From Loktanella salsilacus (GTDB lineage Bacteria > Pseudomonadota > Alphaproteobacteria > Rhodobacterales > Rhodobacteraceae): a stretch of DNA of 64,000 bases. Where the stretch lies: assembly GCF_900114485.1 (NCBI RefSeq), contig NZ_FOTF01000011.1, positions 62,001 to 126,000 on the forward strand. Direction: 5' to 3'. The translations under genes were made by a program, and so were the position numbers. The notes under the pieces are model-generated. The model was not told where the DNA came from, did not search any database, and saw only the letters and a program-made list of their open reading frames with translations. Below, piece after piece: positions 1-64,000 of the stretch. Every line of letters starts with the position of its first letter. The first letter of the stretch is position 1.

Positions 1-155
1 TAGGGCGCGCCGTAGATGCTGCCGAAGGTGAAGATGAACAAAGGGATCAGGCCAGCAAGTGCGACAGAGCTGATCATCATGTGCCAGTGGTGCTGGGTAC
101 CGGATTTTGCGGAACCCATGCCAGCGGCGCGTTTACGGTCGGTCATATAAGCCAT
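1..155 (-). CDS. sdhD: Succinate dehydrogenase membrane anchor subunit, N-terminal part
   Basis: This is the first 51 codons of a membrane anchor of succinate dehydrogenase (complex II); the rest lies beyond the left edge. The start is ATG at 155-153, followed by AYMTDRKRAAGMGSAKSGT and then a His-His-Trp-His stretch leading into the first membrane segment. The Gly-Ser/Thr-rich lead with HHW is typical of alphaproteobacterial SdhD. It begins 12 bp after the sdhC stop on the same strand, so the two are surely one operon. sdhA and sdhB presumably follow outside the window. A second ATG at 146-144 is possible. Confidence 0.88.
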   Translation of the reverse strand, partial: MAYMTDRKRAAGMGSAKSGTQHHWHMMISSVALAGLIPLFIFTFGSIYGAP

Positions 156-167
156 GGTCAGAACCCC

Positions 168-551
168 TTACAGCACGATGACAGTGAAAATCGTCAGCAG
201 CACGGCGATCAGCACCATGGCCTGACCGAACGTTTCCGACTTGTCGACATCTAGCATGCGGCCGCTGTCCCAGATCAGGTGACGGATGCCAGCGAGCGTG
301 TGATACCAGATCCCCGCGACAGAGAAGAACATGATCAGATCGCCAAACCAGCTGGTGATGAAACCATCAGCGGTGGCAAAGGCGTCGGGGCCGGTCGCAG
401 CGGCGACAAACCACCATACGATCAGCAGCGCGGTCACAATCAGCGCATTGCCGGTGATCCGCGTAAAGATCGACGTCATCGACGTCCACTGCGGACGGTA
501 AATCGTCAAATGCGGCGAAAGCGGGCGATTGCCCCGGTTTGCATCAGCCAT
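168..551 (-). CDS. sdhC: Succinate dehydrogenase cytochrome b556 subunit
   Basis: SdhC, 127 aa, anchors succinate dehydrogenase in the inner membrane and binds heme b and quinone. The family signature RPLSPHLTIYRPQ is at residues 9-21, followed by the S-x-T-R-x-T-G region at 27-34. There are three membrane segments. The heme/quinone region is IWYHTLAGIRHLIWD, with His84 and His91 as candidate ligands. Length is normal. It is the first gene of the sdh operon and is preceded by a 196-bp region with the paired GTGATCAC palindromes at 687-721, about 140-170 bp before the start codon. Confidence 0.95.
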   Translation of the reverse strand: MADANRGNRPLSPHLTIYRPQWTSMTSIFTRITGNALIVTALLIVWWFVAAATGPDAFATADGFITSWFGDLIMFFSVAGIWYHTLAGIRHLIWDSGRMLDVDKSETFGQAMVLIAVLLTIFTVIVL

Positions 552-686
552 GTCAGTTCCCTTAAGCTACGGCATCCCGCGTCCGGGTGCGCAATTGGTC
601 TAGTTCTGCACCATCACGAACGCGAAGTCACGCGCAGCGGCGGTCAAATTCTGCGCGATAACGCCGCGCCCGGCGGATTTTGGGCG

Positions 687-722
687 TTTGTGATCACGTA
701 TTTTCAAGGCGTGATCACAAAA
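687..722. promoter_or_regulatory. Paired palindromic operator upstream of sdhC
   Basis: Two perfect GTGATCAC palindromes lie at 690-697 and 711-718, exactly 21 bp apart, each flanked outward by TTT/AAA. The whole element is a long inverted repeat, TTTGTGATCAC (687-697), a 13-nt spacer, and GTGATCACAAA (711-721). The same architecture with the same 21-bp spacing occurs before sucC (6765-6799). Two turns of the helix between centres suggests two dimers bound side by side. The regulator is not identified; CceR and AkgR are known TCA-cycle regulators in Rhodobacter, but I cannot match this motif to either. Confidence 0.75.
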
Positions 723-747
723 CTTGTAGTCGAGGTTATCGCGCCCC

Positions 748-1773
748 TTAAAGTGGCATCAGCGCCCAATAATCCAGATCAAGAAGAACATCGGGTAAAT
801 ATTTGCCGTCATCATCCCGCAATTCGCCAGCGGTGCCTTTTGTCGCGACCAGACGCAGGCGGATTGCGCCGATGCCCGGGGCAGTGGTTTCAGCGGTATT
901 CAGCACTTCGGACCAGGCCCGCACCGTGTCGCCTGCAAAGCAAGGATTAGCGTGGGCCCCGCCATTCAGCGCAACGATCAGCTGCGCATTGGCTAGTCCA
1001 TTAAAAGACAACGCGCGGGCAAGGCTGATGACGTGGCCGCCATAAATCAGCCGCTTGCCGTCAGGACGGTTGGTCGCGTCAAAGTGGACCTTGGCAGTGT
1101 TCTGCCACAGGCGGGTGGCCAGCATATGTTCTGCTTCTTCCACAGTGACGCCGTCGACGTGGTCGATAATATCGCCAACCTTATAGTCGCTCATGCGGTG
1201 CGGCTCGCCCGCGAGGGCGAAGTCGTAGTTGGTGAAATCCAGCCCGCGGGGGATGACCAGATCAGTGGCAGCAACGCTACCCGATAGATCAGGAATGACG
1301 GTTTGCGGCGCAGGGCCATCACCGCGTTTGCGGACCATGACCCAGCGAACATAGGACAACAGGACTGCGCCGTGCTGATTGCGACCAGTGGTGCGGACCC
1401 ACACGACGCCGCTTTTGCCGTTGGAGTTCTGCTTCACGCCGATCACTTCGGACGTGGCCGTGATGGTATCACCCGGCCAAAGCGGGGTTTCCCAGCGGCC
1501 TTCGGCGTAACCAAGGTTGGCGACAGCGTTCAGGGACACATCGGGCACGGTTTTGCCAAAGACGGTATGGAAAGTGACCAGATCGTCCAGCGGGCTGAAC
1601 GGCAAACCGCAGCTTTGCGCAAAGGTATCGGCAGAATGCAGGGCGTGCCGCGCGGGGTAAAGCGCGTGATACAGCGCCCGTTCCCCCATTTGGATCGTAC
1701 GCGGCACGGCGTGGGTAATGACATCGCCGACCGCGTAATCTTCGAAAAAGCGGCCGGCGTTGGTTTTGGTCAT
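748..1773 (-). CDS. mch: Mesaconyl-CoA hydratase (MaoC-type double hot-dog)
   Basis: This 341-aa double hot-dog protein of the MaoC family matches mesaconyl-CoA hydratase, which interconverts mesaconyl-CoA and beta-methylmalyl-CoA in the ethylmalonyl-CoA pathway of acetate assimilation. It starts MTKTNAGRFFEDYAVGDVITHAVPRTI and has the second-domain segment KRLIYGGHVISLARALSF, typical of this group. The start ATG overlaps the stop of the DUF1737 gene (ATGA, 1770-1773), so it is translationally coupled as the last gene of mcl2-nnrU-DUF1737-mch. The succinate dehydrogenase operon follows. Function is assigned by family resemblance and operon partners. Confidence 0.9.
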   Translation of the reverse strand: MTKTNAGRFFEDYAVGDVITHAVPRTIQMGERALYHALYPARHALHSADTFAQSCGLPFSPLDDLVTFHTVFGKTVPDVSLNAVANLGYAEGRWETPLWPGDTITATSEVIGVKQNSNGKSGVVWVRTTGRNQHGAVLLSYVRWVMVRKRGDGPAPQTVIPDLSGSVAATDLVIPRGLDFTNYDFALAGEPHRMSDYKVGDIIDHVDGVTVEEAEHMLATRLWQNTAKVHFDATNRPDGKRLIYGGHVISLARALSFNGLANAQLIVALNGGAHANPCFAGDTVRAWSEVLNTAETTAPGIGAIRLRLVATKGTAGELRDDDGKYLPDVLLDLDYWALMPL

Positions 1774-1976
1774 TGCTGCCCCAGCTTCATATCGGCGTGA
1801 TAGTCGACCGAAATGTCCTTGGTCACGGCCTGCCCGCAGCGCATGACGCCGTTCGCCTGATCAAAGGCGTAGGTAGGCGTGCCATAGAGCTCCCACCCTT
1901 TGGACAGGGCGTCAGAGACTTTGTGGCAGAAGGCAGAGGTGTCGTCTTCGGTCAGGAGGCGATAGATTTTGGTCAT
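1770..1976 (-). CDS. DUF1737 domain small protein
   Basis: A 68-aa protein of the DUF1737 family (COG5515), recognisable from the lead MTKIYRLLTEDDTSAFCHKV and the later segment LSKGWELYGTPTYAF. It has no membrane segment or signal peptide and should be cytoplasmic. Function is unknown. It lies between nnrU (3 bp away) and mch (4-bp overlap), so it is made together with ethylmalonyl-CoA-pathway enzymes. Two cysteines (Cys17 and one in the MRCGQ segment) are present, but I see no metal-binding pattern. Confidence 0.85.
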   Translation of the reverse strand: MTKIYRLLTEDDTSAFCHKVSDALSKGWELYGTPTYAFDQANGVMRCGQAVTKDISVDYHADMKLGQQ

Positions 1977-1979
1977 GAT

Positions 1980-2525
1980 TTATCCGAATGGGTTGTAGCC
2001 AAGAGCGATGTGAATACCGGCAGCGACGATAAATACGACCAGCGTCGCGACAACTGCAATGATTTCCGATTTGATGGGTGGCGCGTGATAAGCGCCGCGC
2101 GGGCCCAGCGCCTTGTTCAGCACAAAGATTTCCGCCACGGCCCAGACCAACAAACCGCCAAACAGCAAGAAGGACGGGGTGTCGCCGTTCACCAGCAAAT
2201 GCGCCACAGCCCAAACGATGACGGCGGTTAATTGCGGATGACGGATCGCACGGGTGACGCGGGTGCCTTTGCCAGAGGCGGCAAAAAGGTAGAAGGCCAG
2301 CAAGACCAGTAGGTTATTGATACCTGTCATCGCGGGCGTGCGGCCCCAGTACACAGCGCCGTCGGCGGCGCGGTAGCCGATTACCATGCAGACGATGCCA
2401 AGCACCGACAGGATTGCCACGGCAGTCCGTCCCTTTGGCCCCATGGCATCGCGGCTTTCAGGTGCAAGCCGCTTCCACAGGTGGCTGCCTGACCACAAGA
2501 TCAGGCCCAGTAGGATTAGTGTCAT
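1980..2525 (-). CDS. NnrU family membrane protein
   Basis: A 181-aa integral membrane protein of the NnrU family. The core shows LWSGSHLWKRLAP near the start, the conserved AIRHPQLTAVIVWAVAHLL stretch in the middle and five or so hydrophobic segments. NnrU was first named beside nitric-oxide reduction genes, but its relatives are widespread and the biochemical role is unknown; in R. sphaeroides, as I recall, a relative sits at this same place beside mcl2 and mch. Its start overlaps the mcl2 stop (ATGA, 2522-2525). No denitrification genes are nearby, so a nitrogen-oxide role is not supported here. Confidence 0.88.
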   Translation of the reverse strand: MTLILLGLILWSGSHLWKRLAPESRDAMGPKGRTAVAILSVLGIVCMVIGYRAADGAVYWGRTPAMTGINNLLVLLAFYLFAASGKGTRVTRAIRHPQLTAVIVWAVAHLLVNGDTPSFLLFGGLLVWAVAEIFVLNKALGPRGAYHAPPIKSEIIAVVATLVVFIVAAGIHIALGYNPFG

Positions 2526-3364
2526 GTGCGCTCCAATGCGGCGATAGCGTCTGCTTTCGCCAGCGTGGCCCGGGCCGTGACGATATGCAAGTTCTCGACG
2601 ATGCGGCCGTCCAGAACAGCCACCCCCTGCCCTTCGGCCACGGCGGCGTCGAAGGCCGCGATCTGGCGGTGGGCAAGGTCGATATCCTCGGCCGTTGGGC
2701 CAAAGACAGCGTTGGCCGTGTCCAATTGCGCTGGATGGATCAGGGACTTGCCGTCAAACCCCATGTCGCGCCCTTCAATGCATTCGCGCTGCAGGCCGTC
2801 CTGATCTTGATAGGCGTTATAGACGCCGTCGATGGCGACAATCCCAGCGGCGCGCGCAGCCAGCAAGCAGTGCTGTAGCGCAGTGGTCAGGGCGGCGCGG
2901 GTGCGACTGCCCATATCCTTGGCCAGATCGTTGGTGCCAATCACGAAGCCTTCAAGCCGGGGATGGGCGGCGATGGTTTGCGCGTTCAGGATGCCCAGCG
3001 GGGTTTCCATCATCGCCCAAAGTGGCAGGTCCGGCACCAAATCGGCGACGGCATCCAGATCGGCGGGACTGCTGACCTTGGGCACCAGCACGCCATCACA
3101 GGGCATCTTTGCTGCGGCGCGGGCATCATCAGCGCCCCAGTCTGTGTCCAGCCCATTGATCCGCACCAGCTTTAGCCGCCCACCATAGCCGCCCTGCGCC
3201 AAGGCATCATGCAAGTTGCTGCGCGCCTCGATCTTGGCATCGGGGGCGACTGCGTCTTCAAGGTCGAACAGGATGACGTCGCAGGTCAGCCCGCGCGCCT
3301 TGTCCAGCGCACGCGGTTTAGAGCCTGGTATATAGAGGGCAGAGCGGGTGGGACGGGTTTGCAT
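2522..3364 (-). CDS. mcl2: (3S)-malyl-CoA thioesterase, HpcH/HpaI (CitE-like) family
   Basis: A 280-aa CitE-like TIM-barrel protein. The lead RSALYIPGSKPRALDKA, the metal-binding LFDLEDAVAPDAK and the MMETPLGILNAQ/IGTNDLAKD segments fit the malyl-CoA lyase/thioesterase group. Its length and place beside mch fit Mcl2 of R. sphaeroides, which hydrolyses (3S)-malyl-CoA to malate and CoA, rather than the longer Mcl1 lyase (about 318 aa). It is the first gene of the operon continuing to mch. A generic citrate lyase beta-like label is the fallback. The thioesterase call rests on length and gene order, not on residues I can verify. Confidence 0.85.
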   Translation of the reverse strand: MQTRPTRSALYIPGSKPRALDKARGLTCDVILFDLEDAVAPDAKIEARSNLHDALAQGGYGGRLKLVRINGLDTDWGADDARAAAKMPCDGVLVPKVSSPADLDAVADLVPDLPLWAMMETPLGILNAQTIAAHPRLEGFVIGTNDLAKDMGSRTRAALTTALQHCLLAARAAGIVAIDGVYNAYQDQDGLQRECIEGRDMGFDGKSLIHPAQLDTANAVFGPTAEDIDLAHRQIAAFDAAVAEGQGVAVLDGRIVENLHIVTARATLAKADAIAALERT

Positions 3365-3524
3365 TTTCAGCCTCGCAATAAGATTGCGCGAAATTGATCA
3401 AATGAGACGCAATAGTTCAACCCCAAAATGCCGCAGCGCAGCGTGTTAACCCTGCCGCGCGGTGCCTGACGGGCTGATTTACCACGGCAGCGCAGGATTG
3501 GGGCATGCAATCAAAGGACACGCC

Positions 3525-3836
3525 ATGCGCCGCCATATGACCCACCTGCTGTTGACCTTTAGCCTTTTCATGATGCTCGCTCCGCGTGTGTTCGCGCAAG
3601 GGGCGGTCTGCCTGTCATCGGCCGACATGCCTGCCGCGTTGGCGCGCATATATAAAGAGCATCCATTGGCAACGGCACTGACACCGCAGAACCTGTTGAT
3701 CGATATCTATGTCAGCGCAAAGGGCACATGGACGATGACCATAACCCAGCCCGGCGGGCCTGCTTGCATTATCGCATCAGGCCACGATTTCAGCCTGATG
3801 CACCGCGACGGGCTGGTTCCCGCGACCCCGACCTAG
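3525..3836 (+). CDS. Small secreted protein of unknown function
   Basis: A 103-aa predicted exported protein. I chose ATG 3525 because AAAGGA lies 7 nt upstream and translation then begins with a signal peptide, MRRHMTHLLLTFSLFMMLAP...VFAQ, cut after FAQ. The mature part, about 78 aa, has two cysteines (CLSSADM and GGPACIIASGH) that could form a disulfide in the periplasm. I do not recognise the family. It stands alone between mcl2 (divergent) and a PRC-barrel gene. Confidence 0.65.
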   Translation: MRRHMTHLLLTFSLFMMLAPRVFAQGAVCLSSADMPAALARIYKEHPLATALTPQNLLIDIYVSAKGTWTMTITQPGGPACIIASGHDFSLMHRDGLVPATPT

Positions 3837-3967
3837 GCACTGGCGGTTTATCGCCGCCGCGCAAATATTAACCCAACGATGTGCAACCAAACGCGAAATA
3901 GCGGCGTTGTGTGGACATAGAAGGGCTAGAAGCTCTGGCCCATGAAACCACTCGTTAGGAACCAGTC

Positions 3968-4606
3968 ATGAAACGTTTTCTTGCAACTACCGCGATTGCT
4001 CTTGTTGTTGCCAACGGCGCATTTGCTGAAAGCCACGTCGCTGCTGATGGCACTGCCACTGACGGCGCAATGACCACCGAAGCGCCCGCAACCACTGACG
4101 GCACATTGGCACCAGAAGCCACAACCGACACAATGGCCCCGACTGATGAAGCCATGCCAGCCGAAGAGATGCCAGCCGACACCATGACCGAGACGACAAC
4201 GGAAGAGATGACGGACACGATGTCCGACACTGACGCCACATCGACCAACATGGAATCGGCCGACACCATGGACGGTGCAGGCGCGCCAATGATGGAAAAG
4301 GACGGCTACACCACAGCCGTGAACGCGGACGTCACAGCAGAAGAGCTGACCGGCCTCGATATCTATGGACCGAATGACGAAGAAGTTGGCGAAATCAGCG
4401 ATCTGATCATTGCCGAAGACGGCACAGTGACCGACGTGATCGTTGACGTAGGCGGTTTCCTGGGTCTGGGCGAAAAGCCAGTGTCCATCGCCTATGATGA
4501 CGTACAGCTGATGAAGCAGACCGACGGCGACGACATGCGCGCCTATGTGTCGATGACCGAAGAGCAGCTGGAAGAGCTGCCCCAGTACGAAGCACCGATG
4601 AACTAA
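3968..4606 (+). CDS. Exported PRC-barrel domain protein with low-complexity linker
   Basis: A 212-aa protein with a signal peptide (MKRFLATTAIALVVANGAFA), a roughly 90-residue linker rich in Thr, Ala, Met, Asp and Glu, and a C-terminal PRC-barrel domain of about 80 residues that begins near VTAEELTGLDIYGPNDEEVG and contains DVIVDVGGFLGLGEKPVSI. Such proteins are frequent in Alphaproteobacteria and are often stress-associated, but their activity is not defined. AGGAACCAGTC precedes the ATG. A strong terminator follows at once, so it is monocistronic. The acidic repetitive linker suggests a flexible periplasmic spacer. Confidence 0.85.
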   Translation: MKRFLATTAIALVVANGAFAESHVAADGTATDGAMTTEAPATTDGTLAPEATTDTMAPTDEAMPAEEMPADTMTETTTEEMTDTMSDTDATSTNMESADTMDGAGAPMMEKDGYTTAVNADVTAEELTGLDIYGPNDEEVGEISDLIIAEDGTVTDVIVDVGGFLGLGEKPVSIAYDDVQLMKQTDGDDMRAYVSMTEEQLEELPQYEAPMN

Positions 4607-4627
4607 TCCACGCTGGATTTGTGATCA

Positions 4628-4655
4628 GGCCGCCCCATCGTGGGCGGCCTTTTTC
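4628..4655 (+). terminator. Rho-independent terminator after the PRC-barrel gene
   Basis: GGCCGCCC / GGGCGGCC form an 8-bp GC stem with a short loop, followed by TTTTTCGTTTT. It lies 22 bp after the stop codon. Confidence 0.85.
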
Positions 4656-4669
4656 GTTTTGGCTTAAGC

Positions 4670-5428
4670 TTAAGTCAGCGCTTGCCAGAGCAGACGGGTG
4701 CCGGTCGCCAGTAACAAGACATACGTCAGGCCGAAGAACACTCGGTCCGATACATAGTTGTGTGCCCGCACGCCGATATACGTGCCAGCGATGGCAAACG
4801 GCGCGAGGAACAGATCTGCCATTGCGGTCTGCGCGTTAAAGATCCCCAGAAAGAAATAGGGTACGAACTTCATCAGGTTGATCGCCCAGAAGACGATGAC
4901 TGTTGTGGCCTGATAGGTCGTCTTGGGCACGTTTTGGCCTAGCAGAAAGACCGCGACCGGGGGGCCTCCAGCGTGGCTGACGAAGCTGGTGAAACCGGCG
5001 GTCAGCCCTGTGACCCATGCCCAAGGGCGGGAGAATTTGAAGCTGCCGACGCGAATTATCCCGCGCGACCGCCCGACCTGCCAGATCACGAAGGCGATGC
5101 AGATCACCCCGATCAGCAGACGAAACGAATCTGCGTTTACAGCGGCGTATATAAACGCACCCAGCACGACGCCCGGCACCGCACCGATCAAGATATGCAG
5201 CGACGATGGGGCGTCCCACTTGCGCCAATAAGGCCGCAAGGATGTGACATCGATCAGCATCAGCAAGGGCAACATGATGCCCAGCGCCGCCCCCGGCGGC
5301 ACCACTAGCGCCAGCACGGCAGAGGCGGCAAAGGCGGCCCCAGACCCGAAGCCCGCCTTGGAAATAGCCGCAAATAGGACCGCCGGAATGGCAAGCGCGA
5401 AAAAAAGTAGATCGAAGGTGATCATCAT
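4670..5428 (-). CDS. TauE/SafE family membrane permease
   Basis: A 252-aa polytopic protein of the TauE/SafE (TSUP) family, proposed exporters of sulfite or sulfonate-derived anions. The paired repeats are visible as AISKAGFGSGAAFAASAVLALVVPP near the start and TGFTSFVSHAGGPPVAVFLL in the middle, with about eight membrane segments. The start is the double ATG at 5428/5425, after AAGG. It stands alone, opposite mdh. The substrate cannot be read from sequence; the sox cluster 20 kb away only makes a sulfur anion plausible. Confidence 0.88.
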   Translation of the reverse strand: MMITFDLLFFALAIPAVLFAAISKAGFGSGAAFAASAVLALVVPPGAALGIMLPLLMLIDVTSLRPYWRKWDAPSSLHILIGAVPGVVLGAFIYAAVNADSFRLLIGVICIAFVIWQVGRSRGIIRVGSFKFSRPWAWVTGLTAGFTSFVSHAGGPPVAVFLLGQNVPKTTYQATTVIVFWAINLMKFVPYFFLGIFNAQTAMADLFLAPFAIAGTYIGVRAHNYVSDRVFFGLTYVLLLATGTRLLWQALT

Positions 5429-5448
5429 CGAAACCTTATGAAAGATAG

Positions 5449-6543
<1,095 letters not shown>

Positions 6544-6570
6544 TCGCCGCATCAGGACATAATGCTTGAA

Positions 6571-6604
6571 AGCCGCGCCGCAGAATTTGCGGCGCGGCTT
6601 TTTC
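6571..6604 (+). terminator. Rho-independent terminator after mdh
   Basis: A perfect 12-bp stem, AGCCGCGCCGCA (6571-6582) with TGCGGCGCGGCT (6588-6599), a 5-nt loop, then TTTTTC. It separates mdh from the sucC promoter region. Confidence 0.92.
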
Positions 6605-6764
6605 AATTTTGCACGATGCGCCCTGCCCTTGTCAGCGATGGCTTGCGCAAAAGGTCCACGGGGGTGCGCACATTTCAGCGCAGGGTTGGCCGACCCATGA
6701 GTCGATTGCGCAGCTTGGCGGGCGGATTATTAAGAAATCGTCCACGCCTGCTGAAATAATCAGC

Positions 6765-6799
6765 TTTGTGATCACACGTTTCGTGGCTGTGATCACAAA
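6765..6799. promoter_or_regulatory. Paired palindromic operator upstream of sucC
   Basis: TTTGTGATCAC (6765-6775), a 13-nt spacer and GTGATCACAAA (6789-6799). The two GTGATCAC cores start 21 bp apart, exactly as in the sdhC upstream region at 687-721, while the spacers differ in sequence. The element ends 94 bp before the sucC ATG. The rest of the 289-bp gap 6605-6893 holds no gene I can support. Confidence 0.78.
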
Positions 6800-6893
6800 T
6801 GTCGGATTTATTGTCAGGAACAGCGTCCAGTAGTTTTTTGTTAAATCCAGATATGGTTCAAGGCTACAAACCCAATCGGACAAGGGACGCGAC

Positions 6894-8087
6894 ATGAACA
6901 TTCACGAATACCAGGCCAAGGCACTTCTGCGGACTTACGGGGCCCCGGTCAGTGACGGCCGCCCGGTCACGAAAGCCGAAGACGCGAAATCCGCGGCTGG
7001 CGAACTCGACGGCCCGCTGTGGGTGGTCAAGGCACAAATCCACGCAGGTGGTCGCGGCAAGGGCCACTTCGTCGAGGCTGACGCCGGCGAAAAGGGCGGT
7101 GTTCGCCTGACCAAGTCGGTTGAAGAAGCCGCACAGGAAGCCAAGAAAATGCTCGGCCGCACGCTGGTTACGCACCAGACTGGCCCCGCTGGCAAGGTTG
7201 TGAACCGCATCTACATCGAAGACGGCTCTGGCATCGAAACAGAATTGTATCTGGCCCTGCTCGTTGATCGTCAGACAAGCCGCATCAGCTTTGTCTGCTC
7301 GACCGAAGGCGGCATGGACATCGAAGAAGTCGCAGCCAGCACGCCGGAAAAGATCCTGTCGTTCAGCGTCGATCCCGCCACCGGCTATCAGGCATTCCAC
7401 GGTCGCCGCGTTGCGTTCACGCTGGGTCTGACTGGCGGTCAGGTCAAGCAGTGCGTCACCCTGATGGGTCAGCTTTACAAAGCCTTCACCGAGAAGGACA
7501 TGGAAATGCTGGAGATCAACCCGCTGATCGTGACCGACAAGGGCGATCTGAAGGTTCTTGATGCCAAGATCAGCTTTGACGGCAACGCCATGTACCGCCA
7601 CCCCGACATCGCATCCCTGCGCGACGAGACGGAAGAAGACCCCAAGGAACTGGCCGCATCCAAGTACGACCTGAACTACATCGCGCTGGACGGCGAAATT
7701 GGCTGCATGGTCAACGGTGCTGGTCTGGCCATGGCAACGATGGACATCATTAAGTTGTACGGCGCAGAGCCTGCCAACTTCCTCGACGTGGGCGGCGGCG
7801 CGACCAAGGAAAAGGTTACGGAAGCGTTCAAGATCATCACCTCTGACCCCAACGTCAAAGGTATCTTGGTCAACATCTTCGGCGGCATCATGCGCTGTGA
7901 CGTCATTGCCGAAGGCGTGATCGCTGCAGTGAAAGAAGTCGGCCTAAAGGTTCCGCTGGTCGTGCGCCTTGAAGGTACGAACGTGGAGAAGGGCAAAGAG
8001 ATCATCCGCAATTCCGGCCTTGATGTGATTGCTGCCGACGACCTGAAGGACGGCGCGCAGAAGATCGTGAAGGCGGTGAAGGGGTGA
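6894..8087 (+). CDS. sucC: Succinyl-CoA synthetase (ADP-forming) beta subunit
   Basis: A 397-aa ATP-grasp beta subunit that, with SucD, converts succinyl-CoA to succinate with nucleotide triphosphate formation. It starts [19 protein letters not shown] and carries [21 protein letters not shown], the CoA-ligase domain [15 protein letters not shown] and [10 protein letters not shown]. Full length. It opens the suc operon under the paired GTGATCAC element. The stop overlaps a GTG start of a small lipoprotein gene that separates it from sucD. Confidence 0.97.
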
Positions 8088-8353
8088 TTCGTTCCGTCGC
8101 TCTGCTTGCGACGCTTGGCCTGACGGCAGCCTGCAGTGATGCCGGCGAAGTCAGGTCCGGGCCGCAGTCGCAAAGCCCGTCTGGTGGGGCCGCGCTGGCC
8201 ACACCTGTGACGATCTTGCCTGCAAGTGAACAGGCCGCGACGGACGTCATCATCGTAGAGTCTGCGCAACCCGCCCCCACAGGCGAGATCAATGCCGGAG
8301 CGGCCTTTGGCCGTCAGGCTGGTCTGATCATCGCGCAGGCCATGTTCCGCTAA
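8084..8353 (+). CDS. Small putative lipoprotein inside the suc operon
   Basis: An 89-aa protein whose GTG start overlaps the sucC stop (GTGA, 8084-8087), after GAAGG. The first 17 residues, [17 protein letters not shown], read as a lipoprotein signal with a near-canonical lipobox ending at Cys17; -3 is Thr instead of Leu. The mature chain is Ser/Gly/Pro/Ala-rich, then ends [18 protein letters not shown] do not recognise a family. Translational coupling to sucC argues that it is a real gene. A membrane lipoprotein has no obvious link to a cytosolic TCA enzyme. Confidence 0.65.
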
Positions 8354-8396
8354 TTTCCGGCGGGCGACCGCCAAGACACAATATACGGAGGCCCCA

Positions 8397-9281
8397 ATGG
8401 CCATTCTCGTCAACGAAAACACCCGCGTCATCTGTCAGGGCTTCACCGGCTCGCAGGGCACATTCCACTCTGAGCAGGCCATCGCCTATGGCACCAAGAT
8501 GGTCGGCGGCGTGACCCCCGGCAAAGGCGGTCAGTCGCACCTTGACCTGCCGGTTTTTGATTCGGTCCACGAAGCACGTGCACGCACCGAAGCAAATGCC
8601 TCGGTCATCTATGTTCCGCCGCCCTTCGCAGCCGATTCGATCCTAGAGGCGATCGACGCCGAGATGGAGCTGATCATCTGCATCACCGAAGGCATCCCCG
8701 TGCTGGACATGATGAAGGTCAAGCGCGCGCTGGAAGGCTCCAAGTCCCGCCTGATCGGCCCGAACTGCCCCGGCGTCATCACCCCCGACGCTTGCAAGAT
8801 CGGCATCATGCCCGGCCACATCCACAAACGCGGTAGCGTTGGTGTTGTGTCCCGCTCCGGCACGCTGACCTATGAGGCCGTCAAGCAGACGACCGATTCG
8901 GGTCTGGGCCAGTCCACAGCTGTCGGCATCGGCGGCGACCCCATCAAGGGCAGCGAGCACATCGACATCCTCGAGATGTTCCTAGCTGACCCCGAAACAC
9001 ACTCGATCATCATGATCGGTGAAATCGGTGGTTCTGCTGAAGAAGAAGCCGCACAGTTCTTGGCTGACGAGCGTAAAGCGGGCCGTTGGAAGCCAACCGC
9101 GGGCTTCATCGCTGGCCGCACCGCACCTCCGGGTCGCCGCATGGGTCACGCTGGTGCCATCGTGGCTGGCGGCAAGGGCGACGCCGAAAGCAAGATCGAA
9201 GCGATGAAAGCCGCTGGCATCATCGTCGCGGATAGCCCTGCGACGCTGGGCGAGGCCGTTCTGGCAGCTATTGCAAAGTAA
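8397..9281 (+). CDS. sucD: Succinyl-CoA synthetase alpha subunit
   Basis: A 294-aa alpha subunit carrying the CoA-binding Rossmann domain ([22 protein letters not shown]) and the phosphorylated active-site His in [28 protein letters not shown] is also present. Full length. The ribosome-binding region CGGAGGCCCCA before ATG 8397 is identical to that before lpd at 14958. It works with SucC; the two are separated by the 89-aa lipoprotein gene. Confidence 0.97.
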
Positions 9282-9293
9282 GGCTCGCTTGCA

Positions 9294-10202
9294 ATGAACG
9301 CGCAAGACACATCCACTGGCCGCTACGCCCAGTTCGCTGACATCCGAAAGGAGGTTAGTGAACTGGGCGGGCAGTATATCGAGCTGCCAACCCATGTGAT
9401 TGTGCATATCCCTGGGAAGGATCGCCTTGTGGCGACCTTTGACAATCGTGCCGCGTTGAACAGCAATGATCAGCGCCGGCCGTGGGGCGACAAGTTAATA
9501 CTAGAGCAGGGCTGGGGCTGTTTGGGCGTCATGGCGATCGAGCAAAATTGGTATCGCTGCCCTGATCTTTATCCCACCCTTGAAACGCTTGTCGCCAACA
9601 CGCTGGTGCCCGCCTATAGCGGGTTCAGCTTATACGGAAATTCCATGGGTGGATTCGGTGCACTCACATTTTCGCGCTTGTTCCCCGATCCAATCACCGT
9701 CACGTTCAATCCGCAAACTTCGCTGATCCATGATGTCGTGCCTTTTGAACGTCGGTTCGAACCAGGTCGCGGGCTAGGCGATTGGACCGGTCCCTATGTC
9801 GACGGGGCGGAAGGTGCAGCTTGCGCCGCCAAAAATTATGTCTTTTACGACCCTATGGTTGTCGAAGACAAGTTGCACGCGCTTCGCCTCGTCGGGGCAA
9901 ATTCGGTCATGTTTCCCTGCCCGTGGCTGACCCACCCGTTCATGCCGGTGCTGGCTTCGATGCAACTTCTTAAACCATCGGCGGTCTCCGCGCTTGAGGG
10001 GACACTGACCCGAAAAACATTCTTCGACGATTTTCGTCGTCGTCGTTTCTCTGATCGCTATATGCAAGAACTTCTGACAGCCGCTGTTTCACGTGGGCAC
10101 AGCCGCCTAGCGCGGGCGGCTTTGGAGAAGCGTCTATTGCAACGACAAAGCAATCAGCGAGATCTACTCGAAGGCATCGTTGCCGCCGGTGGACACCTAT
10201 GA
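9294..10202 (+). CDS. Alpha/beta-hydrolase-like protein of unknown function in the suc operon
   Basis: A 302-aa protein that starts 12 bp after sucD. Its middle has SLYGNSMGGFGALTFSRLF, a typical nucleophile elbow (G-x-S-x-G) preceded by a beta-strand, so an alpha/beta-hydrolase fold with Ser as nucleophile is likely. VIVHIPGKDRLVATFDN could be the early strand carrying an oxyanion-hole region. There is no signal peptide. The C-terminal quarter is rich in Arg and Leu and looks helical. I do not recognise it as a TCA-cycle protein, and it is not part of the usual sucD-sucA junction known to me. Substrate unknown. Confidence 0.75.
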   Translation: MNAQDTSTGRYAQFADIRKEVSELGGQYIELPTHVIVHIPGKDRLVATFDNRAALNSNDQRRPWGDKLILEQGWGCLGVMAIEQNWYRCPDLYPTLETLVANTLVPAYSGFSLYGNSMGGFGALTFSRLFPDPITVTFNPQTSLIHDVVPFERRFEPGRGLGDWTGPYVDGAEGAACAAKNYVFYDPMVVEDKLHALRLVGANSVMFPCPWLTHPFMPVLASMQLLKPSAVSALEGTLTRKTFFDDFRRRRFSDRYMQELLTAAVSRGHSRLARAALEKRLLQRQSNQRDLLEGIVAAGGHL

Positions 10203-10272
10203 CCTCTAACCGCCCTCCCATTTTTGGGTCCGTGACCCCTTTAACCACCCGTGCTGTCCGAAAGGCTCTGCC

Positions 10273-13233
10273 ATGAACGACCAATCCCCGAACGACGTGC
10301 TTCACGCCTCTAGCTTTTTGCAAGGGCATAACGCCGATTACGTCGAGCAACTTTACGCGCGTTATGCGGATAATCCGCAGGCGGTTGATGAAAGCTGGCG
10401 GGATTTCTTTGCCGCTTTGGGTGATGCGCCCGCCGATGCTAAGGCCGAGGCCGCTGGTGCAAGCTGGGGCCGGATGGACTGGCCGCCAGTACCAAACGAT
10501 GACCTGACGCAGGCGCTGGATGGCCAGTGGGCGCAGGAACCGGCTGCTGCTGGCAAAAAGATCGCTGCAAAGGCCGAGGAAAAGGGCGTCAACCTGACCG
10601 AGAACCAGGTTCGCGCCGCCGTTCTGGACAGCATTCGCGCGTTGATGATCATCCGCGCTTACCGCATCCGCGGCCACTTGATTGCTGATCTGGATCCACT
10701 GGGCATGCGCGAAGTCACCGCGCATCCGGAACTGGATCCGGCAAGCTATGGCTTTACCAAAGCCGACATGGACCGTCCGATCTTTATCGACAATGTACTG
10801 GGCCTTGAGGTCGCCACCATGGCCGAGATTATGGCCATCGTGAAGCGTACCTACTGCGGCACCTTTGCGCTGCAGTACATGCACATCTCTAACCCTGATG
10901 AAGCCGCTTGGTTGAAAGAGCGGATCGAGGGGTATGGTAAGGAAATCAGCTTCACCCAGAATGGCCGCAAGGCAATCCTGAACAAACTGGTCGAGGCAGA
11001 GGGCTTTGAAAAGTTCTTGCATGTCAAATACATGGGCACAAAGCGTTTCGGTCTGGACGGCGGCGAAAGCCTGATCCCCGCGATGGAGCAGATCATCAAG
11101 CGCGGTGGCCAGCTCGGCATGGAGGAGGTCGTGATCGGCATGCCACACCGCGGCCGTTTGTCGGTTCTGGCCAATGTGATGCAGAAGCCTTACCGCGCGA
11201 TCTTCAACGAATTTCAAGGTGGCAGCTTTAAGCCCGAAGACGTCGAAGGCTCTGGCGATGTCAAATATCACCTTGGTGCGTCGTCCGACCGCGAGTTTGA
11301 TGGCAACACTGTTCACCTGTCGCTGACGGCCAACCCGTCCCACCTAGAGGCGGTGAACCCCGTCGTGCTGGGTAAGGTGCGCGCCAAGCAAGACCAGAAG
11401 AACGACAAGGACCGTATTAAGGTTATGGCGATCCTGCTGCACGGCGATGCTGCCTTTGCTGGCCAAGGCGTTGTTGCAGAAGGCTTTCAGCTGTCCGGCA
11501 TTCGTGGCCACCGCACGGGCGGCACGATGCATATCGTGGTGAACAACCAGATCGGCTTTACCACAGCGCCGCACTTCAGCCGGTCCAGCCCCTACCCCAC
11601 CGATATCGCCTTGATGGTCGAGGCACCGATTTTCCACGTCAACGGTGACGATCCAGAGGCTGTGGTCCACGCCGCTCGCGTCGCGACGGAATTCCGCCAA
11701 AAGTTCCACAAAGACGTGGTGCTGGATATCATTTGCTACCGCCGCTTTGGTCACAACGAAGGCGACGAGCCGATGTTCACCAACCCGGTCATGTACACAA
11801 AGATCAAAAAGCAAAAGACGACGCTGACGCTGTATACGGATCGTCTGGTCAAGGATGGCTTGATTCCTGAGGGCGAGATTGAGGACATGAAAGCCTCTTT
11901 CCAGTCAATGCTGAATGCTGAATTTGAAGCAGGGAAGACCTACAAGCCGAACAAGGCTGACTGGCTTGACGGCCGCTGGTCGCACCTGGACCGGGACAAA
12001 GACAACTATCAGCGCGGCGAAACCGCGATTAGTACCGAGGCGATGGCCGATATCGGCAAGGCGCTGACGACCCCGCCCGAGCATTTCGCCACTCACAAGA
12101 CGATTGATCGTCTGCTTGATGCGAAAAAACAGATGTTCGAAGGCGGGACAGGCTTTGACTGGGCAACCGGTGAAGCCTTGGCGTTCGGCTCGCTCGTTTT
12201 GGAAGGCTACCCGGTCCGCTTGGCCGGACAGGACAGCACGCGCGGCACGTTCAGCCAGCGTCATTCTGCCCTGATCAACCAGAACACCGAAGAGCGTTAC
12301 TATCCGCTGAACCACGTCCGTGAGGGTCAGGCGCAGTACGAAGTCATCGATTCGATGCTGTCGGAATACGCGGTGCTGGGCTTTGAGTATGGCTATTCGC
12401 TGGCCGAACCGAACGCCCTGACCCTGTGGGAAGCGCAGTTCGGCGATTTCGCCAACGGCGCGCAGATCATGTTCGACCAGTTCATCAGCTCTGGCGAAGC
12501 CAAGTGGCTGCGGATGTCAGGCCTCGTGTGCCTGCTGCCGCATGGCTATGAGGGTCAGGGACCAGAGCATTCCAGCGCGCGTCTGGAACGGTTCCTGACG
12601 ATGTGCGGCAACGACAACTGGATCGTCGCCAACTGCACGACGCCTGCGAACTATTTCCACATTCTGCGTCGCCAGCTGCACCGCAGCTATCGCAAGCCGC
12701 TGATCCTGATGACACCGAAATCGTTGCTGCGTCACAAGATGGCCGTGTCCGATGCTGCCGATTTCACCACCGGCTCGTCCTTCCACCGCGTGCTGTGGGA
12801 TGATGCGCAAAAGGGTCATTCCGACACCCAGCTGGTGGCGGATGACAAGATCAAGCGCGTCGTGATGTGTTCCGGCAAGGTCTACTACGACCTGCTGGAA
12901 GAACGTGACGCCCGCGGCATCACTGACACGTACATCCTGCGGTTCGAGCAGTTCTATCCCTTCCCCGCCCAATCCGCGGTGAACGAGCTGGAGCGGTTCA
13001 AAAACGCCGAGATGGTCTGGTGTCAGGAAGAACCCAAAAACCAAGGCGGCTGGTCCTTCATGGAACCCAACCTTGAATGGTGCCTGACCCGGATCAAAGC
13101 GAAACACACACGGCCCGTCTATGCCGGTCGGGCGGCCGCTGCGTCGCCAGCGACAGGTCTGGCCAGCCAGCACAAAGCCCAGCAGGCGGCCCTTGTCGCC
13201 GAGGCCCTGAACATCGAAGGAATTACGAAATGA
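10273..13233 (+). CDS. sucA: 2-oxoglutarate dehydrogenase E1 component
   Basis: A 986-aa thiamine-diphosphate-dependent E1 that decarboxylates 2-oxoglutarate and passes the succinyl group to SucB. Visible landmarks are the N-terminal [33 protein letters not shown], the thiamine/Mg segment [33 protein letters not shown], and [17 protein letters not shown]. It is full length for the family. The ATG follows CCGAAAGGCTCTGCC. The stop overlaps the sucB start (ATGA), so E1 and E2 are translationally coupled. Confidence 0.97.
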
Positions 13234-14480
13234 GCACCGAAGTCCGTGTCCCAACCTTGGGCGAATCCGTAACCGAAGCGACCGTCGCGACTTGGTTCAA
13301 AAAGCCCGGTGACAGCGTCGCCGTCGACGAAATGCTTTGCGAGCTGGAAACCGATAAGGTCACCGTCGAAGTGCCAAGCCCGATCGCAGGCACCCTGTCC
13401 GAAATCGTCGCCGCCGAAGGCGAGACTGTCGGCGTCGATGCCCTGCTTGCGCAGATCAGCGAAGGCGGCGCGGATAGCGCGGCGGCCTCTGCGCCAAAAG
13501 CTAACAGCGACGCAGCCCCGGCTGAAAAGCCTGCTGACACGCCAGCGACTGGCGGCACGGGGACGGTGAACGCTGGCCCGGAAGACACGAAGCCGCGCGA
13601 TCCCGAAGACGCCCCCTCTGCCCAAAAGCTGATGGCTGAAAAGGGTATCGACCGCGATGCCGTGACCGCGACCGGCAAAGACGGCCGCGTGATGAAAGAG
13701 GACGTGCTGAAAGCCTTGGCGCAACCTAAGGCCGCCGCACCCGTAGCAGCCCCGCGCGCAGCATCGTCTGCCGATCAAGCTGACCGCGAAGAGCGGGTCA
13801 AGATGACACGCCTGCGTCAGACCATTGCTAAGCGTCTGAAGGACAGCCAGAACACCGCTGCCATGCTGACGACCTATAACGAGGTCGACATGACCGCCGT
13901 TATGGATCTGCGGAACGAATACAAAGACCTGTTCCTTAAGAAACATGGCGTAAAGCTTGGCTTTATGTCCTTCTTTACCAAAGCCTGCATCCACGCCCTG
14001 CACGAAGTGCCGGAAGTGAACGCCGAAATCGACGGCACCGATGTGGTCTACAAGAACTACGTCAACATGGGCATCGCCGCTGGTACACCGACCGGCCTCG
14101 TCGTTCCCGTGCTGAAGGACGCCGATCAGATGTCCTTTGCGGGTATCGAAAAGGCGATTGCCGAAATGGGTGGCAAAGCCCGTGACGGCAAGCTGTCCAT
14201 GGCTGATATGCAGGGCGGCACGTTCACCATCTCAAACGGCGGCGTCTATGGCTCGCTGATGTCCTCGCCAATCCTGAACCCCCCGCAGTCCGGTATTCTG
14301 GGCATGCACAAGATCCAGGATCGTCCGATGGCCATTAACGGTCAGGTTGTGATCCGCCCGATGATGTATCTGGCGCTATCCTATGATCACCGGATCGTTG
14401 ACGGCAAAGGCGCGGTGACGTTCCTTGTCCGCGTGAAAGAAGCGCTAGAAGATCCACGCCGTCTGCTGATGGACCTGTAA
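13230..14480 (+). CDS. sucB: Dihydrolipoyl succinyltransferase (2-oxoglutarate dehydrogenase E2)
   Basis: A 416-aa E2 with one lipoyl domain (residues 1-78, lipoyl Lys43 in [11 protein letters not shown]), an Ala/Pro-rich linker, a peripheral subunit-binding domain ([14 protein letters not shown]...[12 protein letters not shown]) and a C-terminal catalytic domain ending with [16 protein letters not shown], which holds the catalytic His and Asp. Start ATG 13230 overlaps the sucA stop. An in-frame extension further upstream lies inside sucA and is not used. A 10-bp hairpin follows the stop, but the operon seems to go on to lpd. Confidence 0.97.
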
Positions 14481-14487
14481 AAAATAA

Positions 14488-14512
14488 GCCGGGCAGGACT
14501 AACCTGCCCGGC
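14488..14512. other. Intercistronic hairpin between sucB and the MAPEG gene
   Basis: A perfect 10-bp stem, GCCGGGCAGG / CCTGCCCGGC, with a 5-nt loop. Downstream on the plus strand there is no T-run. On the minus strand the stem is followed by TTATTTTTT. It may therefore be an mRNA-stabilising or partial-termination element on the plus strand, or a terminator for antisense transcription. Confidence 0.6.
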
Positions 14513-14534
14513 GCTGACGAAAGCAAAGGCCGCC

Positions 14535-14945
14535 ATGACCCCTGAATTGACCGTCCTTACCCTTGCTGGTCTTTTGCAAGGGGTGCAATTTGCGCTGATG
14601 TCAGTGCGGGTGAATATGGAACTGCCCAATGGCAAAACCATGGGCCCGCGCGATCCGGACCGCCTTGGTAAACCAATTCCCGAACAGGTCACACCGCGCA
14701 CGGGCCGCTTAATCCGCGCCATGAACAACCATTTCGAAGCGCTGATCATGTTCACCTTGGCGGTGGTCGTTGTCACGCTTGGCGACAAGGCGACCGGCCT
14801 TTCCGCAGGCTGCGCTTGGGTGTTCTTGATTGCGCGGATTGCCTATGTGCCAGCCTATTATTTCGGCCTGACGCCGTGGCGGTCAATCATCTGGATGTTT
14901 GGCTTCTTGGCGACCATGCTTATGTTAATTTCTGCCCTTTTCTGA
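14535..14945 (+). CDS. MAPEG family membrane protein
   Basis: A 136-aa protein with four hydrophobic segments and the family features RTGRLIRAMNNHFEALIMF and ARIAYVPAYYFGLTPWRSIIW. MAPEG proteins include glutathione- and eicosanoid-related enzymes, but most bacterial members have no known reaction. It sits 55 bp after sucB and 12 bp before lpd on the same strand, so it is probably co-transcribed. Confidence 0.88.
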   Translation: MTPELTVLTLAGLLQGVQFALMSVRVNMELPNGKTMGPRDPDRLGKPIPEQVTPRTGRLIRAMNNHFEALIMFTLAVVVVTLGDKATGLSAGCAWVFLIARIAYVPAYYFGLTPWRSIIWMFGFLATMLMLISALF

Positions 14946-14957
14946 ACGGAGGCCCCA

Positions 14958-16346
14958 ATGGCCAGCTATGACGTCATCATCATCGGTTCCGGCCCCGGCG
15001 GCTATGTCTCGGCCATTCGCTGCGCGCAGCTCGGTCTGAAAACCGCCTGCGTCGAAGGACGCGACACGCTCGGTGGCACCTGCCTAAACGTAGGCTGCAT
15101 CCCGTCCAAGGCGCTGCTGCACGCAACTGAAATGCTGCATGAAGCGGAACATAACTTCGCCGAAATGGGCCTGAAGGGCAAAACGCCGTCGGTCGATTGG
15201 CCGCAGATGCAAGCCTACAAGGACAAAACCGTCAGCCAAAACACGGGCGGCATTGAGTTTTTGTTCAAGAAGAACAAGGTCGATTGGATCAAGGGTTGGG
15301 GTTCGATCCCTGCCCCCGGCAAGGTCAAGGTCGGTGATGACGTCCATGACGCCAAGCACATCATCGTCGCCACCGGGTCCGAGCCGTCGCCGCTGAAGGG
15401 CGTCGAGGTTGACGAGGAAACTGTCGTCACATCGACCGGTGCGCTGAAGTTGAACAAAATCCCCAAGTCGCTGGTCGTGATCGGTGCGGGCGTCATCGGG
15501 CTGGAACTCGGCTCGGTTTATGCGCGCCTCGGCTCCGAGGTGACGGTCGTCGAATACCTTGACGCCATCACCCCCGGTCAGGATGCGGAAATCGCCCGCC
15601 AGTTTCAGAAAATGCTGACCAAGCAGGGGCTGAAGTTCATTCTTGGGGCCGCCGTCCAAGGCGTCAGCATCAAGAACAAAAAAGCGACCGTCAGCTACAA
15701 AATGCGCAAAGACGAAACTGAAGCAGAGATTACCGCAGATACCGTGCTGCTTGCCACCGGCCGTCGCCCCTTTGTGGACGGCCTTGGCCTAGACGCAGTG
15801 GGCGTCAAAATGACAGAGCGCGGCCAGATCGACGTCGACGCCCGCTATCAGACCAGCACCCCCGGCATCTACGCCATCGGCGACGCGATTGTCGGCCCGA
15901 TGCTCGCCCACAAAGCCGAAGATGAAGGCATGGCCATCGCTGAAATTCTGGCCGGCCAGCACGGTCACGTAAACTACGGCGTGATCCCCGGCGTGATCTA
16001 CACCCACCCCGAGGTCGCCTCTGTCGGCGAAACAGAAGAAACACTGAAAAAAGCGGGCCGCGCCTATAAAGTTGGCAAGTTCCCTTTCCTCGGCAACGCG
16101 CGGGCTAAGGCGAACTTCATGGGTGACGGTTTCGTTAAGATCCTCGCCGACAAGGAAACCGACCGCATCCTCGGCGCGCACATCATCGGCCCGATGGCCG
16201 GCGATCTGATTCACGAAATCTGCGTTGCCATGGAATTTGGTGCCGCAGCAGAGGATCTGGCCCGTACCTGCCACGCCCACCCCACGTACTCCGAAGCTGT
16301 GCGCGAGGCAGCCTTGGCCTGCGGCGACGGCGCGATCCACGCCTAA
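14958..16346 (+). CDS. lpd: Dihydrolipoyl dehydrogenase (E3)
   Basis: A 462-aa flavoprotein that reoxidises the lipoyl group of E2 with NAD+. It has the FAD site [13 protein letters not shown], the redox disulfide [16 protein letters not shown], the NAD site [40 protein letters not shown] and the C-terminal [10 protein letters not shown] with the catalytic His. It ends the suc operon and probably serves the 2-oxoglutarate dehydrogenase made by sucA-sucB. Its CGGAGGCCCCA leader duplicates that of sucD. Confidence 0.97.
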
Positions 16347-16357
16347 TAATGCGATCA

Positions 16358-16387
16358 GCCCCCGGATGACCTCCGGGGGCCTCTCTG
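16358..16387 (+). terminator. Terminator after lpd
   Basis: GCCCCCGGA (16358-16366) pairs with TCCGGGGGC (16372-16380), 9 bp, followed by the pyrimidine-rich CTCTCTG. It lies 11 bp after the stop codon. Confidence 0.8.
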
Positions 16388-16476
16388 TTTACGGTCATCG
16401 GCATCCCTGCCTGTCCCGCTTATCCAGATTGACGGGACAAGGTTAAGACCCGGTAAAAGCCCGCCCTCTCTGTTTT

Positions 16477-16526
16477 AAAAATATCCTCGGGGGACGGCGC
16501 GTAGCGCCGGGGGGCAGACAGCCCCC
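16477..16526 (-). repeat. Recurrent 3'-end element, copy 1
   Basis: Read on the minus strand after the GntR gene: a GGGGGC/GCCCCC hairpin (16510-16526), a GGCGC/GCGCC hairpin (16496-16508), then CCCCCGAGGATATTTTT. Copy 2 at 62716-62750 has the same order, hairpin followed by CCCCCGAGGTATTTTT. Both copies lie between convergent genes, just after a minus-strand stop codon, so they probably act as terminators of a shared family. Confidence 0.65.
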
Positions 16527-16546
16527 TGCGCCGCCAGCGCCAATCG

Positions 16547-17194
16547 CTAGGTTTTAAGAAGCCGCAGACCCTTGGTGACATCGCCCCGCACCGCCAGCCG
16601 CAACCCGGGTTCATCCCCTGCCTTCAACGCAGCCACGATTAAACGGTGATGCGTCGGCGGGTCTGTGCGGTTCAATTTGCCATAAAGCGCACACATCGTC
16701 GGCCCCAGTTGCAGCCACACGGTTTCCGTCATCGCCAAAATGGCCGGTGCCTGCGCACGCAGATAAAGCGTGCGGTGAAATTCAAGGTTCATGCGGATAT
16801 AGCCGCTGGCATCGTGACGGGTGACCATCTGGCTTACGCCGTGGTTAATCGCCTCGAGCCGTTCGATCAAGGCAAAATGCGCGCGGGGCAAGGCACGCGA
16901 TGCCAGCTCTGGCTCTAATAATGCACGCAGCGTTGCCAGCTCTTCGATTCGTTCGTTAGACAAAAGCGGCGTGCTGACCCGGCCCGTCGCTGACAGCGAC
17001 AGTGCACCTTCTGACGCGAGGCGGCGCACGGCCTCGCGCGCAGGAGTCATCGACACCTCATATTCCTTTGCGATGCCGCGCAAGGTCAGCGTTGTGCCCG
17101 GCGCGATCTGACCATGAAGGATACGCGTGCGCAACGCGCGGAAAACGCGGTCATGGGCGGCACCGGGGGGCGCAATCGGACGGGGCTGTATCAT
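16547..17194 (-). CDS. GntR family transcriptional regulator (FCD type)
   Basis: A 215-aa FadR/FCD-type GntR regulator. The N-terminal winged helix-turn-helix covers about residues 12-80, with LRTRILHGQIAPGTTLTL and the recognition region EYEVSMTPAREAVRRLASEGAL. The helical FCD effector domain follows, with metal-site candidates in NLEFHRTLYLRA and DPPTHHRLIVAAL. These regulators usually sense organic acids. It converges on lpd, and no catabolic operon is directly beside it, so the target is unclear. The carnitine genes 2 kb away are one possibility, by inference only. Confidence 0.88.
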   Translation of the reverse strand: MIQPRPIAPPGAAHDRVFRALRTRILHGQIAPGTTLTLRGIAKEYEVSMTPAREAVRRLASEGALSLSATGRVSTPLLSNERIEELATLRALLEPELASRALPRAHFALIERLEAINHGVSQMVTRHDASGYIRMNLEFHRTLYLRAQAPAILAMTETVWLQLGPTMCALYGKLNRTDPPTHHRLIVAALKAGDEPGLRLAVRGDVTKGLRLLKT

Positions 17195-17226
17195 GGGGCG
17201 ATCATGGGATCAGGCACACGGCGGCG

Positions 17227-17913
17227 TCAATCATCGAAACGCAGACGATGAAGCAGTTCCCCGTTTTCGCGCAGCCATTCCCGCCGCGCCGCATAGTCGG
17301 GCATCAGACCGGCCACGACGGCCCAAAACGCGGGGCTGTGGTTCATCTGATCCAGATGCGCGACCTCGTGGGCGGCCACGTAATCGAGCACCTCTGGCGG
17401 GGCCATAATCAGACGCCACGAATACATCAGCGCACCGGCGGATGAACACGACCCCCAGCGCGAACGCGTGTCGCGTAGGGTCAAACGCGCATAGGACCGC
17501 CCGATCTGGGCCGCATAGCGATCAGAGGCCGCCGCCAACGCATCGCGCGCCTGCGCCTTAAGCACCGCCATCACGGCACGCGCGCCTGCCCCTTCCGGCA
17601 ATTCCAGCTGCCCATCACGGATTCGCGCACGCCGCCCCCCAGCCGTCACGATCGGTAGGTTCGCACCGCGAAACAGCACCTCGCCCGCTGCAATCACCGA
17701 CACAGGCGGCGTCACATCCGCAAGGTGCCCGCGCAGCCAACTTTCGCGTTCGGTCAAAAACGCAACCGCCTCGCGCTCTGGCGCGCGGGGCGGCATCGTC
17801 AGGGTGACTTTGCCATCCAGCCGCGACACGCGCAGGCTTAATCTGCGTGCGCCAGCCGACCGACGCAGGTCCACCGTAATCGGGGGGTTGCCAATAATCA
17901 GATCGCGGCCCAT
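17227..17913 (-). CDS. YgjP-like zinc metallopeptidase (DUF45)
   Basis: A 228-aa SprT/YgjP-type protein. The zinc-binding HEVAH motif is in VAAHEVAHLDQMNHSPAFW with a third ligand His downstream, and TLRDTRSRWGSCSS and LMYSWRLIMAP are the typical preceding segments. I chose ATG 17913 because AAAGGATCC precedes it and the family starts here; an in-frame extension further upstream would run into the divergent TIGR02300 promoter. No signal peptide. The substrate of this family is not established. Confidence 0.87.
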   Translation of the reverse strand: MGRDLIIGNPPITVDLRRSAGARRLSLRVSRLDGKVTLTMPPRAPEREAVAFLTERESWLRGHLADVTPPVSVIAAGEVLFRGANLPIVTAGGRRARIRDGQLELPEGAGARAVMAVLKAQARDALAAASDRYAAQIGRSYARLTLRDTRSRWGSCSSAGALMYSWRLIMAPPEVLDYVAAHEVAHLDQMNHSPAFWAVVAGLMPDYAARREWLRENGELLHRLRFDD

Positions 17914-18023
17914 ATGGATCCTTTGTTCCGCCTGCGCCAAAGGTCTTTGACACCGTGCCTGCCTTATGGCAGTGGAAAACAGGCCGCCGCAAGGGCAGCA
18001 CCGACATTCAAAGGGGGAAACCC

Positions 18024-18350
18024 ATGCCAAAAGAAGAATGGGGCACAAAGCGCCTATGTCCTGAGACGGGCAAGCGTTTCTATGACCTAAACAAGTCACC
18101 CGTGATCAGCCCCTACACGGGCAGTGTCGTGAACACAGACACTGGCAAAACCCGGACCATGGTCGCTGACGCTGAAGATGCGCAGACCAAGAAGATGAAA
18201 GTCGCCGACGAAGAGGACGATCTGGTCCTGGACGACGACGATGATGAAGACGAGGACGTCGATCTGGGCGATGATGTCCTGGAAGACGACGACGACGATA
18301 CCGTCAGCCTTGACGAAATCGCCGATGTTGCCAAAGGCGACGACGATTAA
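18024..18350 (+). CDS. TIGR02300 family acidic protein
   Basis: A 108-aa protein of the alphaproteobacterial TIGR02300 group. The N-terminal half has the conserved GTKRLCPETGKRFYDLNK...PVISPYTG, which resembles a small zinc-finger-like fold with only one visible Cys. The C-terminal half is almost entirely Asp/Glu. ATG 18024 is chosen from the AAAGGGGG leader and the conserved MPKEEWGTKR start. Function unknown; the acidic tail suggests an interaction with a basic partner or nucleic-acid mimicry. A partial hairpin (CGGGGCG / CGCCCCG) follows before tRNA-Ala. Confidence 0.88.
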   Translation: MPKEEWGTKRLCPETGKRFYDLNKSPVISPYTGSVVNTDTGKTRTMVADAEDAQTKKMKVADEEDDLVLDDDDDEDEDVDLGDDVLEDDDDDTVSLDEIADVAKGDDD

Positions 18351-18446
18351 AAAACTTCTCGTCGGGGCGCGATTTCTTACTTGATCTCGCCCCGATGGCT
18401 GCATAGACAGCGGCACACAGACGACGCGGTTCGCGTCATACGGTTT

Positions 18447-18522
<76 letters not shown>

Positions 18523-18722
18523 AACCTTCCTTCCATTTTTGATCTGAACGTATTTTTTTGCACGGTTTTGTCCCTGACAATTTGCAATGCGATGGCATCA
18601 TTTCGACGGCTTCAGCCCTATGCGCGGCCGACTGTTGATGTCGGCGGTCCACACGCCTATTGCGACACATTGATCGCCATAAAAGAGGCGCTGATGCGCA
18701 GGGTGCCCCATTGATTGACGAC

Positions 18723-19295
18723 ATGCCTGACGGCGATTTCCAGTTTATTGCGCTGGATGTCGAAACCGCCTGCGGCGATAGCGCGAGCATCTGTCAGATC
18801 GGTATTGCCTGCGTGGGCCATGATGACACCATCCATATGTGGTCGGTCTATGTTGACCCGCAGATGGCATTTGCGCCGTTTAACACGCAGTTGCACGGGA
18901 TCGGCGCGGACACTGTGCGCGGCGCGCCGACGTTCGCGCAGATTTGGCCCGCGATGGTGCCACTGTTGTCTCGGCATCCGATGGTGCAGCACAGCCGTTT
19001 CGACGAAAAGGCCATCAATGCGGCTTGCCGCGCCCATCAACTGCCGCGCCCGCGCCTGACCTAGCACGACAGCGTGACGATTGCGCGCGCCGCCTGGCCA
19101 GAGCTGAAGGGCAATGGCGGCCACGGGCTTGCTAATCTAAAGCAAGAGCTTGGCCTTGATTTTGACCACCACGACGCAGGCGAGGACGCGCGCGCTGCTG
19201 CGATGGTCGTGCTGCGCGCACGGGCCGCGACATCGGGCGTCGCGGTTATTGATGCGCTCCGGACGCGGCCGATTCAATTGTCGTGGCCGTTTTAG
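18723..19295 (+). pseudogene. DEDDh 3'-5' exonuclease interrupted by an in-frame TAG
   Basis: Reading from ATG 18723, the frame encodes an exonuclease-domain protein (DNA polymerase III epsilon/RNase T superfamily): FIALDVETACGDSASICQIG holds the first Asp and Glu, and MVQHSRFDEKAINAAC follows. At 19062-19064 the frame meets TAG, then goes on without frameshift into HDSVTIARAAWPELKGNGG and HHDAGEDARAAAMVVL, the third catalytic motif (H-x5-D region), to the stop at 19293. The family usually has Trp or another aromatic residue just before this segment, so TGG to TAG is the simplest change. The truncated 113-aa product would lack the catalytic His and last Asp. A sequencing error cannot be excluded. 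Confidence 0.85.
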
Positions 19296-20704
19296 GACTG
19301 CGCCTGCATCGTAGCCTGCGCCGCTACGATCGCCGCGAGCTTTTCAAGAACCAGAGGCGCAGGCTCGCATGACTTTCGCGTCTGTAGGCTGACGTGAATC
19401 AGCAGTTGCGTGCAGCTTGCCACCACATCTTCTGACGCGTTTTTCATTTCATGGTACAGCCGCAGCTTTTTCCCCGCCCCTTCGACGATTTGGGTCACGA
19501 CGGTGATCGGCTCTCCGACAAGGCATTCGTTCATGAACTTGGTGTGCGTATCAACGGTGAAATAGCTGAGGCCCGCCGCGATATAGGCCGCATCCGCGCC
19601 GATCATGCGCATCACGGTATCGGCGGCGTCGGACCAGACCTGCCCATAACGGCTTTCGTTCATGTGGCCGTTGTAGTCGGACCAATCGACCGGGACCGTA
19701 CGGTTCACGCTGATGATGGGCTTGGTGAAGTCAGGTTCGGTTGCCGCGCCCAGCCGTGCATCATGTTCGTTCAGCAAGGCACCTGCGCCCCAGTTGCGCC
19801 CCTTGAGGGATCGCATCATGGACACCAGATTGTCGTCGCGGATGCGCTCTAACTCCCTGATGCTATGGCTACCGGATTGGGCGTCAGACTGGCTGGCGAT
19901 GGTCTGCACCAGTTCGTCCGTCAGCTCTGGCACGTCCATCAGTTTGGTCCAAGGCCACTGCAGGCAGGGTCCGAATTGGGCGATAAAGTGGGCCATGCCC
20001 GCCTCTCCTCCGGCGACGCGGTAGGTTTCGAACAGGCCCATCTGCCCCCAGCGCAGGCCAAAGCCGTAGCGGATCGCATCGTCGATTTCCTGCGTGGTGG
20101 CGATGCCGTCCTTGACCAGCCAAAGCGCCTCGCGCCAGACCGCCTCTAGAAAGCGATCCGCGATATGCGCATCAATTTCCTTGCGCACCTTCAGGGGCTT
20201 CATACCGATTTGGGTCAGAATGTCATGGGCACGCGCGGTTGTCTTATCGCTGCCCACCAGTTCTATCAGTGGCAGCAAGTAGACGGGGTTAAACGGGTGC
20301 GCGACAAAGATCTGGTCCGGGCGCAGCGCGCCTTGCTGCAGCTCTGATGGCTTAAAGCCAGAGGTTGAGGAGCCAATCAGCGCATCCTCGCGGCAGTGGG
20401 TTTGGATCTCTTTCAGGATCCGGTGCTTCATCTCCAGCCGCTCTGGCGCGCTTTCTTGAATCCAATCTGCATCTGCGACGGCTTCGGCCAGCGTTGGAAC
20501 AAATTTGATCTGGCCTTCCGGCGGCAAAGCCACCTCTGACAGGGCGGGCAAGGACCGCCGGGCGTTCGCCATGACGGCGTCGATCTTGCGGCCGGCGTCT
20601 GGATCGGGGTCAAAGATCGCGACATCCCACCCTGACAGGACAAAGCGCGCGGCCCAGCCGCCGCCAATGACTCCGCCGCCGATAATCGCTGCTGTATTGG
20701 TCAT
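19292..20704 (-). CDS. lcdH: L-carnitine dehydrogenase / acyl-CoA thioesterase fusion
   Basis: A 470-aa two-domain enzyme. Residues 1-320 are a 3-hydroxyacyl-CoA-dehydrogenase-like NAD domain (AAIIGGGVIGGGWAARFVL, VAHPFNPVYLLPLIELVG) of the carnitine 3-dehydrogenase type, oxidising L-carnitine to 3-dehydrocarnitine. From about 335 a hot-dog thioesterase follows (VDWSDYNGHMNESRYGQVW). In pseudomonads the two steps, CdhA and the betainyl-CoA thioesterase CdhB, are separate proteins. The start overlaps the stop of the upstream BKACE gene (ATGA), so the two are coupled. It converges with the broken exonuclease gene, overlapping by a few bases. Confidence 0.9.
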   Translation of the reverse strand: MTNTAAIIGGGVIGGGWAARFVLSGWDVAIFDPDPDAGRKIDAVMANARRSLPALSEVALPPEGQIKFVPTLAEAVADADWIQESAPERLEMKHRILKEIQTHCREDALIGSSTSGFKPSELQQGALRPDQIFVAHPFNPVYLLPLIELVGSDKTTARAHDILTQIGMKPLKVRKEIDAHIADRFLEAVWREALWLVKDGIATTQEIDDAIRYGFGLRWGQMGLFETYRVAGGEAGMAHFIAQFGPCLQWPWTKLMDVPELTDELVQTIASQSDAQSGSHSIRELERIRDDNLVSMMRSLKGRNWGAGALLNEHDARLGAATEPDFTKPIISVNRTVPVDWSDYNGHMNESRYGQVWSDAADTVMRMIGADAAYIAAGLSYFTVDTHTKFMNECLVGEPITVVTQIVEGAGKKLRLYHEMKNASEDVVASCTQLLIHVSLQTRKSCEPAPLVLEKLAAIVAAQATMQAQS

Positions 20705-21609
20705 TTTGGTGCTCGCTTTGTCAGGCCAAGTTTCGCACGGACCGCATCCGGCCCCATGATATTGCCGCCCATCGCGGTGATAATACCGGCGGCGCGGGCA
20801 ACCAGCGCTTCATTCGTGGCCAGCTCGCCTTTAGCCAGCCACAGGTTATCCTCTAGCCCGACGCGCACATGGCCGCCCGCCAGCACAGCGGCGGCGACAT
20901 AGGCCATCTGATCGCGTCCGATGGAAAAGGCAGACCAGTGCCAGTCGTCCGGGACATTGTTCACCATCGCCATAAAGGTGTTCAGGTCATTTGGCGCCCC
21001 CCAAGGGACACCCATACAAAGCTGCACCAGCGCGGGGGACGACAGCACGCCGTCTTTGACCAGTTGCTTGGCGTACCACAAATGACCGGTATCAAAGGCT
21101 TCGATCTCTGGTTTGACGCCCAGTTCTTCCATGCGCGCGCCCATGGCCGTCAGCATCCCGGGCGTGTTGGTCATGACGTAATCGGCTTCGGCAAAGTTCA
21201 TCGTGCCGCAATCGAGGGTGCAGATTTCGGGCAGGCAATCCTCGATATGTACAAGGCGTTCTTCGGCGCTGACCATGTCAGTCGCAGGGCGAAGGGGTAG
21301 CGGGGCAGAGGGCGGTCCGAACACCATGTCGCCGCCCATACCAGCGGTCAGGTTCAAGACCACATCGACGTCGGCATCGCGGATACGTTCGGACAGCTCG
21401 CGATACAGCGCCGGATCACGCGATGGCACCCCGGTGCCCGGATCACGCACATGACAATGCACAATCGCCGCCCCAGCCTTTGCCGCAGCAATCGCCGACG
21501 CCGCGATCTGTTCGGGGCTGCGCGGCACATGCGGCGAGCGGTCCTGACTATTGCCAGACCCCGTCACCGCACAGGTAATAAAGACATCGCGGTTCATCTG
21601 CAGAGGCAT
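20701..21609 (-). CDS. BKACE-type beta-keto acid cleavage enzyme, probably for 3-dehydrocarnitine
   Basis: A 302-aa member of the BKACE (DUF849) family. The Zn-binding pattern is visible as ITCAVTGSGN near the start, AIVHCHVRDPGTG and LEDNLWLAKGELATN near the end. BKACE enzymes transfer part of a beta-keto acid to acetyl-CoA. Beside carnitine dehydrogenase, the expected reaction is 3-dehydrocarnitine + acetyl-CoA to betainyl-CoA + acetoacetate, whose betainyl-CoA is then hydrolysed by the fused thioesterase. Substrate is inferred from the operon partner. No transporter or regulator for carnitine is adjacent. Confidence 0.88.
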   Translation of the reverse strand: MPLQMNRDVFITCAVTGSGNSQDRSPHVPRSPEQIAASAIAAAKAGAAIVHCHVRDPGTGVPSRDPALYRELSERIRDADVDVVLNLTAGMGGDMVFGPPSAPLPLRPATDMVSAEERLVHIEDCLPEICTLDCGTMNFAEADYVMTNTPGMLTAMGARMEELGVKPEIEAFDTGHLWYAKQLVKDGVLSSPALVQLCMGVPWGAPNDLNTFMAMVNNVPDDWHWSAFSIGRDQMAYVAAAVLAGGHVRVGLEDNLWLAKGELATNEALVARAAGIITAMGGNIMGPDAVRAKLGLTKRAPK

Positions 21610-21756
21610 CGGGCGTTCCTAACTGTGGTCGCTATTAGCCTATACAGAATGACGATTTATGATGCGCAATAAAGCCCTGTTCCTGTCAAACGGCCCAAAG
21701 CTTTGCCTTGACGTTGGTTTAGGTCTGACGACGGGGGTACGGCACCCTATCCGCAG

Positions 21757-22977
21757 TTAATCAACAAGCTGCGTTCGAATGACGGCAACGGCTTCAAGGG
21801 TGCGATGCACGGGGCATTTGTCTGCAATACGCAGCAGCCCCGCGCGGTGATCTTCTGTCAAATCGCCCTCGAAACGCAGATGGCGGGTAAAGACATCCGT
21901 CTTGTTCGCCCGCTCTTCGCAGTTCTCGCAGTCGGCCAGATGTTCACGGTCATGGGTGACGTCGACTTCGGCATGCGTCAGAGGAATGCCCTTTCGCCGC
22001 GCATAAAGGCGGATGGTCATGACGGTACAAGCGCCCAGTCCCGCGGCCAGATATTCATAAGGGGTCGGCCCCAGATCCTTGCCGCCAACGCTGACAGGTT
22101 CGTCCGCGATCAGCTGATGCCGCCCGCCTACAGCAATATCTTGCAGCAGGCCGTCCGGGTCACGTTCTGACACCCGTGTCACGCCTTCTGGCACCTGCGG
22201 CGCGGCCTTTGGCTTTGGCATATCTAGATAGCGGGACGCCCATGTCGCGATCACGTCAGCGGCATATTTTGCGTCCTCCTCAGCGGTGATCAGATGGTCT
22301 GCCGTTTCAAGCGAGACAAAGCTTTTAGGATGTTTTGCAGCGATGAAAATCTCGCTCGCGTTGTCGATCCCAACCGTCGCATCGCGCGGCGCGTGCAGCA
22401 CCAGCAAGGCGGCATTCAGGTGCCGCAACGCATCCCGCAGGGACGCTGTGCTGATGTCATCAATGAATGACTTGCGGATGGTAAAATCGCGCCCGGCAAG
22501 GCTGACCGTCGCTGCCCCGTGCTCTTGGATATCATCTAGCTTGGAGCCGAAATTATTCGACACATGCGCGGGGGCAAAAGGTGCACCAATCGTGACAACC
22601 GCGCGCAAACCGGGCACCTGCGGCGCGGCCTTGATGACAGCGGCCCCGCCAAGGGAATGACCGACCAGCAGCGATGGAGCCATGCCGCGATCCGTCAGAT
22701 ACGCGGCGGCGAGCAATAGATCGTCAACGTTCGATGAAAAATGGGTGTTGGCGAATTCGCCTTCTGAATGGCCCAGCCCGGTGAAGTCAAAGCGCAGAAC
22801 CGCGATGCCTTTGGCCGCAAGGCGGGCGGCGATGCGGCGCGCGGCGGGGATATCTTTGGAGCAGGTGAAGCAATGCGCAAAGATCGCAGTCGCGCCCACC
22901 GGCCCGTCTGGCAGATCAAGGCGCGCGGCCAGCATGTCGCCAGAATGGCCTTTGAATGTGATACGCTCGGTTTTCAT
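21757..22977 (-). CDS. Fusion of alpha/beta hydrolase and OsmC-like peroxidase
   Basis: A 406-aa fusion. The N-terminal part (about 1-250) is an alpha/beta hydrolase with FAHCFTCSKD, FDFTGLGHSEGEF, the elbow VGHSLGGAA and the late His in ETADHLITAEED. The C-terminal part (about 270-406) is OsmC/Ohr-like, with LGACTVMTIRLYARRKG holding the first redox Cys and IADKCPVHRTLE the second. OsmC proteins reduce organic hydroperoxides by a dithiol mechanism. ATG 22977 is chosen for the AAGGA leader. This domain pairing recurs in bacteria; the hydrolase substrate is unknown. Confidence 0.9.
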   Translation of the reverse strand: MKTERITFKGHSGDMLAARLDLPDGPVGATAIFAHCFTCSKDIPAARRIAARLAAKGIAVLRFDFTGLGHSEGEFANTHFSSNVDDLLLAAAYLTDRGMAPSLLVGHSLGGAAVIKAAPQVPGLRAVVTIGAPFAPAHVSNNFGSKLDDIQEHGAATVSLAGRDFTIRKSFIDDISTASLRDALRHLNAALLVLHAPRDATVGIDNASEIFIAAKHPKSFVSLETADHLITAEEDAKYAADVIATWASRYLDMPKPKAAPQVPEGVTRVSERDPDGLLQDIAVGGRHQLIADEPVSVGGKDLGPTPYEYLAAGLGACTVMTIRLYARRKGIPLTHAEVDVTHDREHLADCENCEERANKTDVFTRHLRFEGDLTEDHRAGLLRIADKCPVHRTLEAVAVIRTQLVD

Positions 22978-23028
22978 GACGCTGTCCTTCGCGGGAAATT
23001 TGGGGCGGATTGGCGGTTTCAAAAGCTG

Positions 23029-24471
23029 TCAGCCGGGCGGCGCAACAAGGTCCCAAAAGCCAGATTTGCGGTGATGTTTCTGCCGAAGATGCGCCAGATA
23101 CGCGCTGTGATCCGGATAAGCGCCGTAGCTATCGATGCGCGCATCGCTCGACTGGCATTCCGCAAGGTGACGGGCTGCATGACGGTACCGCTTGGACTTT
23201 GCCCCGATAAGTGCGTCATCAATCATCGCGCGCCTGATGATCACGGCCGCAAGCGGGTGCTTTTCAGACAGCGTATCTGCGGCGGGGGTCAGCGCCTCGA
23301 ACTGGTCCCCGTCCAGATGTTTTGCGCGGTCCAGCACCAAGCGTGCCGCCCGGTCCAGCGCGGGCCATCCGGTTAGAAAATCGATCGCGACCTCTAGCTT
23401 GGCAAAGCGTTCGGCCAGATCCAGCGCCGCGTCCTCTGCGGCGATATCGTCAAAGTCGGGCAGCAACTTCAGGTGCCTGCGCAGGCTGTCTGCGTCCAGT
23501 GTCTGGGCAAAGCGCTGCCACAAATGATCCGTCAGCTCTGCCGTATTGCCCTGCTGTTTCAAGCCGTCCTCAAAGACCAGTTCTAGATCATGGCGGGCGG
23601 TGCCATGTGACGCCTTGCCGCCCTCGGCCATCGCGCGGCGAATAATCTGCATCGCCTCTTCAACGCGGCCAGCGTCCAGCAATCGGCGCGCCACTTGCGG
23701 CGCGATGGTGCCAAAGGTCAGCTGCTGGGGCGAATAGCGCGCGATATAGGCATCGACGTCGCCCTGTACGTCGGCAATGTCCGCAAGGATCACCGACCGG
23801 GTCAGGTCTTTGTTGCGCTGGATGCTGCCTGCTGCCGACCGCGACAGGCCAAAGCCGCTGTATCGCTCGACCTCTTCTGGCGTGGGCGCAGCATCGGCCC
23901 ATGCGTTGGCACCGGCTTTCAAGTGCTCTAGCCCGGTATTGCCCAAGATGGCAGAGGTCGCTGGGATGATGCCGTCGAACTCGCCGTAGCCGGCCCCCAC
24001 GACGGCGTCCAATATGCGGTCCGCAAGCACCAAAGGCGCGACGTTGATCCGCGGGGCGATGGCTGCGATGGCGTCGATGGCATCACGAAATACGTCGCCC
24101 ACGGCCCCGTTGCTGTCGTCGGTCCGTTCGTGAATGGACGGGGCCAGTTGGATGAGAGACCACAGCAGATCAAAGCCCTCGTCTGCGTTATACGGGACAA
24201 CGTTCGCGTTGATCATCTGCAACAGACCGTCCAGATCCTTGATCAGGGCCTTCTGTTTGCGCCAGTTCACAAAAGCCGTCGCGCGCCGCATCATGGCAAA
24301 GCGTTTGCGGATATCCACCGCGATATCCTGCGGGCCCTGCGCGGCACTAATCTCTAGCCGCGCGCGGCGCTGCAATGCGGCGCTTCCCTGCACCAGATCC
24401 ATCACCAAGGCCGCCAGCCGCTCTGCGCCCAGCTTTTCCAGATTGGTCGTATTCAGGGTCTTCTTGGTCAT
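23029..24471 (-). CDS. DUF6880 family protein
   Basis: A 480-aa all-helical protein of the DUF6880 group, common in Rhodobacteraceae, recognised from the lead KTLNTTNLEKLGAERLAALVMDL and FVNWRKQKALIKDLDGLLQ. The remainder is a series of helix pairs resembling TPR/HEAT repeats (for example GRVEEAMQIIRRAMAEG). No signal peptide, membrane segment or catalytic motif is visible. Function unknown. It lies 51 bp upstream of the hydrolase-OsmC gene, on the same strand. Confidence 0.78.
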   Translation of the reverse strand: MTKKTLNTTNLEKLGAERLAALVMDLVQGSAALQRRARLEISAAQGPQDIAVDIRKRFAMMRRATAFVNWRKQKALIKDLDGLLQMINANVVPYNADEGFDLLWSLIQLAPSIHERTDDSNGAVGDVFRDAIDAIAAIAPRINVAPLVLADRILDAVVGAGYGEFDGIIPATSAILGNTGLEHLKAGANAWADAAPTPEEVERYSGFGLSRSAAGSIQRNKDLTRSVILADIADVQGDVDAYIARYSPQQLTFGTIAPQVARRLLDAGRVEEAMQIIRRAMAEGGKASHGTARHDLELVFEDGLKQQGNTAELTDHLWQRFAQTLDADSLRRHLKLLPDFDDIAAEDAALDLAERFAKLEVAIDFLTGWPALDRAARLVLDRAKHLDGDQFEALTPAADTLSEKHPLAAVIIRRAMIDDALIGAKSKRYRHAARHLAECQSSDARIDSYGAYPDHSAYLAHLRQKHHRKSGFWDLVAPPG

Positions 24472-24653
24472 GGTCGCGGATATCGCATTCAGGAATTACC
24501 TGATGACACTGCCCCATCGCACCCAAAGCGACAATCAGGTTCCGCCCCGATCACGAAGTTGTCGCGATGCGGAAACAAAGGCGGAAGATCACCCAGATCT
24601 ATATTTTTCCGAATGGAATTGACCTATAAGTCCTTACGGTTGGAGGGCTGGGG

Positions 24654-25706
24654 ATGATGAACAACATGGGAGAGCCGACAGTTCTGGCGCTGCTGGGGCT
24701 GCTTGGCGGCATGGTCTTGGGGCTTGCGGCCCGGCTGGGCCGTTTTTGCACCCTCGGCGCGATCGAGGATGCCTTATACGCGCAAGATGACACGCGTTTG
24801 CGGATGTGGGGCATAGCGATTGGCACGGCGATCATCGGCAGTTTCGCCCTTGCGGCCACCGGGCTGCTGCAGCCTGAACAGACGATCTATCTAGCCTTTG
24901 CCTTTCAACCACTGGCCAGCATCCTTGGCGGATTGATGTTTGGCTACGGCATGGCGCTGGCGGGCAACTGCGGCTACGGCGCATTGGCGCGGCTCGGCGG
25001 CGGTGACCTGCGGTCCTTCGTCATCGTTTTGGTCATGGGATTGGCCGCATTTGCGACAATCTCTGGCCCGCTGGCTTACCTGCGTGTCGCGGCCTTTGCG
25101 CAGACGCCAGCCGACGCGGCACCGGGTATTGCGCAAGAACTGTCGGGACTAACAGGTCTGCCCGTCAACGGCATTGGCATCGCCATCGGGGCTGCCGTTC
25201 TGGCAATGACACTGTCTGCGGCCCCTTTCCGGTCAAACCTAAGGGCTGTCTTTTGGGGCGTCTGTGTCGGGCTGGCGATTGTGTCGGGCTGGGCGGGCAC
25301 GCAGTGGGTCGCGGTCGCAGGCTTTGCGCCGACAGTCGTGGAATCCCACACCTTTGCCGCCCCCTTGGGCGAGACCATGCTTTACGCGATGACGGCGTCC
25401 GGCAGTTCCTTGTCGTTCGGCATCGGCTCTGTCCTTGGTGTGCTGTTGGGGGCGTTCATCGGGTCGCTGGTCAAAGGCCATTTCCGCTGGGAAGCCTGCG
25501 AAGATCCGCGGGAATTGCGCCGCCAGATTGCCGGGGCCGCGTTGATGGGTGTTGGCGCAGTGCTGGCAATGGGATGCAGCATCGGTCAAGGTCTGTCCGC
25601 GATTTCAGTACTGGCCTATTCGGCGCCGCTGGTCATGGCTGGCATCTTTGCCGGGGCCGGGATCGGGCTACGCCAATTGATTACAGGCTTTGCCCGGATC
25701 GCCTAA
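24654..25706 (+). CDS. YeeE/YedE family thiosulfate-type permease
   Basis: A 350-aa polytopic membrane protein with two sulfur-transport (DUF395) repeats. The conserved cysteine loops are GRFCTLGAIEDAL, GNCGYGALARLGGGDLRSF and MGCSIGQGLSAISVLAYS, matching the thiosulfate-conducting cysteines of TsuA-type proteins. About ten membrane segments. Start at ATG 24654 (second ATG 24657) after GGAGGG. It stands next to the sox cluster, so import of thiosulfate or a related anion is a fair guess. The 182-bp upstream gap has a weak sox-like dyad at 24603-24619. Confidence 0.88.
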   Translation: MMNNMGEPTVLALLGLLGGMVLGLAARLGRFCTLGAIEDALYAQDDTRLRMWGIAIGTAIIGSFALAATGLLQPEQTIYLAFAFQPLASILGGLMFGYGMALAGNCGYGALARLGGGDLRSFVIVLVMGLAAFATISGPLAYLRVAAFAQTPADAAPGIAQELSGLTGLPVNGIGIAIGAAVLAMTLSAAPFRSNLRAVFWGVCVGLAIVSGWAGTQWVAVAGFAPTVVESHTFAAPLGETMLYAMTASGSSLSFGIGSVLGVLLGAFIGSLVKGHFRWEACEDPRELRRQIAGAALMGVGAVLAMGCSIGQGLSAISVLAYSAPLVMAGIFAGAGIGLRQLITGFARIA

Positions 25707-25739
25707 ATTCGCTTTGCCGATGACAGCCACCCTGCTATC

Positions 25740-25755
25740 ATTCAAAGATACGAAT
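25740..25755 (+). promoter_or_regulatory. Candidate SoxR operator before the MBL-fold gene
   Basis: ATTCAAAGATACGAAT fits ATTC-N8-GAAT and the longer pattern ATTCA-N4-T-N3-AAT shared by three sites inside the sox cluster. It ends 14 bp before the start codon. Confidence 0.5.
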
Positions 25756-25769
25756 ATGAGGGGGCGACC

Positions 25770-26690
25770 ATGAAGATTTCGCGGCGGACATTGATTTCGG
25801 GGGTGATTGCAGTGGCTGGCAGCGCGGTGCTGCCGCGTATCGCCTGGGCGAATACCACGCTTAGCCTGGGCGCGGGCATGCTTGATACGCTGAGCGATGG
25901 TCACCTGATGCTGCCGCGCAGTTTCGTGCTGGGCGATATCCCCGTGGCCGAGGCGGACGCCGTGCTGGAACCTTTCGGTCTGGCTGGCGCGGCTTCGCTG
26001 CTGCCAGATTGCAACCTGACGCTTTGGCGGGGTGACGATCGCACCGTGCTGTTCGACGCAGGCTCTGGCCCAGATTTCATGCCAACCGCCGGGCATCTGA
26101 TGGCCGCGATGGATGCGCTGGGGATCACGCCAGAGGACGTCACAGACGTTGTCTTTACCCATGGCCACCCTGACCATCTGTGGGGCGCGCTGGACGATTT
26201 CGACGAACCACTCTTTGCCAATGCCCAGCATCATATGGGGCAGATCGAGTGGGACTATTGGACCGACCCCGCCCTGCCCGATACGATTGCCGCCGACCGC
26301 CTGACCTTTGCCGTCGGGGCCGCCCGCAGGCTAGAGGTACTGGCCGAGGGCATCAATCTGTTCAACGATGGCGATGAGGTCCTGCCGGGTATCACTGCCC
26401 GCGCCACCCACGGGCATACCCCCGGTCATATGGCGTTTGAAATCGCAACAGAAGAAGAGACCGTGATGGTGCTGGGCGATTGTATTGCCAATCACCACAT
26501 CGCTTTTGTCCGGCCCGATTGGCCGAACGGGTCCGATCAGGACACCGCGCAAGGGGCCGAAACCCGCGCTGCGCTATTGGCGCAATTGGCAGATACAGGC
26601 ACCGTTTTTGCCGGGTTCCACTTACCCGCCCCCGGACTTGGCCGGGCGGTACGGGACGGGAATGCGTTCCGATTTGAGCCGCTCACCTAA
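25770..26690 (+). CDS. Exported metallo-beta-lactamase-fold hydrolase
   Basis: A 306-aa MBL-fold protein with a twin-arginine signal (MKISRRTLISGVIAVAGSA...WA) and the dinuclear metal motif VFTHGHPDHLWG, followed by HGHTPGHMAFE and LGDCIANHH. It is therefore a periplasmic metal hydrolase. SoxH-like proteins of this fold occur at the edges of sox clusters, and a SoxR-like site lies just upstream, so a role in sulfur compound turnover is plausible but not shown. It faces the DUF302-sox genes and is separated from them by a shared terminator. Confidence 0.87.
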   Translation: MKISRRTLISGVIAVAGSAVLPRIAWANTTLSLGAGMLDTLSDGHLMLPRSFVLGDIPVAEADAVLEPFGLAGAASLLPDCNLTLWRGDDRTVLFDAGSGPDFMPTAGHLMAAMDALGITPEDVTDVVFTHGHPDHLWGALDDFDEPLFANAQHHMGQIEWDYWTDPALPDTIAADRLTFAVGAARRLEVLAEGINLFNDGDEVLPGITARATHGHTPGHMAFEIATEEETVMVLGDCIANHHIAFVRPDWPNGSDQDTAQGAETRAALLAQLADTGTVFAGFHLPAPGLGRAVRDGNAFRFEPLT

Positions 26691-26699
26691 TGGACGCGG

Positions 26700-26737
26700 A
26701 AGGGGCCGCCGGCCTGACCGGCAGGGCGGCCCCTTTT
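26700..26737. terminator. Bidirectional terminator between the MBL-fold gene and the sox operon
   Basis: An 11-bp stem, AAGGGGCCGCC (26700-26710) with GGCGGCCCCTT (26725-26735), followed by TT on the plus strand and preceded by A residues. It separates the two convergent units. Confidence 0.82.
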
Positions 26738-26738
26738 C

Positions 26739-27164
26739 CTATTGCCCGGCGGCTTCGCGCGCGATGTCGTCCAGCAGCGCCTGCACGTCTTGCATGACGC
26801 CTTCGGGTTGGTTGCGGTAGCCGACTTGCACTTTACCGTCCTTGTCAGTGACGAACACGCCGTAGGGGCAATAGGCGATGTTGGCGGGATCAGCCTCCAT
26901 CACCTTGCGGGACAACGTGGCAGAGCAGAACATGAAGATATCGGCATTGTCATAGATCACGACGTCGCTGCCAACATCGGCGCGGGTCCGTTCCAGCATT
27001 TCCCCGACGTGGCTGGTCCAATCGATCACTAGCCCCCGCCCCACAATGGCAGTTTCAACACCAAAGGTCGCGTCGTCAAAGCTGCCGTCATAGTCATAGA
27101 CGGTGGCCTGTTGCGCCAGCGCGGGGCTGGCGACAAGGACAAAGGCGAGGGCAAATTTACGCAT
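26739..27164 (-). CDS. Exported DUF302 protein at the end of the sox operon
   Basis: A 141-aa protein with a signal peptide (MRKFALAFVLVASPALAQ) and a DUF302 domain, seen from VETAIVGRGLVIDWTSHVGEML and IYDNADIFMFCSATLSRKVM. Two cysteines, one in FMFCSA and one in IAYCPYGVFV, could form a periplasmic disulfide or bind a sulfur species. It is 29 bp downstream of soxD on the same strand and is last before a terminator. DUF302 has no firm function; co-transcription with sox suggests a part in sulfur handling. Confidence 0.85.
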   Translation of the reverse strand: MRKFALAFVLVASPALAQQATVYDYDGSFDDATFGVETAIVGRGLVIDWTSHVGEMLERTRADVGSDVVIYDNADIFMFCSATLSRKVMEADPANIAYCPYGVFVTDKDGKVQVGYRNQPEGVMQDVQALLDDIAREAAGQ

Positions 27165-27193
27165 GGGACTGGTCCTTTATGTGATGCGCTGCC

Positions 27194-28306
27194 TTATGGG
27201 CTGGCGCTTTGCAGATAGGCGATCAGTGCGTCGATATCGGCGGCGTCACGCACGCCGCGGAACGACATTTTGGTGCCGGGCATCGCGTCCTTGGGGTTGG
27301 CAAGGAAGGCGTGCAGCTTGTCGTTATCCCAAACCTCGCCCGCGGCCATCGCATCCTGAAACACGTCCGAATAGCGGAAATCAGGGATGGCACCGACGGT
27401 GCGGCCCATAATCGCATTCAGCTCTGGCCCGACGCGGTTTTGTGCCCCCTCGCCCACCATGTGACAGGATTTGCACTGGCGGAATGCTTTTTCGCCGTCC
27501 GCAATAAGGGCCGGATCAGCGGCAGCGACAACCACCGGGGCGGGCTCTGCTGCTGGTTCAGGTTCGGCTGCTGGCTCTGCTGCGGCTTCGGTGACAGGCT
27601 CGGCAGCAGGGGCTTCAACAGCGGCTGCTTCTGCGGCGGCCTCGTTTGCCTTGGCGGCCGTTTCCTCTGGCGTCACATCGACCACGCTGGCGTGCATCGT
27701 AATCTCGACGCTGTCTTTGCAGTTCTCCATGCAGGCTTCAGCCATGAAGATCGGAAACTCCGTCTCTGCCCGGTCGTCGTCGATAAAGTTATCGACGTTC
27801 GGCATGGACACTTCGGTGAAGTTTTCGTTCGACAGGGTGAAATCATCATCCACCAGATCGTTCAGATAAAGGATATAGGCCGTCAGCGCATAAGTTTCAT
27901 CATCACTGAGCGAGGCTGCGTGGCCAAAAGGCATGGCGCGGTTCACGTAGTCGAACACGGTCGACAAATAGGGCCAGTAGCTGCCCACAGTCTTGACCGG
28001 ATCCTTGTTTTCCAACGTACCACCACCGCCTGCCAACACAGGCCAGCGACCGACAGCCTCGCCAAAGTCGCCATGGCAGACAGAGCAGTTTTCGACGTAG
28101 ATATCTTCGCCCGTCAGCACATCGCCGCTACCGACAGGCAGGCCCATGCCATCGGGGCGTATGTCGGTGTTCCAAGCAGCGACTTCTTCGGGCATCGCAG
28201 CGCGGCCGATGCCATATCCGCCGTCCTTTGACGGTGCCACGTCTTGCGCGGCGGCGGCGGTGGCAAAGGTCAGTAGGGCTGCAGCGAGATTAAGAGATTT
28301 CGACAT
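27194..28306 (-). CDS. soxD: Sulfur dehydrogenase cytochrome subunit SoxD
   Basis: A 370-aa diheme c-type cytochrome, electron acceptor of the SoxCD sulfane dehydrogenase. It has a signal peptide (MSKSLNLAAALLTFATAAAAQ), a first CSVCH heme site near residue 85, an Ala/Glu/Pro-rich spacer of about 50 residues, and a second CKSCH site in the C-terminal cytochrome domain with MPGTKMSFRGV as the axial Met region. ATG 28306 overlaps soxC by 17 bp; longer in-frame starts run through soxC and lack a signal. Its presence means thiosulfate sulfur can be fully oxidised to sulfate. Confidence 0.93.
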   Translation of the reverse strand: MSKSLNLAAALLTFATAAAAQDVAPSKDGGYGIGRAAMPEEVAAWNTDIRPDGMGLPVGSGDVLTGEDIYVENCSVCHGDFGEAVGRWPVLAGGGGTLENKDPVKTVGSYWPYLSTVFDYVNRAMPFGHAASLSDDETYALTAYILYLNDLVDDDFTLSNENFTEVSMPNVDNFIDDDRAETEFPIFMAEACMENCKDSVEITMHASVVDVTPEETAAKANEAAAEAAAVEAPAAEPVTEAAAEPAAEPEPAAEPAPVVVAAADPALIADGEKAFRQCKSCHMVGEGAQNRVGPELNAIMGRTVGAIPDFRYSDVFQDAMAAGEVWDNDKLHAFLANPKDAMPGTKMSFRGVRDAADIDALIAYLQSASP

Positions 28307-29555
28307 TTTCAGCCTTTCCGTCAGCATCGATGGCCCAAGTCTGGATACCATTATTGTGGTAGATTGAATTTTCGCCGCGGATTTTGCGCAGCGCGTCCTT
28401 GGTTGGCTGCACGTATCCGGTGCTGTCATGCGCCCGGCTTTGCAGCAGCAGCGGCGCGCCGTCCCAGTCCATTTCATAATAGAAACGATGCATCGATTTA
28501 TCGAAGCTAGGGCCAGACATGCGGGCCTTGTGCCAGTTCATGCCGCCATCGGTCGTCACGTCCACCTGCGGGATCGTACCGCGGCCGGACCATGCGACGC
28601 CTGTGATGACCAGCGGGCCTTTGCCATGGGTGATCGGGGCTTGCGGGCTCGGCGATGTGATGACGGATTTTGCGTCCATTTCCCACGTGAAGCGACGCGC
28701 GACGCCGTTGGCCAACAGGTCGGTATATTTGCTGGTTTCCTCGCGGGCGTGCCAAGGCTGGTCGCCGACTTCGATCCGGCGGATCCACTTGACCCACATA
28801 TTGCCTTCCCAACCCGGCACGACCAGCCGCAGGGGATAGCCTTGCTCGGGGCGCAGCGCCTCGCCGTTCATTTTGAAGGCGACCAGGCAGTCATCCAGCG
28901 CTTTTTCCATCGGGATAGAGCGGTTCATGCCAGCGGCGTCAGCGCCTTCGACCATGATCCACTTCCCCTCGGTCTTCACGCCGGCCTCTTCCAGCAGCAG
29001 CCGCAGGGGCACGCCGGTGTATTGCACGTTGTGGATCATGCCGTGGGTAAACTGGCAGCCGTTCAGCTGCGCGCCAGCCCATTCCATGCCGGAGTTGGCG
29101 GCGCATTCCAGGAAATAGACGTGGTTTTCGCGGGGGAAGCGCATCAGGTCTTCCATCGTGAAGACCAGTTCTTTGTCCACTAAACCGTTGATCATCAAGC
29201 GATGCTCTGACGGCTCAATCACGGCGACGCCGCCGTGGTGACGTTCAAAGCACAACCCATTCGGTGTGATGATCCCGTCTAGCGCGTGCAGCGGCGTAAA
29301 GTTGACCGAGCTGACGGCGTCAGCAGTCAACCACGGCACGTCGCGGCGGATGACGTCAGCCTCGAACTTTGACGGCACACCGTAGGGCGCGGCATCAACG
29401 CCAGCGCCAAGGTCTTGGCGCCACGGCTGCGGGTTTACGATCAGCGGATCGGCGGTTTGCGCCGACAACCGCGATCCGGCCAGCGCACCGCCGACAGCGG
29501 CAGCCCCTGTCAGAAAATTGCGGCGGGATGGCTTCAAGCCCTTGTAGTGTTCCAT
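28290..29555 (-). CDS. soxC: Sulfane dehydrogenase molybdenum subunit SoxC
   Basis: A 421-aa periplasmic sulfite-oxidase-type molybdoprotein. A Tat signal, SRRNFLTGAAAVGGALAGS, covers residues 9-30; the Mo-coordinating Cys is in YFLECAANSGMEW; LRLVVPGWEGNMWVKWIRRI is the dimerisation/substrate region. In SoxCD it oxidises the SoxY-bound sulfane sulfur. Start ATG 29555 follows GAAGGAGAGAGAC; an ATG 7 codons earlier has no such leader. Confidence 0.95.
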   Translation of the reverse strand: MEHYKGLKPSRRNFLTGAAAVGGALAGSRLSAQTADPLIVNPQPWRQDLGAGVDAAPYGVPSKFEADVIRRDVPWLTADAVSSVNFTPLHALDGIITPNGLCFERHHGGVAVIEPSEHRLMINGLVDKELVFTMEDLMRFPRENHVYFLECAANSGMEWAGAQLNGCQFTHGMIHNVQYTGVPLRLLLEEAGVKTEGKWIMVEGADAAGMNRSIPMEKALDDCLVAFKMNGEALRPEQGYPLRLVVPGWEGNMWVKWIRRIEVGDQPWHAREETSKYTDLLANGVARRFTWEMDAKSVITSPSPQAPITHGKGPLVITGVAWSGRGTIPQVDVTTDGGMNWHKARMSGPSFDKSMHRFYYEMDWDGAPLLLQSRAHDSTGYVQPTKDALRKIRGENSIYHNNGIQTWAIDADGKAENVEIS

Positions 29556-29582
29556 GTCTCTCTCCTTCTCGGCCAACGGGCC

Positions 29583-30014
29583 CTAGGGCCGCACGTAGGC
29601 GTATCCATCTTCTTGCAGGGTGATCAGTTGCACGACGCCAGAGGGGACGACCGTCGCCTCTGACATCAGGGGAATGTCGTGGCCCGCCTTTTTCTCCATC
29701 CCGGCCAATGTGTTGGCACAGGCAGCGAAGGTCAGGCCGTCATTTGCCAAGGTCATCGCGGCGATGCGGTCGGCGACGGGGCTTTCCCCTTCGACTAGCA
29801 TCATCAGGCCAGGGCCGTAGGTAACGACCTCGACCGTGACGGTATCGCCCTGCTCTGCGTAATAGCTGATCAGGTTGCCGACATTGTTCAGGGCCATGTT
29901 CATGACCTGCGGATCGTTCTCGTCGACGTGGACGGCGACCTTGTGGTTGACCCCTTCCGCCATGGCAAAGGTGGCGGTGATGGCCAGCAATCCTGCGAGT
30001 GCAAAGGTCTTCAT
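29583..30014 (-). CDS. Exported DsrE-family protein between soxB and soxC
   Basis: A 143-aa protein with a signal peptide (MKTFALAGLLAITATFAMA) and a DsrE-like Rossmann fold (VAVHVDENDPQVMNMALNNVGNL). The Cys in LTFAACANTLAGMEKK is at the position where DsrE proteins carry their sulfur-binding cysteine. DsrE relatives in the cytoplasm relay persulfide sulfur; this one is periplasmic, made with SoxB and SoxC, with 9 bp to soxB and 27 bp to soxC. A sulfur-carrier or sulfur-scavenging role is likely, but this is inference. Confidence 0.86.
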   Translation of the reverse strand: MKTFALAGLLAITATFAMAEGVNHKVAVHVDENDPQVMNMALNNVGNLISYYAEQGDTVTVEVVTYGPGLMMLVEGESPVADRIAAMTLANDGLTFAACANTLAGMEKKAGHDIPLMSEATVVPSGVVQLITLQEDGYAYVRP

Positions 30015-30023
30015 GATGTTCCC

Positions 30024-31724
30024 CTATTCAACAACGACGACGTTGGTGTTGTCGGGCACCGACACGGTGCCCTGTGATGCGATGTAATCCTCGACCACAT
30101 CCCAGATCTGCGGCCCTTCGGTATCCTCGTTGACCGAGGCCCAGCCGGCGACGACATATGGCGTGGCGGCGTCAATCGCCTCGCCCGTTGCCAAAAGCGT
30201 CAGGTCGGAAATCCGCTCTCCAATAGGTTTGGTGATGTCGATCTTATAACCAATGCCGCCGACGCGAACCATGTCGCCGCCCTGCTGATAGTAGGGGTCG
30301 GGGTTGAACAGGTTGTCGGCCACGTCTTCCATGATCAGCTTCAGCGTCTCGCCGGTCATTTCGGACCGGTAGGCCTTGCCGTAGGTCATCGAAGTGACGT
30401 TCCAGATGTCTTCGCGCGTGATATCAGAACCGGGCAAGATCGACGGCCCCCAGCGTACGCCGGGCGACAAGGCGATCTGCGCATCGCGCTGGTCGAGCAG
30501 AGCGTTGCAGATCAGGTCGTCCCATGTGCCGTTAAAATTGCCCCGCCGATACAGCAAAGAGGTGTCGTCGGTGCGCCCGATGACTTCCTCTAGCCGGTCT
30601 TTGAACGGCGCGCGTTCGGCGTCGATGGCTTTTGCCACTTCTGCGTCAGGGGTGATGACGTCAGAGAAGATCGGGATCAGCTTGTGACGGAAACCCATCA
30701 TGCGGCCATCGCGCACATCCAGATCAACCCGGCTGACGAATTTCCCGTTCGAACCAGAGGCGACGATGATCGTCTCGCCGACCAGCACAGGTTCTGGCAG
30801 CGCGTCGTGGGTGTGCCCAGACAGGATGACGTCGATGCCGGTGACATTTGCGGCCATCTTTTTGTCCACGTCAAAGCCGTTGTGCGACAGGCAGACGACC
30901 AGTTCGGCACCCATGCCGCGCACCTCGTTGACCATGTCCTGCATATGCGCGTCGCGGATACCAAAGCTGTATTCGGGGAACATCCAGCCGGGGTTGGCGA
31001 TGGGCATATAGGGGAAGGCCTGACCGATCACGGCGACCTTTACGCCGCCGCGCTCAAAGAATTCGTAGGGTTTGAAATCCTCGCTGGGCTCGTCCCATTC
31101 GGCGTCAAAGATGTTCTGCCCCATGGCTGCAAACGGCAAATCCTGGACGATTTCGCGCACCCGGTCGGACCCAAGGGTAAATTCCCAGTGGAAGGTCATG
31201 GCGTCAGGCTTGAGCAGGTTCATGACGTTGACCATGTCCTGGCCTTGCGTCTCGTAACACGTCATGGAGCCATGCCATGTGTCGCCGCCATCCAGCAGGA
31301 TCGCATCCGGGCGGTCGGCGCGGATAGCGTTGATAACCGTGGCGACCCGGTCAAGGCCGCCCATTTTGCCATAGCCCTGCGCCAGCGCGCTAAAGTCGCC
31401 GGACGACAGCGCATAGTGCGACGCGGACCCATCATCGATACCATAAAGCTTGCGGAAGTCGGCGCCGGTGATGTGAGGCACCTCTCCCTTGTTCGGGCCG
31501 ACGCCAAGGTTCACAGACGGTTCGCGAAAATAGATCGGCTTGAGCTGCGCGTGAATATCAGTGACGTGGATTAGGGACACATTGCCGTAGGTATCGAACT
31601 GCAACAACTGGTCCTGCGTCAGCGCCTGCTGCGCGGCCAGACGGCCCCAGCGGCCAAACCCGGACGCGCCGATGATGGCGGATGCCGCCACACTGGCCTG
31701 CAGGAAATCACGACGAGAGATCAT
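30024..31724 (-). CDS. soxB: Thiosulfohydrolase SoxB
   Basis: A 566-aa manganese-dependent 5'-nucleotidase-family hydrolase that removes the sulfonate group as sulfate from SoxY-bound intermediates. A Tat signal (MISRRDFLQASVAASAIIG) is followed by the metal motifs VTDIHAQLKPIYFREP, LDGGDTWHGS and LSHNGFDVDKKMA...LSGHTHDAL. Full length. It is separated from soxA by a hairpin and its own upstream region with an ATTC-N8-GAAT site, so it may be the first gene of a second sox transcript, soxB-dsrE-soxCD-DUF302. Confidence 0.96.
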   Translation of the reverse strand: MISRRDFLQASVAASAIIGASGFGRWGRLAAQQALTQDQLLQFDTYGNVSLIHVTDIHAQLKPIYFREPSVNLGVGPNKGEVPHITGADFRKLYGIDDGSASHYALSSGDFSALAQGYGKMGGLDRVATVINAIRADRPDAILLDGGDTWHGSMTCYETQGQDMVNVMNLLKPDAMTFHWEFTLGSDRVREIVQDLPFAAMGQNIFDAEWDEPSEDFKPYEFFERGGVKVAVIGQAFPYMPIANPGWMFPEYSFGIRDAHMQDMVNEVRGMGAELVVCLSHNGFDVDKKMAANVTGIDVILSGHTHDALPEPVLVGETIIVASGSNGKFVSRVDLDVRDGRMMGFRHKLIPIFSDVITPDAEVAKAIDAERAPFKDRLEEVIGRTDDTSLLYRRGNFNGTWDDLICNALLDQRDAQIALSPGVRWGPSILPGSDITREDIWNVTSMTYGKAYRSEMTGETLKLIMEDVADNLFNPDPYYQQGGDMVRVGGIGYKIDITKPIGERISDLTLLATGEAIDAATPYVVAGWASVNEDTEGPQIWDVVEDYIASQGTVSVPDNTNVVVVE

Positions 31725-31747
31725 GGGCGCGGTCCTTTGGTAAACTT

Positions 31748-31763
31748 ATTCACGATTTGGAAT
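31748..31763 (+). promoter_or_regulatory. Candidate SoxR operator in the soxA-soxB gap
   Basis: ATTCACGATTTGGAAT, 24 bp before the soxB start codon. Its first six bases and the last three match the soxS-soxV site, and it is a perfect ATTC-N8-GAAT dyad. Confidence 0.55.
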
Positions 31764-31780
31764 ATAATGAGAGGCAGAAA

Positions 31781-31811
31781 AGCCCGCGCATGGGAAAACC
31801 ACGCGCGGGCT
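31781..31811 (-). terminator. Terminator or attenuator between soxA and soxB
   Basis: A 13-bp stem with one mismatch, AGCCCGCGCATGG (31781-31793) and CCACGCGCGGGCT (31799-31811). On the minus strand it is followed by TTTT. It would end the soxVWXYZA transcript or reduce read-through into soxB. Confidence 0.75.
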
Positions 31812-31817
31812 TGTTTG

Positions 31818-32660
31818 TTACGGGCGAACTGACGGCGCTTCGACCGACAGGCCGTTACCGCGCGATGCAACATAAAGCTCTAGCGCGACGAATTCGGCGC
31901 TGCCTGGGCTATAGGTTTCCGCACGCGTGTCGCGGATACAGCCCTTAAAGCGGTTGTGCGTCTGCACCAAACCGTCGTTTTTCAGACGGAACGCCGGGAA
32001 GCCGTTGATCTGGCCTTGGCTCAGGTGGTCAGCGCGGATGTAGTTGTCATAGTTTTCTTCATGGCAGGACGCGCAGGACAACTCTAGCTGGCCATAGCGC
32101 GTGTAATACATCTCTTCGCCCTGCTTCCAGGTGTCAGCCACGGGGCCATCAATGGCCACGTTGACCGGCATGCCGCGTGATTGCATGGAAATCAGCGCCT
32201 CTGCCCCGGTCATGTCAGAGCCGTCGTATTTCCACGCCTCGGCCCCCATGTTCTCGGTGCGGCAGTCGTTGATCTGCATCGCAAGGGTGCGCACTTCGCC
32301 TGCGTCCTCGTTCCATTTCGGATAGACCGCGCGCACGCCAAGCATGCTTTGCTCTACATCTTCGTGGCAGGACGCGCAGGATTTGCCTTCGGTGCCGTCC
32401 ACCGTTGACCATTGCACGATGGCTTTATCGACGGCGATGATGGCCGGGTTTTCGAAGTCGTCCATCTGCATTTCCTGCAGCGACGCGTCGCGGAAACGCC
32501 AGCCAGAGTAGATTGTGCGCAGGCCCGAAATATAGTCGGGCGCGGGCGCTTCGGTCACGATTTCGATGTCGCCGTTTGTGACCAGCTGGTGGTCATCTTG
32601 GGCCACAGCACCGGTCGCAACCAATGCGATGGCGGCGGTCAAAAGTCCTGTTGTTCTCAT
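31818..32660 (-). CDS. soxA: Sulfur oxidation diheme cytochrome SoxA
   Basis: A 280-aa periplasmic cytochrome; with SoxX it couples thiosulfate oxidatively to the SoxY cysteine. Signal peptide MRTTGLLTAAIALVATGAVAQ. Two heme sites, CASCHEDVEQS and CASCHEENYDN, fit the diheme type; the later KGCIRDTRAETY holds the Cys that becomes the persulfide heme ligand. Length fits. It lies 33 bp after soxZ and before a hairpin. Confidence 0.95.
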   Translation of the reverse strand: MRTTGLLTAAIALVATGAVAQDDHQLVTNGDIEIVTEAPAPDYISGLRTIYSGWRFRDASLQEMQMDDFENPAIIAVDKAIVQWSTVDGTEGKSCASCHEDVEQSMLGVRAVYPKWNEDAGEVRTLAMQINDCRTENMGAEAWKYDGSDMTGAEALISMQSRGMPVNVAIDGPVADTWKQGEEMYYTRYGQLELSCASCHEENYDNYIRADHLSQGQINGFPAFRLKNDGLVQTHNRFKGCIRDTRAETYSPGSAEFVALELYVASRGNGLSVEAPSVRP

Positions 32661-32693
32661 TGTCGTCCCTCCCCTGTCGTCCTCCGCTTCGGG

Positions 32694-33023
32694 TTACCCG
32701 ATCGCGATGTCCTGGCTTTCGGTGTAGACGGAGCCGTCGTCGTCATACCATGTGAAGGTGAATGTCCCGGCCTCTGGCACGGTGGCCTCGAACTCGAAAT
32801 AAGGGTTGGTGGAAATCGCCGGTTCCATCGTCACGTCGATGACGCTCTGGCCGTTGAATTCACAGGTAAAGCGATTGATGATCGAGCGCGGAATCAGGTT
32901 GCCCGCGTCATCCTTGCGCTGCCCGGATTCCATTGGGTGCGAAATCAGGGTCTTCAGCGTGATCGCCTCGCCTGCGGCCGCTGTTTTGGGTACGCGGACC
33001 TTGGGTTTTACGTTGTCAGCCAT
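32694..33023 (-). CDS. soxZ: Sulfur carrier complex subunit SoxZ
   Basis: A 109-aa immunoglobulin-like subunit that pairs with SoxY; it lacks a signal peptide and is expected to be co-exported with it. Seen from VKPKVRVPKTAAAGEAITLKTLISHPMESG and the C-terminal TFTWYDDDGSVYT. Located 17 bp after soxY. Confidence 0.95.
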   Translation of the reverse strand: MADNVKPKVRVPKTAAAGEAITLKTLISHPMESGQRKDDAGNLIPRSIINRFTCEFNGQSVIDVTMEPAISTNPYFEFEATVPEAGTFTFTWYDDDGSVYTESQDIAIG

Positions 33024-33040
33024 TGTTCATATCCTCCTGA

Positions 33041-33460
33041 TCAGCCGCCGCAGCCGCCGATGGTAACCTTCACTTCTTGCGTGGCCTGAACGAAGCTGCC
33101 GTCCGCCATTTTCGCAATCGCCATCACGTTCTGCGTCTTGGCCAAGCGGATCCGGGTGGACGCCGTTTGCGACGCAGCCAGCGGGCCGAAGTTAAAGATC
33201 GCGGCGTCTGGCGTCGGGTTGCCCGTGGCCAGCAGCATGATTGACACAGCGCCGGGTGCGCTGACTTCGACCGGGACGGTGTTGCCGTTTTCCGCGATCT
33301 CTGGCGCGGTCAGCGTCAGACCTTCGGTTCCCATCTCGGCACCGCCGGTAAAGGCTGCGATCGAGTCTTCGGACGCGTCAGCAAAAGCGCGAAACGGCAT
33401 GGCCGCTGCGACGGACGCGCCAAGCGCCATCATAAATGTTTGTCTACGTGTGATTGTCAT
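33041..33460 (-). CDS. soxY: Sulfur carrier protein SoxY
   Basis: A 139-aa carrier with a Tat signal (TRRQTFMMALGASVAAAMPF) and the invariant C-terminal swinging arm GGCGG, whose Cys carries the sulfur substrate through the SoxAX, SoxB and SoxCD steps. It lies between soxX and soxZ in the usual order. Confidence 0.96.
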   Translation of the reverse strand: MTITRRQTFMMALGASVAAAMPFRAFADASEDSIAAFTGGAEMGTEGLTLTAPEIAENGNTVPVEVSAPGAVSIMLLATGNPTPDAAIFNFGPLAASQTASTRIRLAKTQNVMAIAKMADGSFVQATQEVKVTIGGCGG

Positions 33461-33486
33461 CGGATGACCTCTTCCTTTGGGCCGCG

Positions 33487-33957
33487 TTATTCCTTGAGCG
33501 TCGTCAGATAGGCGACGACGTCTTCGATCTGTTGTGCGCTCAGCAGTGGCGGCAGTGGTTCTGTGCCTGCCTTGCCAGTGTAGGCGTCGCCGGGGCGGAT
33601 ATAGCCGTTGACCTTGTAAAAGGCGGGCATGACCGTTTCCGGGAACGTCATCTTGGCGTTTGCCACGATGCCGCGCAGCTGGGATTCATCCCAGCGATCC
33701 GCTGCACCGTCCAAAGACGGGCCGACATTGCCTTGAAACGTAGCCTCGAGCGCGGTGACCTGATGACAGGCCACACAGTTCCCGATGCTGCGTTCTGACA
33801 TCACCTCTTTGCCGGCGGCCGCATCGCCCGGAACACCGGACAAGGACGCGGCAATTGCACCGTATTCATCAAAGCTGACGTCGAGTGGTGCCACCTCTTG
33901 CGCGGCAGCAGTCGTAGCAAGGCATACCCCTGCGATGGCTGTAAGCGTGCGGTTCAT
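33487..33957 (-). CDS. soxX: Sulfur oxidation cytochrome SoxX
   Basis: A 156-aa monoheme cytochrome, partner of SoxA. Signal peptide MNRTLTAIAGVCLATTAAAQ, heme site NCVACHQVTALE, and a later Met region PETVMPAFYK. ATG 33957 follows AGGGGAGGTGTC; upstream in-frame starts add a non-signal extension over the promoter. It opens the soxXYZA part of the cluster behind a sox-type operator. Confidence 0.94.
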   Translation of the reverse strand: MNRTLTAIAGVCLATTAAAQEVAPLDVSFDEYGAIAASLSGVPGDAAAGKEVMSERSIGNCVACHQVTALEATFQGNVGPSLDGAADRWDESQLRGIVANAKMTFPETVMPAFYKVNGYIRPGDAYTGKAGTEPLPPLLSAQQIEDVVAYLTTLKE

Positions 33958-34029
33958 GACACCTCCCCTGCATGTTCGCATTCCGTTGCATACAGGGTAG
34001 ACCGGTGTGACAGCATAACGCAATTACAA

Positions 34030-34045
34030 ATTACAATTCTTGAAT
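34030..34045 (-). promoter_or_regulatory. Candidate SoxR operator in the soxW-soxX gap
   Basis: Minus-strand ATTCAAGAATTGTAAT, fitting ATTCA-N4-T-N3-AAT, within an AT-rich 122-bp gap, 72 bp before the soxX start. In Pseudaminobacter, SoxR is reported to bind in this same gap and between soxS and soxV. Confidence 0.55.
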
Positions 34046-34079
34046 GTTTCTGCAGTGCGGCATACTCAAGTCGCTGGGA

Positions 34080-34643
34080 TCATTCAGGAAAGGCACCCGC
34101 CTCGATCATGCGGGCATGGTATTTTTGGAACGGCTCGTCGCTGTCGTAGCCATGATTCTTGACCCAGTTCAGCATATTGAAGGTCGTAAATTTGCCAAAA
34201 GCACCCGGCACGGTGGCGACAGCGGCCTGCACGGCGGTAACATCGTCCGGGACAGATTCGGGCATAAACATCATGGTTGGGGTGAACATCATATTCCACC
34301 GCGCGATCATGTCCTTTTCCGGCAGCACGGTGCCGTCAAAGTCCGTGACATCAAGATCGCCAAACATGTTGAGCTGCACCACATAATAGTCGTCGGTCAG
34401 CAGCTTTTCGATGACCGGCAGCACGAAAACCTCCTCGTGCATTTTGGTGCAATAGATGCAGCCGCGTTGCTCGATGATGACCATCAGGCGCTTGCCCTCG
34501 GCACCCGCGTCGGCCAAATCCTCGCGCAGGTCCTTGAAGGTGTCGATGATCCACGGTGCCTTGTGCAGCCCATCGTCGCCAACCGTGGCGGACATGACGG
34601 GCGCAGCAACAAGAGCCAGCGCAAGCGTGAGTGATTTCAGCAT
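34080..34643 (-). CDS. soxW: Periplasmic thioredoxin SoxW
   Basis: A 187-aa thioredoxin-like protein with a signal peptide (MLKSLTLALALVAAPVMSA) and the redox site EQRGCIYCTKMHEEV. FTPTMMFMP contains the cis-Pro. It receives electrons from SoxV and keeps SoxY cysteine reduced. It lies 12 bp after soxV. Confidence 0.93.
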   Translation of the reverse strand: MLKSLTLALALVAAPVMSATVGDDGLHKAPWIIDTFKDLREDLADAGAEGKRLMVIIEQRGCIYCTKMHEEVFVLPVIEKLLTDDYYVVQLNMFGDLDVTDFDGTVLPEKDMIARWNMMFTPTMMFMPESVPDDVTAVQAAVATVPGAFGKFTTFNMLNWVKNHGYDSDEPFQKYHARMIEAGAFPE

Positions 34644-34655
34644 CTTATCCTCCCT

Positions 34656-35393
34656 TTAGCCAAGAGATCCGGCACCAGGAATGGTGTCGATCATCCATTG
34701 GGCAATGACATTTATGGAATTGGTAACGATCAAAATGGCGAAGATAATCAGCATGATCCCCATCGCCTTTTCAACATAACCCATGGCGGCGCGGTGCCGT
34801 TGCACCCAGCCTAGAAAGGGCTTTGCAAATAGCGCGGCCACCACAAATGGGGCAGTCATGCCGACACCGTAAACGGCCAGCAACAACGCGCCGCGCCAGA
34901 TGTCACCCATGCCGCTGGCGATCATCAGGATCGCCGCCAACGCTGGCCCGACGCAGGGCGTCCAGCCGAAACCAAAGGCAAGGCCCATAACATAGGCCCC
35001 GACAACAGTCGTCGGCTCGACTTTGCTTTCAACGCGCGCTTCGCGGTACAAAAACGGGATGCGGACCACACCAAGGAAATGCAGACCAAACACGAACAGC
35101 ACCGCCGCCGCGACATAGCTAAGAGGCTGCTTCCACTGACCAAAGGCTTGGCCTACCGCCGTTGCCCCCATGCCAAGCAGCATAAAAATCGTCGTGACGC
35201 CCAGCGCAAAGAACACGGCCTGCAGCACCAATCGGCCCTGCGCACCGGGGGCGATTTCATCGTCGCCGCGCAGTTCTGACATGGAAATTCCGGCCATGTA
35301 GCACAGATAGAACGGCACCATCGGTAAGATGCAGGGCGTAAAGAACGACAGCAAGCCTGCGAATGCGGCCCCAAGGTATGTCATATCGAACAC
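34656..35393 (-). CDS. soxV: CcdA-type thiol-electron transporter SoxV
   Basis: A 245-aa six-segment membrane protein of the CcdA/DsbD family that moves electrons from cytoplasmic thioredoxin to SoxW. The paired redox cysteines are in SFFTPCILPMVPFYLCYMAG and GWTPCVGPALAAIL. I favour GTG 35393, because AAGGAA lies 7 nt before it; ATG 35384 is too far from that site, and GTG 35417 would lie within the candidate operator. Divergent from soxS. Confidence 0.9.
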   Translation of the reverse strand: MFDMTYLGAAFAGLLSFFTPCILPMVPFYLCYMAGISMSELRGDDEIAPGAQGRLVLQAVFFALGVTTIFMLLGMGATAVGQAFGQWKQPLSYVAAAVLFVFGLHFLGVVRIPFLYREARVESKVEPTTVVGAYVMGLAFGFGWTPCVGPALAAILMIASGMGDIWRGALLLAVYGVGMTAPFVVAALFAKPFLGWVQRHRAAMGYVEKAMGIMLIIFAILIVTNSINVIAQWMIDTIPGAGSLG

Positions 35394-35411
35394 GCGTACG
35401 TTCCTTGAGTT

Positions 35412-35427
35412 ATTCACATATTCAAAT
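35412..35427 (+). promoter_or_regulatory. Candidate SoxR operator between soxV and soxS
   Basis: ATTCACATATTCAAAT in the AT-rich divergent promoter region, so one site could control both soxV and soxS. It shares TTATTCAC with the soxB site. Confidence 0.55.
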
Positions 35428-35475
35428 TATGAGTTATGTAATGCATTCCGTCAATCGCCGTGGAAGGTTGCGACT

Positions 35476-35856
35476 ATGATCACACTTCGCACTGCGCTTG
35501 GCGCGATGATGCTCTTGGCCGGCGCCCCCGCCGCGGCGCAGGACACCGGACCCGCGATGGAATTGGTGATGGTCGAACAGGCTGGCTGCCAGTGGTGCGT
35601 CCGGTGGAACGCCGAAATTGGGCCGATCTATCCCAAAACGCCAGAAGCCGCTTTAGCACCACTGCGGCGCATTGATCTGCGCGACCCGGTGCCGGACGAT
35701 CTGACCCTTGCCCGGCCCGTGGTCTTTACGCCGACCTTTGTGCTGATCGCCGCGGGCACGGAAGTGAACCGTATCGAAGGCTATCCGGGGCCTGATTTTT
35801 TCTGGGGTCTGCTGGACAGCATGTTCGCGGACGCTGGCAGTGAAGTGATCAATTAG
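35476..35856 (+). CDS. soxS: Periplasmic thioredoxin-like SoxS
   Basis: A 126-aa protein with a signal peptide (MITLRTALGAMMLLAGAPAAA) and a CxxC site, EQAGCQWCVRWNAEI, followed by VVFTPTFVLI with the cis-Pro. SoxS is reported to reactivate SoxYZ. ATG 35476 follows GAAGG. The longer in-frame form would start within soxV. Confidence 0.91.
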   Translation: MITLRTALGAMMLLAGAPAAAQDTGPAMELVMVEQAGCQWCVRWNAEIGPIYPKTPEAALAPLRRIDLRDPVPDDLTLARPVVFTPTFVLIAAGTEVNRIEGYPGPDFFWGLLDSMFADAGSEVIN

Positions 35857-35928
35857 ACGCATGACGCGGCGATCTTCATGCACTAAAGGTCTTGTGACCA
35901 AAAATGACTTAGAACAATAGGCTGGCCT

Positions 35929-36264
35929 GTGGGTATTCCGATCATTGATGACAGCATCCGGGGTGAAGACCTCGACAAGATGATGAAGAACGCCACCGAG
36001 GCGGCGAATTTTCTTAAGGCGATCAGCCACGAGGGGCGGCTGATGATCCTGTGTCACTTGGCCAGCGGCGAGAAATCCGTGACGGAACTAGAGGCGTTGC
36101 TCTCTGCCCGGCAGGCCGCTGTGTCGCAACAGCTGGCACGCTTGCGGCTAGAAGGATTCGTCGTACCGCGCCGTGACGGCAAAACGATTTTCTATAGCCT
36201 TGCAGACGACCGGTCCCGTCAGGTGATCGATCTGGTCTACGATCTGTTCTGCAGCCGCGACTAG
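35929..36264 (+). CDS. soxR: ArsR-family sulfur-responsive repressor SoxR
   Basis: A 111-aa winged-helix repressor. The recognition helix is in SARQAAVSQQLARLRLEGFV, and the wing in RRDGKTIFYSLADD. Cys42 (LMILCHLASG) and Cys108 (DLFCSRD) fall where Rhodobacter SqrR has its Cys41/Cys107 pair, which forms a polysulfide bridge, so it probably senses sulfane sulfur and leaves the DNA. GTG 35929 is the likely start. It follows soxS by 72 bp and probably binds the four ATTC-N8-(G)AAT sites. Confidence 0.92.
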   Translation: MGIPIIDDSIRGEDLDKMMKNATEAANFLKAISHEGRLMILCHLASGEKSVTELEALLSARQAAVSQQLARLRLEGFVVPRRDGKTIFYSLADDRSRQVIDLVYDLFCSRD

Positions 36265-36335
36265 GCACTGCCCATTCCGGCAGCGTCAGTGTCTGCAAAA
36301 CCTTGGCTTGGCCTGTCCCAGCGCGCATCGCGCGG

Positions 36336-36349
36336 CTGATTTAGATCAA
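36336..36349. promoter_or_regulatory. Candidate FNR/FnrL box upstream of the HlyD-ABC operon
   Basis: CTGATTTAGATCAA matches TTGAT-N4-ATCAA in 9 of 10 fixed positions, 96 bp before the TTG start at 36446. About two such one-mismatch sites are expected by chance in 64 kb, so the position, not the match alone, is the argument. Confidence 0.42.
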
Positions 36350-36445
36350 AGCAATTGTGCATCAAACGCCTATCGTAGTGTCATCGGGTAGCGCCCCTTC
36401 AGGTCACGCAGCCTGAACGGCCCCCGCTCTACGAAAGGTTTTGTC

Positions 36446-37579
36446 TTGAACCCGGCACCGACAGTCACACCAGCCACCGCGGTGGTCCCGCAGCAACCGC
36501 CGCATCAGGTCCCTGCCGTGATCAAAGCGGCCCCTGCCCCGCGGCGTTGGTGGCGATGGATCAGCGGCTTTGTGGTCGCTGTCGCCTTGTCGGCTCTGGC
36601 GTATATTACGCTTTGGCCTGCCGCCCCGCCACTGGTCGCGGTTGAGGTCGCAGCGCTTGCCCCCGTGACGCGAATCCTTGCGGTCAACGGCCGGGTTGCG
36701 GCGGTCAGACCGGTCGACGTGCGGTCCGTCGCCAGTGGCAATCTGACAGAGCTTATGGTGGCCGAAGGCGACGTCGTAGCAGCAGGTCAACCGCTGGCAC
36801 AGGTCGACACCGCCGCGCAGAACACCGTTTTGCGCCAAGCGGTCGCGGGCCTAGACGCGGCCTTGGTTGCCCAAACTGAAGCAACGGAAACCTACGCCCG
36901 CGCCAAGGCGCTTGGCACCAACGTCGCCCGCGCCGTGCTAGAGGCGGACGCCCGCGCTGTGCAGTCCGCAGATCAAGAGGTTGCGCGTCAAACCGCCCTG
37001 CTTGATCAGGCGCAGGTGGCATTGGACAATCTGACGATTCGTGCGCCGATCGCGGGTAGCGTGCTGCAACTACAGGTCGAGGCGGGACAGATCGTTGGCC
37101 CCACCCTTCCCCTACTGACCCTTGCCGATCTGGGCGACATCGTGGTCGCGGCGGACGTGGATGAAGCCTATGCCACGCAGATCGCCTTGCAGCAGACTGC
37201 GCATTTGCAGCTCGCTGGCGAAAGCGAAGTGCGCGATGGCCATGTCAGCTTTGTCTCTGACCGGGTGGACGTCACCACCGGCGGGCTTGCGATTAAGATG
37301 ACATTTGATGCCCCGACTAAGGCCCCCATCGGCCTGACCGTGGTGGCCAATATCGTCGTTGACCAGCGGGACGCCGCGCTGACGGTTCCGCGCACGGCGC
37401 TGGCAGGCGGCGATGTTTATGTTGTCACCGACGGCAAGGCCGCACGCCGCGCCCTGTCTGTCGTGGACTGGCCCGCAGATCGGCTGATCGCCACATCCGG
37501 CCTTGCGGTGGGCGACGTTGTCATCACGGATGCCAGCGGTGTCACTGACGGACAATCCGTTACGGTGGCGACCCCCTGA
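36446..37579 (+). CDS. HlyD-type periplasmic adaptor of an ABC efflux system
   Basis: A 377-aa membrane-fusion protein with a Pro/Ala-rich cytoplasmic lead, one membrane segment (about 38-57), a lipoyl-like part (LMVAEGDVVAAGQPLAQVDT), a coiled-coil region of about 70 residues, the second lipoyl half (IRAPIAGSVLQLQVEAGQIV) and a beta-barrel. TTG 36446 is the likely start, because AAAGG lies 7 nt before it. The stop overlaps the permease ATG. It couples the MacB-type permease to an outer-membrane channel, which is not encoded here. Confidence 0.88.
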   Translation: MNPAPTVTPATAVVPQQPPHQVPAVIKAAPAPRRWWRWISGFVVAVALSALAYITLWPAAPPLVAVEVAALAPVTRILAVNGRVAAVRPVDVRSVASGNLTELMVAEGDVVAAGQPLAQVDTAAQNTVLRQAVAGLDAALVAQTEATETYARAKALGTNVARAVLEADARAVQSADQEVARQTALLDQAQVALDNLTIRAPIAGSVLQLQVEAGQIVGPTLPLLTLADLGDIVVAADVDEAYATQIALQQTAHLQLAGESEVRDGHVSFVSDRVDVTTGGLAIKMTFDAPTKAPIGLTVVANIVVDQRDAALTVPRTALAGGDVYVVTDGKAARRALSVVDWPADRLIATSGLAVGDVVITDASGVTDGQSVTVATP

Positions 37580-38784
37580 TGCGCTATGCCATCAAGATCG
37601 CGGCGCGGTATCTGACGGCCAGCAAGGCCCAGACCGCGCTTTTGGTGCTAGGCGTCGCTGTCGGCGTTTTCATTTTTATCTTTATGTCCGCGCTAATTGG
37701 CGGGTTGGCGGAATTCATCCTGTCGCGCACCGTGGGCGACATCCCCCACATCACCATCACGGCAGAGGATACCGATCCCCCGCTTCTGGTGACGCCGCCG
37801 GGGCATGTCCTGCTTGCGTCAGAACGCGGCAGCACCCGCACTGCAACGCTATCGCAGGCCGCCACTTGGGCCCCTTTGATTGCCACCGTGCCGGGCGTCA
37901 TAGCCGTTTCCCCGCAAATCACCGGGGCCGGTTTTTTAACACGCGGCGCGCAGGTGTCGCAGGTCAGCGTGACGGGGGTAGAGCCGGGACTGGAATCCGC
38001 GATCCTGAACCTTGCCGGCTATACGGTCGCGGGGTCCGAAAGGCTGGGCGCTGGCGTCATCGTGCTGGGACGCGACCTGACGGATGATCTGGATTTGTCC
38101 GTCGGTCAGGTTCTGCGACTGCAAACGGCGCAGGGCGCGACGGCTTTACTGACGCTCGGCGGGATCTATCAGACGGGCAACGGAAGCATGGACGGCGCGC
38201 GCGCCTTCATCAGCCTGTCCACCGCCCGCTCGCTTTTTGGTCTGCCGCAGGGGGCCACGCGGATCGAAATTAAACTGACCGACCTAAACGCAGCGGATGC
38301 CACAGCGCTGCGCATTCAAGCGCTGACCGGATTGGACGCCGTGCCTTGGACCGACGGTGCTGCGCAACTGATGGAGGCGCTGGCCGCGCAGGCACAGACG
38401 GGATATTTCCTGAAGACCTTCGCGCTGATCACCATCGTCATCGGCGTCGCCTCGGCGCTGCTATTGTCGACCTATCGCCGCAGGCCGGAAATCGGGATCA
38501 TGCGGGCGATGGGCGCATCGCGCGGCTTTGTCGTCTTTGTTTTTGTCACCCAAGGGGCGCTGATCGGCTTGATGGGCGGCCTGACGGGCGCAGGCCTTGG
38601 TTATCTGGCGCTTTTGCCGTTTCCAACGCGCGACGCGTTTCGATCCGGCACTTTGCCGATGGACATCACGCAGGGCAGCTATGGCCTTGCCATTCTGCTG
38701 ACCGTCATCGGTGCCATCGCCGCGTCTATCCTGCCTGCACGGTCCGCCGCGCGCGTCGATCCCGTTACGGCCATCGGCCAATGA
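37579..38784 (+). CDS. MacB/LolC-type ABC transporter permease
   Basis: A 401-aa FtsX-domain permease: an N-terminal membrane segment (LVLGVAVGVFIFIFMSALIGG), a large periplasmic domain of about 230 residues, and three C-terminal segments with RRPEIGIMRAMGASRGFVVFVF. It starts at the base where HlyD stops and overlaps the ATPase gene (ATGA). LolCE-like lipoprotein release and MacB-like export cannot be separated by sequence alone; the HlyD partner favours export. Confidence 0.9.
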   Translation: MRYAIKIAARYLTASKAQTALLVLGVAVGVFIFIFMSALIGGLAEFILSRTVGDIPHITITAEDTDPPLLVTPPGHVLLASERGSTRTATLSQAATWAPLIATVPGVIAVSPQITGAGFLTRGAQVSQVSVTGVEPGLESAILNLAGYTVAGSERLGAGVIVLGRDLTDDLDLSVGQVLRLQTAQGATALLTLGGIYQTGNGSMDGARAFISLSTARSLFGLPQGATRIEIKLTDLNAADATALRIQALTGLDAVPWTDGAAQLMEALAAQAQTGYFLKTFALITIVIGVASALLLSTYRRRPEIGIMRAMGASRGFVVFVFVTQGALIGLMGGLTGAGLGYLALLPFPTRDAFRSGTLPMDITQGSYGLAILLTVIGAIAASILPARSAARVDPVTAIGQ

Positions 38785-39458
38785 GCGCCCTGCTAGAGGT
38801 GCGCGGTCTGGTCAAGACCTACGGGTCCGGCGATGCCGCAACCCACGTCCTGCGCGGTCTGACGCTGGCGCTGGAAAAGGGCGAAATGGCCGCCCTGCTA
38901 GGCGCGTCGGGATCTGGGAAAAGCACGCTGCTGACGATCCTTGGCACGTTGATGCAGCCGACATCGGGCAGCTATACGATGCTGGGGCAGGACTTGCTGG
39001 CCGCTGGTGACGCGCAGTTAACCCAGTTCCGCAACAAGCACATCGGGTTCGTTTTTCAATTCCACAACCTGCTGCCAGACTTTACCGCGCTGGAAAATGT
39101 TCTGTTTCCCACCGCCGTCCGCGAGGGCCGGGAAACGGCAGCCGCCCGGACCCGCGGGCGCGATTTACTGGCGCGTATGGGGCTAGCGGACCGGATCGAC
39201 TTTCCCACGGCCAATCTGTCGGGCGGGCAGAAACAGCGGGTCGCCGTCGCGCGCGCGTTGATGAACGCGCCCGAACTGGTCTTGGCGGACGAGCCAACGG
39301 GCAATCTTGACCGCGCATCGGCGATGCAAGTCATGGCGCTGATCGCGCAGATCAATGCAGAGGAAGGCACGACCTTCCTGATCTCGACCCATGACGACAC
39401 CATCGCCGGGCTGTGCCGCCGCCGGGTTTTGGTGAAAGACGGGGTGGTGACTGGCTAA
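38781..39458 (+). CDS. LolD/MacB-type ABC transporter ATPase
   Basis: A 225-aa ATPase. Walker [15 protein letters not shown]-loop VFQFHNLLPDF, signature LSGGQKQRVAVARAL, Walker B LVLADEPTGNLD and the H-loop STHDD are intact. ATG 38781 is chosen because it overlaps the permease stop; an upstream in-frame extension lies inside the permease gene. Third gene of the HlyD-permease-ATPase operon. Confidence 0.92.
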   Translation: MSALLEVRGLVKTYGSGDAATHVLRGLTLALEKGEMAALLGASGSGKSTLLTILGTLMQPTSGSYTMLGQDLLAAGDAQLTQFRNKHIGFVFQFHNLLPDFTALENVLFPTAVREGRETAAARTRGRDLLARMGLADRIDFPTANLSGGQKQRVAVARALMNAPELVLADEPTGNLDRASAMQVMALIAQINAEEGTTFLISTHDDTIAGLCRRRVLVKDGVVTG

Positions 39459-39477
39459 AACCGAACGCCTTGCAGGG

Positions 39478-41334
39478 TTACGTCGTGGCTGGCGCTGTCC
39501 AAACACTGGGCGAAATACGCAGTGCCCGCAGCGCGTTAAGGATGACCGCGACATCAATAAGCTCTTGCGCGACAGCCCCCTGCACTGGCGTCAAATACCC
39601 AAGGGCCGCAACGACCATGCCTGCGACAGACAGGCCGATCCCGACGGCAACGCTTTGCACTGCGATCTGGCGGGCCTTTTGCGCGATCTCAATCCCTGGC
39701 AGCAGGCGGTCAAGGTTGTCGACCAGCAGTACGACATCGGCCGCTTCGGCCGATGCTGCGGCACTGCGCGCGCCCATGGCAACGCCGATGTCGGCAGCCG
39801 CCAATGCGGGGGCGTCGTTCACACCGTCACCGACCATCATCACGCGCCCCGTCTGATGTTCGGCCACGACCAGCGCGACCTTGCGATCCGGTGTCAGATC
39901 GGCGTGGACCGCGTCCAGTTGCAACCCTTGCGTCACCGCGTCGGCCACGGCGCGGCGGTCACCGGTGGCCAGCAGGATGCGACCAACGCCAAGGCCGCGC
40001 AGCCCGGCCAGCAGCTGCGCCGTGCCCGGGCGCAGGGCATCGGCCATCACCAGATAGCCGCCTGGTTTGCCGTCTACGCCCAGCGCCACGATAACCGAAC
40101 CAGCCATTGCCGCGTCGGTGCCAGCAGAGCCGACCTTTGCGGCGACAAAATCCGCGCCGCCCACAACGACGCGGCGACCATCGACCGTGCCAGCGACGCC
40201 TTCGCCGGGGGTTTCCACAATGGACTGCGGCACCGGTAAATTCGCGCCGCCCGCCTTGGCTGCGGCGACAATCGCCTGCGCGATCGGGTGTTGCGACGCC
40301 TGATCAAGAGCGGCTGCAAAATACAGAACCTCGTCCTGCGTCAGTGCGCCCTGCGCAGTAATCGACACGATCTGAGGCCGCCCGTCTGTCAGCGTGCCGG
40401 TCTTATCAAGGATCAGCGTCGTGATGCGGGCCAATGCCTCTAGCGGTCCGGCACCTTTGATCAAAACGCCAAAATGCGCAGCCCGTGACAGGCCAGCCAC
40501 CAGCGCGACGGGCACAGCCAGAATAAGCGGGCACGGCGTCGCGATCACCAAAACAGCGACAGCGCGGATCGGATCGCCTGTGAACCACCATGCAGCGGTC
40601 GCAAGCGTGACCGTGACGACAAGGAACATCAGCGACCAGCGGTCCGCCAGCCGGGACATTGGTGCCTTAGACGCCTGCGCCGCCTCGACCAGCCGCACGA
40701 TCCCCGCAAAGGTACTTTGCGCAGCGGCCCGCGTGACCTGCAGGTCAAAGGCATCGCCCGCATTGGTCGCGCCGCTCATCACCTTTTGCCCGGACGTCAC
40801 GCGCACGGGCATCGACTCTCCGGTCAGGGCGGATAGGTCCAGCATCGCGCTGTCGCTGGTTATGGTGCCGTCGACGGGGGCCACATCACCTTGACGGATC
40901 AGCAACATGTCCCCCGGCGCGATGACGTCCAGCGGCACGTCTTCCAAGCTGCCATCGCGATACCGGGCAGCCGTGCGCGGCACGCGCGATAGCAGGGCAG
41001 ACATCTCGCGCCGGGCGCGGCCTTGGGCGAAATGCTCTAGAACTGTGCCGCCAGTGTACATCAGCGCGACAACGGCGGCGGCAAGGGTTTCGCCAAAGAG
41101 CAGCGCCGCTGACATGGACAGGGCCGCGACGATATCTAGCCCGACTTCGCCCTTTAAAAGGCTGCGCAGGATGTCGATCACGAGCACTGCAAGCACGGGG
41201 CAAACGCCCAGCGCCCAGACGATGTTCGCCGTATCCACCCTGCCCGACAGCCACAACACGCTGCCCGTGATCAGGCCAAGCGCAGCGATAATCAGCAATG
41301 CGGTGACAAGGCGGTCTTGCGGGGCAGATTTCAT
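39478..41334 (-). CDS. P1B-type heavy-metal ATPase without an N-terminal metal domain
   Basis: A 618-aa P-type ATPase. The phosphorylation site is LILDKTGTLTDGR, the actuator LTGESMPV, the hinge MVGDGVNDAPALAAADIGVAMG. The ion-binding membrane motif is TPCPLIL instead of CPC, and the N-terminus goes straight to a membrane segment with no HMA domain or His-rich stretch. The metal is therefore uncertain; TPC/SPC types often move Co, Zn or Fe. It follows the SpoIIAA-like gene by 60 bp and converges on the ABC operon (19 bp between stops). Confidence 0.9.
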   Translation of the reverse strand: MKSAPQDRLVTALLIIAALGLITGSVLWLSGRVDTANIVWALGVCPVLAVLVIDILRSLLKGEVGLDIVAALSMSAALLFGETLAAAVVALMYTGGTVLEHFAQGRARREMSALLSRVPRTAARYRDGSLEDVPLDVIAPGDMLLIRQGDVAPVDGTITSDSAMLDLSALTGESMPVRVTSGQKVMSGATNAGDAFDLQVTRAAAQSTFAGIVRLVEAAQASKAPMSRLADRWSLMFLVVTVTLATAAWWFTGDPIRAVAVLVIATPCPLILAVPVALVAGLSRAAHFGVLIKGAGPLEALARITTLILDKTGTLTDGRPQIVSITAQGALTQDEVLYFAAALDQASQHPIAQAIVAAAKAGGANLPVPQSIVETPGEGVAGTVDGRRVVVGGADFVAAKVGSAGTDAAMAGSVIVALGVDGKPGGYLVMADALRPGTAQLLAGLRGLGVGRILLATGDRRAVADAVTQGLQLDAVHADLTPDRKVALVVAEHQTGRVMMVGDGVNDAPALAAADIGVAMGARSAAASAEAADVVLLVDNLDRLLPGIEIAQKARQIAVQSVAVGIGLSVAGMVVAALGYLTPVQGAVAQELIDVAVILNALRALRISPSVWTAPATT

Positions 41335-41394
41335 AAGATACCGCTTTTGTTTAGGGCACTGCGAGGACGACGTTTCATGCGGCTTTGACGTACC

Positions 41395-41805
41395 CTAGAC
41401 TGGGAAATTGTCGAAGGGTTCCTCGTTCTCGTCGTCTGGTTTATCCGCAAGCCACGCTTCTGCCCTGGCGGTGTCTGCCAATGCAAAGCCCTTGATGCTG
41501 ATCATCGGGATCATCGCGCCCTCAAATTCGGCAGCGGTGCGCAGCCAGGGGCTGTCGGTGAGGACCGCGCATTTATCAAAGCGGGTCAGAAGTGACAGCA
41601 GGTTGGGCATGCGCGCGATTTCAGCGGTGATCGCGCCCAGCGTCGGCATTTCAAAATCCTGCACAGTATAAAGCATCTGGCCGTGGGTGACGTCCGCTGA
41701 CTGCGCAATCAGATCATCAAGGGCTTCGCCCATTTCGGCCGTATCAAGAAGGCCAGACAAGACGATGTCGACCCTGTTCGGACTTGGTTTTGTAACAGTC
41801 ATCAT
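41395..41805 (-). CDS. SpoIIAA-like (STAS/SEC14-like) protein
   Basis: A 136-aa cytoplasmic protein of the SpoIIAA-like group (PF11964), recognised from DIVLSGLLDTAEMGEALDDLI, LYTVQDFEMPTLGAI and FDKCAVLTDSPWLRTAAEFEGA. Such proteins are thought to bind lipids or partner proteins. ATG 41805 (or 41802) is chosen for the GGGAG leader. An FNR-type box lies 57 bp upstream, and the P-type ATPase follows, so both may be induced under low oxygen. Confidence 0.86.
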   Translation of the reverse strand: MMTVTKPSPNRVDIVLSGLLDTAEMGEALDDLIAQSADVTHGQMLYTVQDFEMPTLGAITAEIARMPNLLSLLTRFDKCAVLTDSPWLRTAAEFEGAMIPMISIKGFALADTARAEAWLADKPDDENEEPFDNFPV

Positions 41806-41861
41806 CGGCGGCACTCCCTGTTTCAATACCGTCATAATGCGCCAGTTCAGCGGCGTTGGAG

Positions 41862-41875
41862 TTGATTCAGGTCAA
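41862..41875. promoter_or_regulatory. Candidate FNR/FnrL box upstream of the SpoIIAA-like gene
   Basis: TTGATTCAGGTCAA matches TTGAT-N4-ATCAA in 9 of 10 fixed positions, 57 bp before the start codon at 41805, followed (in the plus direction) by TATAAT-like sequence. It is the second such box heading one of two convergent units. Confidence 0.45.
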
Positions 41876-41944
41876 TATAATGCAGGTTTTCAGAACTGCC
41901 GCCGATGTGCGAGCAGAGGCGGCAGATCCGCCAGTCGCTACAGC

Positions 41945-42949
41945 TTAGCCCTGTGTTTTCAGCCTGCACCACACAGCATCATGGTCCGACAGGGGGCGTC
42001 CGGTTTGATCTTGCGCGGGGATAAGCGCTGTTTCCAATGGCACAGCGCCGCGTAGGGCAAACCAATCAAGCTTCATCTGGCGGTCCGGGTGCGGGGTAAT
42101 CAGGCTGGCGCGGGTGGTCAGGCCATCGGGTGTCGCGGACCAGTCATAACCGCGCGAAACTGCACGTTCGAACAGCGGCTCTGCCCGCCAGTCAAAATCC
42201 GGGGGCATGTGGTTGCCGGTATTCAAGTCCCCGCCGATCACAACGGGCAATCCGGGGGCAAAGGCGTCGATGGCGTCCATCAGCAGGTCAAATTGCTGCG
42301 CGCGGTGGGCACCATTCGCGTTGCTTTCAAGGTGGGTCGACACGGCGCAGACCGCGCCCGTAGCGGTCGGTACAATAGCGAGCAAAGCCATTCGCCCGCC
42401 AACGCGGGGCTGGTTCGGGTCGGCGTCACGCTCATCCGAGGCGAACCAATGACCATGGTCGTCCAGCCGGACCAGCGTGACCCGCTCGAACGGCACCCGG
42501 CTTAGGATCGCATTGCCGTGCCACCCGCACGCGTTGAAATTATCGGTGCAAAAATGACGCTCTGTCGGGCCACCAAGGGCGAGTTCATGAAACTCCACCC
42601 CGAAGGCATAGGTCATGCCCAGCGCGCCGGCCATGTCCGCCGTGGTGTGGCGTTGGCTGGTGCGGGCCATGCCGTGATCGACCTCTGACAACAGCACGAT
42701 GTCAGGCGCGTAGGGGCGCAGCAGGTCGGCACTGGCCTGCGGGAACAGGCAGCGTTCGACGTTCCACGCGGCGACGGACAGCGTGTCTGGCAAGGACGCA
42801 GCGCTTGCCGTGCCGCCGCATTGCACCGCATTCATCGCCGGGATCGCCTGCATCAAGGCGCGGTGGCCTACGGCGGTGCGCGGGCTGGACAGAATGGCGG
42901 TGCGCTCTTGTGCTGTTACCAGCGGCAGCGCGGGCAAGGTCGCGATCAC
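41945..42949 (-). CDS. Endonuclease/exonuclease/phosphatase-family protein at the end of the ugp operon
   Basis: A 334-aa EEP-fold hydrolase. Its motifs are [52 protein letters not shown] and the terminal LSDHDAVW, giving the complete metal and His-Asp set. GTG 42949 overlaps the ugpC stop (GTGA), so it is coupled to the transporter. In E. coli the same place is held by UgpQ, a glycerophosphodiesterase of unrelated fold, so a phosphodiesterase acting on imported glycerophosphodiesters is plausible. No signal peptide is evident. Confidence 0.85.
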
Positions 42950-43989
42950 AGCCGTTCCCCCGTTCCGGCGTCAAAGAGCGACACAGCGCCCGGCTTCAGC
43001 GCGGCGCGAAAAGGACCGGTCGTGGCGGGGCTGTCTTTACCGACGTGAACGCTCAGCTGTTGGCCCGCCAATGTGCCGTGCAACAGGCGGTGTGCACCAA
43101 GTTCTTCGACGATGGCGATATCGAGGGTCAGCGGGCCATTGGGGTCGGCGACAATATCCTCTGGCCGGATGCCAACGGTGACCGGCCCCGGGGCTGCGGG
43201 CGCGTCTGTCATGACCGTATGATCGCCAACACGTGCGGCACCGCCAGCGATCTGGCCGTCCAACAAGTTCATTGGCGGCGCCCCCATAAACGACGCGACA
43301 AAGGTCGTCGCGGGGGTGTGATAGATTTCCGCCGGGGCGCCGATTTGTTCGATCCGGCCTGCATTCATCACGATGATGCGGTCGGCCATGGTCATCGCCT
43401 CGACCTGATCGTGGGTGACATAAATGCTGGTGACGCCAAGGCGGCGTTGCAGGGCCTTGATTTCAATCCGCATCTGGTTGCGCAGCTTGGCATCAAGGTT
43501 CGACAGCGGCTCGTCAAACAGGAACAGCGCGGGGTCTCGCACAATGGCGCGGCCCATGGCGACGCGCTGGCGCTGGCCGCCGGACAACTGGCTGGGCTTG
43601 CGGTCAAGATAGTCGTCAAGGTTCAGCAGGGCCGATGCTTCTGCCACCTTTGCGGCGATGACATCCTTGGGGATTTTGCGGTTCTGTAAGCCATAGCCGA
43701 TGTTCTTGCGCACGGTCATATGCGGGTAAAGCGCATAGTTCTGGAACACCATCGCGATATCGCGGTCAGCGGGGTCGAGCGTATTGACCACGCGCCCCGC
43801 AATTTCCAGCGTGCCGTCAGAGATATCCTCGAGCCCCGCAATCATGCGCAGCATCGTGGATTTACCGCAGCCCGAAGGGCCGACCAGCACGACGAATTCG
43901 CCGGGGGTGATGGCATAGCTGGCGGGTTTGACGGCTTCAAAACCGTTGGCGTAAACCTTGCGCAGGGCGGTCAGTGTGACGTGAGACAT
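42946..43989 (-). CDS. ugpC: Glycerol-3-phosphate ABC importer ATPase
   Basis: A 347-aa MalK/UgpC-type ATPase: Walker [16 protein letters not shown]-loop [13 protein letters not shown], signature [19 protein letters not shown], Walker [14 protein letters not shown]-loop VTHDQVEAM, then a TOBE regulatory domain (VGIRPEDIV). The UgpBAE partners give the substrate. Eleven bp after ugpE. Confidence 0.93.
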
Positions 43990-44000
43990 GGGTGTGGTCC

Positions 44001-44864
44001 TTACTTGTCGGATTCAGTCAGGCCTTTGACGAACCAACTTTGGAAGAAAATGACGATCATAACGGGGGGCAAGATCGCGATCAGGGCAAGCATATTAGCG
44101 CGGCCGTATTCGGGGATCTGGTTGCCTTCCAGCATCTGGGTGATTTGCTTGATCCCGCGGACAAGGGTGAACATCCCCTCTTCAGTCGTGACCATGGTGG
44201 GCCAAAGGTATTGGTTCCAGCCGTAGACAAACATGATGATGAACATCGCCGCGATCATGGTGCGCGAAAGCGGGATCAGGATGTCAAAAAAGAACCGCAC
44301 GGGCCCGGCGCCGTCGATGCGCGCGGCCTCGACCAGCTCCTCTGGTATCGACCGGAAGTATTGGCGGAAAAAGAACGTCGCGGTGGCCGAAGCGATCAGC
44401 GGGATGATTAGGCCCTGATAGGTGTTCAGCATCCCCAGTCGCTGCACAACTTCGTAGGACGGCAGAATGCGCACTTCGAGCGGCAGAAGAAGCGTGGTAA
44501 AGATGATCCAGAACGCGAGCGAGGCATAGCGCATGCGGAAGTAAACGATCGCATAGGCAGCAAGCATGCCGACAAAAATCTTGCCGAAGGCAAAGCCGAT
44601 GCCAAGGATGAACGAGTTCATCAGCATCCGCGTACCGGTGTTGATGCCGGAAAAGCCGTCGGCCTGAAACATCGCCTTTTCAAAGTTGGGCACCCATTGG
44701 TCGCCAATCGACAGGCTTGGCCCGGTCTTCATATTAATCAGATCGGGCATAGAGGTCATCTGCACCAGCATCAGCACTGGCACGATCATCAGCAGCGATC
44801 CGGCGATCAGAATGGCGTGGTCCACCACCGTGGACAGCCGCAGGCGGCGTTTGTGAGTTGTCAT
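44001..44864 (-). CDS. ugpE: Glycerol-3-phosphate ABC importer permease
   Basis: A 287-aa MalG-type permease with six membrane segments and the EAA loop [24 protein letters not shown] 44864 is selected since AAGGA lies 8 nt before it; an in-frame GTG two codons earlier is less likely. It lies 12 bp after ugpA. Confidence 0.93.
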
Positions 44865-44876
44865 CTGCACGGTCCT

Positions 44877-45758
44877 TCAGGTGTAATGGATGCGGCGTTC
44901 GATCATGCGGAACTGGAACACGGTCAGCGCCAGAACCAGCACCATCAGCACCACCGATTGCGCAGACGATCCGCCAAGATCGTTGCCGCGAAAGCCGTCA
45001 ACATAGACCTTGTAGACCAGCGTCATCGGGTTGTTGCCCGGCTGCCCCTTTAGCACCGTGTCGATCACGCCGAAGGTGTCGAACATCGCGTAGGTAATAT
45101 TGGTGATCAGCAGGAAAAACCCAGTTGGGGCCAACAGCGGAAAGGTAATGTCCCAGAACCGACCTGTGGCAGAACGGTTGTCGATCAACGCCGCCTCGCG
45201 CACTGATTTCGGGATCGATTGCAGGCCAGACAGGAAGAAGATGAAATTGACCGGCACCTGTTTCCAGATCGACACGGCGATCATTGCAAAGGCGGTATCG
45301 AAGTAGTTCACGCCCAGTTTGAAGTCCCAGCCGAACAGCGCAAAGAATTCCTTGAGCGGCCCCCAGCTTTGGTTGAACATGATCAGACCGATCACGCCGG
45401 CCACGGGCGGGGCGACGGCATAGACCCACATCAGCAGCGTGCGATAGGTCTTAGCCCCCCGAATGACCTTGTCGGCCTTAACCGCAAGCAGCAGCGCGAT
45501 GCTAAGCGATCCGAAGGTGACGATCAGCGTAAAGAACACCGTGAACCACGCGGCGCGGCTATAGGCGGCGGATGTCAGCAGGGATGTGAAGTTTGACAGC
45601 CCGACAAAGGTTTCACCGAACCCGAAGGGGTCTTGGAGGTAAAATGATGATCGCAGCGCGTGGGCTGCGGGCCAGTAAAAGAAGATCGCGATGACTGCCA
45701 ATTGAGGCAGTAAAAGCATGGCTGGCAGCCATGCTGAGGTAAATCCGGCACGTTTCAT
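44877..45758 (-). CDS. ugpA: Glycerol-3-phosphate ABC importer permease
   Basis: A 293-aa MalF-type permease with six membrane segments, YLQDPFGFGETFVGLSNFT after the first, and an EAA-type loop SVREAALIDNRSATGRFWDI. It is the UgpA partner of UgpE. A hairpin lies between it and ugpB. Confidence 0.93.
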   Translation of the reverse strand: MKRAGFTSAWLPAMLLLPQLAVIAIFFYWPAAHALRSSFYLQDPFGFGETFVGLSNFTSLLTSAAYSRAAWFTVFFTLIVTFGSLSIALLLAVKADKVIRGAKTYRTLLMWVYAVAPPVAGVIGLIMFNQSWGPLKEFFALFGWDFKLGVNYFDTAFAMIAVSIWKQVPVNFIFFLSGLQSIPKSVREAALIDNRSATGRFWDITFPLLAPTGFFLLITNITYAMFDTFGVIDTVLKGQPGNNPMTLVYKVYVDGFRGNDLGGSSAQSVVLMVLVLALTVFQFRMIERRIHYT

Positions 45759-45777
45759 GAGACATTTCCAAAGGGGT

Positions 45778-45803
45778 GCCGAAGGCCGCAGGGGGCCTTC
45801 GGC
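45778..45803 (-). other. Intercistronic hairpin between ugpB and ugpA
   Basis: A perfect 10-bp stem GCCGAAGGCC / GGCCTTCGGC with a 6-nt loop. On the minus strand no T-run follows, so it is likely a 3'-end stabiliser giving more binding protein than permease, as is common in ABC importer operons. Confidence 0.7.
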
Positions 45804-45815
45804 GATTTTTCGTGA

Positions 45816-47117
45816 TTAGCCTTGGGTCTGGGCGAACTTCGCCAGCAGCTCGTTCGATTCGGCCTCGATCGCGGTGAAGGCGTCGTCGACACTGGTATCA
45901 CCGGCCAGGATGCGGCCAAATTCGCGGTTCATCACGTCGCGGATCTGCACGTAAAAGCCCATGCGATAGCCTTTGGTGTACTCGCCTGCGGGCAGCGACA
46001 GCTGCTCGATGCCAACTTCAGCAGCAGGCAGTTCGTCATAGTAGCCTTCAGCCTTGGCCATCTCGTAGGCAGCGGTGGTGACCGGAACGTAACCGGTTTC
46101 CTTGTGCCACATGACCTGCGTTTCAGGCGATGTCAGGTACTGAAAGAACGCAGCCGTTGCGGCGTTTTCCGCTTCAGACTTGCCGGACATGGCGAAGAGC
46201 GCCGCGCCGCCGATAAAGGTCTGCTTTGGCTCTGCCGTGACAGATTCCCAGTACGGCAAAACAGTTGCCGAAAAATCGAAGGGCAGGTCCAGTTTGCTTA
46301 GCCCACCGAAAGAACCCGAAGAGCCCATCCAGATCGCGACTTTACCTTCTTCAAACGGCTTTTGGTTGTCGTTCCAAGCGGCACCGTACCATTCGTAGAA
46401 ACCCGCATCGCGCCATTCCTTGACCTTGTTCCAGTGCATTTTCAGCTCTGGCGAATTCACTAGGATCTGGGTGTCCAGACCGGTGTAGCCGTTGTCGTTC
46501 GTGGCAAACGGCAGATCATGGCGGGACATGAAGTTTTCGACCCAGATCCACGGGGAGTGGGACTGCGCCAGCGGGATATAGCCGGCTTCGACCAGCGCGG
46601 GGGCGGTCACGGTTTCGAATTCTTCGTAGGTCTTGGGCGGGGTGACGCCTGCGGCTTCCAGCGCTTGCACGTTGTAGTACATGATGGGCGAGGAAGAGTT
46701 GAACGGCATGCCGATCATCTTGTCTTCGCTATCGGCGTAGAAGTAGCGCACGCCGGAGATGTAGTCTTCGATGTTGAAATCGACACCGTTGTCGATCAAC
46801 AGATCCTGCACCGGAATGGTCGCGCCTTGGGCGGCAATCACGGTCGCTGCGCCAGCGTCAAAAACTTGCAAGATGTTCGGCTGCTCGCCTGCGCGGAAGG
46901 CGGCGATGCCAGCGGTCAAGGCCTCTTCGTAGGTGCCTTTGAACACGGGGGTGATGACATAGTCGGACTGGCTGGCGTTGAAATCGGTCGCGATCTGGTT
47001 GACCGTGTCGCCCAGCGCGCCGCCCATGGCATGCCACCAGCTGATTTCGGTCTGGGCGGATGCGGCATTGGCAAAAAGTGCCAGCGCAGCGGCCGAGGCG
47101 AGTGAAATTCGGGTCAT
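45816..47117 (-). CDS. ugpB: Glycerol-3-phosphate-binding periplasmic protein
   Basis: A 433-aa extracellular solute-binding protein with a signal peptide (MTRISLASAAALALFANAASA). The start of the mature chain, ISWWHAMGGALGDTVNQIA, and YEEALTAGIAAFRAGEQPNILQVFDAGAAT closely resemble E. coli UgpB. It is the first gene of ugpBAEC; GGAGC lies 6 nt before the ATG. A Pho-regulated promoter would be usual, but I found no convincing Pho box. Confidence 0.93.
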   Translation of the reverse strand: MTRISLASAAALALFANAASAQTEISWWHAMGGALGDTVNQIATDFNASQSDYVITPVFKGTYEEALTAGIAAFRAGEQPNILQVFDAGAATVIAAQGATIPVQDLLIDNGVDFNIEDYISGVRYFYADSEDKMIGMPFNSSSPIMYYNVQALEAAGVTPPKTYEEFETVTAPALVEAGYIPLAQSHSPWIWVENFMSRHDLPFATNDNGYTGLDTQILVNSPELKMHWNKVKEWRDAGFYEWYGAAWNDNQKPFEEGKVAIWMGSSGSFGGLSKLDLPFDFSATVLPYWESVTAEPKQTFIGGAALFAMSGKSEAENAATAAFFQYLTSPETQVMWHKETGYVPVTTAAYEMAKAEGYYDELPAAEVGIEQLSLPAGEYTKGYRMGFYVQIRDVMNREFGRILAGDTSVDDAFTAIEAESNELLAKFAQTQG

Positions 47118-47504
47118 GTGTTAGCTCCGGTCTTTTGTATGCCCATGCTGGGCACGTGCAATAACGCAGCGGCCCCCGCGGGCACCGGCTGCGCCGATTT
47201 TTTGGACCTTGGTGGTCCCCCAAAGATGAAGAGACGCAAGAGCAGCGGCCATCGCCTGACCACCCCCGCGCCAATCACTGCGCCTGACATGGCGTTGGGC
47301 TGTAACAGGAATGTGAAGCTTTTTATCGATTTGTGTGAAGAGGTTGGCGGCAACGTTGCCCGTGCTTGAAGAGGATCTACGCTGCGATCTTCGAGGATAT
47401 TCACCTGAATCGACAACGGTTGCTCTGAAAGCGATGCAAAGGCGCGAGAGATAAAGAGTGCCTGAATACGCCGTCAAACCGCGACATGAGGTGCCCCTAG
47501 TTTC
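47118..47504. other. Intergenic region upstream of ugpB
   Basis: This 387-bp stretch must hold the ugp promoter. It has a GC-rich part near 47165-47190 and a weak Pho-box-like pair around 47300-47317, in the wrong orientation. No gene with support. Confidence 0.5.
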
Positions 47505-47852
47505 CTAGATGCCTGCTTTTTTCAGGTTCAACTCTCTTCCTTCATAGTCAACCGGCGACAGCGTGCCGTTGTTGGTGTGCTTGCGTGTTGGGTTGTAAAA
47601 CCTCTCGATGTAATCGAACACGTCATGCCTTGCAGCACCCCGTGTGAGGTATCTCTGCCGCCTGATCCGTTCCCGTTTCAAAAGCTGGAACAAACTCGCT
47701 GCGACAGCAGCGTCATGGCGGCTCCCACGCCTGCTCATACTGGCATCCAGATCATGTTTGCTAAGAAACGATCGCGACTCTGTACTGGTGAACGGAGAGC
47801 CCTGGTCGGAGTGGATCATCACTCTCTGTTTTGGTTCAGCGAACCGTTCCAA
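47505..47852 (-). pseudogene. Fragment of an IS3-family transposase (OrfB C-terminus)
   Basis: 115 codons matching the end of an IS3-type integrase-core transposase: VMIHSDQGSPFTS with the second Asp, then SMSRRGSRHDAAVAASLFQLLKRERI with a changed catalytic region (DNAVAESFF is usual; the Glu is replaced by Ala), and FDYIERFYNPTRKHTNNGTLSPVDYE. The first two thirds of OrfB, OrfA and the terminal repeats are not seen. It marks the left side of an accessory stretch. Confidence 0.85.
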
Positions 47853-47960
47853 AGACGGTCGTTTTTGAATGCTATATATTGCTATGAAGTCATTTTGAGC
47901 AGGCTGCTCACGGACTGCTTTGCGGCAGCCTGATTTGTTGTTTGTTGGATCAGTGTCTGC

Positions 47961-48563
47961 TCATGCAGACACTTCCGACCTCCCGCCGCCAACAAATTTT
48001 CTCATGGCATTCACGCTCTTTTGGACTGCCTCGTCTCGGGTTTTCGATCTGATCATTGTGCGAAGCCCAACATATTGAGAGAGGAGCATTTCTGCCATAT
48101 CCCCCCGCTCCTGCTCGCTCGTATGCGCGTGGGCGGCCGATTGTGTCAGTGCCACATAAAATGCTTGGCTCATCTTGTTGAGTTGCCGTTGCACGACTTC
48201 CGAAATATCTGGGTCTACTGCCGCAGGACCAGCAGCTGCGGAACACAATAAACACCCTCGCTGATCACCGTTTTTCACAGCTTCGATTACGCTGCAGAAA
48301 AGCCTGTCAATGCGCTCTGCGCCATCTTCAGACCCAGTCGTCAATACCGCAATAGCCGCATCGACTGCCTCGACTTCATACCTGTCGAGAGCTTTCAGGA
48401 ACAAGGTCTTCTTGTCTACAAACGCTTGATAAAGACTACTGCGGGTCATCCCCATTCCCTCAAGAAGAACCGCGAGAGATGCAGCATCATAGCCATGCTG
48501 CCAAAAGATATTCATCGCGTCTTTGAGGGCGTCCTCGATATCAAATTTCCTAGGGCGGGCCAT
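47961..48563 (-). CDS. TetR-family regulator
   Basis: A 200-aa regulator. The N-terminal HTH is in FDIEDALKDAMNIFWQHGYDAASLAVLLEGMGMTRSSLYQAF split over residues 7-49; the ligand domain contains GCLLCSAAAGPA with two cysteines. It is transcribed away from the DM13 gene, and two TGTAC-based palindromes lie in the shared promoter region. A hairpin CAGGCTGC/GCAGCCTG (47900-47932) lies beyond its stop. Confidence 0.92.
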   Translation of the reverse strand: MARPRKFDIEDALKDAMNIFWQHGYDAASLAVLLEGMGMTRSSLYQAFVDKKTLFLKALDRYEVEAVDAAIAVLTTGSEDGAERIDRLFCSVIEAVKNGDQRGCLLCSAAAGPAAVDPDISEVVQRQLNKMSQAFYVALTQSAAHAHTSEQERGDMAEMLLSQYVGLRTMIRSKTRDEAVQKSVNAMRKFVGGGRSEVSA

Positions 48564-48598
48564 AAAGAAAACTCCTTATCTTCCGTAAGCTATAGTTA

Positions 48599-48650
48599 TG
48601 TACTGATAAGTACACAACTAACGAAACTGTGTATTGTACCGATCAGTACA
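48599..48650. promoter_or_regulatory. Two TetR-type operators between the tetR and DM13 genes
   Basis: TGTACTGATAAGTACA (48599-48614) and TGTACCGATCAGTACA (48635-48650), 36 bp apart, are near-perfect copies of the palindrome TGTACTGATCAGTACA, each with one deviation. The location between divergent genes points to autoregulation and control of the DM13 gene. Confidence 0.8.
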
Positions 48651-48710
48651 GAACTCTAACTTAGAGGCACAGCAGACATGAAACTGCCAAACCAATCTAA
48701 GGAATTTACG

Positions 48711-49109
48711 ATGAAATCGCTCTTCACAACCGCCGCAGCCGCAACCTTTCTAGCCGTAGCAGCACTGACTCCAACCTTGTCGTCAGCTGAAGAAGTAGCT
48801 GTCACAGGAACCTTCACGGGTGCCAATAATCACATCACGACAGGTGGTGTCACTGTTGTGAAAACTGAAGGCGGTGGCGCTATTGTTATCCTCGACACAG
48901 ACTTCAGCCTCGACGGCGCGCCAGACCCAAGCGTTGGCTTTGGCAAAGATGGCGAATACGTCAAAGCATCCGATCTTGGCGATCTGGTAAATTTTGGTGG
49001 CCTCCAAGCCTACGTGGTTCCAGCGTCTGTAAATGTTGATGACTTCAACGAAGTCTATATCTGGTGCGACGAGTTCAGTGTTTCGCTCGGAGTTGCATCT
49101 CTGAAATAG
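48711..49109 (+). CDS. Exported DM13-domain protein
   Basis: A 132-aa protein with a signal peptide (MKSLFTTAAAATFLAVAALTPTLSSA) and a DM13 domain, recognised by TGTFTGANNHITTGGVTVVK, ILDTDFSLDGAPDPSVGFG and the terminal YIWCDEFSVSLGVASL with the conserved Cys. DM13 has been suggested to act in electron transfer. ATG 48711 follows AAGGA at 8 nt; an ATG 11 codons earlier would hide the signal. It is monocistronic and divergent from the TetR gene. Confidence 0.88.
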   Translation: MKSLFTTAAAATFLAVAALTPTLSSAEEVAVTGTFTGANNHITTGGVTVVKTEGGGAIVILDTDFSLDGAPDPSVGFGKDGEYVKASDLGDLVNFGGLQAYVVPASVNVDDFNEVYIWCDEFSVSLGVASLK

Positions 49110-49146
49110 CATCGCACATGCGGCTCCCGCCGCATACCTTAACGAT

Positions 49147-49189
49147 ATGGCCTGCACCGTCCTCTCCGGTGTGGGCCATTTCTAATTTT
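49147..49189 (+). terminator. Terminator after the DM13 gene
   Basis: ATGGCC-TG-CACCG pairs with CGGTG-TG-GGCCAT (11 pairs, one 2-nt internal loop), followed by TTCTAATTTT. Confidence 0.78.
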
Positions 49190-49595
49190 ATTGAATATTT
49201 GCGGGCTGCCAAAACCCTCGCTCAAAACCCAGCCAATTGTTGAAGGTTTTTGCCCCTCACCTGATAGCGGACCTTCGCTGCATTTTCGAAGAATGACCGC
49301 TTGCCCCGCCGTGACATTTGGTCTTGTCGCTTCGCTCTAGACTACAGCGGACATACCGGCTTGCGGCCCGCTACGTTCCAGCCTCTCATGTCCGTGCTGA
49401 TCCGCGCTCGCGGGTGACGATCACTGGGGCCGGCAGACAACGATCTAAACTCTTGTCAGGGACGTGGCGTAAAAGTCAAACCCACTTATCCACCAGAAAA
49501 AGCAGCGGAAACAGCGCAACGAATGGCGAATCTCACGAAGCATATGAGTGGCATTTTACCACAAAGATTTAGCTTCGACCGCCAAGATATGATGA
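49190..49595. other. Intergenic region with no supported gene
   Basis: About 400 bp with only short open frames lacking family likeness or ribosome-binding sites. It may be degraded sequence in the accessory stretch. Confidence 0.5.
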
Positions 49596-50069
49596 TCACC
49601 AGCCGATGGACGGTCTTGTAAGCATTAACCAGAAGATCATCAGGACTGCGGCAAAGGCCGGAAACCCGAAAGCGAACCACCAGCGATAAAGGCGATGATA
49701 GGCGTCAGGTAGATCCTGACCTGCATCCTGCGCGGCCCGCGCCAAGTCTCGCATACGTATCTGCATCCAAACCACCGGAAGCCAGAACAGGCCGACGAAG
49801 ACGTAGAGAGCAAGCGAGAGGGCGACCCAGCCCTCAAGGAGGGGCCAGCCGACCTCGCGGGCGAGCATCAATCCGGTAATGGGCTGAAACACGGCGGCAG
49901 TTGCCGTGAACACTGTATCGGCAAGGACAACAATCCCGGAAACATGTGCGATCAGAGCAGGATTTTTGGTTCGGTTCGAGGCGACCATGAAGAAGGCGAT
50001 GCCAGCCCCCGTGCCGAGCAGGACCGTGGAACCGATGACATGCAGGAAGAGAATAATATCGTAGGTCAT
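49596..50069 (-). CDS. DUF2269 family membrane protein
   Basis: A 157-aa protein with four membrane segments and the DUF2269 pattern DIILFLHVIGSTVLLGTGAGIAFFM, TAAVFQPITGLMLA and WWFAFGFPAFAAVLMIFWLML. Conserved His10 lies in the first segment. Function unknown. Its start overlaps the stop of the upstream SDR gene (ATGA). Confidence 0.87.
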   Translation of the reverse strand: MTYDIILFLHVIGSTVLLGTGAGIAFFMVASNRTKNPALIAHVSGIVVLADTVFTATAAVFQPITGLMLAREVGWPLLEGWVALSLALYVFVGLFWLPVVWMQIRMRDLARAAQDAGQDLPDAYHRLYRWWFAFGFPAFAAVLMIFWLMLTRPSIGW

Positions 50070-51358
50070 CGATCCTCAACCCCCAGCCAGACGATGAGCG
50101 CGAGCGCGATCGAGGGCAGGACCTTCACCAAGGGGCCGAGCGGATCGATCCAGAGATCGGGCGCGAAGAGCGTGCCGCCAGCGAGATAGGCACCGGAGAC
50201 GGCCACCATGCCGAGCGCGGCCCGCCGGCACCAGGGTCGCCAAAGGATGGCAACGCCGAGCGCGATGTCGATCAGGCCTCCACCAATGACTGTTGCGCCG
50301 ACGGCCCAAGCCGGAAGGGTGCCGCCCGCGAGCGCCGATGCGGCGGCCGCGGGCCGGACGAGAGCCACGAGACCCGAGGCGAGCCAGAAGATCGAGAGCA
50401 CCAAAATCGCCAACGGAAGAGCGAAATAAAGCCGAGCGTAGAGGCGCTCTTGCCGCGTCGCCGGTAATGCACCTAGCGTCGCATCGAGATCTCGAGGCAA
50501 TGTCCCACCAGCCGCAACCCACTGTCCGGGGTCGCCACGAATACCGTCGCGCAGGACGTTAATCGCCGTCGACCGCAGCGGAGAGCGCCACCCCAAGCGG
50601 CCCGCAATGTCCGCGCCGAATCCGATGAGGTCGAGAAGTTTGTTCGGCAAGAGAAGACGCAGGCGCGGCTGGGGATAGCCTTGCCAACTGCGGATTTTGC
50701 GGATGAGTTCTGGAAGAGGTCGAGCCTCCTTCTCTGTAATATCGGCAATCGTGCCGGAGGCGATATCTCCGCGCGCGGCCGCGACGACGGCAGCGGCCAA
50801 ATCCTCGATATAGACAGTCTGGATCAGACTTTCTGATAGAACCTCCAGCAGAACTCCGGGCATCGCCGCCGCGCCGCGCAGAAGTGCCGTGCCGCCATAG
50901 GCATCGGGTGCGAGCACAAGGCTCGGTCGTAGGATCACCCAGTCACACGACGCGCCCGCGACATATGCGTCTCCGCGGGCCTTACTGCGAAAAAACTCCG
51001 TTGAGGCCTCCAGAGAGACACCTGCCGCCGAAATCTGGACGAGGCGCAGTGTAGGAGGAGCAGCCGCACAAAGCTGATTGAGCATCGTCGCGTGAATGGC
51101 CTCGAGATCGTCGCTGGGGCCCTCTTGAAGCGCACCGGCGGCGTTCACGACGATGTCCACATCTTTCAGTATCTCTGTCCATGCGGCTGCATCGAGCACA
51201 GCGAGATCCCGAAAAATCCATTTCTGGTTCGGTGCGGCCGCCATGGCGGCGTGGCGTGATCGGCCGAGGCCCACGACTTGGAAATCAGCCATTGAGAGAG
51301 CACGGCAACATGCTGAGCCGATGAGGCCATAGCCTCCAAGAACAAGAACAGTTGGCAT
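50066..51358 (-). CDS. SDR oxidoreductase fused to a DoxX-like membrane domain
   Basis: A 430-aa fusion. Residues 1-280 are an extended short-chain-dehydrogenase-like NAD(P) domain (VLVLGGYGLIGSACCRALS; NAAGALQEGPSDD; ISAAGVSLEASTEFFRSKARGD), and the last 130 are a four-segment DoxX-like membrane domain (ALPLAILVLSIFWLASGLVAL; ALGMVAVSGAYLAGGTLFAP). ATG 51358 is chosen with AGGA 9 nt upstream. It is coupled to the DUF2269 gene. The pairing of an NAD(P) domain with a membrane domain suggests membrane-associated redox or lipid work; substrate unknown. Confidence 0.87.
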   Translation of the reverse strand: MPTVLVLGGYGLIGSACCRALSMADFQVVGLGRSRHAAMAAAPNQKWIFRDLAVLDAAAWTEILKDVDIVVNAAGALQEGPSDDLEAIHATMLNQLCAAAPPTLRLVQISAAGVSLEASTEFFRSKARGDAYVAGASCDWVILRPSLVLAPDAYGGTALLRGAAAMPGVLLEVLSESLIQTVYIEDLAAAVVAAARGDIASGTIADITEKEARPLPELIRKIRSWQGYPQPRLRLLLPNKLLDLIGFGADIAGRLGWRSPLRSTAINVLRDGIRGDPGQWVAAGGTLPRDLDATLGALPATRQERLYARLYFALPLAILVLSIFWLASGLVALVRPAAAASALAGGTLPAWAVGATVIGGGLIDIALGVAILWRPWCRRAALGMVAVSGAYLAGGTLFAPDLWIDPLGPLVKVLPSIALALIVWLGVEDR

Positions 51359-52138
51359 TGGACCATTTCCTGGGATTGCTAAGAAAGAACTTACGCCCCG
51401 ACCTAGCCCGTTTCCAACAGTAGAGAGCACGGCCAACAGATGCCATACTCCTCCGAAAGAGGCATATGTTTTTGAGCGGCGTCCTGAAGCGGGACAGGTC
51501 CATAACCGATCCCGATAAGTGCTAGCACTGCCTCGTCCTCTGGCCGGCTGTTAAGGCAAAACTGCAGACGTCATGATGCAGTTGACACTTTACGTGCTGC
51601 CCACGGTTCTTTCGCCGACGCTCGCTTCCTTTGCCTATCCGCAATTCGTCCAAGCTGCAGCGAAGGTCCGTTTTCCGCCCATCCCTGACATTAAGCGGGA
51701 TCGAAAATCGCTATTCGCCTCATGCAGGGCATTAGAATAAGTCCAGCCCAGCTATTGCGACAGCGGCCGCCACGCGGGCTGCATGACTTCACTGCTCCGA
51801 GTCAGGGTGAAGGCGCAGCCTTCCCCTTCGAGCAACCTCATTAGGTTTGGCGGTGTCCGCACTGCGCTGCAGGCCGTTCCCCCCAATCGAATAGCATCGC
51901 CTCGCCCCCATCCGCGTTCGCCACGTGGCAAGGTTTCAAAGCAAGCCGCTAAAGCGGCTGTCCTAAAAACCTGCGCCGACTGAAAGTAAGAGGGATGAAG
52001 TTAAGCAAGAGATGGCAGGGCTTAGGAAGCCTAAGCGCCACGATGGAAAAACCTATCCCGCAAAGGGCAGAGATATGTGTCCATTCACAGCAAGAGCCAC
52101 AAACCGAACCAACAAGTTACAGGATTTTGGGAGGTTTT
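51359..52138. other. Long noncoding or decayed stretch upstream of tRNA-Arg
   Basis: About 780 bp without a credible gene. Short plus-strand frames around 51783-51983 and 51995-52243 have no domain likeness, and the second reads into the tRNA. It is best read as decayed sequence at the edge of the accessory region. Confidence 0.55.
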
Positions 52139-52188
52139 GTGAAGCGACACATGCTTGCCGCTAAGGGCAAATCTATGTGTCGCTTCAC
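52139..52188. repeat. Large perfect inverted repeat next to tRNA-Arg
   Basis: GTGAAGCGACACAT (52139-52152) and its exact complement (52175-52188), 14 bp, with an inner TTGCC/GGCAA stem. It begins 11 bp beyond the tRNA 3' end. A T-run (ATTTTTT) follows on the plus strand; none on the minus strand, where the tRNA is read. Confidence 0.75.
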
Positions 52189-52198
52189 ACGCATTTTT

Positions 52199-52275
52199 TG
52201 GTGGACTGGGGAGGATTCGAACCCCCGACCCCTTGATTCGTAGTCAAGTACTCTATCCAACTGAGCTACCAATCC
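52199..52275 (-). tRNA. tRNA-Arg (anticodon ACG)
   Basis: A 77-nt cloverleaf on the minus strand: acceptor GGATTGG with CCAGTCC (one T-G pair), D arm with GCTCAGTTGGATAGAG, anticodon stem CTTGA/TCAAG around CTACGAA (anticodon ACG, read as ICG), T arm GGGGG TTCGAAT CCTCC, and an encoded CCA. Confidence 0.95.
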
Positions 52276-52333
52276 GCCTGTGGTGGGATTTAGCTGCAGC
52301 GTCAGACCGATGCAAGCGCAAAACGTAAAATAA

Positions 52334-53734
52334 TCATACAGTTTCTGGACTAAGTGCAAAATCAGCTTTTGGCAGGGTGATTTCAAAGGTGGTGCCATTG
52401 GCATCGCTTTGCAAAAGCGTCAGTCGGCCGCCGTGCCCGCGCACCAGATCGCCAGAAATGACGAGGCCAAGCCCTGCCCCGCCTTTACGCACACCGCCTT
52501 GGAAGGGTTGGAACAAATGCTCTTTCGCTTTTGGCGGCAAGCCCGGGCCAGTGTCTGACACGGTGATACGCCACAGCCTGTCGTCCTCTTCGCCGCAGAT
52601 ACAGATTTCACCGGGGTTACCTGTGGCCGTGACAGCTTGGCGCGCGTTGCGCACAAGGTTCGACAGCACGCGGTAGATCTGCTCTGAATCGGCGCGCAGG
52701 TTCATGGTCGCCGGAATATCCTCGGCGAAGGACAGGGGGTAGTCGCCCGCCGCAAGGCGTTCACTCTCGACGACCTCGTCGACGATTTGCGCAAGCTCAA
52801 CGCGGGCGAGGCGCGGGGAAGGCTCATCCGCACGGCCAAAGGCGAGCGTACTTTCGCACAGGTGAACGGCCCGGGTGATTGACCCCACAAGCTTTGGCGC
52901 CATGCGAATAACAAGCGGATCGTCAGAGCCTTCGATGCGATCGGTAAACAGCTGCGCCGACGTGAGGATATTTCGCAAGTCGTGACTAACCTTGGCGACC
53001 GCGCCGCCCAACTGTGCAAGGCGATCCTTCTGGCGCAGAGCCGACGTCAACTGGGTCTGCATCATCTGCAGCGCGTTTTCGGCATCGCGCAACTCTCGTA
53101 CACCGGCGCTGGGCGCAATGATGCGGCGTGCGTCCTCTGGTGCCTCTGCGTAATTTTGCATGTGACTGATGACGCCCTTGATCGGGCGGACCAAAAACGT
53201 TTGCACCGCGAGGAACAGCAAAAAGGCCGTAATGACAGAGATAATAGCCGACAGCAGCAGGACGTTCAGACCGTATTCGATCATCGCGCTGCGCAGCGGC
53301 ATCTGATCCATCGTAACCTCGATCAGCTGCCCCCCGCCCTGCACCGGGGTGCCGATCACACGAATGATCCGCGGCGACTGATCCCACAGGGTGCCCAGAG
53401 CCGCCCGAATCAATGCGGGCCCAGAAGGGTCGCGCATATCGTAGGTGGCCGCGATTTCCGCCGGGATTGGAGAGGACAGCGCCAGCTGCCGCATGTCGTC
53501 GCGCCGCAACACGACGTTAAAGACGCCAGCGTTGGTCAGCAACTCTGCCTCTAGCTCGGGCGCAATCATGTCGGTGGCTTCAACCGCCAGCGACGCGATC
53601 TGCGCCCGTTCCAGACGAGCCAGCAAATAGTCCTCTCGGAAGCGGGCCACCGAGGGGACGAAGATAAATATTTCTGCCAGCATCACGAAGATGACGGTCA
53701 GAATCAGGAAGCGACCTGAGAGAGTGTTCAGCAT
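52334..53734 (-). CDS. Membrane sensor histidine kinase
   Basis: A 466-aa sensor kinase. Two membrane segments (about 10-28 and 170-190) bracket a periplasmic sensor domain; a HAMP-like linker follows (VRPIKGVISHMQNY), then the phospho-acceptor His in KVSHDLRNILTSA and an ATPase domain with NLVRNARQAV (N box), DTGPGLPP (G1) and GGAGLGLVIS (G2). ATG 53734 follows GGAGGTGCA. No response regulator is next to it, so it is an orphan here. It is followed by tRNA-Arg. Confidence 0.9.
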   Translation of the reverse strand: MLNTLSGRFLILTVIFVMLAEIFIFVPSVARFREDYLLARLERAQIASLAVEATDMIAPELEAELLTNAGVFNVVLRRDDMRQLALSSPIPAEIAATYDMRDPSGPALIRAALGTLWDQSPRIIRVIGTPVQGGGQLIEVTMDQMPLRSAMIEYGLNVLLLSAIISVITAFLLFLAVQTFLVRPIKGVISHMQNYAEAPEDARRIIAPSAGVRELRDAENALQMMQTQLTSALRQKDRLAQLGGAVAKVSHDLRNILTSAQLFTDRIEGSDDPLVIRMAPKLVGSITRAVHLCESTLAFGRADEPSPRLARVELAQIVDEVVESERLAAGDYPLSFAEDIPATMNLRADSEQIYRVLSNLVRNARQAVTATGNPGEICICGEEDDRLWRITVSDTGPGLPPKAKEHLFQPFQGGVRKGGAGLGLVISGDLVRGHGGRLTLLQSDANGTTFEITLPKADFALSPETV

Positions 53735-53747
53735 TGCACCTCCGACG

Positions 53748-55166
53748 TTAGGGAAGGAAGCGCTGTACCAGCCCCACGATCCGTTTGACCATATCACTTT
53801 CGAACAGCTTGGGGGTGAAATATGCCCCGGCGGCCCGCTTGTTCAGTTCCATATAGGTTGGATAAGGTAAAACGGTATTACTGATAGCCTGCATTTTCAT
53901 CTTGTTGGCAATCGCCATAGCCCAAAGCGCGATCAATTCGCCTGCAAGATGCCCCGCAATCGACGCACCCACAGGCTTGCCACCGACAACCATGACCTTG
54001 ATCAGACCGCGCATCTGAAGCTCTGTATTCGCGCGGTCATTATGAGAATATTCAGACCGCACGACCGTCAGCTTGTCGCCATGTGCTTCGCGCGCCTGCG
54101 CTTCGGTCAGCCCGACCTGCGCGAGCTCTGGGTCAGTATAGGTGACCCACGGAATGTGGTCCGTACGCACCTTGGACGGCAGGCCAAGCACCAGCGACCG
54201 CACGAGCTGTCCGCCGTGATAGCCCGCGACGTGAGTGAATTGCAGACCGCCAGCAACATCCCCCGCAGCATAAACGCGCTTGTTGCTGACAGAACGCAGG
54301 CTGTCGTCAACCTTAAGGCCCCTGCGATTATGTTCGACATTGGCCGTATCCAAGCCCAGATTTGCGACGTTCACAGCGCGGCCCACGGCCATCAACAAGT
54401 GAGAGCCGGTGAAGTCGCCCTTAGGTGTGTGCACTGTAATCGTGCCATCACCGCCGCTAATCCGGCTGGCTTGCGCATCTTCGACAATTTCGATGCCTTC
54501 GCTGCGCAGATTGTCCAGCACGATGGCAGCCATTTCAGGGTCATCCTTGCCCATCGCCTTGGCGCCTTCGATCACCGTGACTTTGCAGCCAAGTCGCACA
54601 TGCGCCTGTGCCATCTCCATCCCGATGGGACCGCCGCCCACGACCAGCAGGTGGTCAGGCTTTTCGCGCAGATCAAAAATCGTCTCGTTGGTGTGAACCG
54701 TTACGCTATCGAGGCCATCAATGGGCGGCACAAAAGGGCCGGACCCGGTGGCAACGACGAAACGGCGGGCCTTGATGATGGTCTCGCCGGCCTGCACTTC
54801 TGTTTCAGAAATGAAGCGTCCGTTTTCGCGGATGACTGTGCAACCGAATCCTTCGAATCGTTCCTGACTATCGACTGGGGCGATCGCATCAATCACGCGG
54901 CGCACATGATCCTTGGCACCTGCGTAGTTAACCTCTGGATGAGCCTGCGCGATGCCGAAGTCAGGATTATCCAGCCCAGCATGAGCGTGCTTGGCCGACG
55001 CCAACAGCGCCTTTGACGGAACACAGCCGTAATTTAGGCAATCCCCGCCCATCTTATGCCCCTCGATCAGGACAACGCGCGCGCCCATCTGGGCAGCACC
55101 CGATGCGATAGACAGGCCAGCGGATCCGGCACCGATGATGCAAATATCAGTTTCAATACGGCTCAT
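53748..55166 (-). CDS. Dihydrolipoamide dehydrogenase/mercuric reductase-like flavoprotein
   Basis: A 472-aa class I pyridine nucleotide-disulfide oxidoreductase: FAD site CIIGAGSAGLSIASGAAQMG, redox disulfide GGDCLNYGCVPSKALLAS, NAD(P) site VVGGGPIGMEMAQAHVRLG, and C-terminal dimer domain. The His-Pro of true E3 (HAHPT) is replaced by VLPYPTYMEL, so it is not a lipoamide dehydrogenase. No HMA domain or vicinal C-terminal cysteines are present, so mercuric reductase activity is also doubtful. It begins 1 bp after the TVP38 gene. Confidence 0.9.
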   Translation of the reverse strand: MSRIETDICIIGAGSAGLSIASGAAQMGARVVLIEGHKMGGDCLNYGCVPSKALLASAKHAHAGLDNPDFGIAQAHPEVNYAGAKDHVRRVIDAIAPVDSQERFEGFGCTVIRENGRFISETEVQAGETIIKARRFVVATGSGPFVPPIDGLDSVTVHTNETIFDLREKPDHLLVVGGGPIGMEMAQAHVRLGCKVTVIEGAKAMGKDDPEMAAIVLDNLRSEGIEIVEDAQASRISGGDGTITVHTPKGDFTGSHLLMAVGRAVNVANLGLDTANVEHNRRGLKVDDSLRSVSNKRVYAAGDVAGGLQFTHVAGYHGGQLVRSLVLGLPSKVRTDHIPWVTYTDPELAQVGLTEAQAREAHGDKLTVVRSEYSHNDRANTELQMRGLIKVMVVGGKPVGASIAGHLAGELIALWAMAIANKMKMQAISNTVLPYPTYMELNKRAAGAYFTPKLFESDMVKRIVGLVQRFLP

Positions 55167-55167
55167 G

Positions 55168-55920
55168 TTACAGGCCTTTCTTGCCGCGCAGGGCATTGAT
55201 GATCAGAGGAAGGGCGGCCAGCAGGGAAAGCCCAAGGATTGGCAACAGAATCGCCGGCTGAAAGATAATGCCCAGATCGGGCGTCTCGCCGCGGGCGAAC
55301 ACTTCACCAAGGCCCGCACCCACCGAAGTATAGACAACCGCGCCGGGCATGATTCCGAAAAAGGTCGTAACCGCGAAACGGTAAAGCGGCACGCCCACCA
55401 AAGCGGGCACCAGATTCGCAACGAAGAATGGCACAGCCGGAACCAACCGGATCAGGAACAACATCGACCACTGATTGCCTTCATCATCAATGCCGTCCTT
55501 GATTCGCTTAACGACACCGTCACTGGCATCCATTTTTTTCGCCAAAGACTGTCCAAGCCCCCAGCGTGCCGCAAGAAACAGCGCAATCGCGCCGATCGTC
55601 GCCCCGGTCACGTTAAAAATCGCACCCGGCAGCACCGGAAAGGCAGCGGGGAAGCTGCCGAACAGAAAGCCGCCCGTCAGTGTGGCAATCGTCGCACCGG
55701 GCAAACTGAACGCCACGATCACGGCATAGGCCGCGATAAACCCAAGCACGCAAAGCAGATAATTAGCATCGCGGAACGCCAGCAGCGCCTCTCTGTTCTG
55801 GCTAAGCGCATCGAACGAGAGATAGTCACGGAGCAACCAAGCCCCCAGAACCGCAACGATGACGATCACAATCAAAGGTAGGCGGCGCAAAATAGGGTTC
55901 GCGGTGGTCGTATCGGACAT
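55168..55920 (-). CDS. TVP38/TMEM64 (DedA-like) membrane protein
   Basis: A 250-aa membrane protein with six hydrophobic segments and the SNARE-associated-domain core LTGGFLFGSFPAAFPVLPGAIFNVTGATIGAI and LRLVPAVPFFVANLVPALVGVPLYRF. ATG 55920 is chosen; an in-frame GTG-like start 13 codons earlier adds no conserved sequence. Such proteins are flippase-like. The gene is paired with the flavoprotein gene in many Proteobacteria. Confidence 0.89.
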   Translation of the reverse strand: MSDTTTANPILRRLPLIVIVIVAVLGAWLLRDYLSFDALSQNREALLAFRDANYLLCVLGFIAAYAVIVAFSLPGATIATLTGGFLFGSFPAAFPVLPGAIFNVTGATIGAIALFLAARWGLGQSLAKKMDASDGVVKRIKDGIDDEGNQWSMLFLIRLVPAVPFFVANLVPALVGVPLYRFAVTTFFGIMPGAVVYTSVGAGLGEVFARGETPDLGIIFQPAILLPILGLSLLAALPLIINALRGKKGL

Positions 55921-56106
55921 CTTCACTCTTTCTGCCGCAGGGGCGCTGGACCTTGGCACCCTACATGGCGCACTGGATGGGCGGCGGATAGACGACTCAC
56001 GCGGCCTTGATCCGACCAGCCCAAAGTCGGGCTTCTAGGGGCTAAACTGTAACAATTCGTTGCACTATATATTGCACACCGTAGCAAAACTTACCGCGCA
56101 GCGCCG

Positions 56107-56135
56107 TTGACACGCGAGGGCCCTCCACTTAAAGG
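56107..56135 (+). promoter_or_regulatory. Candidate promoter of rpmH-rnpA
   Basis: TTGACA (56107-56112), 17 bp, then TAAAGG (56130-56135), 67 bp before the rpmH start. The -35 is perfect and the -10 weak. Confidence 0.45.
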
Positions 56136-56202
56136 GCAGGTCTGAATGAATGACGGGCCTCGAATCCATCCCGGGTTTGGCCCCCGAACCGGAGGACAAG
56201 CG

Positions 56203-56337
56203 ATGAAGCGCACGTTCCAACCCAGCAACCGCGTCCGCAAAAACCGTCACGGTTTCCGTGCCCGTATGGCGACGCCGTCTGGCCGCAAGATCATCAACGC
56301 CCGCCGCGCAAAAGGCCGGGCCAAGCTGAGCGCGTAA
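56203..56337 (+). CDS. rpmH: Ribosomal protein L34
   Basis: A 44-aa basic protein, [20 protein letters not shown]..., the full L34 sequence of the large ribosomal subunit. GGAGG lies 7 nt before the ATG. It heads rpmH-rnpA-yidD, the conserved order in bacteria. Confidence 0.98.
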
Positions 56338-56352
56338 GCGCGTCACTTGACG

Positions 56353-56742
56353 ATGACCGACATGACGCCGCCGGATACGCCTGACAAGGGCGAACCGGCG
56401 GTTTTAGTGTGTCCGCAGGTCCTGACAAAGCGGCGCGATTTTATCGCCGCAAGCCATGGTCGCAGACAAGGCACGCCCGGCATTCATTTGCAGGGCCGTC
56501 CGCGCGACGACGGCAGTGATCTGATGCGTGTGGGCTATACCTGCTCTAAAAAGGTCGGCAACGCCGTAGCGCGGAACCGAGCCAAGCGCCGTCTGCGTGA
56601 AATTGCGCGCATGATCCTGCCGGTGCATGGCCGCCCCGGCTGGGACTACGTCCTTGTGGGCCGCGCCCAGACAACCGGTGCGCTGCCCTTTTTGCAATTG
56701 CAATCAGACCTGATCCGCGCCCTTGCGAAGGTACACCAGTGA
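56353..56742 (+). CDS. rnpA: Ribonuclease P protein component
   Basis: A 129-aa RNase P protein, which helps the RNA subunit process tRNA 5' ends. The conserved RNR motif is in [20 protein letters not shown], preceded by the variable [21 protein letters not shown]. The N-terminus is a short acidic lead. ATG 56353 is taken; TTG 56347 is possible. Its stop overlaps the yidD GTG. Confidence 0.95.
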
Positions 56743-56960
56743 CGCCGCTGGCGTATATTGTCGCGGTGCCCGTGCGTGCATATCGCTTGCTGCTGTCCCC
56801 GTGGGTTGGTCATGGCTGCCGCTTTCATCCGACCTGCTCGGCCTATGCCCTTGAAGCGCTGGAAAAGCATGGCGCGGTAAAGGGCGGATGGCTGACCTTG
56901 CGGCGCATCGGGCGCTGCCAGCCTTGGGGCGGGTCCGGCATCGATAACGTGCCTGACTAG
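56739..56960 (+). CDS. yidD: Membrane protein insertion efficiency factor YidD
   Basis: A 73-aa protein with the family pattern [31 protein letters not shown] and [21 protein letters not shown]. It helps insertion of membrane proteins with YidC. GTG start overlapping the rnpA stop. Confidence 0.94.
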
Positions 56961-57064
56961 CCACCAAATCTTAGGCAAAAAATTGGCTGGCGTCGCCGGA
57001 CACGGGAATCGCCTTGCCGATCAATTTTACTAGTGTTTTGCCCCCTGCCGCAGTAGGTGATGCC

Positions 57065-57907
57065 ATGCTTGACGAAACCGAAATTCATCCGCTGTTTCAC
57101 GGCGCACCGGACACGGTCGCGTTCAAGAAATTACGCAAACGCCTCGTGCGCGACACCCGGGAAGCGATTGACCGCTATGGCATGATTGCGCCCGGCGGCA
57201 AGTGGCTCGTTTGCCTGTCAGGCGGCAAGGACAGCTATACACTTTTGGCGATCCTATACGAATTGCAGTGGCGCGGCTTGCTTCCGGTAGAGCTTCTTGC
57301 CTGCAACCTCGATCAGGGCCAACCTAACTTTCCCGCGACCGTTCTGCCCGAATTTCTGCAGAAAATGGGCGTGCCGCACCGGATCGAATATCGCGACACC
57401 TATTCCGTCGTGATGGATAAAACCCCGCAAGGCCGCACTCTTTGCACCATGTGTTCACGCCTGCGCCGCGCCAATCTTTATCGCATCGCCCGCGAGGAAG
57501 GCTGCACCGCCGTTGTGCTGGGCCATCACCGCGATGACATTTTGGAAACGTTCTTCCTGAACCTTTTCCACGGTGGCAAGCTGGCCACGATGCCGCCCAA
57601 GCTAAAGAATGACGAGGGCGATCTGTTTCTGTACCGCCCTCTTGCCCATGTGGCCGAAGCGGATTGCGAAAAATTCGCCCAAGCGATGAACTATCCCATT
57701 ATCCCCTGCGACCTGTGTGGATCGCAGGACGGGTTGCAGCGCCAGCAGATCAAACGCCTGCTGGATGGCTGGGAAACCAACAGCCCAGGACGGCGCCAGA
57801 AAATATTCTCATCCCTGATGAACACCCGGCCAAGCCATCTGCTTGATACGGCATTGTTCGATTTTACGGGACTTGCCCTAAATCACAAAGACCCTGAAAC
57901 CCCTTGA
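57065..57907 (+). CDS. ttcA: tRNA 2-thiocytidine biosynthesis protein TtcA
   Basis: A 280-aa ATPase that thiolates cytidine 32 of certain tRNAs. PP-loop [12 protein letters not shown]; iron-sulfur cysteines in [10 protein letters not shown] and [33 protein letters not shown] 57065 is chosen over in-frame upstream starts, being nearest AGTAGGTG and the conserved region. It sits between yidD and yidC. Confidence 0.93.
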
Positions 57908-57970
57908 CCTTTGGGGCCTGCACGGTTTGAACCAATCCCACCAGATTTCACAGACGGACGGTTGCGACGC

Positions 57971-59803
57971 ATGGAAGATCAAAACAAGAACCTGATCCTG
58001 GCACTTGTGCTCAGCACGCTGGTTATCATCGTCTGGACATTCTTGTTCCCGCCAGAGGTGCAGGCCCCCGCGACGCTAGAGGCGACGCAGGAACAGATGG
58101 ATACGACGGTGCCGACGGCTGATCCTGTCACTGGCGGCATCGCGGCCCCAACTGACGCGGAAGCAGCCGCTGTAGCCGACGCCCCGCGCGTGAACGTGCA
58201 GACACCAGAGCTGTCGGGCACGATTTCCTTGCTGGGTGGCCGGATCGACGATCTGAAGCTGACGCAATACAACGAGACAATCGACGACACCTCGCCCGAG
58301 GTCACGCTGCTGTCCCCCAGCGGCACGCCGGACGCCTATTTCGCGTCATTCGGCTGGGCCGCGGCGACGGGTATCGCTGCCGATGCCGTCCCCGGCCCCG
58401 ACACACTGTGGACCGTTGAAGCTGGAGAGACGCTGACCCCGGACACGCCAATCACGCTGGTTTGGGACAACGGCGCTGGCCAGATCTTCCGCAACCAAAT
58501 CTCGGTTGATGACAAATACATGTTCAGCGTCGACCAAAGCGTCGAAAACACCGGCACCGAAGAGATCAGCCTGCGCCCCTACGGTCTGCTGCGCCAAGAA
58601 GGTATGCCGTCTGACTTGCAGAACTTCTTTATCCTGCACGAAGGTCTGGTCCGCATGACCGACGGCACGCTGGAAGAAGTTAAGTACAAGAAAATGCTTG
58701 ATTTCGCGGTCGATGACCGCGAAGGCACCAATGCGGAACGGCAGGACGTCACATCCGCAGGCTGGATCGGCTATACCGACCACTACTGGATGACGACGCT
58801 GATCCCGAACCAGGCTGTGCCCTTCCGGTCCGTCGCCAAATACTTCCCCGGCCGCGACATCTTTCAGGCAGAGGCTGTGCAGGACGCCCAGACTGTCGCC
58901 CCCGGCGGCACCGCCAGCGTAACAACGCAGCTTTTCGCCGGTGCTAAGGAATGGGAAACCATCCGTGACTACCAAGAGGCTGGTGTCACGGGCTTTGTCG
59001 ACAGCATCGACTGGGGCTGGTTCTTTTTCCTGACTAAGCCGATTTTCTGGGTACTTCACCACCTGAACCTGCTGATCGGCAACATGGGTTTCGCCATCAT
59101 CGCGCTGACCTTCTTCCTCAAACTCCTGGTTCTTCCGCTGGCCTATAAGTCCTACGTCAGCATGGCGAAGATGAAGGAACTTCAGCCAGAGATGGAGAAG
59201 CTGAAAGAGCGTGCCGGCGACGATAAATCGCAACTGCAAACCGGCATGATGAAACTGTATAAGGAAAACAAGGTGAACCCCGCCGCGGGTTGTCTGCCGA
59301 TCCTGATCCAGATCCCTATTTTCTTCTCGCTGTACAAAGTGATCTTCGTCACGCTGGAACTGCGTCACGCGCCGTGGATCAGCTGGATCCAAGACTTGTC
59401 CGCACCCGATCCGTCGTCCATCCTGAACCTGTTCGGCCTGTTCCCATGGGCGACGCCTGACGTCACCTCGCCGATCCATATCATCAGCCTTGGCGTTCTG
59501 CCGATCCTGCTGGGTATCTCGATGTGGCTGCAGCAGAAACTGAACCCAGCCCCAGCAGATGCGACGCAAAAGATGATCTTTGCGTGGATGCCTTGGGTGT
59601 TCATGTTTATGCTGGGTCGCTTTGCGTCGGGTCTGGTTCTTTACTGGATCACGAACAACACAATCACCTTTATGCAGCAGTACATCATCATGCGCAGCCA
59701 CGGGGCAAAGCCTGATGTGTTTGGCAACATCCGAACCACCTTTAGCCGCAAAAAGGGTGAACCGGTCGCGGCCAATAGCCCTAAGAAGCCTAAGTCCAAG
59801 TGA
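57971..59803 (+). CDS. yidC: Membrane protein insertase YidC
   Basis: A 610-aa YidC/Oxa1 insertase of the long Gram-negative form: first membrane segment at about 8-26, a large periplasmic domain, then the conserved five-segment core with GMMKLYKENKVNPAAGCLPILIQIPIFFSLYKV and a basic tail. ATG 57971 starts MEDQNKNLILALVLSTLVII, the normal alphaproteobacterial N-terminus. The stop overlaps the MOSC gene. Confidence 0.96.
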   Translation: MEDQNKNLILALVLSTLVIIVWTFLFPPEVQAPATLEATQEQMDTTVPTADPVTGGIAAPTDAEAAAVADAPRVNVQTPELSGTISLLGGRIDDLKLTQYNETIDDTSPEVTLLSPSGTPDAYFASFGWAAATGIAADAVPGPDTLWTVEAGETLTPDTPITLVWDNGAGQIFRNQISVDDKYMFSVDQSVENTGTEEISLRPYGLLRQEGMPSDLQNFFILHEGLVRMTDGTLEEVKYKKMLDFAVDDREGTNAERQDVTSAGWIGYTDHYWMTTLIPNQAVPFRSVAKYFPGRDIFQAEAVQDAQTVAPGGTASVTTQLFAGAKEWETIRDYQEAGVTGFVDSIDWGWFFFLTKPIFWVLHHLNLLIGNMGFAIIALTFFLKLLVLPLAYKSYVSMAKMKELQPEMEKLKERAGDDKSQLQTGMMKLYKENKVNPAAGCLPILIQIPIFFSLYKVIFVTLELRHAPWISWIQDLSAPDPSSILNLFGLFPWATPDVTSPIHIISLGVLPILLGISMWLQQKLNPAPADATQKMIFAWMPWVFMFMLGRFASGLVLYWITNNTITFMQQYIIMRSHGAKPDVFGNIRTTFSRKKGEPVAANSPKKPKSK

Positions 59804-60549
59804 CCGGAACTGTCGCCGCACTGTGGCGGCACCCGATCAAAAGCCATGGACGACAGGCATTGGACGCGATCACACTGATTGCGGGTCAGACGATGCCATA
59901 CGACAGGCGCTGGGCGGTTACGTCCGGCGCCTCTCGGTATCAGGGGGGCTGGGACGAGTGCCACGCCTTCATGATCGGCACCCGCAACCCAGCATTGGCA
60001 GCAATGACGGCCACGCTGGACGAAGAATCGCAGACTGTGCATCTGCAGCACCCTGCCCTGCCCGATATTTCAATCCAGCCGGATGATCCGCAAAGCGCCG
60101 CCGCATTCATCACTTGGGTTACGCCCCTGACGCCGCCGGGCCGCGCTGCGCCGCAGGCTATCGTCACCGCAGGCCAGCGCGGCATGACGGACACGAAATA
60201 CCCCTCTGTTTCGATTATGAACACCGCCAGCCATGCCGCAGTGGCGGATCAACTGGGGAAACCGCTGGAACCAGAGCGGTGGCGCGGGAATATCTGGCTC
60301 GACGGCCTGCCCCCTTGGGCCGAGTGGGACTGGATTGGACGTGACATTCGGATTGGCGCGGTAACCCTACGGATCCAAGAGCGGATTGCCCGTTGCGCCC
60401 ATACCGCAGCCAGCCCAGAAACCGGCCTACGCGACGCTGATACGCTTGGTGCATTGCGCGATGGCTGGACTCATACCGACTTCGGCGTTTATGCAGCCGT
60501 AATGACCGGCGGCAGGATCGCCCTTGGCGACGAACTAGAGGTGCTGTGA
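59800..60549 (+). CDS. MOSC-domain protein
   Basis: A 249-aa protein with the MOSC N-terminal barrel (TVAALWRHPIKSHGRQALD, MPYDRRWAVT) and core, ending with the pattern RIQERIARCAHTAASPETGLRD, where the Cys is proposed to hold a sulfur or Mo cofactor. Related proteins act on Mo-cofactor or N-hydroxylated substrates. GTG start overlapping the yidC stop (GTGA), so it is coupled to yidC and engB. Confidence 0.88.
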   Translation: MTGTVAALWRHPIKSHGRQALDAITLIAGQTMPYDRRWAVTSGASRYQGGWDECHAFMIGTRNPALAAMTATLDEESQTVHLQHPALPDISIQPDDPQSAAAFITWVTPLTPPGRAAPQAIVTAGQRGMTDTKYPSVSIMNTASHAAVADQLGKPLEPERWRGNIWLDGLPPWAEWDWIGRDIRIGAVTLRIQERIARCAHTAASPETGLRDADTLGALRDGWTHTDFGVYAAVMTGGRIALGDELEVL

Positions 60550-61199
60550 TGCAACTGCCATTCCCAGAAATTGAAATGCCCTCGGACGAGGCGTTGGAAA
60601 AAGGTCGCCTGCTGTTCGCAGGCGAGACGACATTCCTAAAAGGTGTCGTCGCAATGGACGGCCTGCCCCCTGCCGACCGGTTAGAGGTCTGCTTTGCCGG
60701 ACGATCGAACGTCGGCAAGTCGTCGTTGATTAACGCGCTGACGGGTCGCAAGGGCCTTGCCCGCGCGTCCAACACGCCGGGCCGGACGCAAGAGATCAAC
60801 TTCTTCACCGCAGGTGAGCTGTATGTCGTCGACCTTCCGGGCTATGGCTTTGCCAATGCGCCCGTCGCCGTCGTTGCCAAGTGGCAGGCCCTGCTAAAAA
60901 ACTATCTGCAAGGTCGCCCGACACTGCGCCGGGTCTTTGTTCTGATCGACGCGCGTCACGGGGCCAAAGCCGTGGACGAAGAAATCATGACCCTCCTCGA
61001 CCGCGCCGCGGTGACGTTCCAAGTCGTGATGACCAAGGTGGACAAGGTCAAAGGCGACGCGCTTGACGCCAGCATGGCCGCAACCCGCGCCGCCATGGCA
61101 AAGCACCCCGCCGCCTATCCAGAGCTTATCCTGACCAGTTCGGAAAAAGGTGAGGGCATCGCCGCCTTGCGCGCTGTGATCGCGTCTATCGAAGCTTAA
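60549..61199 (+). CDS. engB: Ribosome biogenesis GTPase EngB (YihA)
   Basis: A 216-aa GTPase for large-subunit assembly. G1 GRSNVGKSSLINAL, G2 RTQEINFF, G3 DLPGYGFA, G4 MTKVDKVK are in order. ATG 60549 begins at the last base of the MOSC gene stop; GTG 60546 is an alternative. Normal length. Confidence 0.95.
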   Translation: MQLPFPEIEMPSDEALEKGRLLFAGETTFLKGVVAMDGLPPADRLEVCFAGRSNVGKSSLINALTGRKGLARASNTPGRTQEINFFTAGELYVVDLPGYGFANAPVAVVAKWQALLKNYLQGRPTLRRVFVLIDARHGAKAVDEEIMTLLDRAAVTFQVVMTKVDKVKGDALDASMAATRAAMAKHPAAYPELILTSSEKGEGIAALRAVIASIEA

Positions 61200-61274
61200 A
61201 CCTCGCTTGCGATCATCGCTTGAGGGGGCGCGCGCGCTCCGCTATCCCTAGGCAACACACCCCGGGGGATAGCC

Positions 61275-62168
61275 ATGAGGACTCAGGACATGAACCGAGA
61301 CTGGATCGCCACAGCGCGCACGCTGTCAGAGGCCCTGCCCTATCTGCAACGCTATTCCGGTGCCGTTGTCGTCGTGAAATTTGGCGGCAACGCTATGGGC
61401 GACGCCAACGCGATGGCTGAATTCGCCCGCGACATCGTGCTGATGAAACAAGTCGGTATGAACCCCGTAGTCGTCCACGGCGGCGGCCCCATGATTAACG
61501 AGATGCTCGACAAACTTGGCATCGAATCGAAATTTATCCGCGGCAAGCGCGTCACCGATCAAGCGACTGTCGAAGTGGTCGAAATGGTACTGACCGGGCT
61601 TGTGAACAAGCGTATTGTCCAGGCCATCATGGACGAAGGCGGCCGCGCTGTCGGCCTGTCCGGTAAAGATGACGACCTGATGGTCGCCGAGGTGGACGAT
61701 CCAGAACTCGGCTTTGTCGGTCGCCCGGTCGAAATGAACGTCCAAGTGCTACGCGACCTTTACGGCGCGGGCATCATTCCTGTGGTCGCCCCCGTGGCGA
61801 CCGGCATGGATTTCCTTGAGACATTTAACGTCAACGGCGACACAGCCGCCGGCGCGATTGCGGGTGCCCTTAAGGCTGACCGCTTGTTGCTGCTAACGGA
61901 CGTGGCCGGCGTCAAGGATGCGAATGGCGAAGTCCTGACCCAACTCAACCCCGACCAGATCCGCGACATGATCGCCGACGGCACCATCGCTGGCGGCATG
62001 ATCCCAAAGGTGGAAACGGCCCTCAAGGCGATCGAGGACGGCGTGCGCGCCGTCGTGATCCTTGACGGACGTTTGCCGAACGCATCCTTGCTTGAACTCT
62101 TTACCGAACATGGTGCCGGTTCGATCATCCGATCCACGGAATCGCGCGTCAAATCGCGGCAGGACTAA
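61275..62168 (+). CDS. argB: N-acetylglutamate kinase
   Basis: A 297-aa amino-acid kinase, second step of arginine synthesis. [61 protein letters not shown] and [17 protein letters not shown] are all present. Start may be ATG 61275 or ATG 61290 (MNRDWIATA), with AGGAC directly before the second. Normal length. Downstream of engB by 75 bp. Confidence 0.95.
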
Positions 62169-62171
62169 TCG

Positions 62172-62672
62172 GTGTCCCTTACACTGATCCTGCTGCGCCA
62201 TGCGAAATCCGGCTGGGACGATCCGATCGCATCGGATCACGAACGCACCCTAACAGATCGCGGCACACGCGATGCACATGCGATAGGTGCCTGGCTTCGG
62301 CAGAATCGCTACCTGCCAGATGCGGCTTTGTCCTCTGACGCGACCCGCACGCGCCAGACGATGCAGGGCGTTTTGTCTGGCCTAAACCAAACGGATCAGA
62401 CGCAGTACCTGTCTGCCCTCTACAATGCCTCTGTGGATACGATCCTGCGGCTTATCAAACGCCAAAGCGCAAAGACCGTACTGATCTGCGCCCATAACCC
62501 AGGCATTGGGTTTGCGGCGCAGCAACTGGCACTAACACCGCCGCAGCACCAACGCTTTGACGATTACCCCACTGCCGCGACAACCGTCATGCGGTTCGAT
62601 GCCGCCGACTGGTCAGACATTCGCCAAGGCACAGTCACCGACTTCGTTATCCCCGCCGATCTAAATCAATAA
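62172..62672 (+). CDS. SixA-like histidine phosphatase
   Basis: A 166-aa phosphatase of the SixA type: catalytic LLRHAKSGWDDP (the RHG variant RHA), DAALSSDATRTRQT, and the second His in LICAHNPGIGFAAQQL. SixA removes phosphate from histidine phosphotransfer proteins. GTG start 3 bp after argB; a terminator follows. Confidence 0.88.
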   Translation: MSLTLILLRHAKSGWDDPIASDHERTLTDRGTRDAHAIGAWLRQNRYLPDAALSSDATRTRQTMQGVLSGLNQTDQTQYLSALYNASVDTILRLIKRQSAKTVLICAHNPGIGFAAQQLALTPPQHQRFDDYPTAATTVMRFDAADWSDIRQGTVTDFVIPADLNQ

Positions 62673-62702
62673 GGACCGCCTGCCAGCCAGCAAGCGGTCC
62701 TT
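62671..62702 (+). terminator. Terminator after the SixA-like gene
   Basis: A 9-bp stem AAGGACCGC / GCGGTCCTT followed by AATTCTTC; it starts at the last two bases of the stop codon. Confidence 0.75.
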
Positions 62703-62715
62703 AATTCTTCTGGTC

Positions 62716-62750
62716 AAAAATACCTCGGGGGTGCGGGGGCTGGCCCCCGC
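62716..62750 (-). repeat. Recurrent 3'-end element, copy 2
   Basis: On the minus strand: GCGGGGGC-CA-GCCCCCGC (62733-62750), then ACCCCCGAGGTATTTTT. It matches copy 1 (16477-16526) in order and in the CCCCCGAGG(A)TATTTTT tail. Located just beyond the minus-strand ABC ATPase stop. Confidence 0.7.
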
Positions 62751-62771
62751 CCTTTTCCGACCGAGCATTCG

Positions 62772-63563
62772 TCAGTGACCCAGAATCTGGCTCAGGAACA
62801 GTTTCGTCCGGTCTGATTGCGGGTTGTTAAAGAACGCATGCGGCTCGTTCTGCTCCACGATCTGACCTTGGTCCATAAAGATCACACGGTTCGCCACAGC
62901 CTGCGCAAAGCCCATTTCGTGGGTTACGCAGAGCATGGTCATGCCCTCTTCCGCCAGCTCGATCATGGTGTCCAAGACTTCCTTGATCATTTCTGGGTCC
63001 AGCGCCGACGTCGGCTCGTCAAACAGCATGATGCGCGGCTTCATGCATAGCGACCGCGCGATAGCGACGCGCTGCTGCTGGCCACCGGAAAGCTGACCGG
63101 GATACTTATTTGCTTGATCGGGAATCTTCACCTTCTCAAGGAAATGCATCGCCGTTGCTTCGGCTTCTTTCTTGGGCGTCTTGCGGACCCAGATGGGGGC
63201 CAGCGTGCAGTTTTCCAGAATCGTAAGGTGCGGGAACAGGTTGAAGTGCTGAAAGCACATACCAACCTCTGACCGGATCTTATCGATGTTTTTCAAGTCC
63301 GACGACAGCTCTGTGCCGTCGACGATAATCTGACCGGACTGGTGCTCTTCCAAACGGTTGATGCAGCGGATCAGCGTCGATTTGCCAGAGCCAGAAGGCC
63401 CACAAATAACGATCCGCTCGCCGCGGTTCACCGTCAGGTTGATGTCGCGCAGCACGTGGAACGTGCCGTACCACTTGTTCATGTTGTTGATATCGATGGC
63501 AACTTCATCGCTGACCTGCATGGCGCTGCGATTGATTTGGCGATCTTGAACGGCCTCTGACAT
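62772..63563 (-). CDS. Polar amino acid ABC importer ATPase (AapP/BztD type)
   Basis: A 263-aa GlnQ-type ATPase. Walker [17 protein letters not shown]-loop [13 protein letters not shown], signature [15 protein letters not shown], Walker [14 protein letters not shown]-loop [11 protein letters not shown] 63563 is chosen because AGGGAGG lies 7 nt before it, whereas ATG 63569 overlaps that site. The upstream gene is an Aap/Bzt-type permease, so the substrate should be glutamate, glutamine, aspartate or asparagine. Confidence 0.92.
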
Positions 63564-63576
63564 TGTCATGCCTCCC

Positions 63577-64000
63577 TTAACGGTTTTCGCGCTGGAGTTT
63601 CTTCTCCAGGTGCAGTGAATAACGGCCCATGCTGAAGCAGGCGATGAAGAACAGGACGCCGATAAAGACGAACAGTTCCCAATAGACGCCGTTCCAGTCG
63701 GTGCTGGCACGAATTGCGTTGGTCAGACCCAGCGGATCAAGCAGACCAATAAACAGCACCAGCGTGGTATCTTTGAACAGGCCGATAAAGGTGTTCACGA
63801 TACCTGGGATCGAGATCTTGAGCGCCTGCGGCAGGACGATCAGCTGCATGGACTGCCAATAGGATAGGCCCAGCGAATCGGCACCTTCGTACTGACCCTT
63901 GGGCACAGCGGCCAAGCCGCCGCGCACGACCTCTGCGATATATGCGGCAGAGAACAGCGTCACCATGATGATAACCCGCAGCGTCAGGTCAAAGTTCGTA
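63577..64000 (-). CDS. Polar amino acid ABC importer permease (AapM/BztC type), C-terminal part
   Basis: At least 140 codons; the N-terminal part lies past the right edge, as the frame is open to base 64000. The permease loop [33 protein letters not shown] and [29 protein letters not shown] match HisM/AapM-type permeases. It ends 13 bp before the ATPase start, same operon. Confidence 0.9.

Follow-up and report, generated by a model that had tools for sequence, protein, structure and literature searches.

Genes and candidate operators of the sox cluster

The window, that is, the whole 64-kb stretch of DNA that was analysed, contains a sox cluster with genes on both strands. On the plus strand, a gene for a soxT1-type YeeE/YedE transporter (24654..25706; PF04143) adjoins soxG (25770..26690), which encodes an MBL-fold hydrolase (PF00753) with a twin-arginine start recognized by eye. 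The minus strand carries soxD (27194..28306), assigned by its position after soxC and its cytochrome c matches; soxC (28290..29555; TIGR04555, 628 bits, cut-off 420); a DsrE-family gene in the soxB/soxC interval (29583..30014; PF02635); soxB (30024..31724; PF00149, PF02872), 71–84% to SoxB of 80 related loci; soxA (31818..32660), identified by tblastn against annotated soxA genes; soxZ, soxY and soxX (32694..33957), in the order of relatives and of an annotated Paracoccus record; and soxW and soxV (34080..35393), with thioredoxin-like and DsbD_TM domains. The soxV start is probably the GTG at 35393, chosen by eye from relatives. Back on the plus strand are soxS (35476..35856), an ortholog by position and tblastn that lacks a Pfam match, and soxR (35929..36264), encoding an ArsR-family repressor with an HTH_5 domain and the cysteines Cys42 and Cys108.

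The name SoxT1 is given by sequence only: the protein is 62% to the Ruegeria SoxT adjoining soxR and 33% to the other Ruegeria SoxT, and the comparison with SoxT1 and SoxT2 (62% and 50% versus 33–34%) places it on the SoxT1 side. Instead of forming a soxSRT arrangement, its gene neighbours soxG at the opposite end of the cluster. The product of the MBL-fold gene is 55.6% over 302 residues to the first MBL protein after soxF (the flavoprotein gene) of Paracoccus ferrooxidans, and does not match the second; we take the order there to be soxG then soxH, in a record that names neither gene. The gene had been described as encoding a periplasmic hydrolase and as lying beyond the sox cluster, a description corrected by this ortholog: it is soxG, a known sox gene. 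No match to soxH was found in the window.

The pattern ATTCANNNNTNNNAAT occurs four times in the 64 kb (25740-25755, 31748-31763 and 35412-35427 on the plus strand, 34030-34045 on the minus strand), exactly where the original prediction had placed a shared pattern. Dinucleotide shuffles give a mean of 0.29 matches and a maximum of 2, and none of 100 shuffles reaches four. The motif type is already known, ATTC-N8-GAAT being the published SqrR site. In this published form (N8 or N9 allowed) it has three matches in the window against 2.03 expected, and is by itself not enriched; the strict form is present at 25740, 31748 and 55414, and absent at 34030 and 35412. Of the proposed ATTC-N8-(G)AAT family, the shared core holds at all four sites and the strict form fails at two, and two of the four keep AAT alone on one side.

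Each candidate operator has its own setting. The one upstream of soxG (25737..25758, core 25740-25755) is the best of the window (18.2 bits) and keeps its position in three congeners; a promoter-like TTGCCG-N16-TATCAT towards soxG (25714..25741, plus strand; 9/12, with TG before the -10) overlaps it with its -10. The soxV/soxS operator (35409..35430, core 35412-35427; 15.3 bits), whose CATAATTTGAATATGTGAAT has an identical copy in related locus L048, is likewise overlapped by the -10 of TTGACG-N17-CATAAT towards soxV (35426..35454, minus strand; 10/12), the best of nine promoter-like sites in 24400-36300, where 4.5 are expected. The soxW/soxX operator (34027..34048, core 34030-34045) scores 15.0 bits. 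Directly downstream of it lies a putative soxX promoter found by eye, TTGCGT-N18-TACCCT (33994..34023, minus strand), which the scan of 24400-36300 did not list and whose bases TTgTTGCgt...cTA.ggTa are kept across an operator-anchored alignment of 70 loci. At soxA/soxB the same scan listed no promoter, and the operator (31745..31766, core 31748-31763; 15.4 bits) directly follows a terminator-like hairpin after soxA (31780..31812, minus strand). A simple terminator scan did not list this hairpin; its fold (-28.2 kcal/mol, z -6.44) was equalled by 0 of 200 shuffles and qualifies by the measure applied to relatives.

Conservation of the operators in related sox loci

Since the first pattern was set after the fact, the decisive test was an independent weight matrix, 22 bp long and palindromic, trained only on relatives (80 related sox loci, window excluded). 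Its top four places in the 64 kb are the four sites (18.2, 15.4, 15.3 and 15.0 bits), followed by a fifth at 9.5; all four fit the matrix of orthologous sox promoters (15.0–18.2 bits). An order-2 Markov model based on the window yields 9 matches of at least 15 bits in 20 Mb, which amounts to an expected 0.029 for every 64 kb.

Absence of the motif from orthologous gaps had been named beforehand as grounds for rejecting the original prediction; the motif is present there across related loci. Three congeneric sox loci each hold exactly four matches of at least 9, in the gaps corresponding to those of the window, and the Ruegeria plasmid locus L105 scores 9.8, 16.8, 16.7 and 14.9 in the four gaps. 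Scores of at least 9 were obtained at soxS/soxV in 61, at soxX in 72 and at soxB in 57 of the 80 loci. Within these 20-kb loci (1.59 Mb) the matches are concentrated at sox promoters: of 226 matches of at least 11, 221 are located up to 260 bp upstream of one or other of 15 query genes, and for 219 of these matches the gene is a sox gene or soxG. Counts at the training gaps are in-sample, and locus counts are not independent because the species are related.

Motif discovery on sox upstream regions, the check proposed originally, was run blind on the relatives and returned ATTCACATATTCAAAT from the soxS/soxV gap and ATTC-N8-GAAT from the soxG region. At soxW/soxX it gave the promoter and a half-site, not the full palindrome, and at soxA/soxB the SoxB coding start came first as long as coding bases were left in. 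Blind training on a single gap yields matrices that predict the remaining ones: that from soxS/soxV exceeded the 99th percentile of shuffles in 52/72 soxW/soxX, 36/78 soxA/soxB and 18/37 soxG regions, with barely any score upstream of soxT (1/71) and soxR (2/72). The strict ATTC-N8-GAAT is found in 2/72 soxS/soxV gaps of relatives and in two of the four window sites, indicating that the operator family is degenerate.

The soxA/soxB site fades outside roseobacter-like loci (L092, L095, L096 and L103 all below 9), and P. ferrooxidans scores 11.3 at soxS/soxV, 11.4 at soxW/soxX, -8.6 at soxA/soxB and -16.5 before soxG. Some relatives have an operator at soxB/soxC in place of soxA/soxB; the association of operator and terminator at soxB/soxC was not significant (p 0.16). 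The soxG operator depends on orientation, being present in 28/32 loci where soxG is opposite to soxB and in 0/5 where the two are co-directional (Fisher p 0.0003). Among soxG-like genes of family genomes (49–59% identity), 33/48 have an operator of at least 11 upstream and 15/48 have none. Distant MBL homologues, intended as a negative control, had the operator in 9/20 cases with no other sox genes in their neighbourhoods; they failed as a control and are treated as a lead.

In the whole genome the original pattern occurs at 23 places, and the four sox sites are among the best five of these 23 by matrix. A sequence-only profile search of the same genome, an insensitive one, recovered a single palindromic place and none of the four sox sites. 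The best additional genome site (24.3 bits) precedes a gene for a choice-of-anchor F autotransporter, a protein found at E<=1e-40 in 1/120 family genomes, namely this one.

SoxR as the probable regulator

SoxR has an ArsR winged-helix domain (PF01022, 40.4 bits, cut-off 22). It shares 65 of 104 residues with PDB 6o8k, which we take to be SqrR; Cys42 and Cys108, the conserved pair of alpha2 and the C-terminal helix in this sensor family, align with cysteines of 6o8k, and the recognition helix RQAAVSQQLARLRLEG is identical. Given this helix and the ATTC-N8-GAAT site published for SqrR, SoxR is the likely binder of the four operators. It is the sole strong match to the BigR model in this genome (95.9 bits; next 37.2) and, at 96.3 bits, falls below the cut-off of BigR proper (NF040642, 155 bits), so that it is BigR-related without being filed as BigR. 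One operator family at four gaps, kept in the orthologous gaps, would extend the regulon to soxB-dsrE-soxCD and the MBL gene, as had been proposed. The four-site finding soundly extends a regulon that was already known.

We consider it very probable that the four sites are operators of SoxR, acting as a sulfane-sulfur sensor that represses four promoter regions (soxSR/soxVW, soxXYZA, soxB-dsrE-soxCD and soxG) until sulfur arrives. In the absence of oxidisable sulfur, a SoxR dimer would sit on each operator, over the -10 at soxV and soxG and directly upstream of the -35 at soxX. Thiosulfate or another sulfur source would yield sulfane sulfur, probably entering via SoxT1, which would bridge Cys42 and Cys108, release SoxR from the DNA and allow transcription of the pathway. 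The soxA/soxB site would define a separate unit, the hairpin ending soxXYZA and the operator following directly. SoxR binding, repression, the sulfur response and promoter activity are inferred here. As relatives keep the operator at matching places, one sulfur-sensing switch probably runs the whole pathway.

The sites might be real operators bound mainly by another SqrR/BigR-type ArsR-family regulator, as SqrR is reported to use a matching motif and two SoxR/SqrR-like proteins occur in many relatives; the single strong BigR-model match in this genome and the position of soxR next to the first operator (soxS/soxV) make this improbable. It is rather unlikely that the soxA/soxB site lacks promoter control and that SoxR bound after the hairpin is a roadblock to read-through from soxX. 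The operator begins 8–15 bases past the start of the T-run in the 54 loci with both elements and no promoter was listed there, as such a roadblock would have it, but the distance from operator to start (interquartile range) is about the same at soxB (30–40 bp) as at soxS/soxV (27–38) and soxG (21–28), and the hairpin alone should stop most read-through.

That only soxS/soxV and soxW/soxX work, the other two sites being inert leftovers, appears very improbable. The passages of published SoxR work that we found concern the soxS/soxV region, and P. ferrooxidans has operators only at these two gaps; however, the soxB and soxG sites are kept across genera despite variable flanks, and the orientation rule of soxG and the alternative operator at soxB/soxC also count against leftovers. 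Published SoxR work reportedly also covers soxW/soxX, which counts for a two-site regulon. Chance matching after a choice of pattern by eye was rejected and has next to no probability: the pattern was indeed set after the fact and its strict form is not enriched in the window, but the matrix trained without the window ranks the same four places first and three congeners agree.

With SoxR repression as the preferred reading, our data suggest that the sox cluster consists of modules with their own operators and is not one transcription unit. Tentatively, SoxR of roseobacter-like bacteria could divide sulfur oxidation into modules that are repressed separately: soxXYZA for substrate loading; hydrolysis and dehydrogenation, with an internal operator before soxB or soxC depending on lineage; and a periplasmic metallohydrolase arm possibly reaching past the sox cluster via orphan SoxG-like hydrolases. 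As such orphans in other genera have the operator too, these uncharacterised enzymes would then have a general role in the response to persulfide. With soxG linked to the sulfane-sulfur switch, there is cause to examine its part in thiosulfate or persulfide chemistry. The analysis also turns a motif seen by eye into a tested model of the SoxR operator, usable for genome-by-genome target prediction.

Comparison with known systems

In Pseudaminobacter, SoxR reportedly binds at soxW/soxX. Passages of PMC5748708 describe SoxR-regulated promoters in the soxS/soxV interval, from which soxSR and soxVW are transcribed. For Hyphomicrobium SoxR, release of DNA on polysulfide and a sulfur response are demonstrated in passages of PMC10451225, where the probes are said to contain both inverted repeats and direct ones; no motif is given in these passages. 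The operator motif is likewise not given in the part of the SqrR literature in which it was looked for. ATTC-N8-GAAT has been noted for E. coli YgaV too, a SoxR relative that also binds the katG promoter, which has no site of this type (PMC9774250). SoxG and SoxH are thiosulfate-induced, as stated in passages of PMC10221251, and the literature found gives no function for soxG beyond 'metallohydrolase'.

The window sites share core and spacing with the SqrR operator of Rhodobacter capsulatus, but they target sox operons and soxG, and in two of them one side is reduced to AAT. The repressor family is that of SoxR from Paracoccus pantotrophus, Pseudaminobacter salicylatoxidans and Hyphomicrobium denitrificans, and the operator in the divergent soxS/soxV region is shared with the first two; in comparison, the window has two further operators, one at soxG and one that follows the terminator-like hairpin at soxA/soxB. 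In the periplasmic SoxG/SoxH metallohydrolase systems the counterpart of the window's MBL gene is SoxG, whereas here soxG stands next to soxT1 as a separate unit that has an operator to itself, without a soxH match.

Predicted SoxR operators in the sox gaps of the window and of related loci

The pattern ATTCA-N4-T-N3-AAT, defined by eye in the original prediction, was recovered in the window at the four positions claimed for it: 25740 (upstream of an MBL-fold gene, 25770-26690), 31748 (soxA/soxB), 34030 (soxW/soxX) and 35412 (soxV/soxS). Shuffling the window 100 times gave a mean of 0.29 matches, and no shuffle reached four. The same pattern occurs at 23 places in the complete assembly (4.13 Mb), with 24 strand-wise matches, one place matching both strands. 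The published form, searched as ATTC-N8/9-GAAT, has 3 matches in the window versus 2.03 expected, and therefore the window shows nothing on that form alone.

A SoxB search returned at least 588 relatives, of which the best 80 were retained, and the genes in their loci were located by tblastn with 15 window proteins. Regions were cut for soxS/soxV (72 of the 80 loci), soxW/soxX (72), soxA/soxB (78) and upstream of the MBL gene (37), the remaining loci being left out for lack of a match to one of the genes or because of unsuitable spacing. The strict form ATTC-N8-GAAT is present in 54/72 soxW/soxX, 20/78 soxA/soxB, 23/37 MBL and 2/72 soxS/soxV regions, and in none of the control regions upstream of soxT (0/71) and soxR (0/72). 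In place of the strict form, the soxS/soxV gaps of many relatives contain a TTGAC promoter and, after it, something resembling CATAATnTGAATATGTGAAT; the window gap has the same layout.

Motif discovery on sox upstream regions, the check proposed for a shared operator, bore it out. Blind expectation-maximisation with random starts, run gap by gap, recovered ATTCAcAtATTcaaAT from the soxS/soxV gaps, ATTC-N8-GAAT upstream of the MBL gene and, once coding bases were trimmed, ATTCAAANATGCGCAT from the soxA/soxB gaps; the soxW/soxX gaps gave a promoter plus a half-site. Scores of the soxS/soxV matrix were above the 99th shuffle percentile in 52/72 soxW/soxX, 36/78 soxA/soxB and 18/37 MBL regions, and in only 1/71 soxT and 2/72 soxR controls. 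The corresponding numbers for the MBL matrix were 34/72 soxS/soxV, 66/72 soxW/soxX and 49/78 soxA/soxB regions, with only 5/71 (soxT) and 1/72 (soxR) among the controls.

A symmetric 22-bp matrix (approximately cAnATTCAnAT-ATnTGAATnTg) was pooled from 225 sites in relatives (69/72 soxS/soxV, 72/72 soxW/soxX, 56/78 soxA/soxB and 28/37 MBL regions), with the window excluded from training. Across the 64 kb it ranks the four sites first (18.2, 15.4, 15.3 and 15.0 bits). The next matches score 9.5, within soxW, and 9.1, at a place that overlaps the soxV/soxS site; the controls upstream of soxT and soxR scored 0.1 and 1.6. The chance expectation at 15 or more is 0.029 per 64 kb (9 in 20 Mb simulated). 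Across the 80 loci (1.59 Mb) there are 226 matches of at least 11, assigned to soxX (73), soxB (56), soxS (36), MBL (29), soxV (12), soxC (11), DUF302 (2), soxR (1), soxY (1) and others (5); of these, the numbers for the training gaps are in-sample, whereas the soxC matches and the scarcity of matches elsewhere are out-of-sample, and, all loci having been selected around soxB, the counts cover sox loci and not the rest of the genomes. At a threshold of 9, operators are found in 61 (soxS/soxV), 72 (soxW/soxX), 57 (soxA/soxB), 28 (MBL) and 11 (soxB/soxC) of the 80 loci.

Among the places scored in the same genome, the top operator score (24.3) belongs to the palindrome CAAATTCATATTTGTGAATTTT (L116:5264-5285, contig C22 near 185763). 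It lies between a gene similar to the Blh dioxygenase part and a choice-of-anchor F autotransporter gene, which it precedes.

The MBL gene and SoxG-like hydrolases

Paracoccus ferrooxidans has soxABC, two cytochrome genes, a flavoprotein gene and then two MBL genes, which we take to be, in that order, soxG and soxH. The first shares 55.6% identity with the window protein, which does not match the second, and by this similarity we assign the window gene as soxG. Passages of PMC11034169 and PMC10221251 place soxG and soxH with the sox genes of Sulfitobacter, the latter describing SoxG and SoxH as thiosulfate-induced periplasmic zinc metallohydrolases; the original description of the gene as lying outside the sox cluster was therefore wrong.

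The operator is present in 28/32 loci where soxG is opposite to soxB and in 0/5 where it is co-directional (p 0.0003). A SoxG match at E<=1e-40 was found in 75/149 genomes of the family, including this one, and 33/48 soxG-like genes of other genomes (49-59% identity; subsets 19/29 and 14/19) have an operator of at least 11 upstream. For a negative control, with no operator expected, the sequences upstream of 20 among the 29 weaker MBL matches (30-41% identity) were taken. This control failed, 9/20 scoring at least 11 (versus soxG-like genes p 0.10), and became a lead to operator-bearing SoxG-like hydrolases away from sox genes. The other sox query proteins had no match in 11 neighbourhoods of 12 kb (9 with an operator, 2 without), and a SoxR/SqrR-like protein at E<=1e-15 occurs in 27/29 genomes with weaker matches, many having two. 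Loci L195-L203 carry such hydrolases (36-41% identity) with a candidate operator upstream of the MBL gene near 5150-6650.

Architecture of the gaps and close relatives

In the window, the soxA/soxB gap contains a hairpin with a folding energy of -28.2 kcal/mol (z -6.44), ending in TTTTCT, directly followed by the operator; it passes the terminator criterion used for relatives and is absent from the list of a simple terminator scan. Terminator-like hairpin and operator co-occur at soxA/soxB in 78 loci (both 54, hairpin only 14, operator only 3, neither 7; p 0.003, relatedness ignored). Operators at soxA/soxB and soxB/soxC tend towards mutual exclusion in 73 loci (both 3, soxA/soxB only 52, soxB/soxC only 8, none 10; p 0.0003, relatedness ignored), and 8 of the 11 loci with a soxB/soxC operator (L028, L039, L040, L046, L053, L063, L064, L076, L079, L090 and L092, of 80) lack that at soxA/soxB. 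A DsrE-family gene (29583-30014), matched in L036 and the congener L153, lies between soxB and soxC, and a passage of PMC11034169 reports it there as orf2 in some Sulfitobacter. A DUF302 protein gene (26739-27164), matched in many relatives' loci, adjoins soxD.

Promoter-like sites overlap the operators of soxV (TTGACG-N17-CATAAT, the best of nine found) and soxG; the bases adjacent to the soxX operator are conserved in related loci as expected of a promoter, and the promoter-scan list of the window has none for soxB.

SoxB is found at E<=1e-100 in 4/9 genomes of the genus, including this one, with 94% (L153) and 67% (L154 and L155) identity to the window protein. Each of these three congeners has exactly four matches of at least 9 in its 19-20-kb sox locus, in the same four gaps, and a Ruegeria plasmid locus scores 9.8, 16.8, 16.7 and 14.9 in them. 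Paracoccus ferrooxidans has operators at soxS/soxV (11.3) and soxW/soxX (11.4) and none at soxA/soxB (-8.6) or before soxG (-16.5), which there lies closely 3' of soxF. In the window, soxT1 (24654-25706) is located before soxG and not in the usual place after soxR, an order shared with L153, the nearest congener.

The regulator and known operators

SoxR (35929-36264) shares 65 identical residues over 104 with PDB 6o8k, including Cys42, Cys108 and the 16 residues RQAAVSQQLARLRLEG; the chain title of this entry is only "ArsR family", and we presume it to be R. capsulatus SqrR. With the BigR model, SoxR is the sole strong match in the genome (95.9 bits, next 37.2), below the cut-off of 155. According to passages of PMC9774250, the deduced SqrR site is ATTC-N8-GAAT and is present near the ygaV promoter, and katG is without such a site yet is bound by YgaV. 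Hyphomicrobium SoxR is described as sharing 53% identity with SqrR and as dissociating from DNA in response to polysulfide (PMC10451225), SoxR-regulated promoters are placed between soxS and soxV (PMC5748708), and SoxT is presented as a signal route to SoxR (PMC11582611). Among the papers listed, no SoxR motif for roseobacter sox gaps was found in the titles, abstract openings and passages covered. This kind of operator is already known, and the predicted operators at soxA/soxB and soxG are an extension of it.
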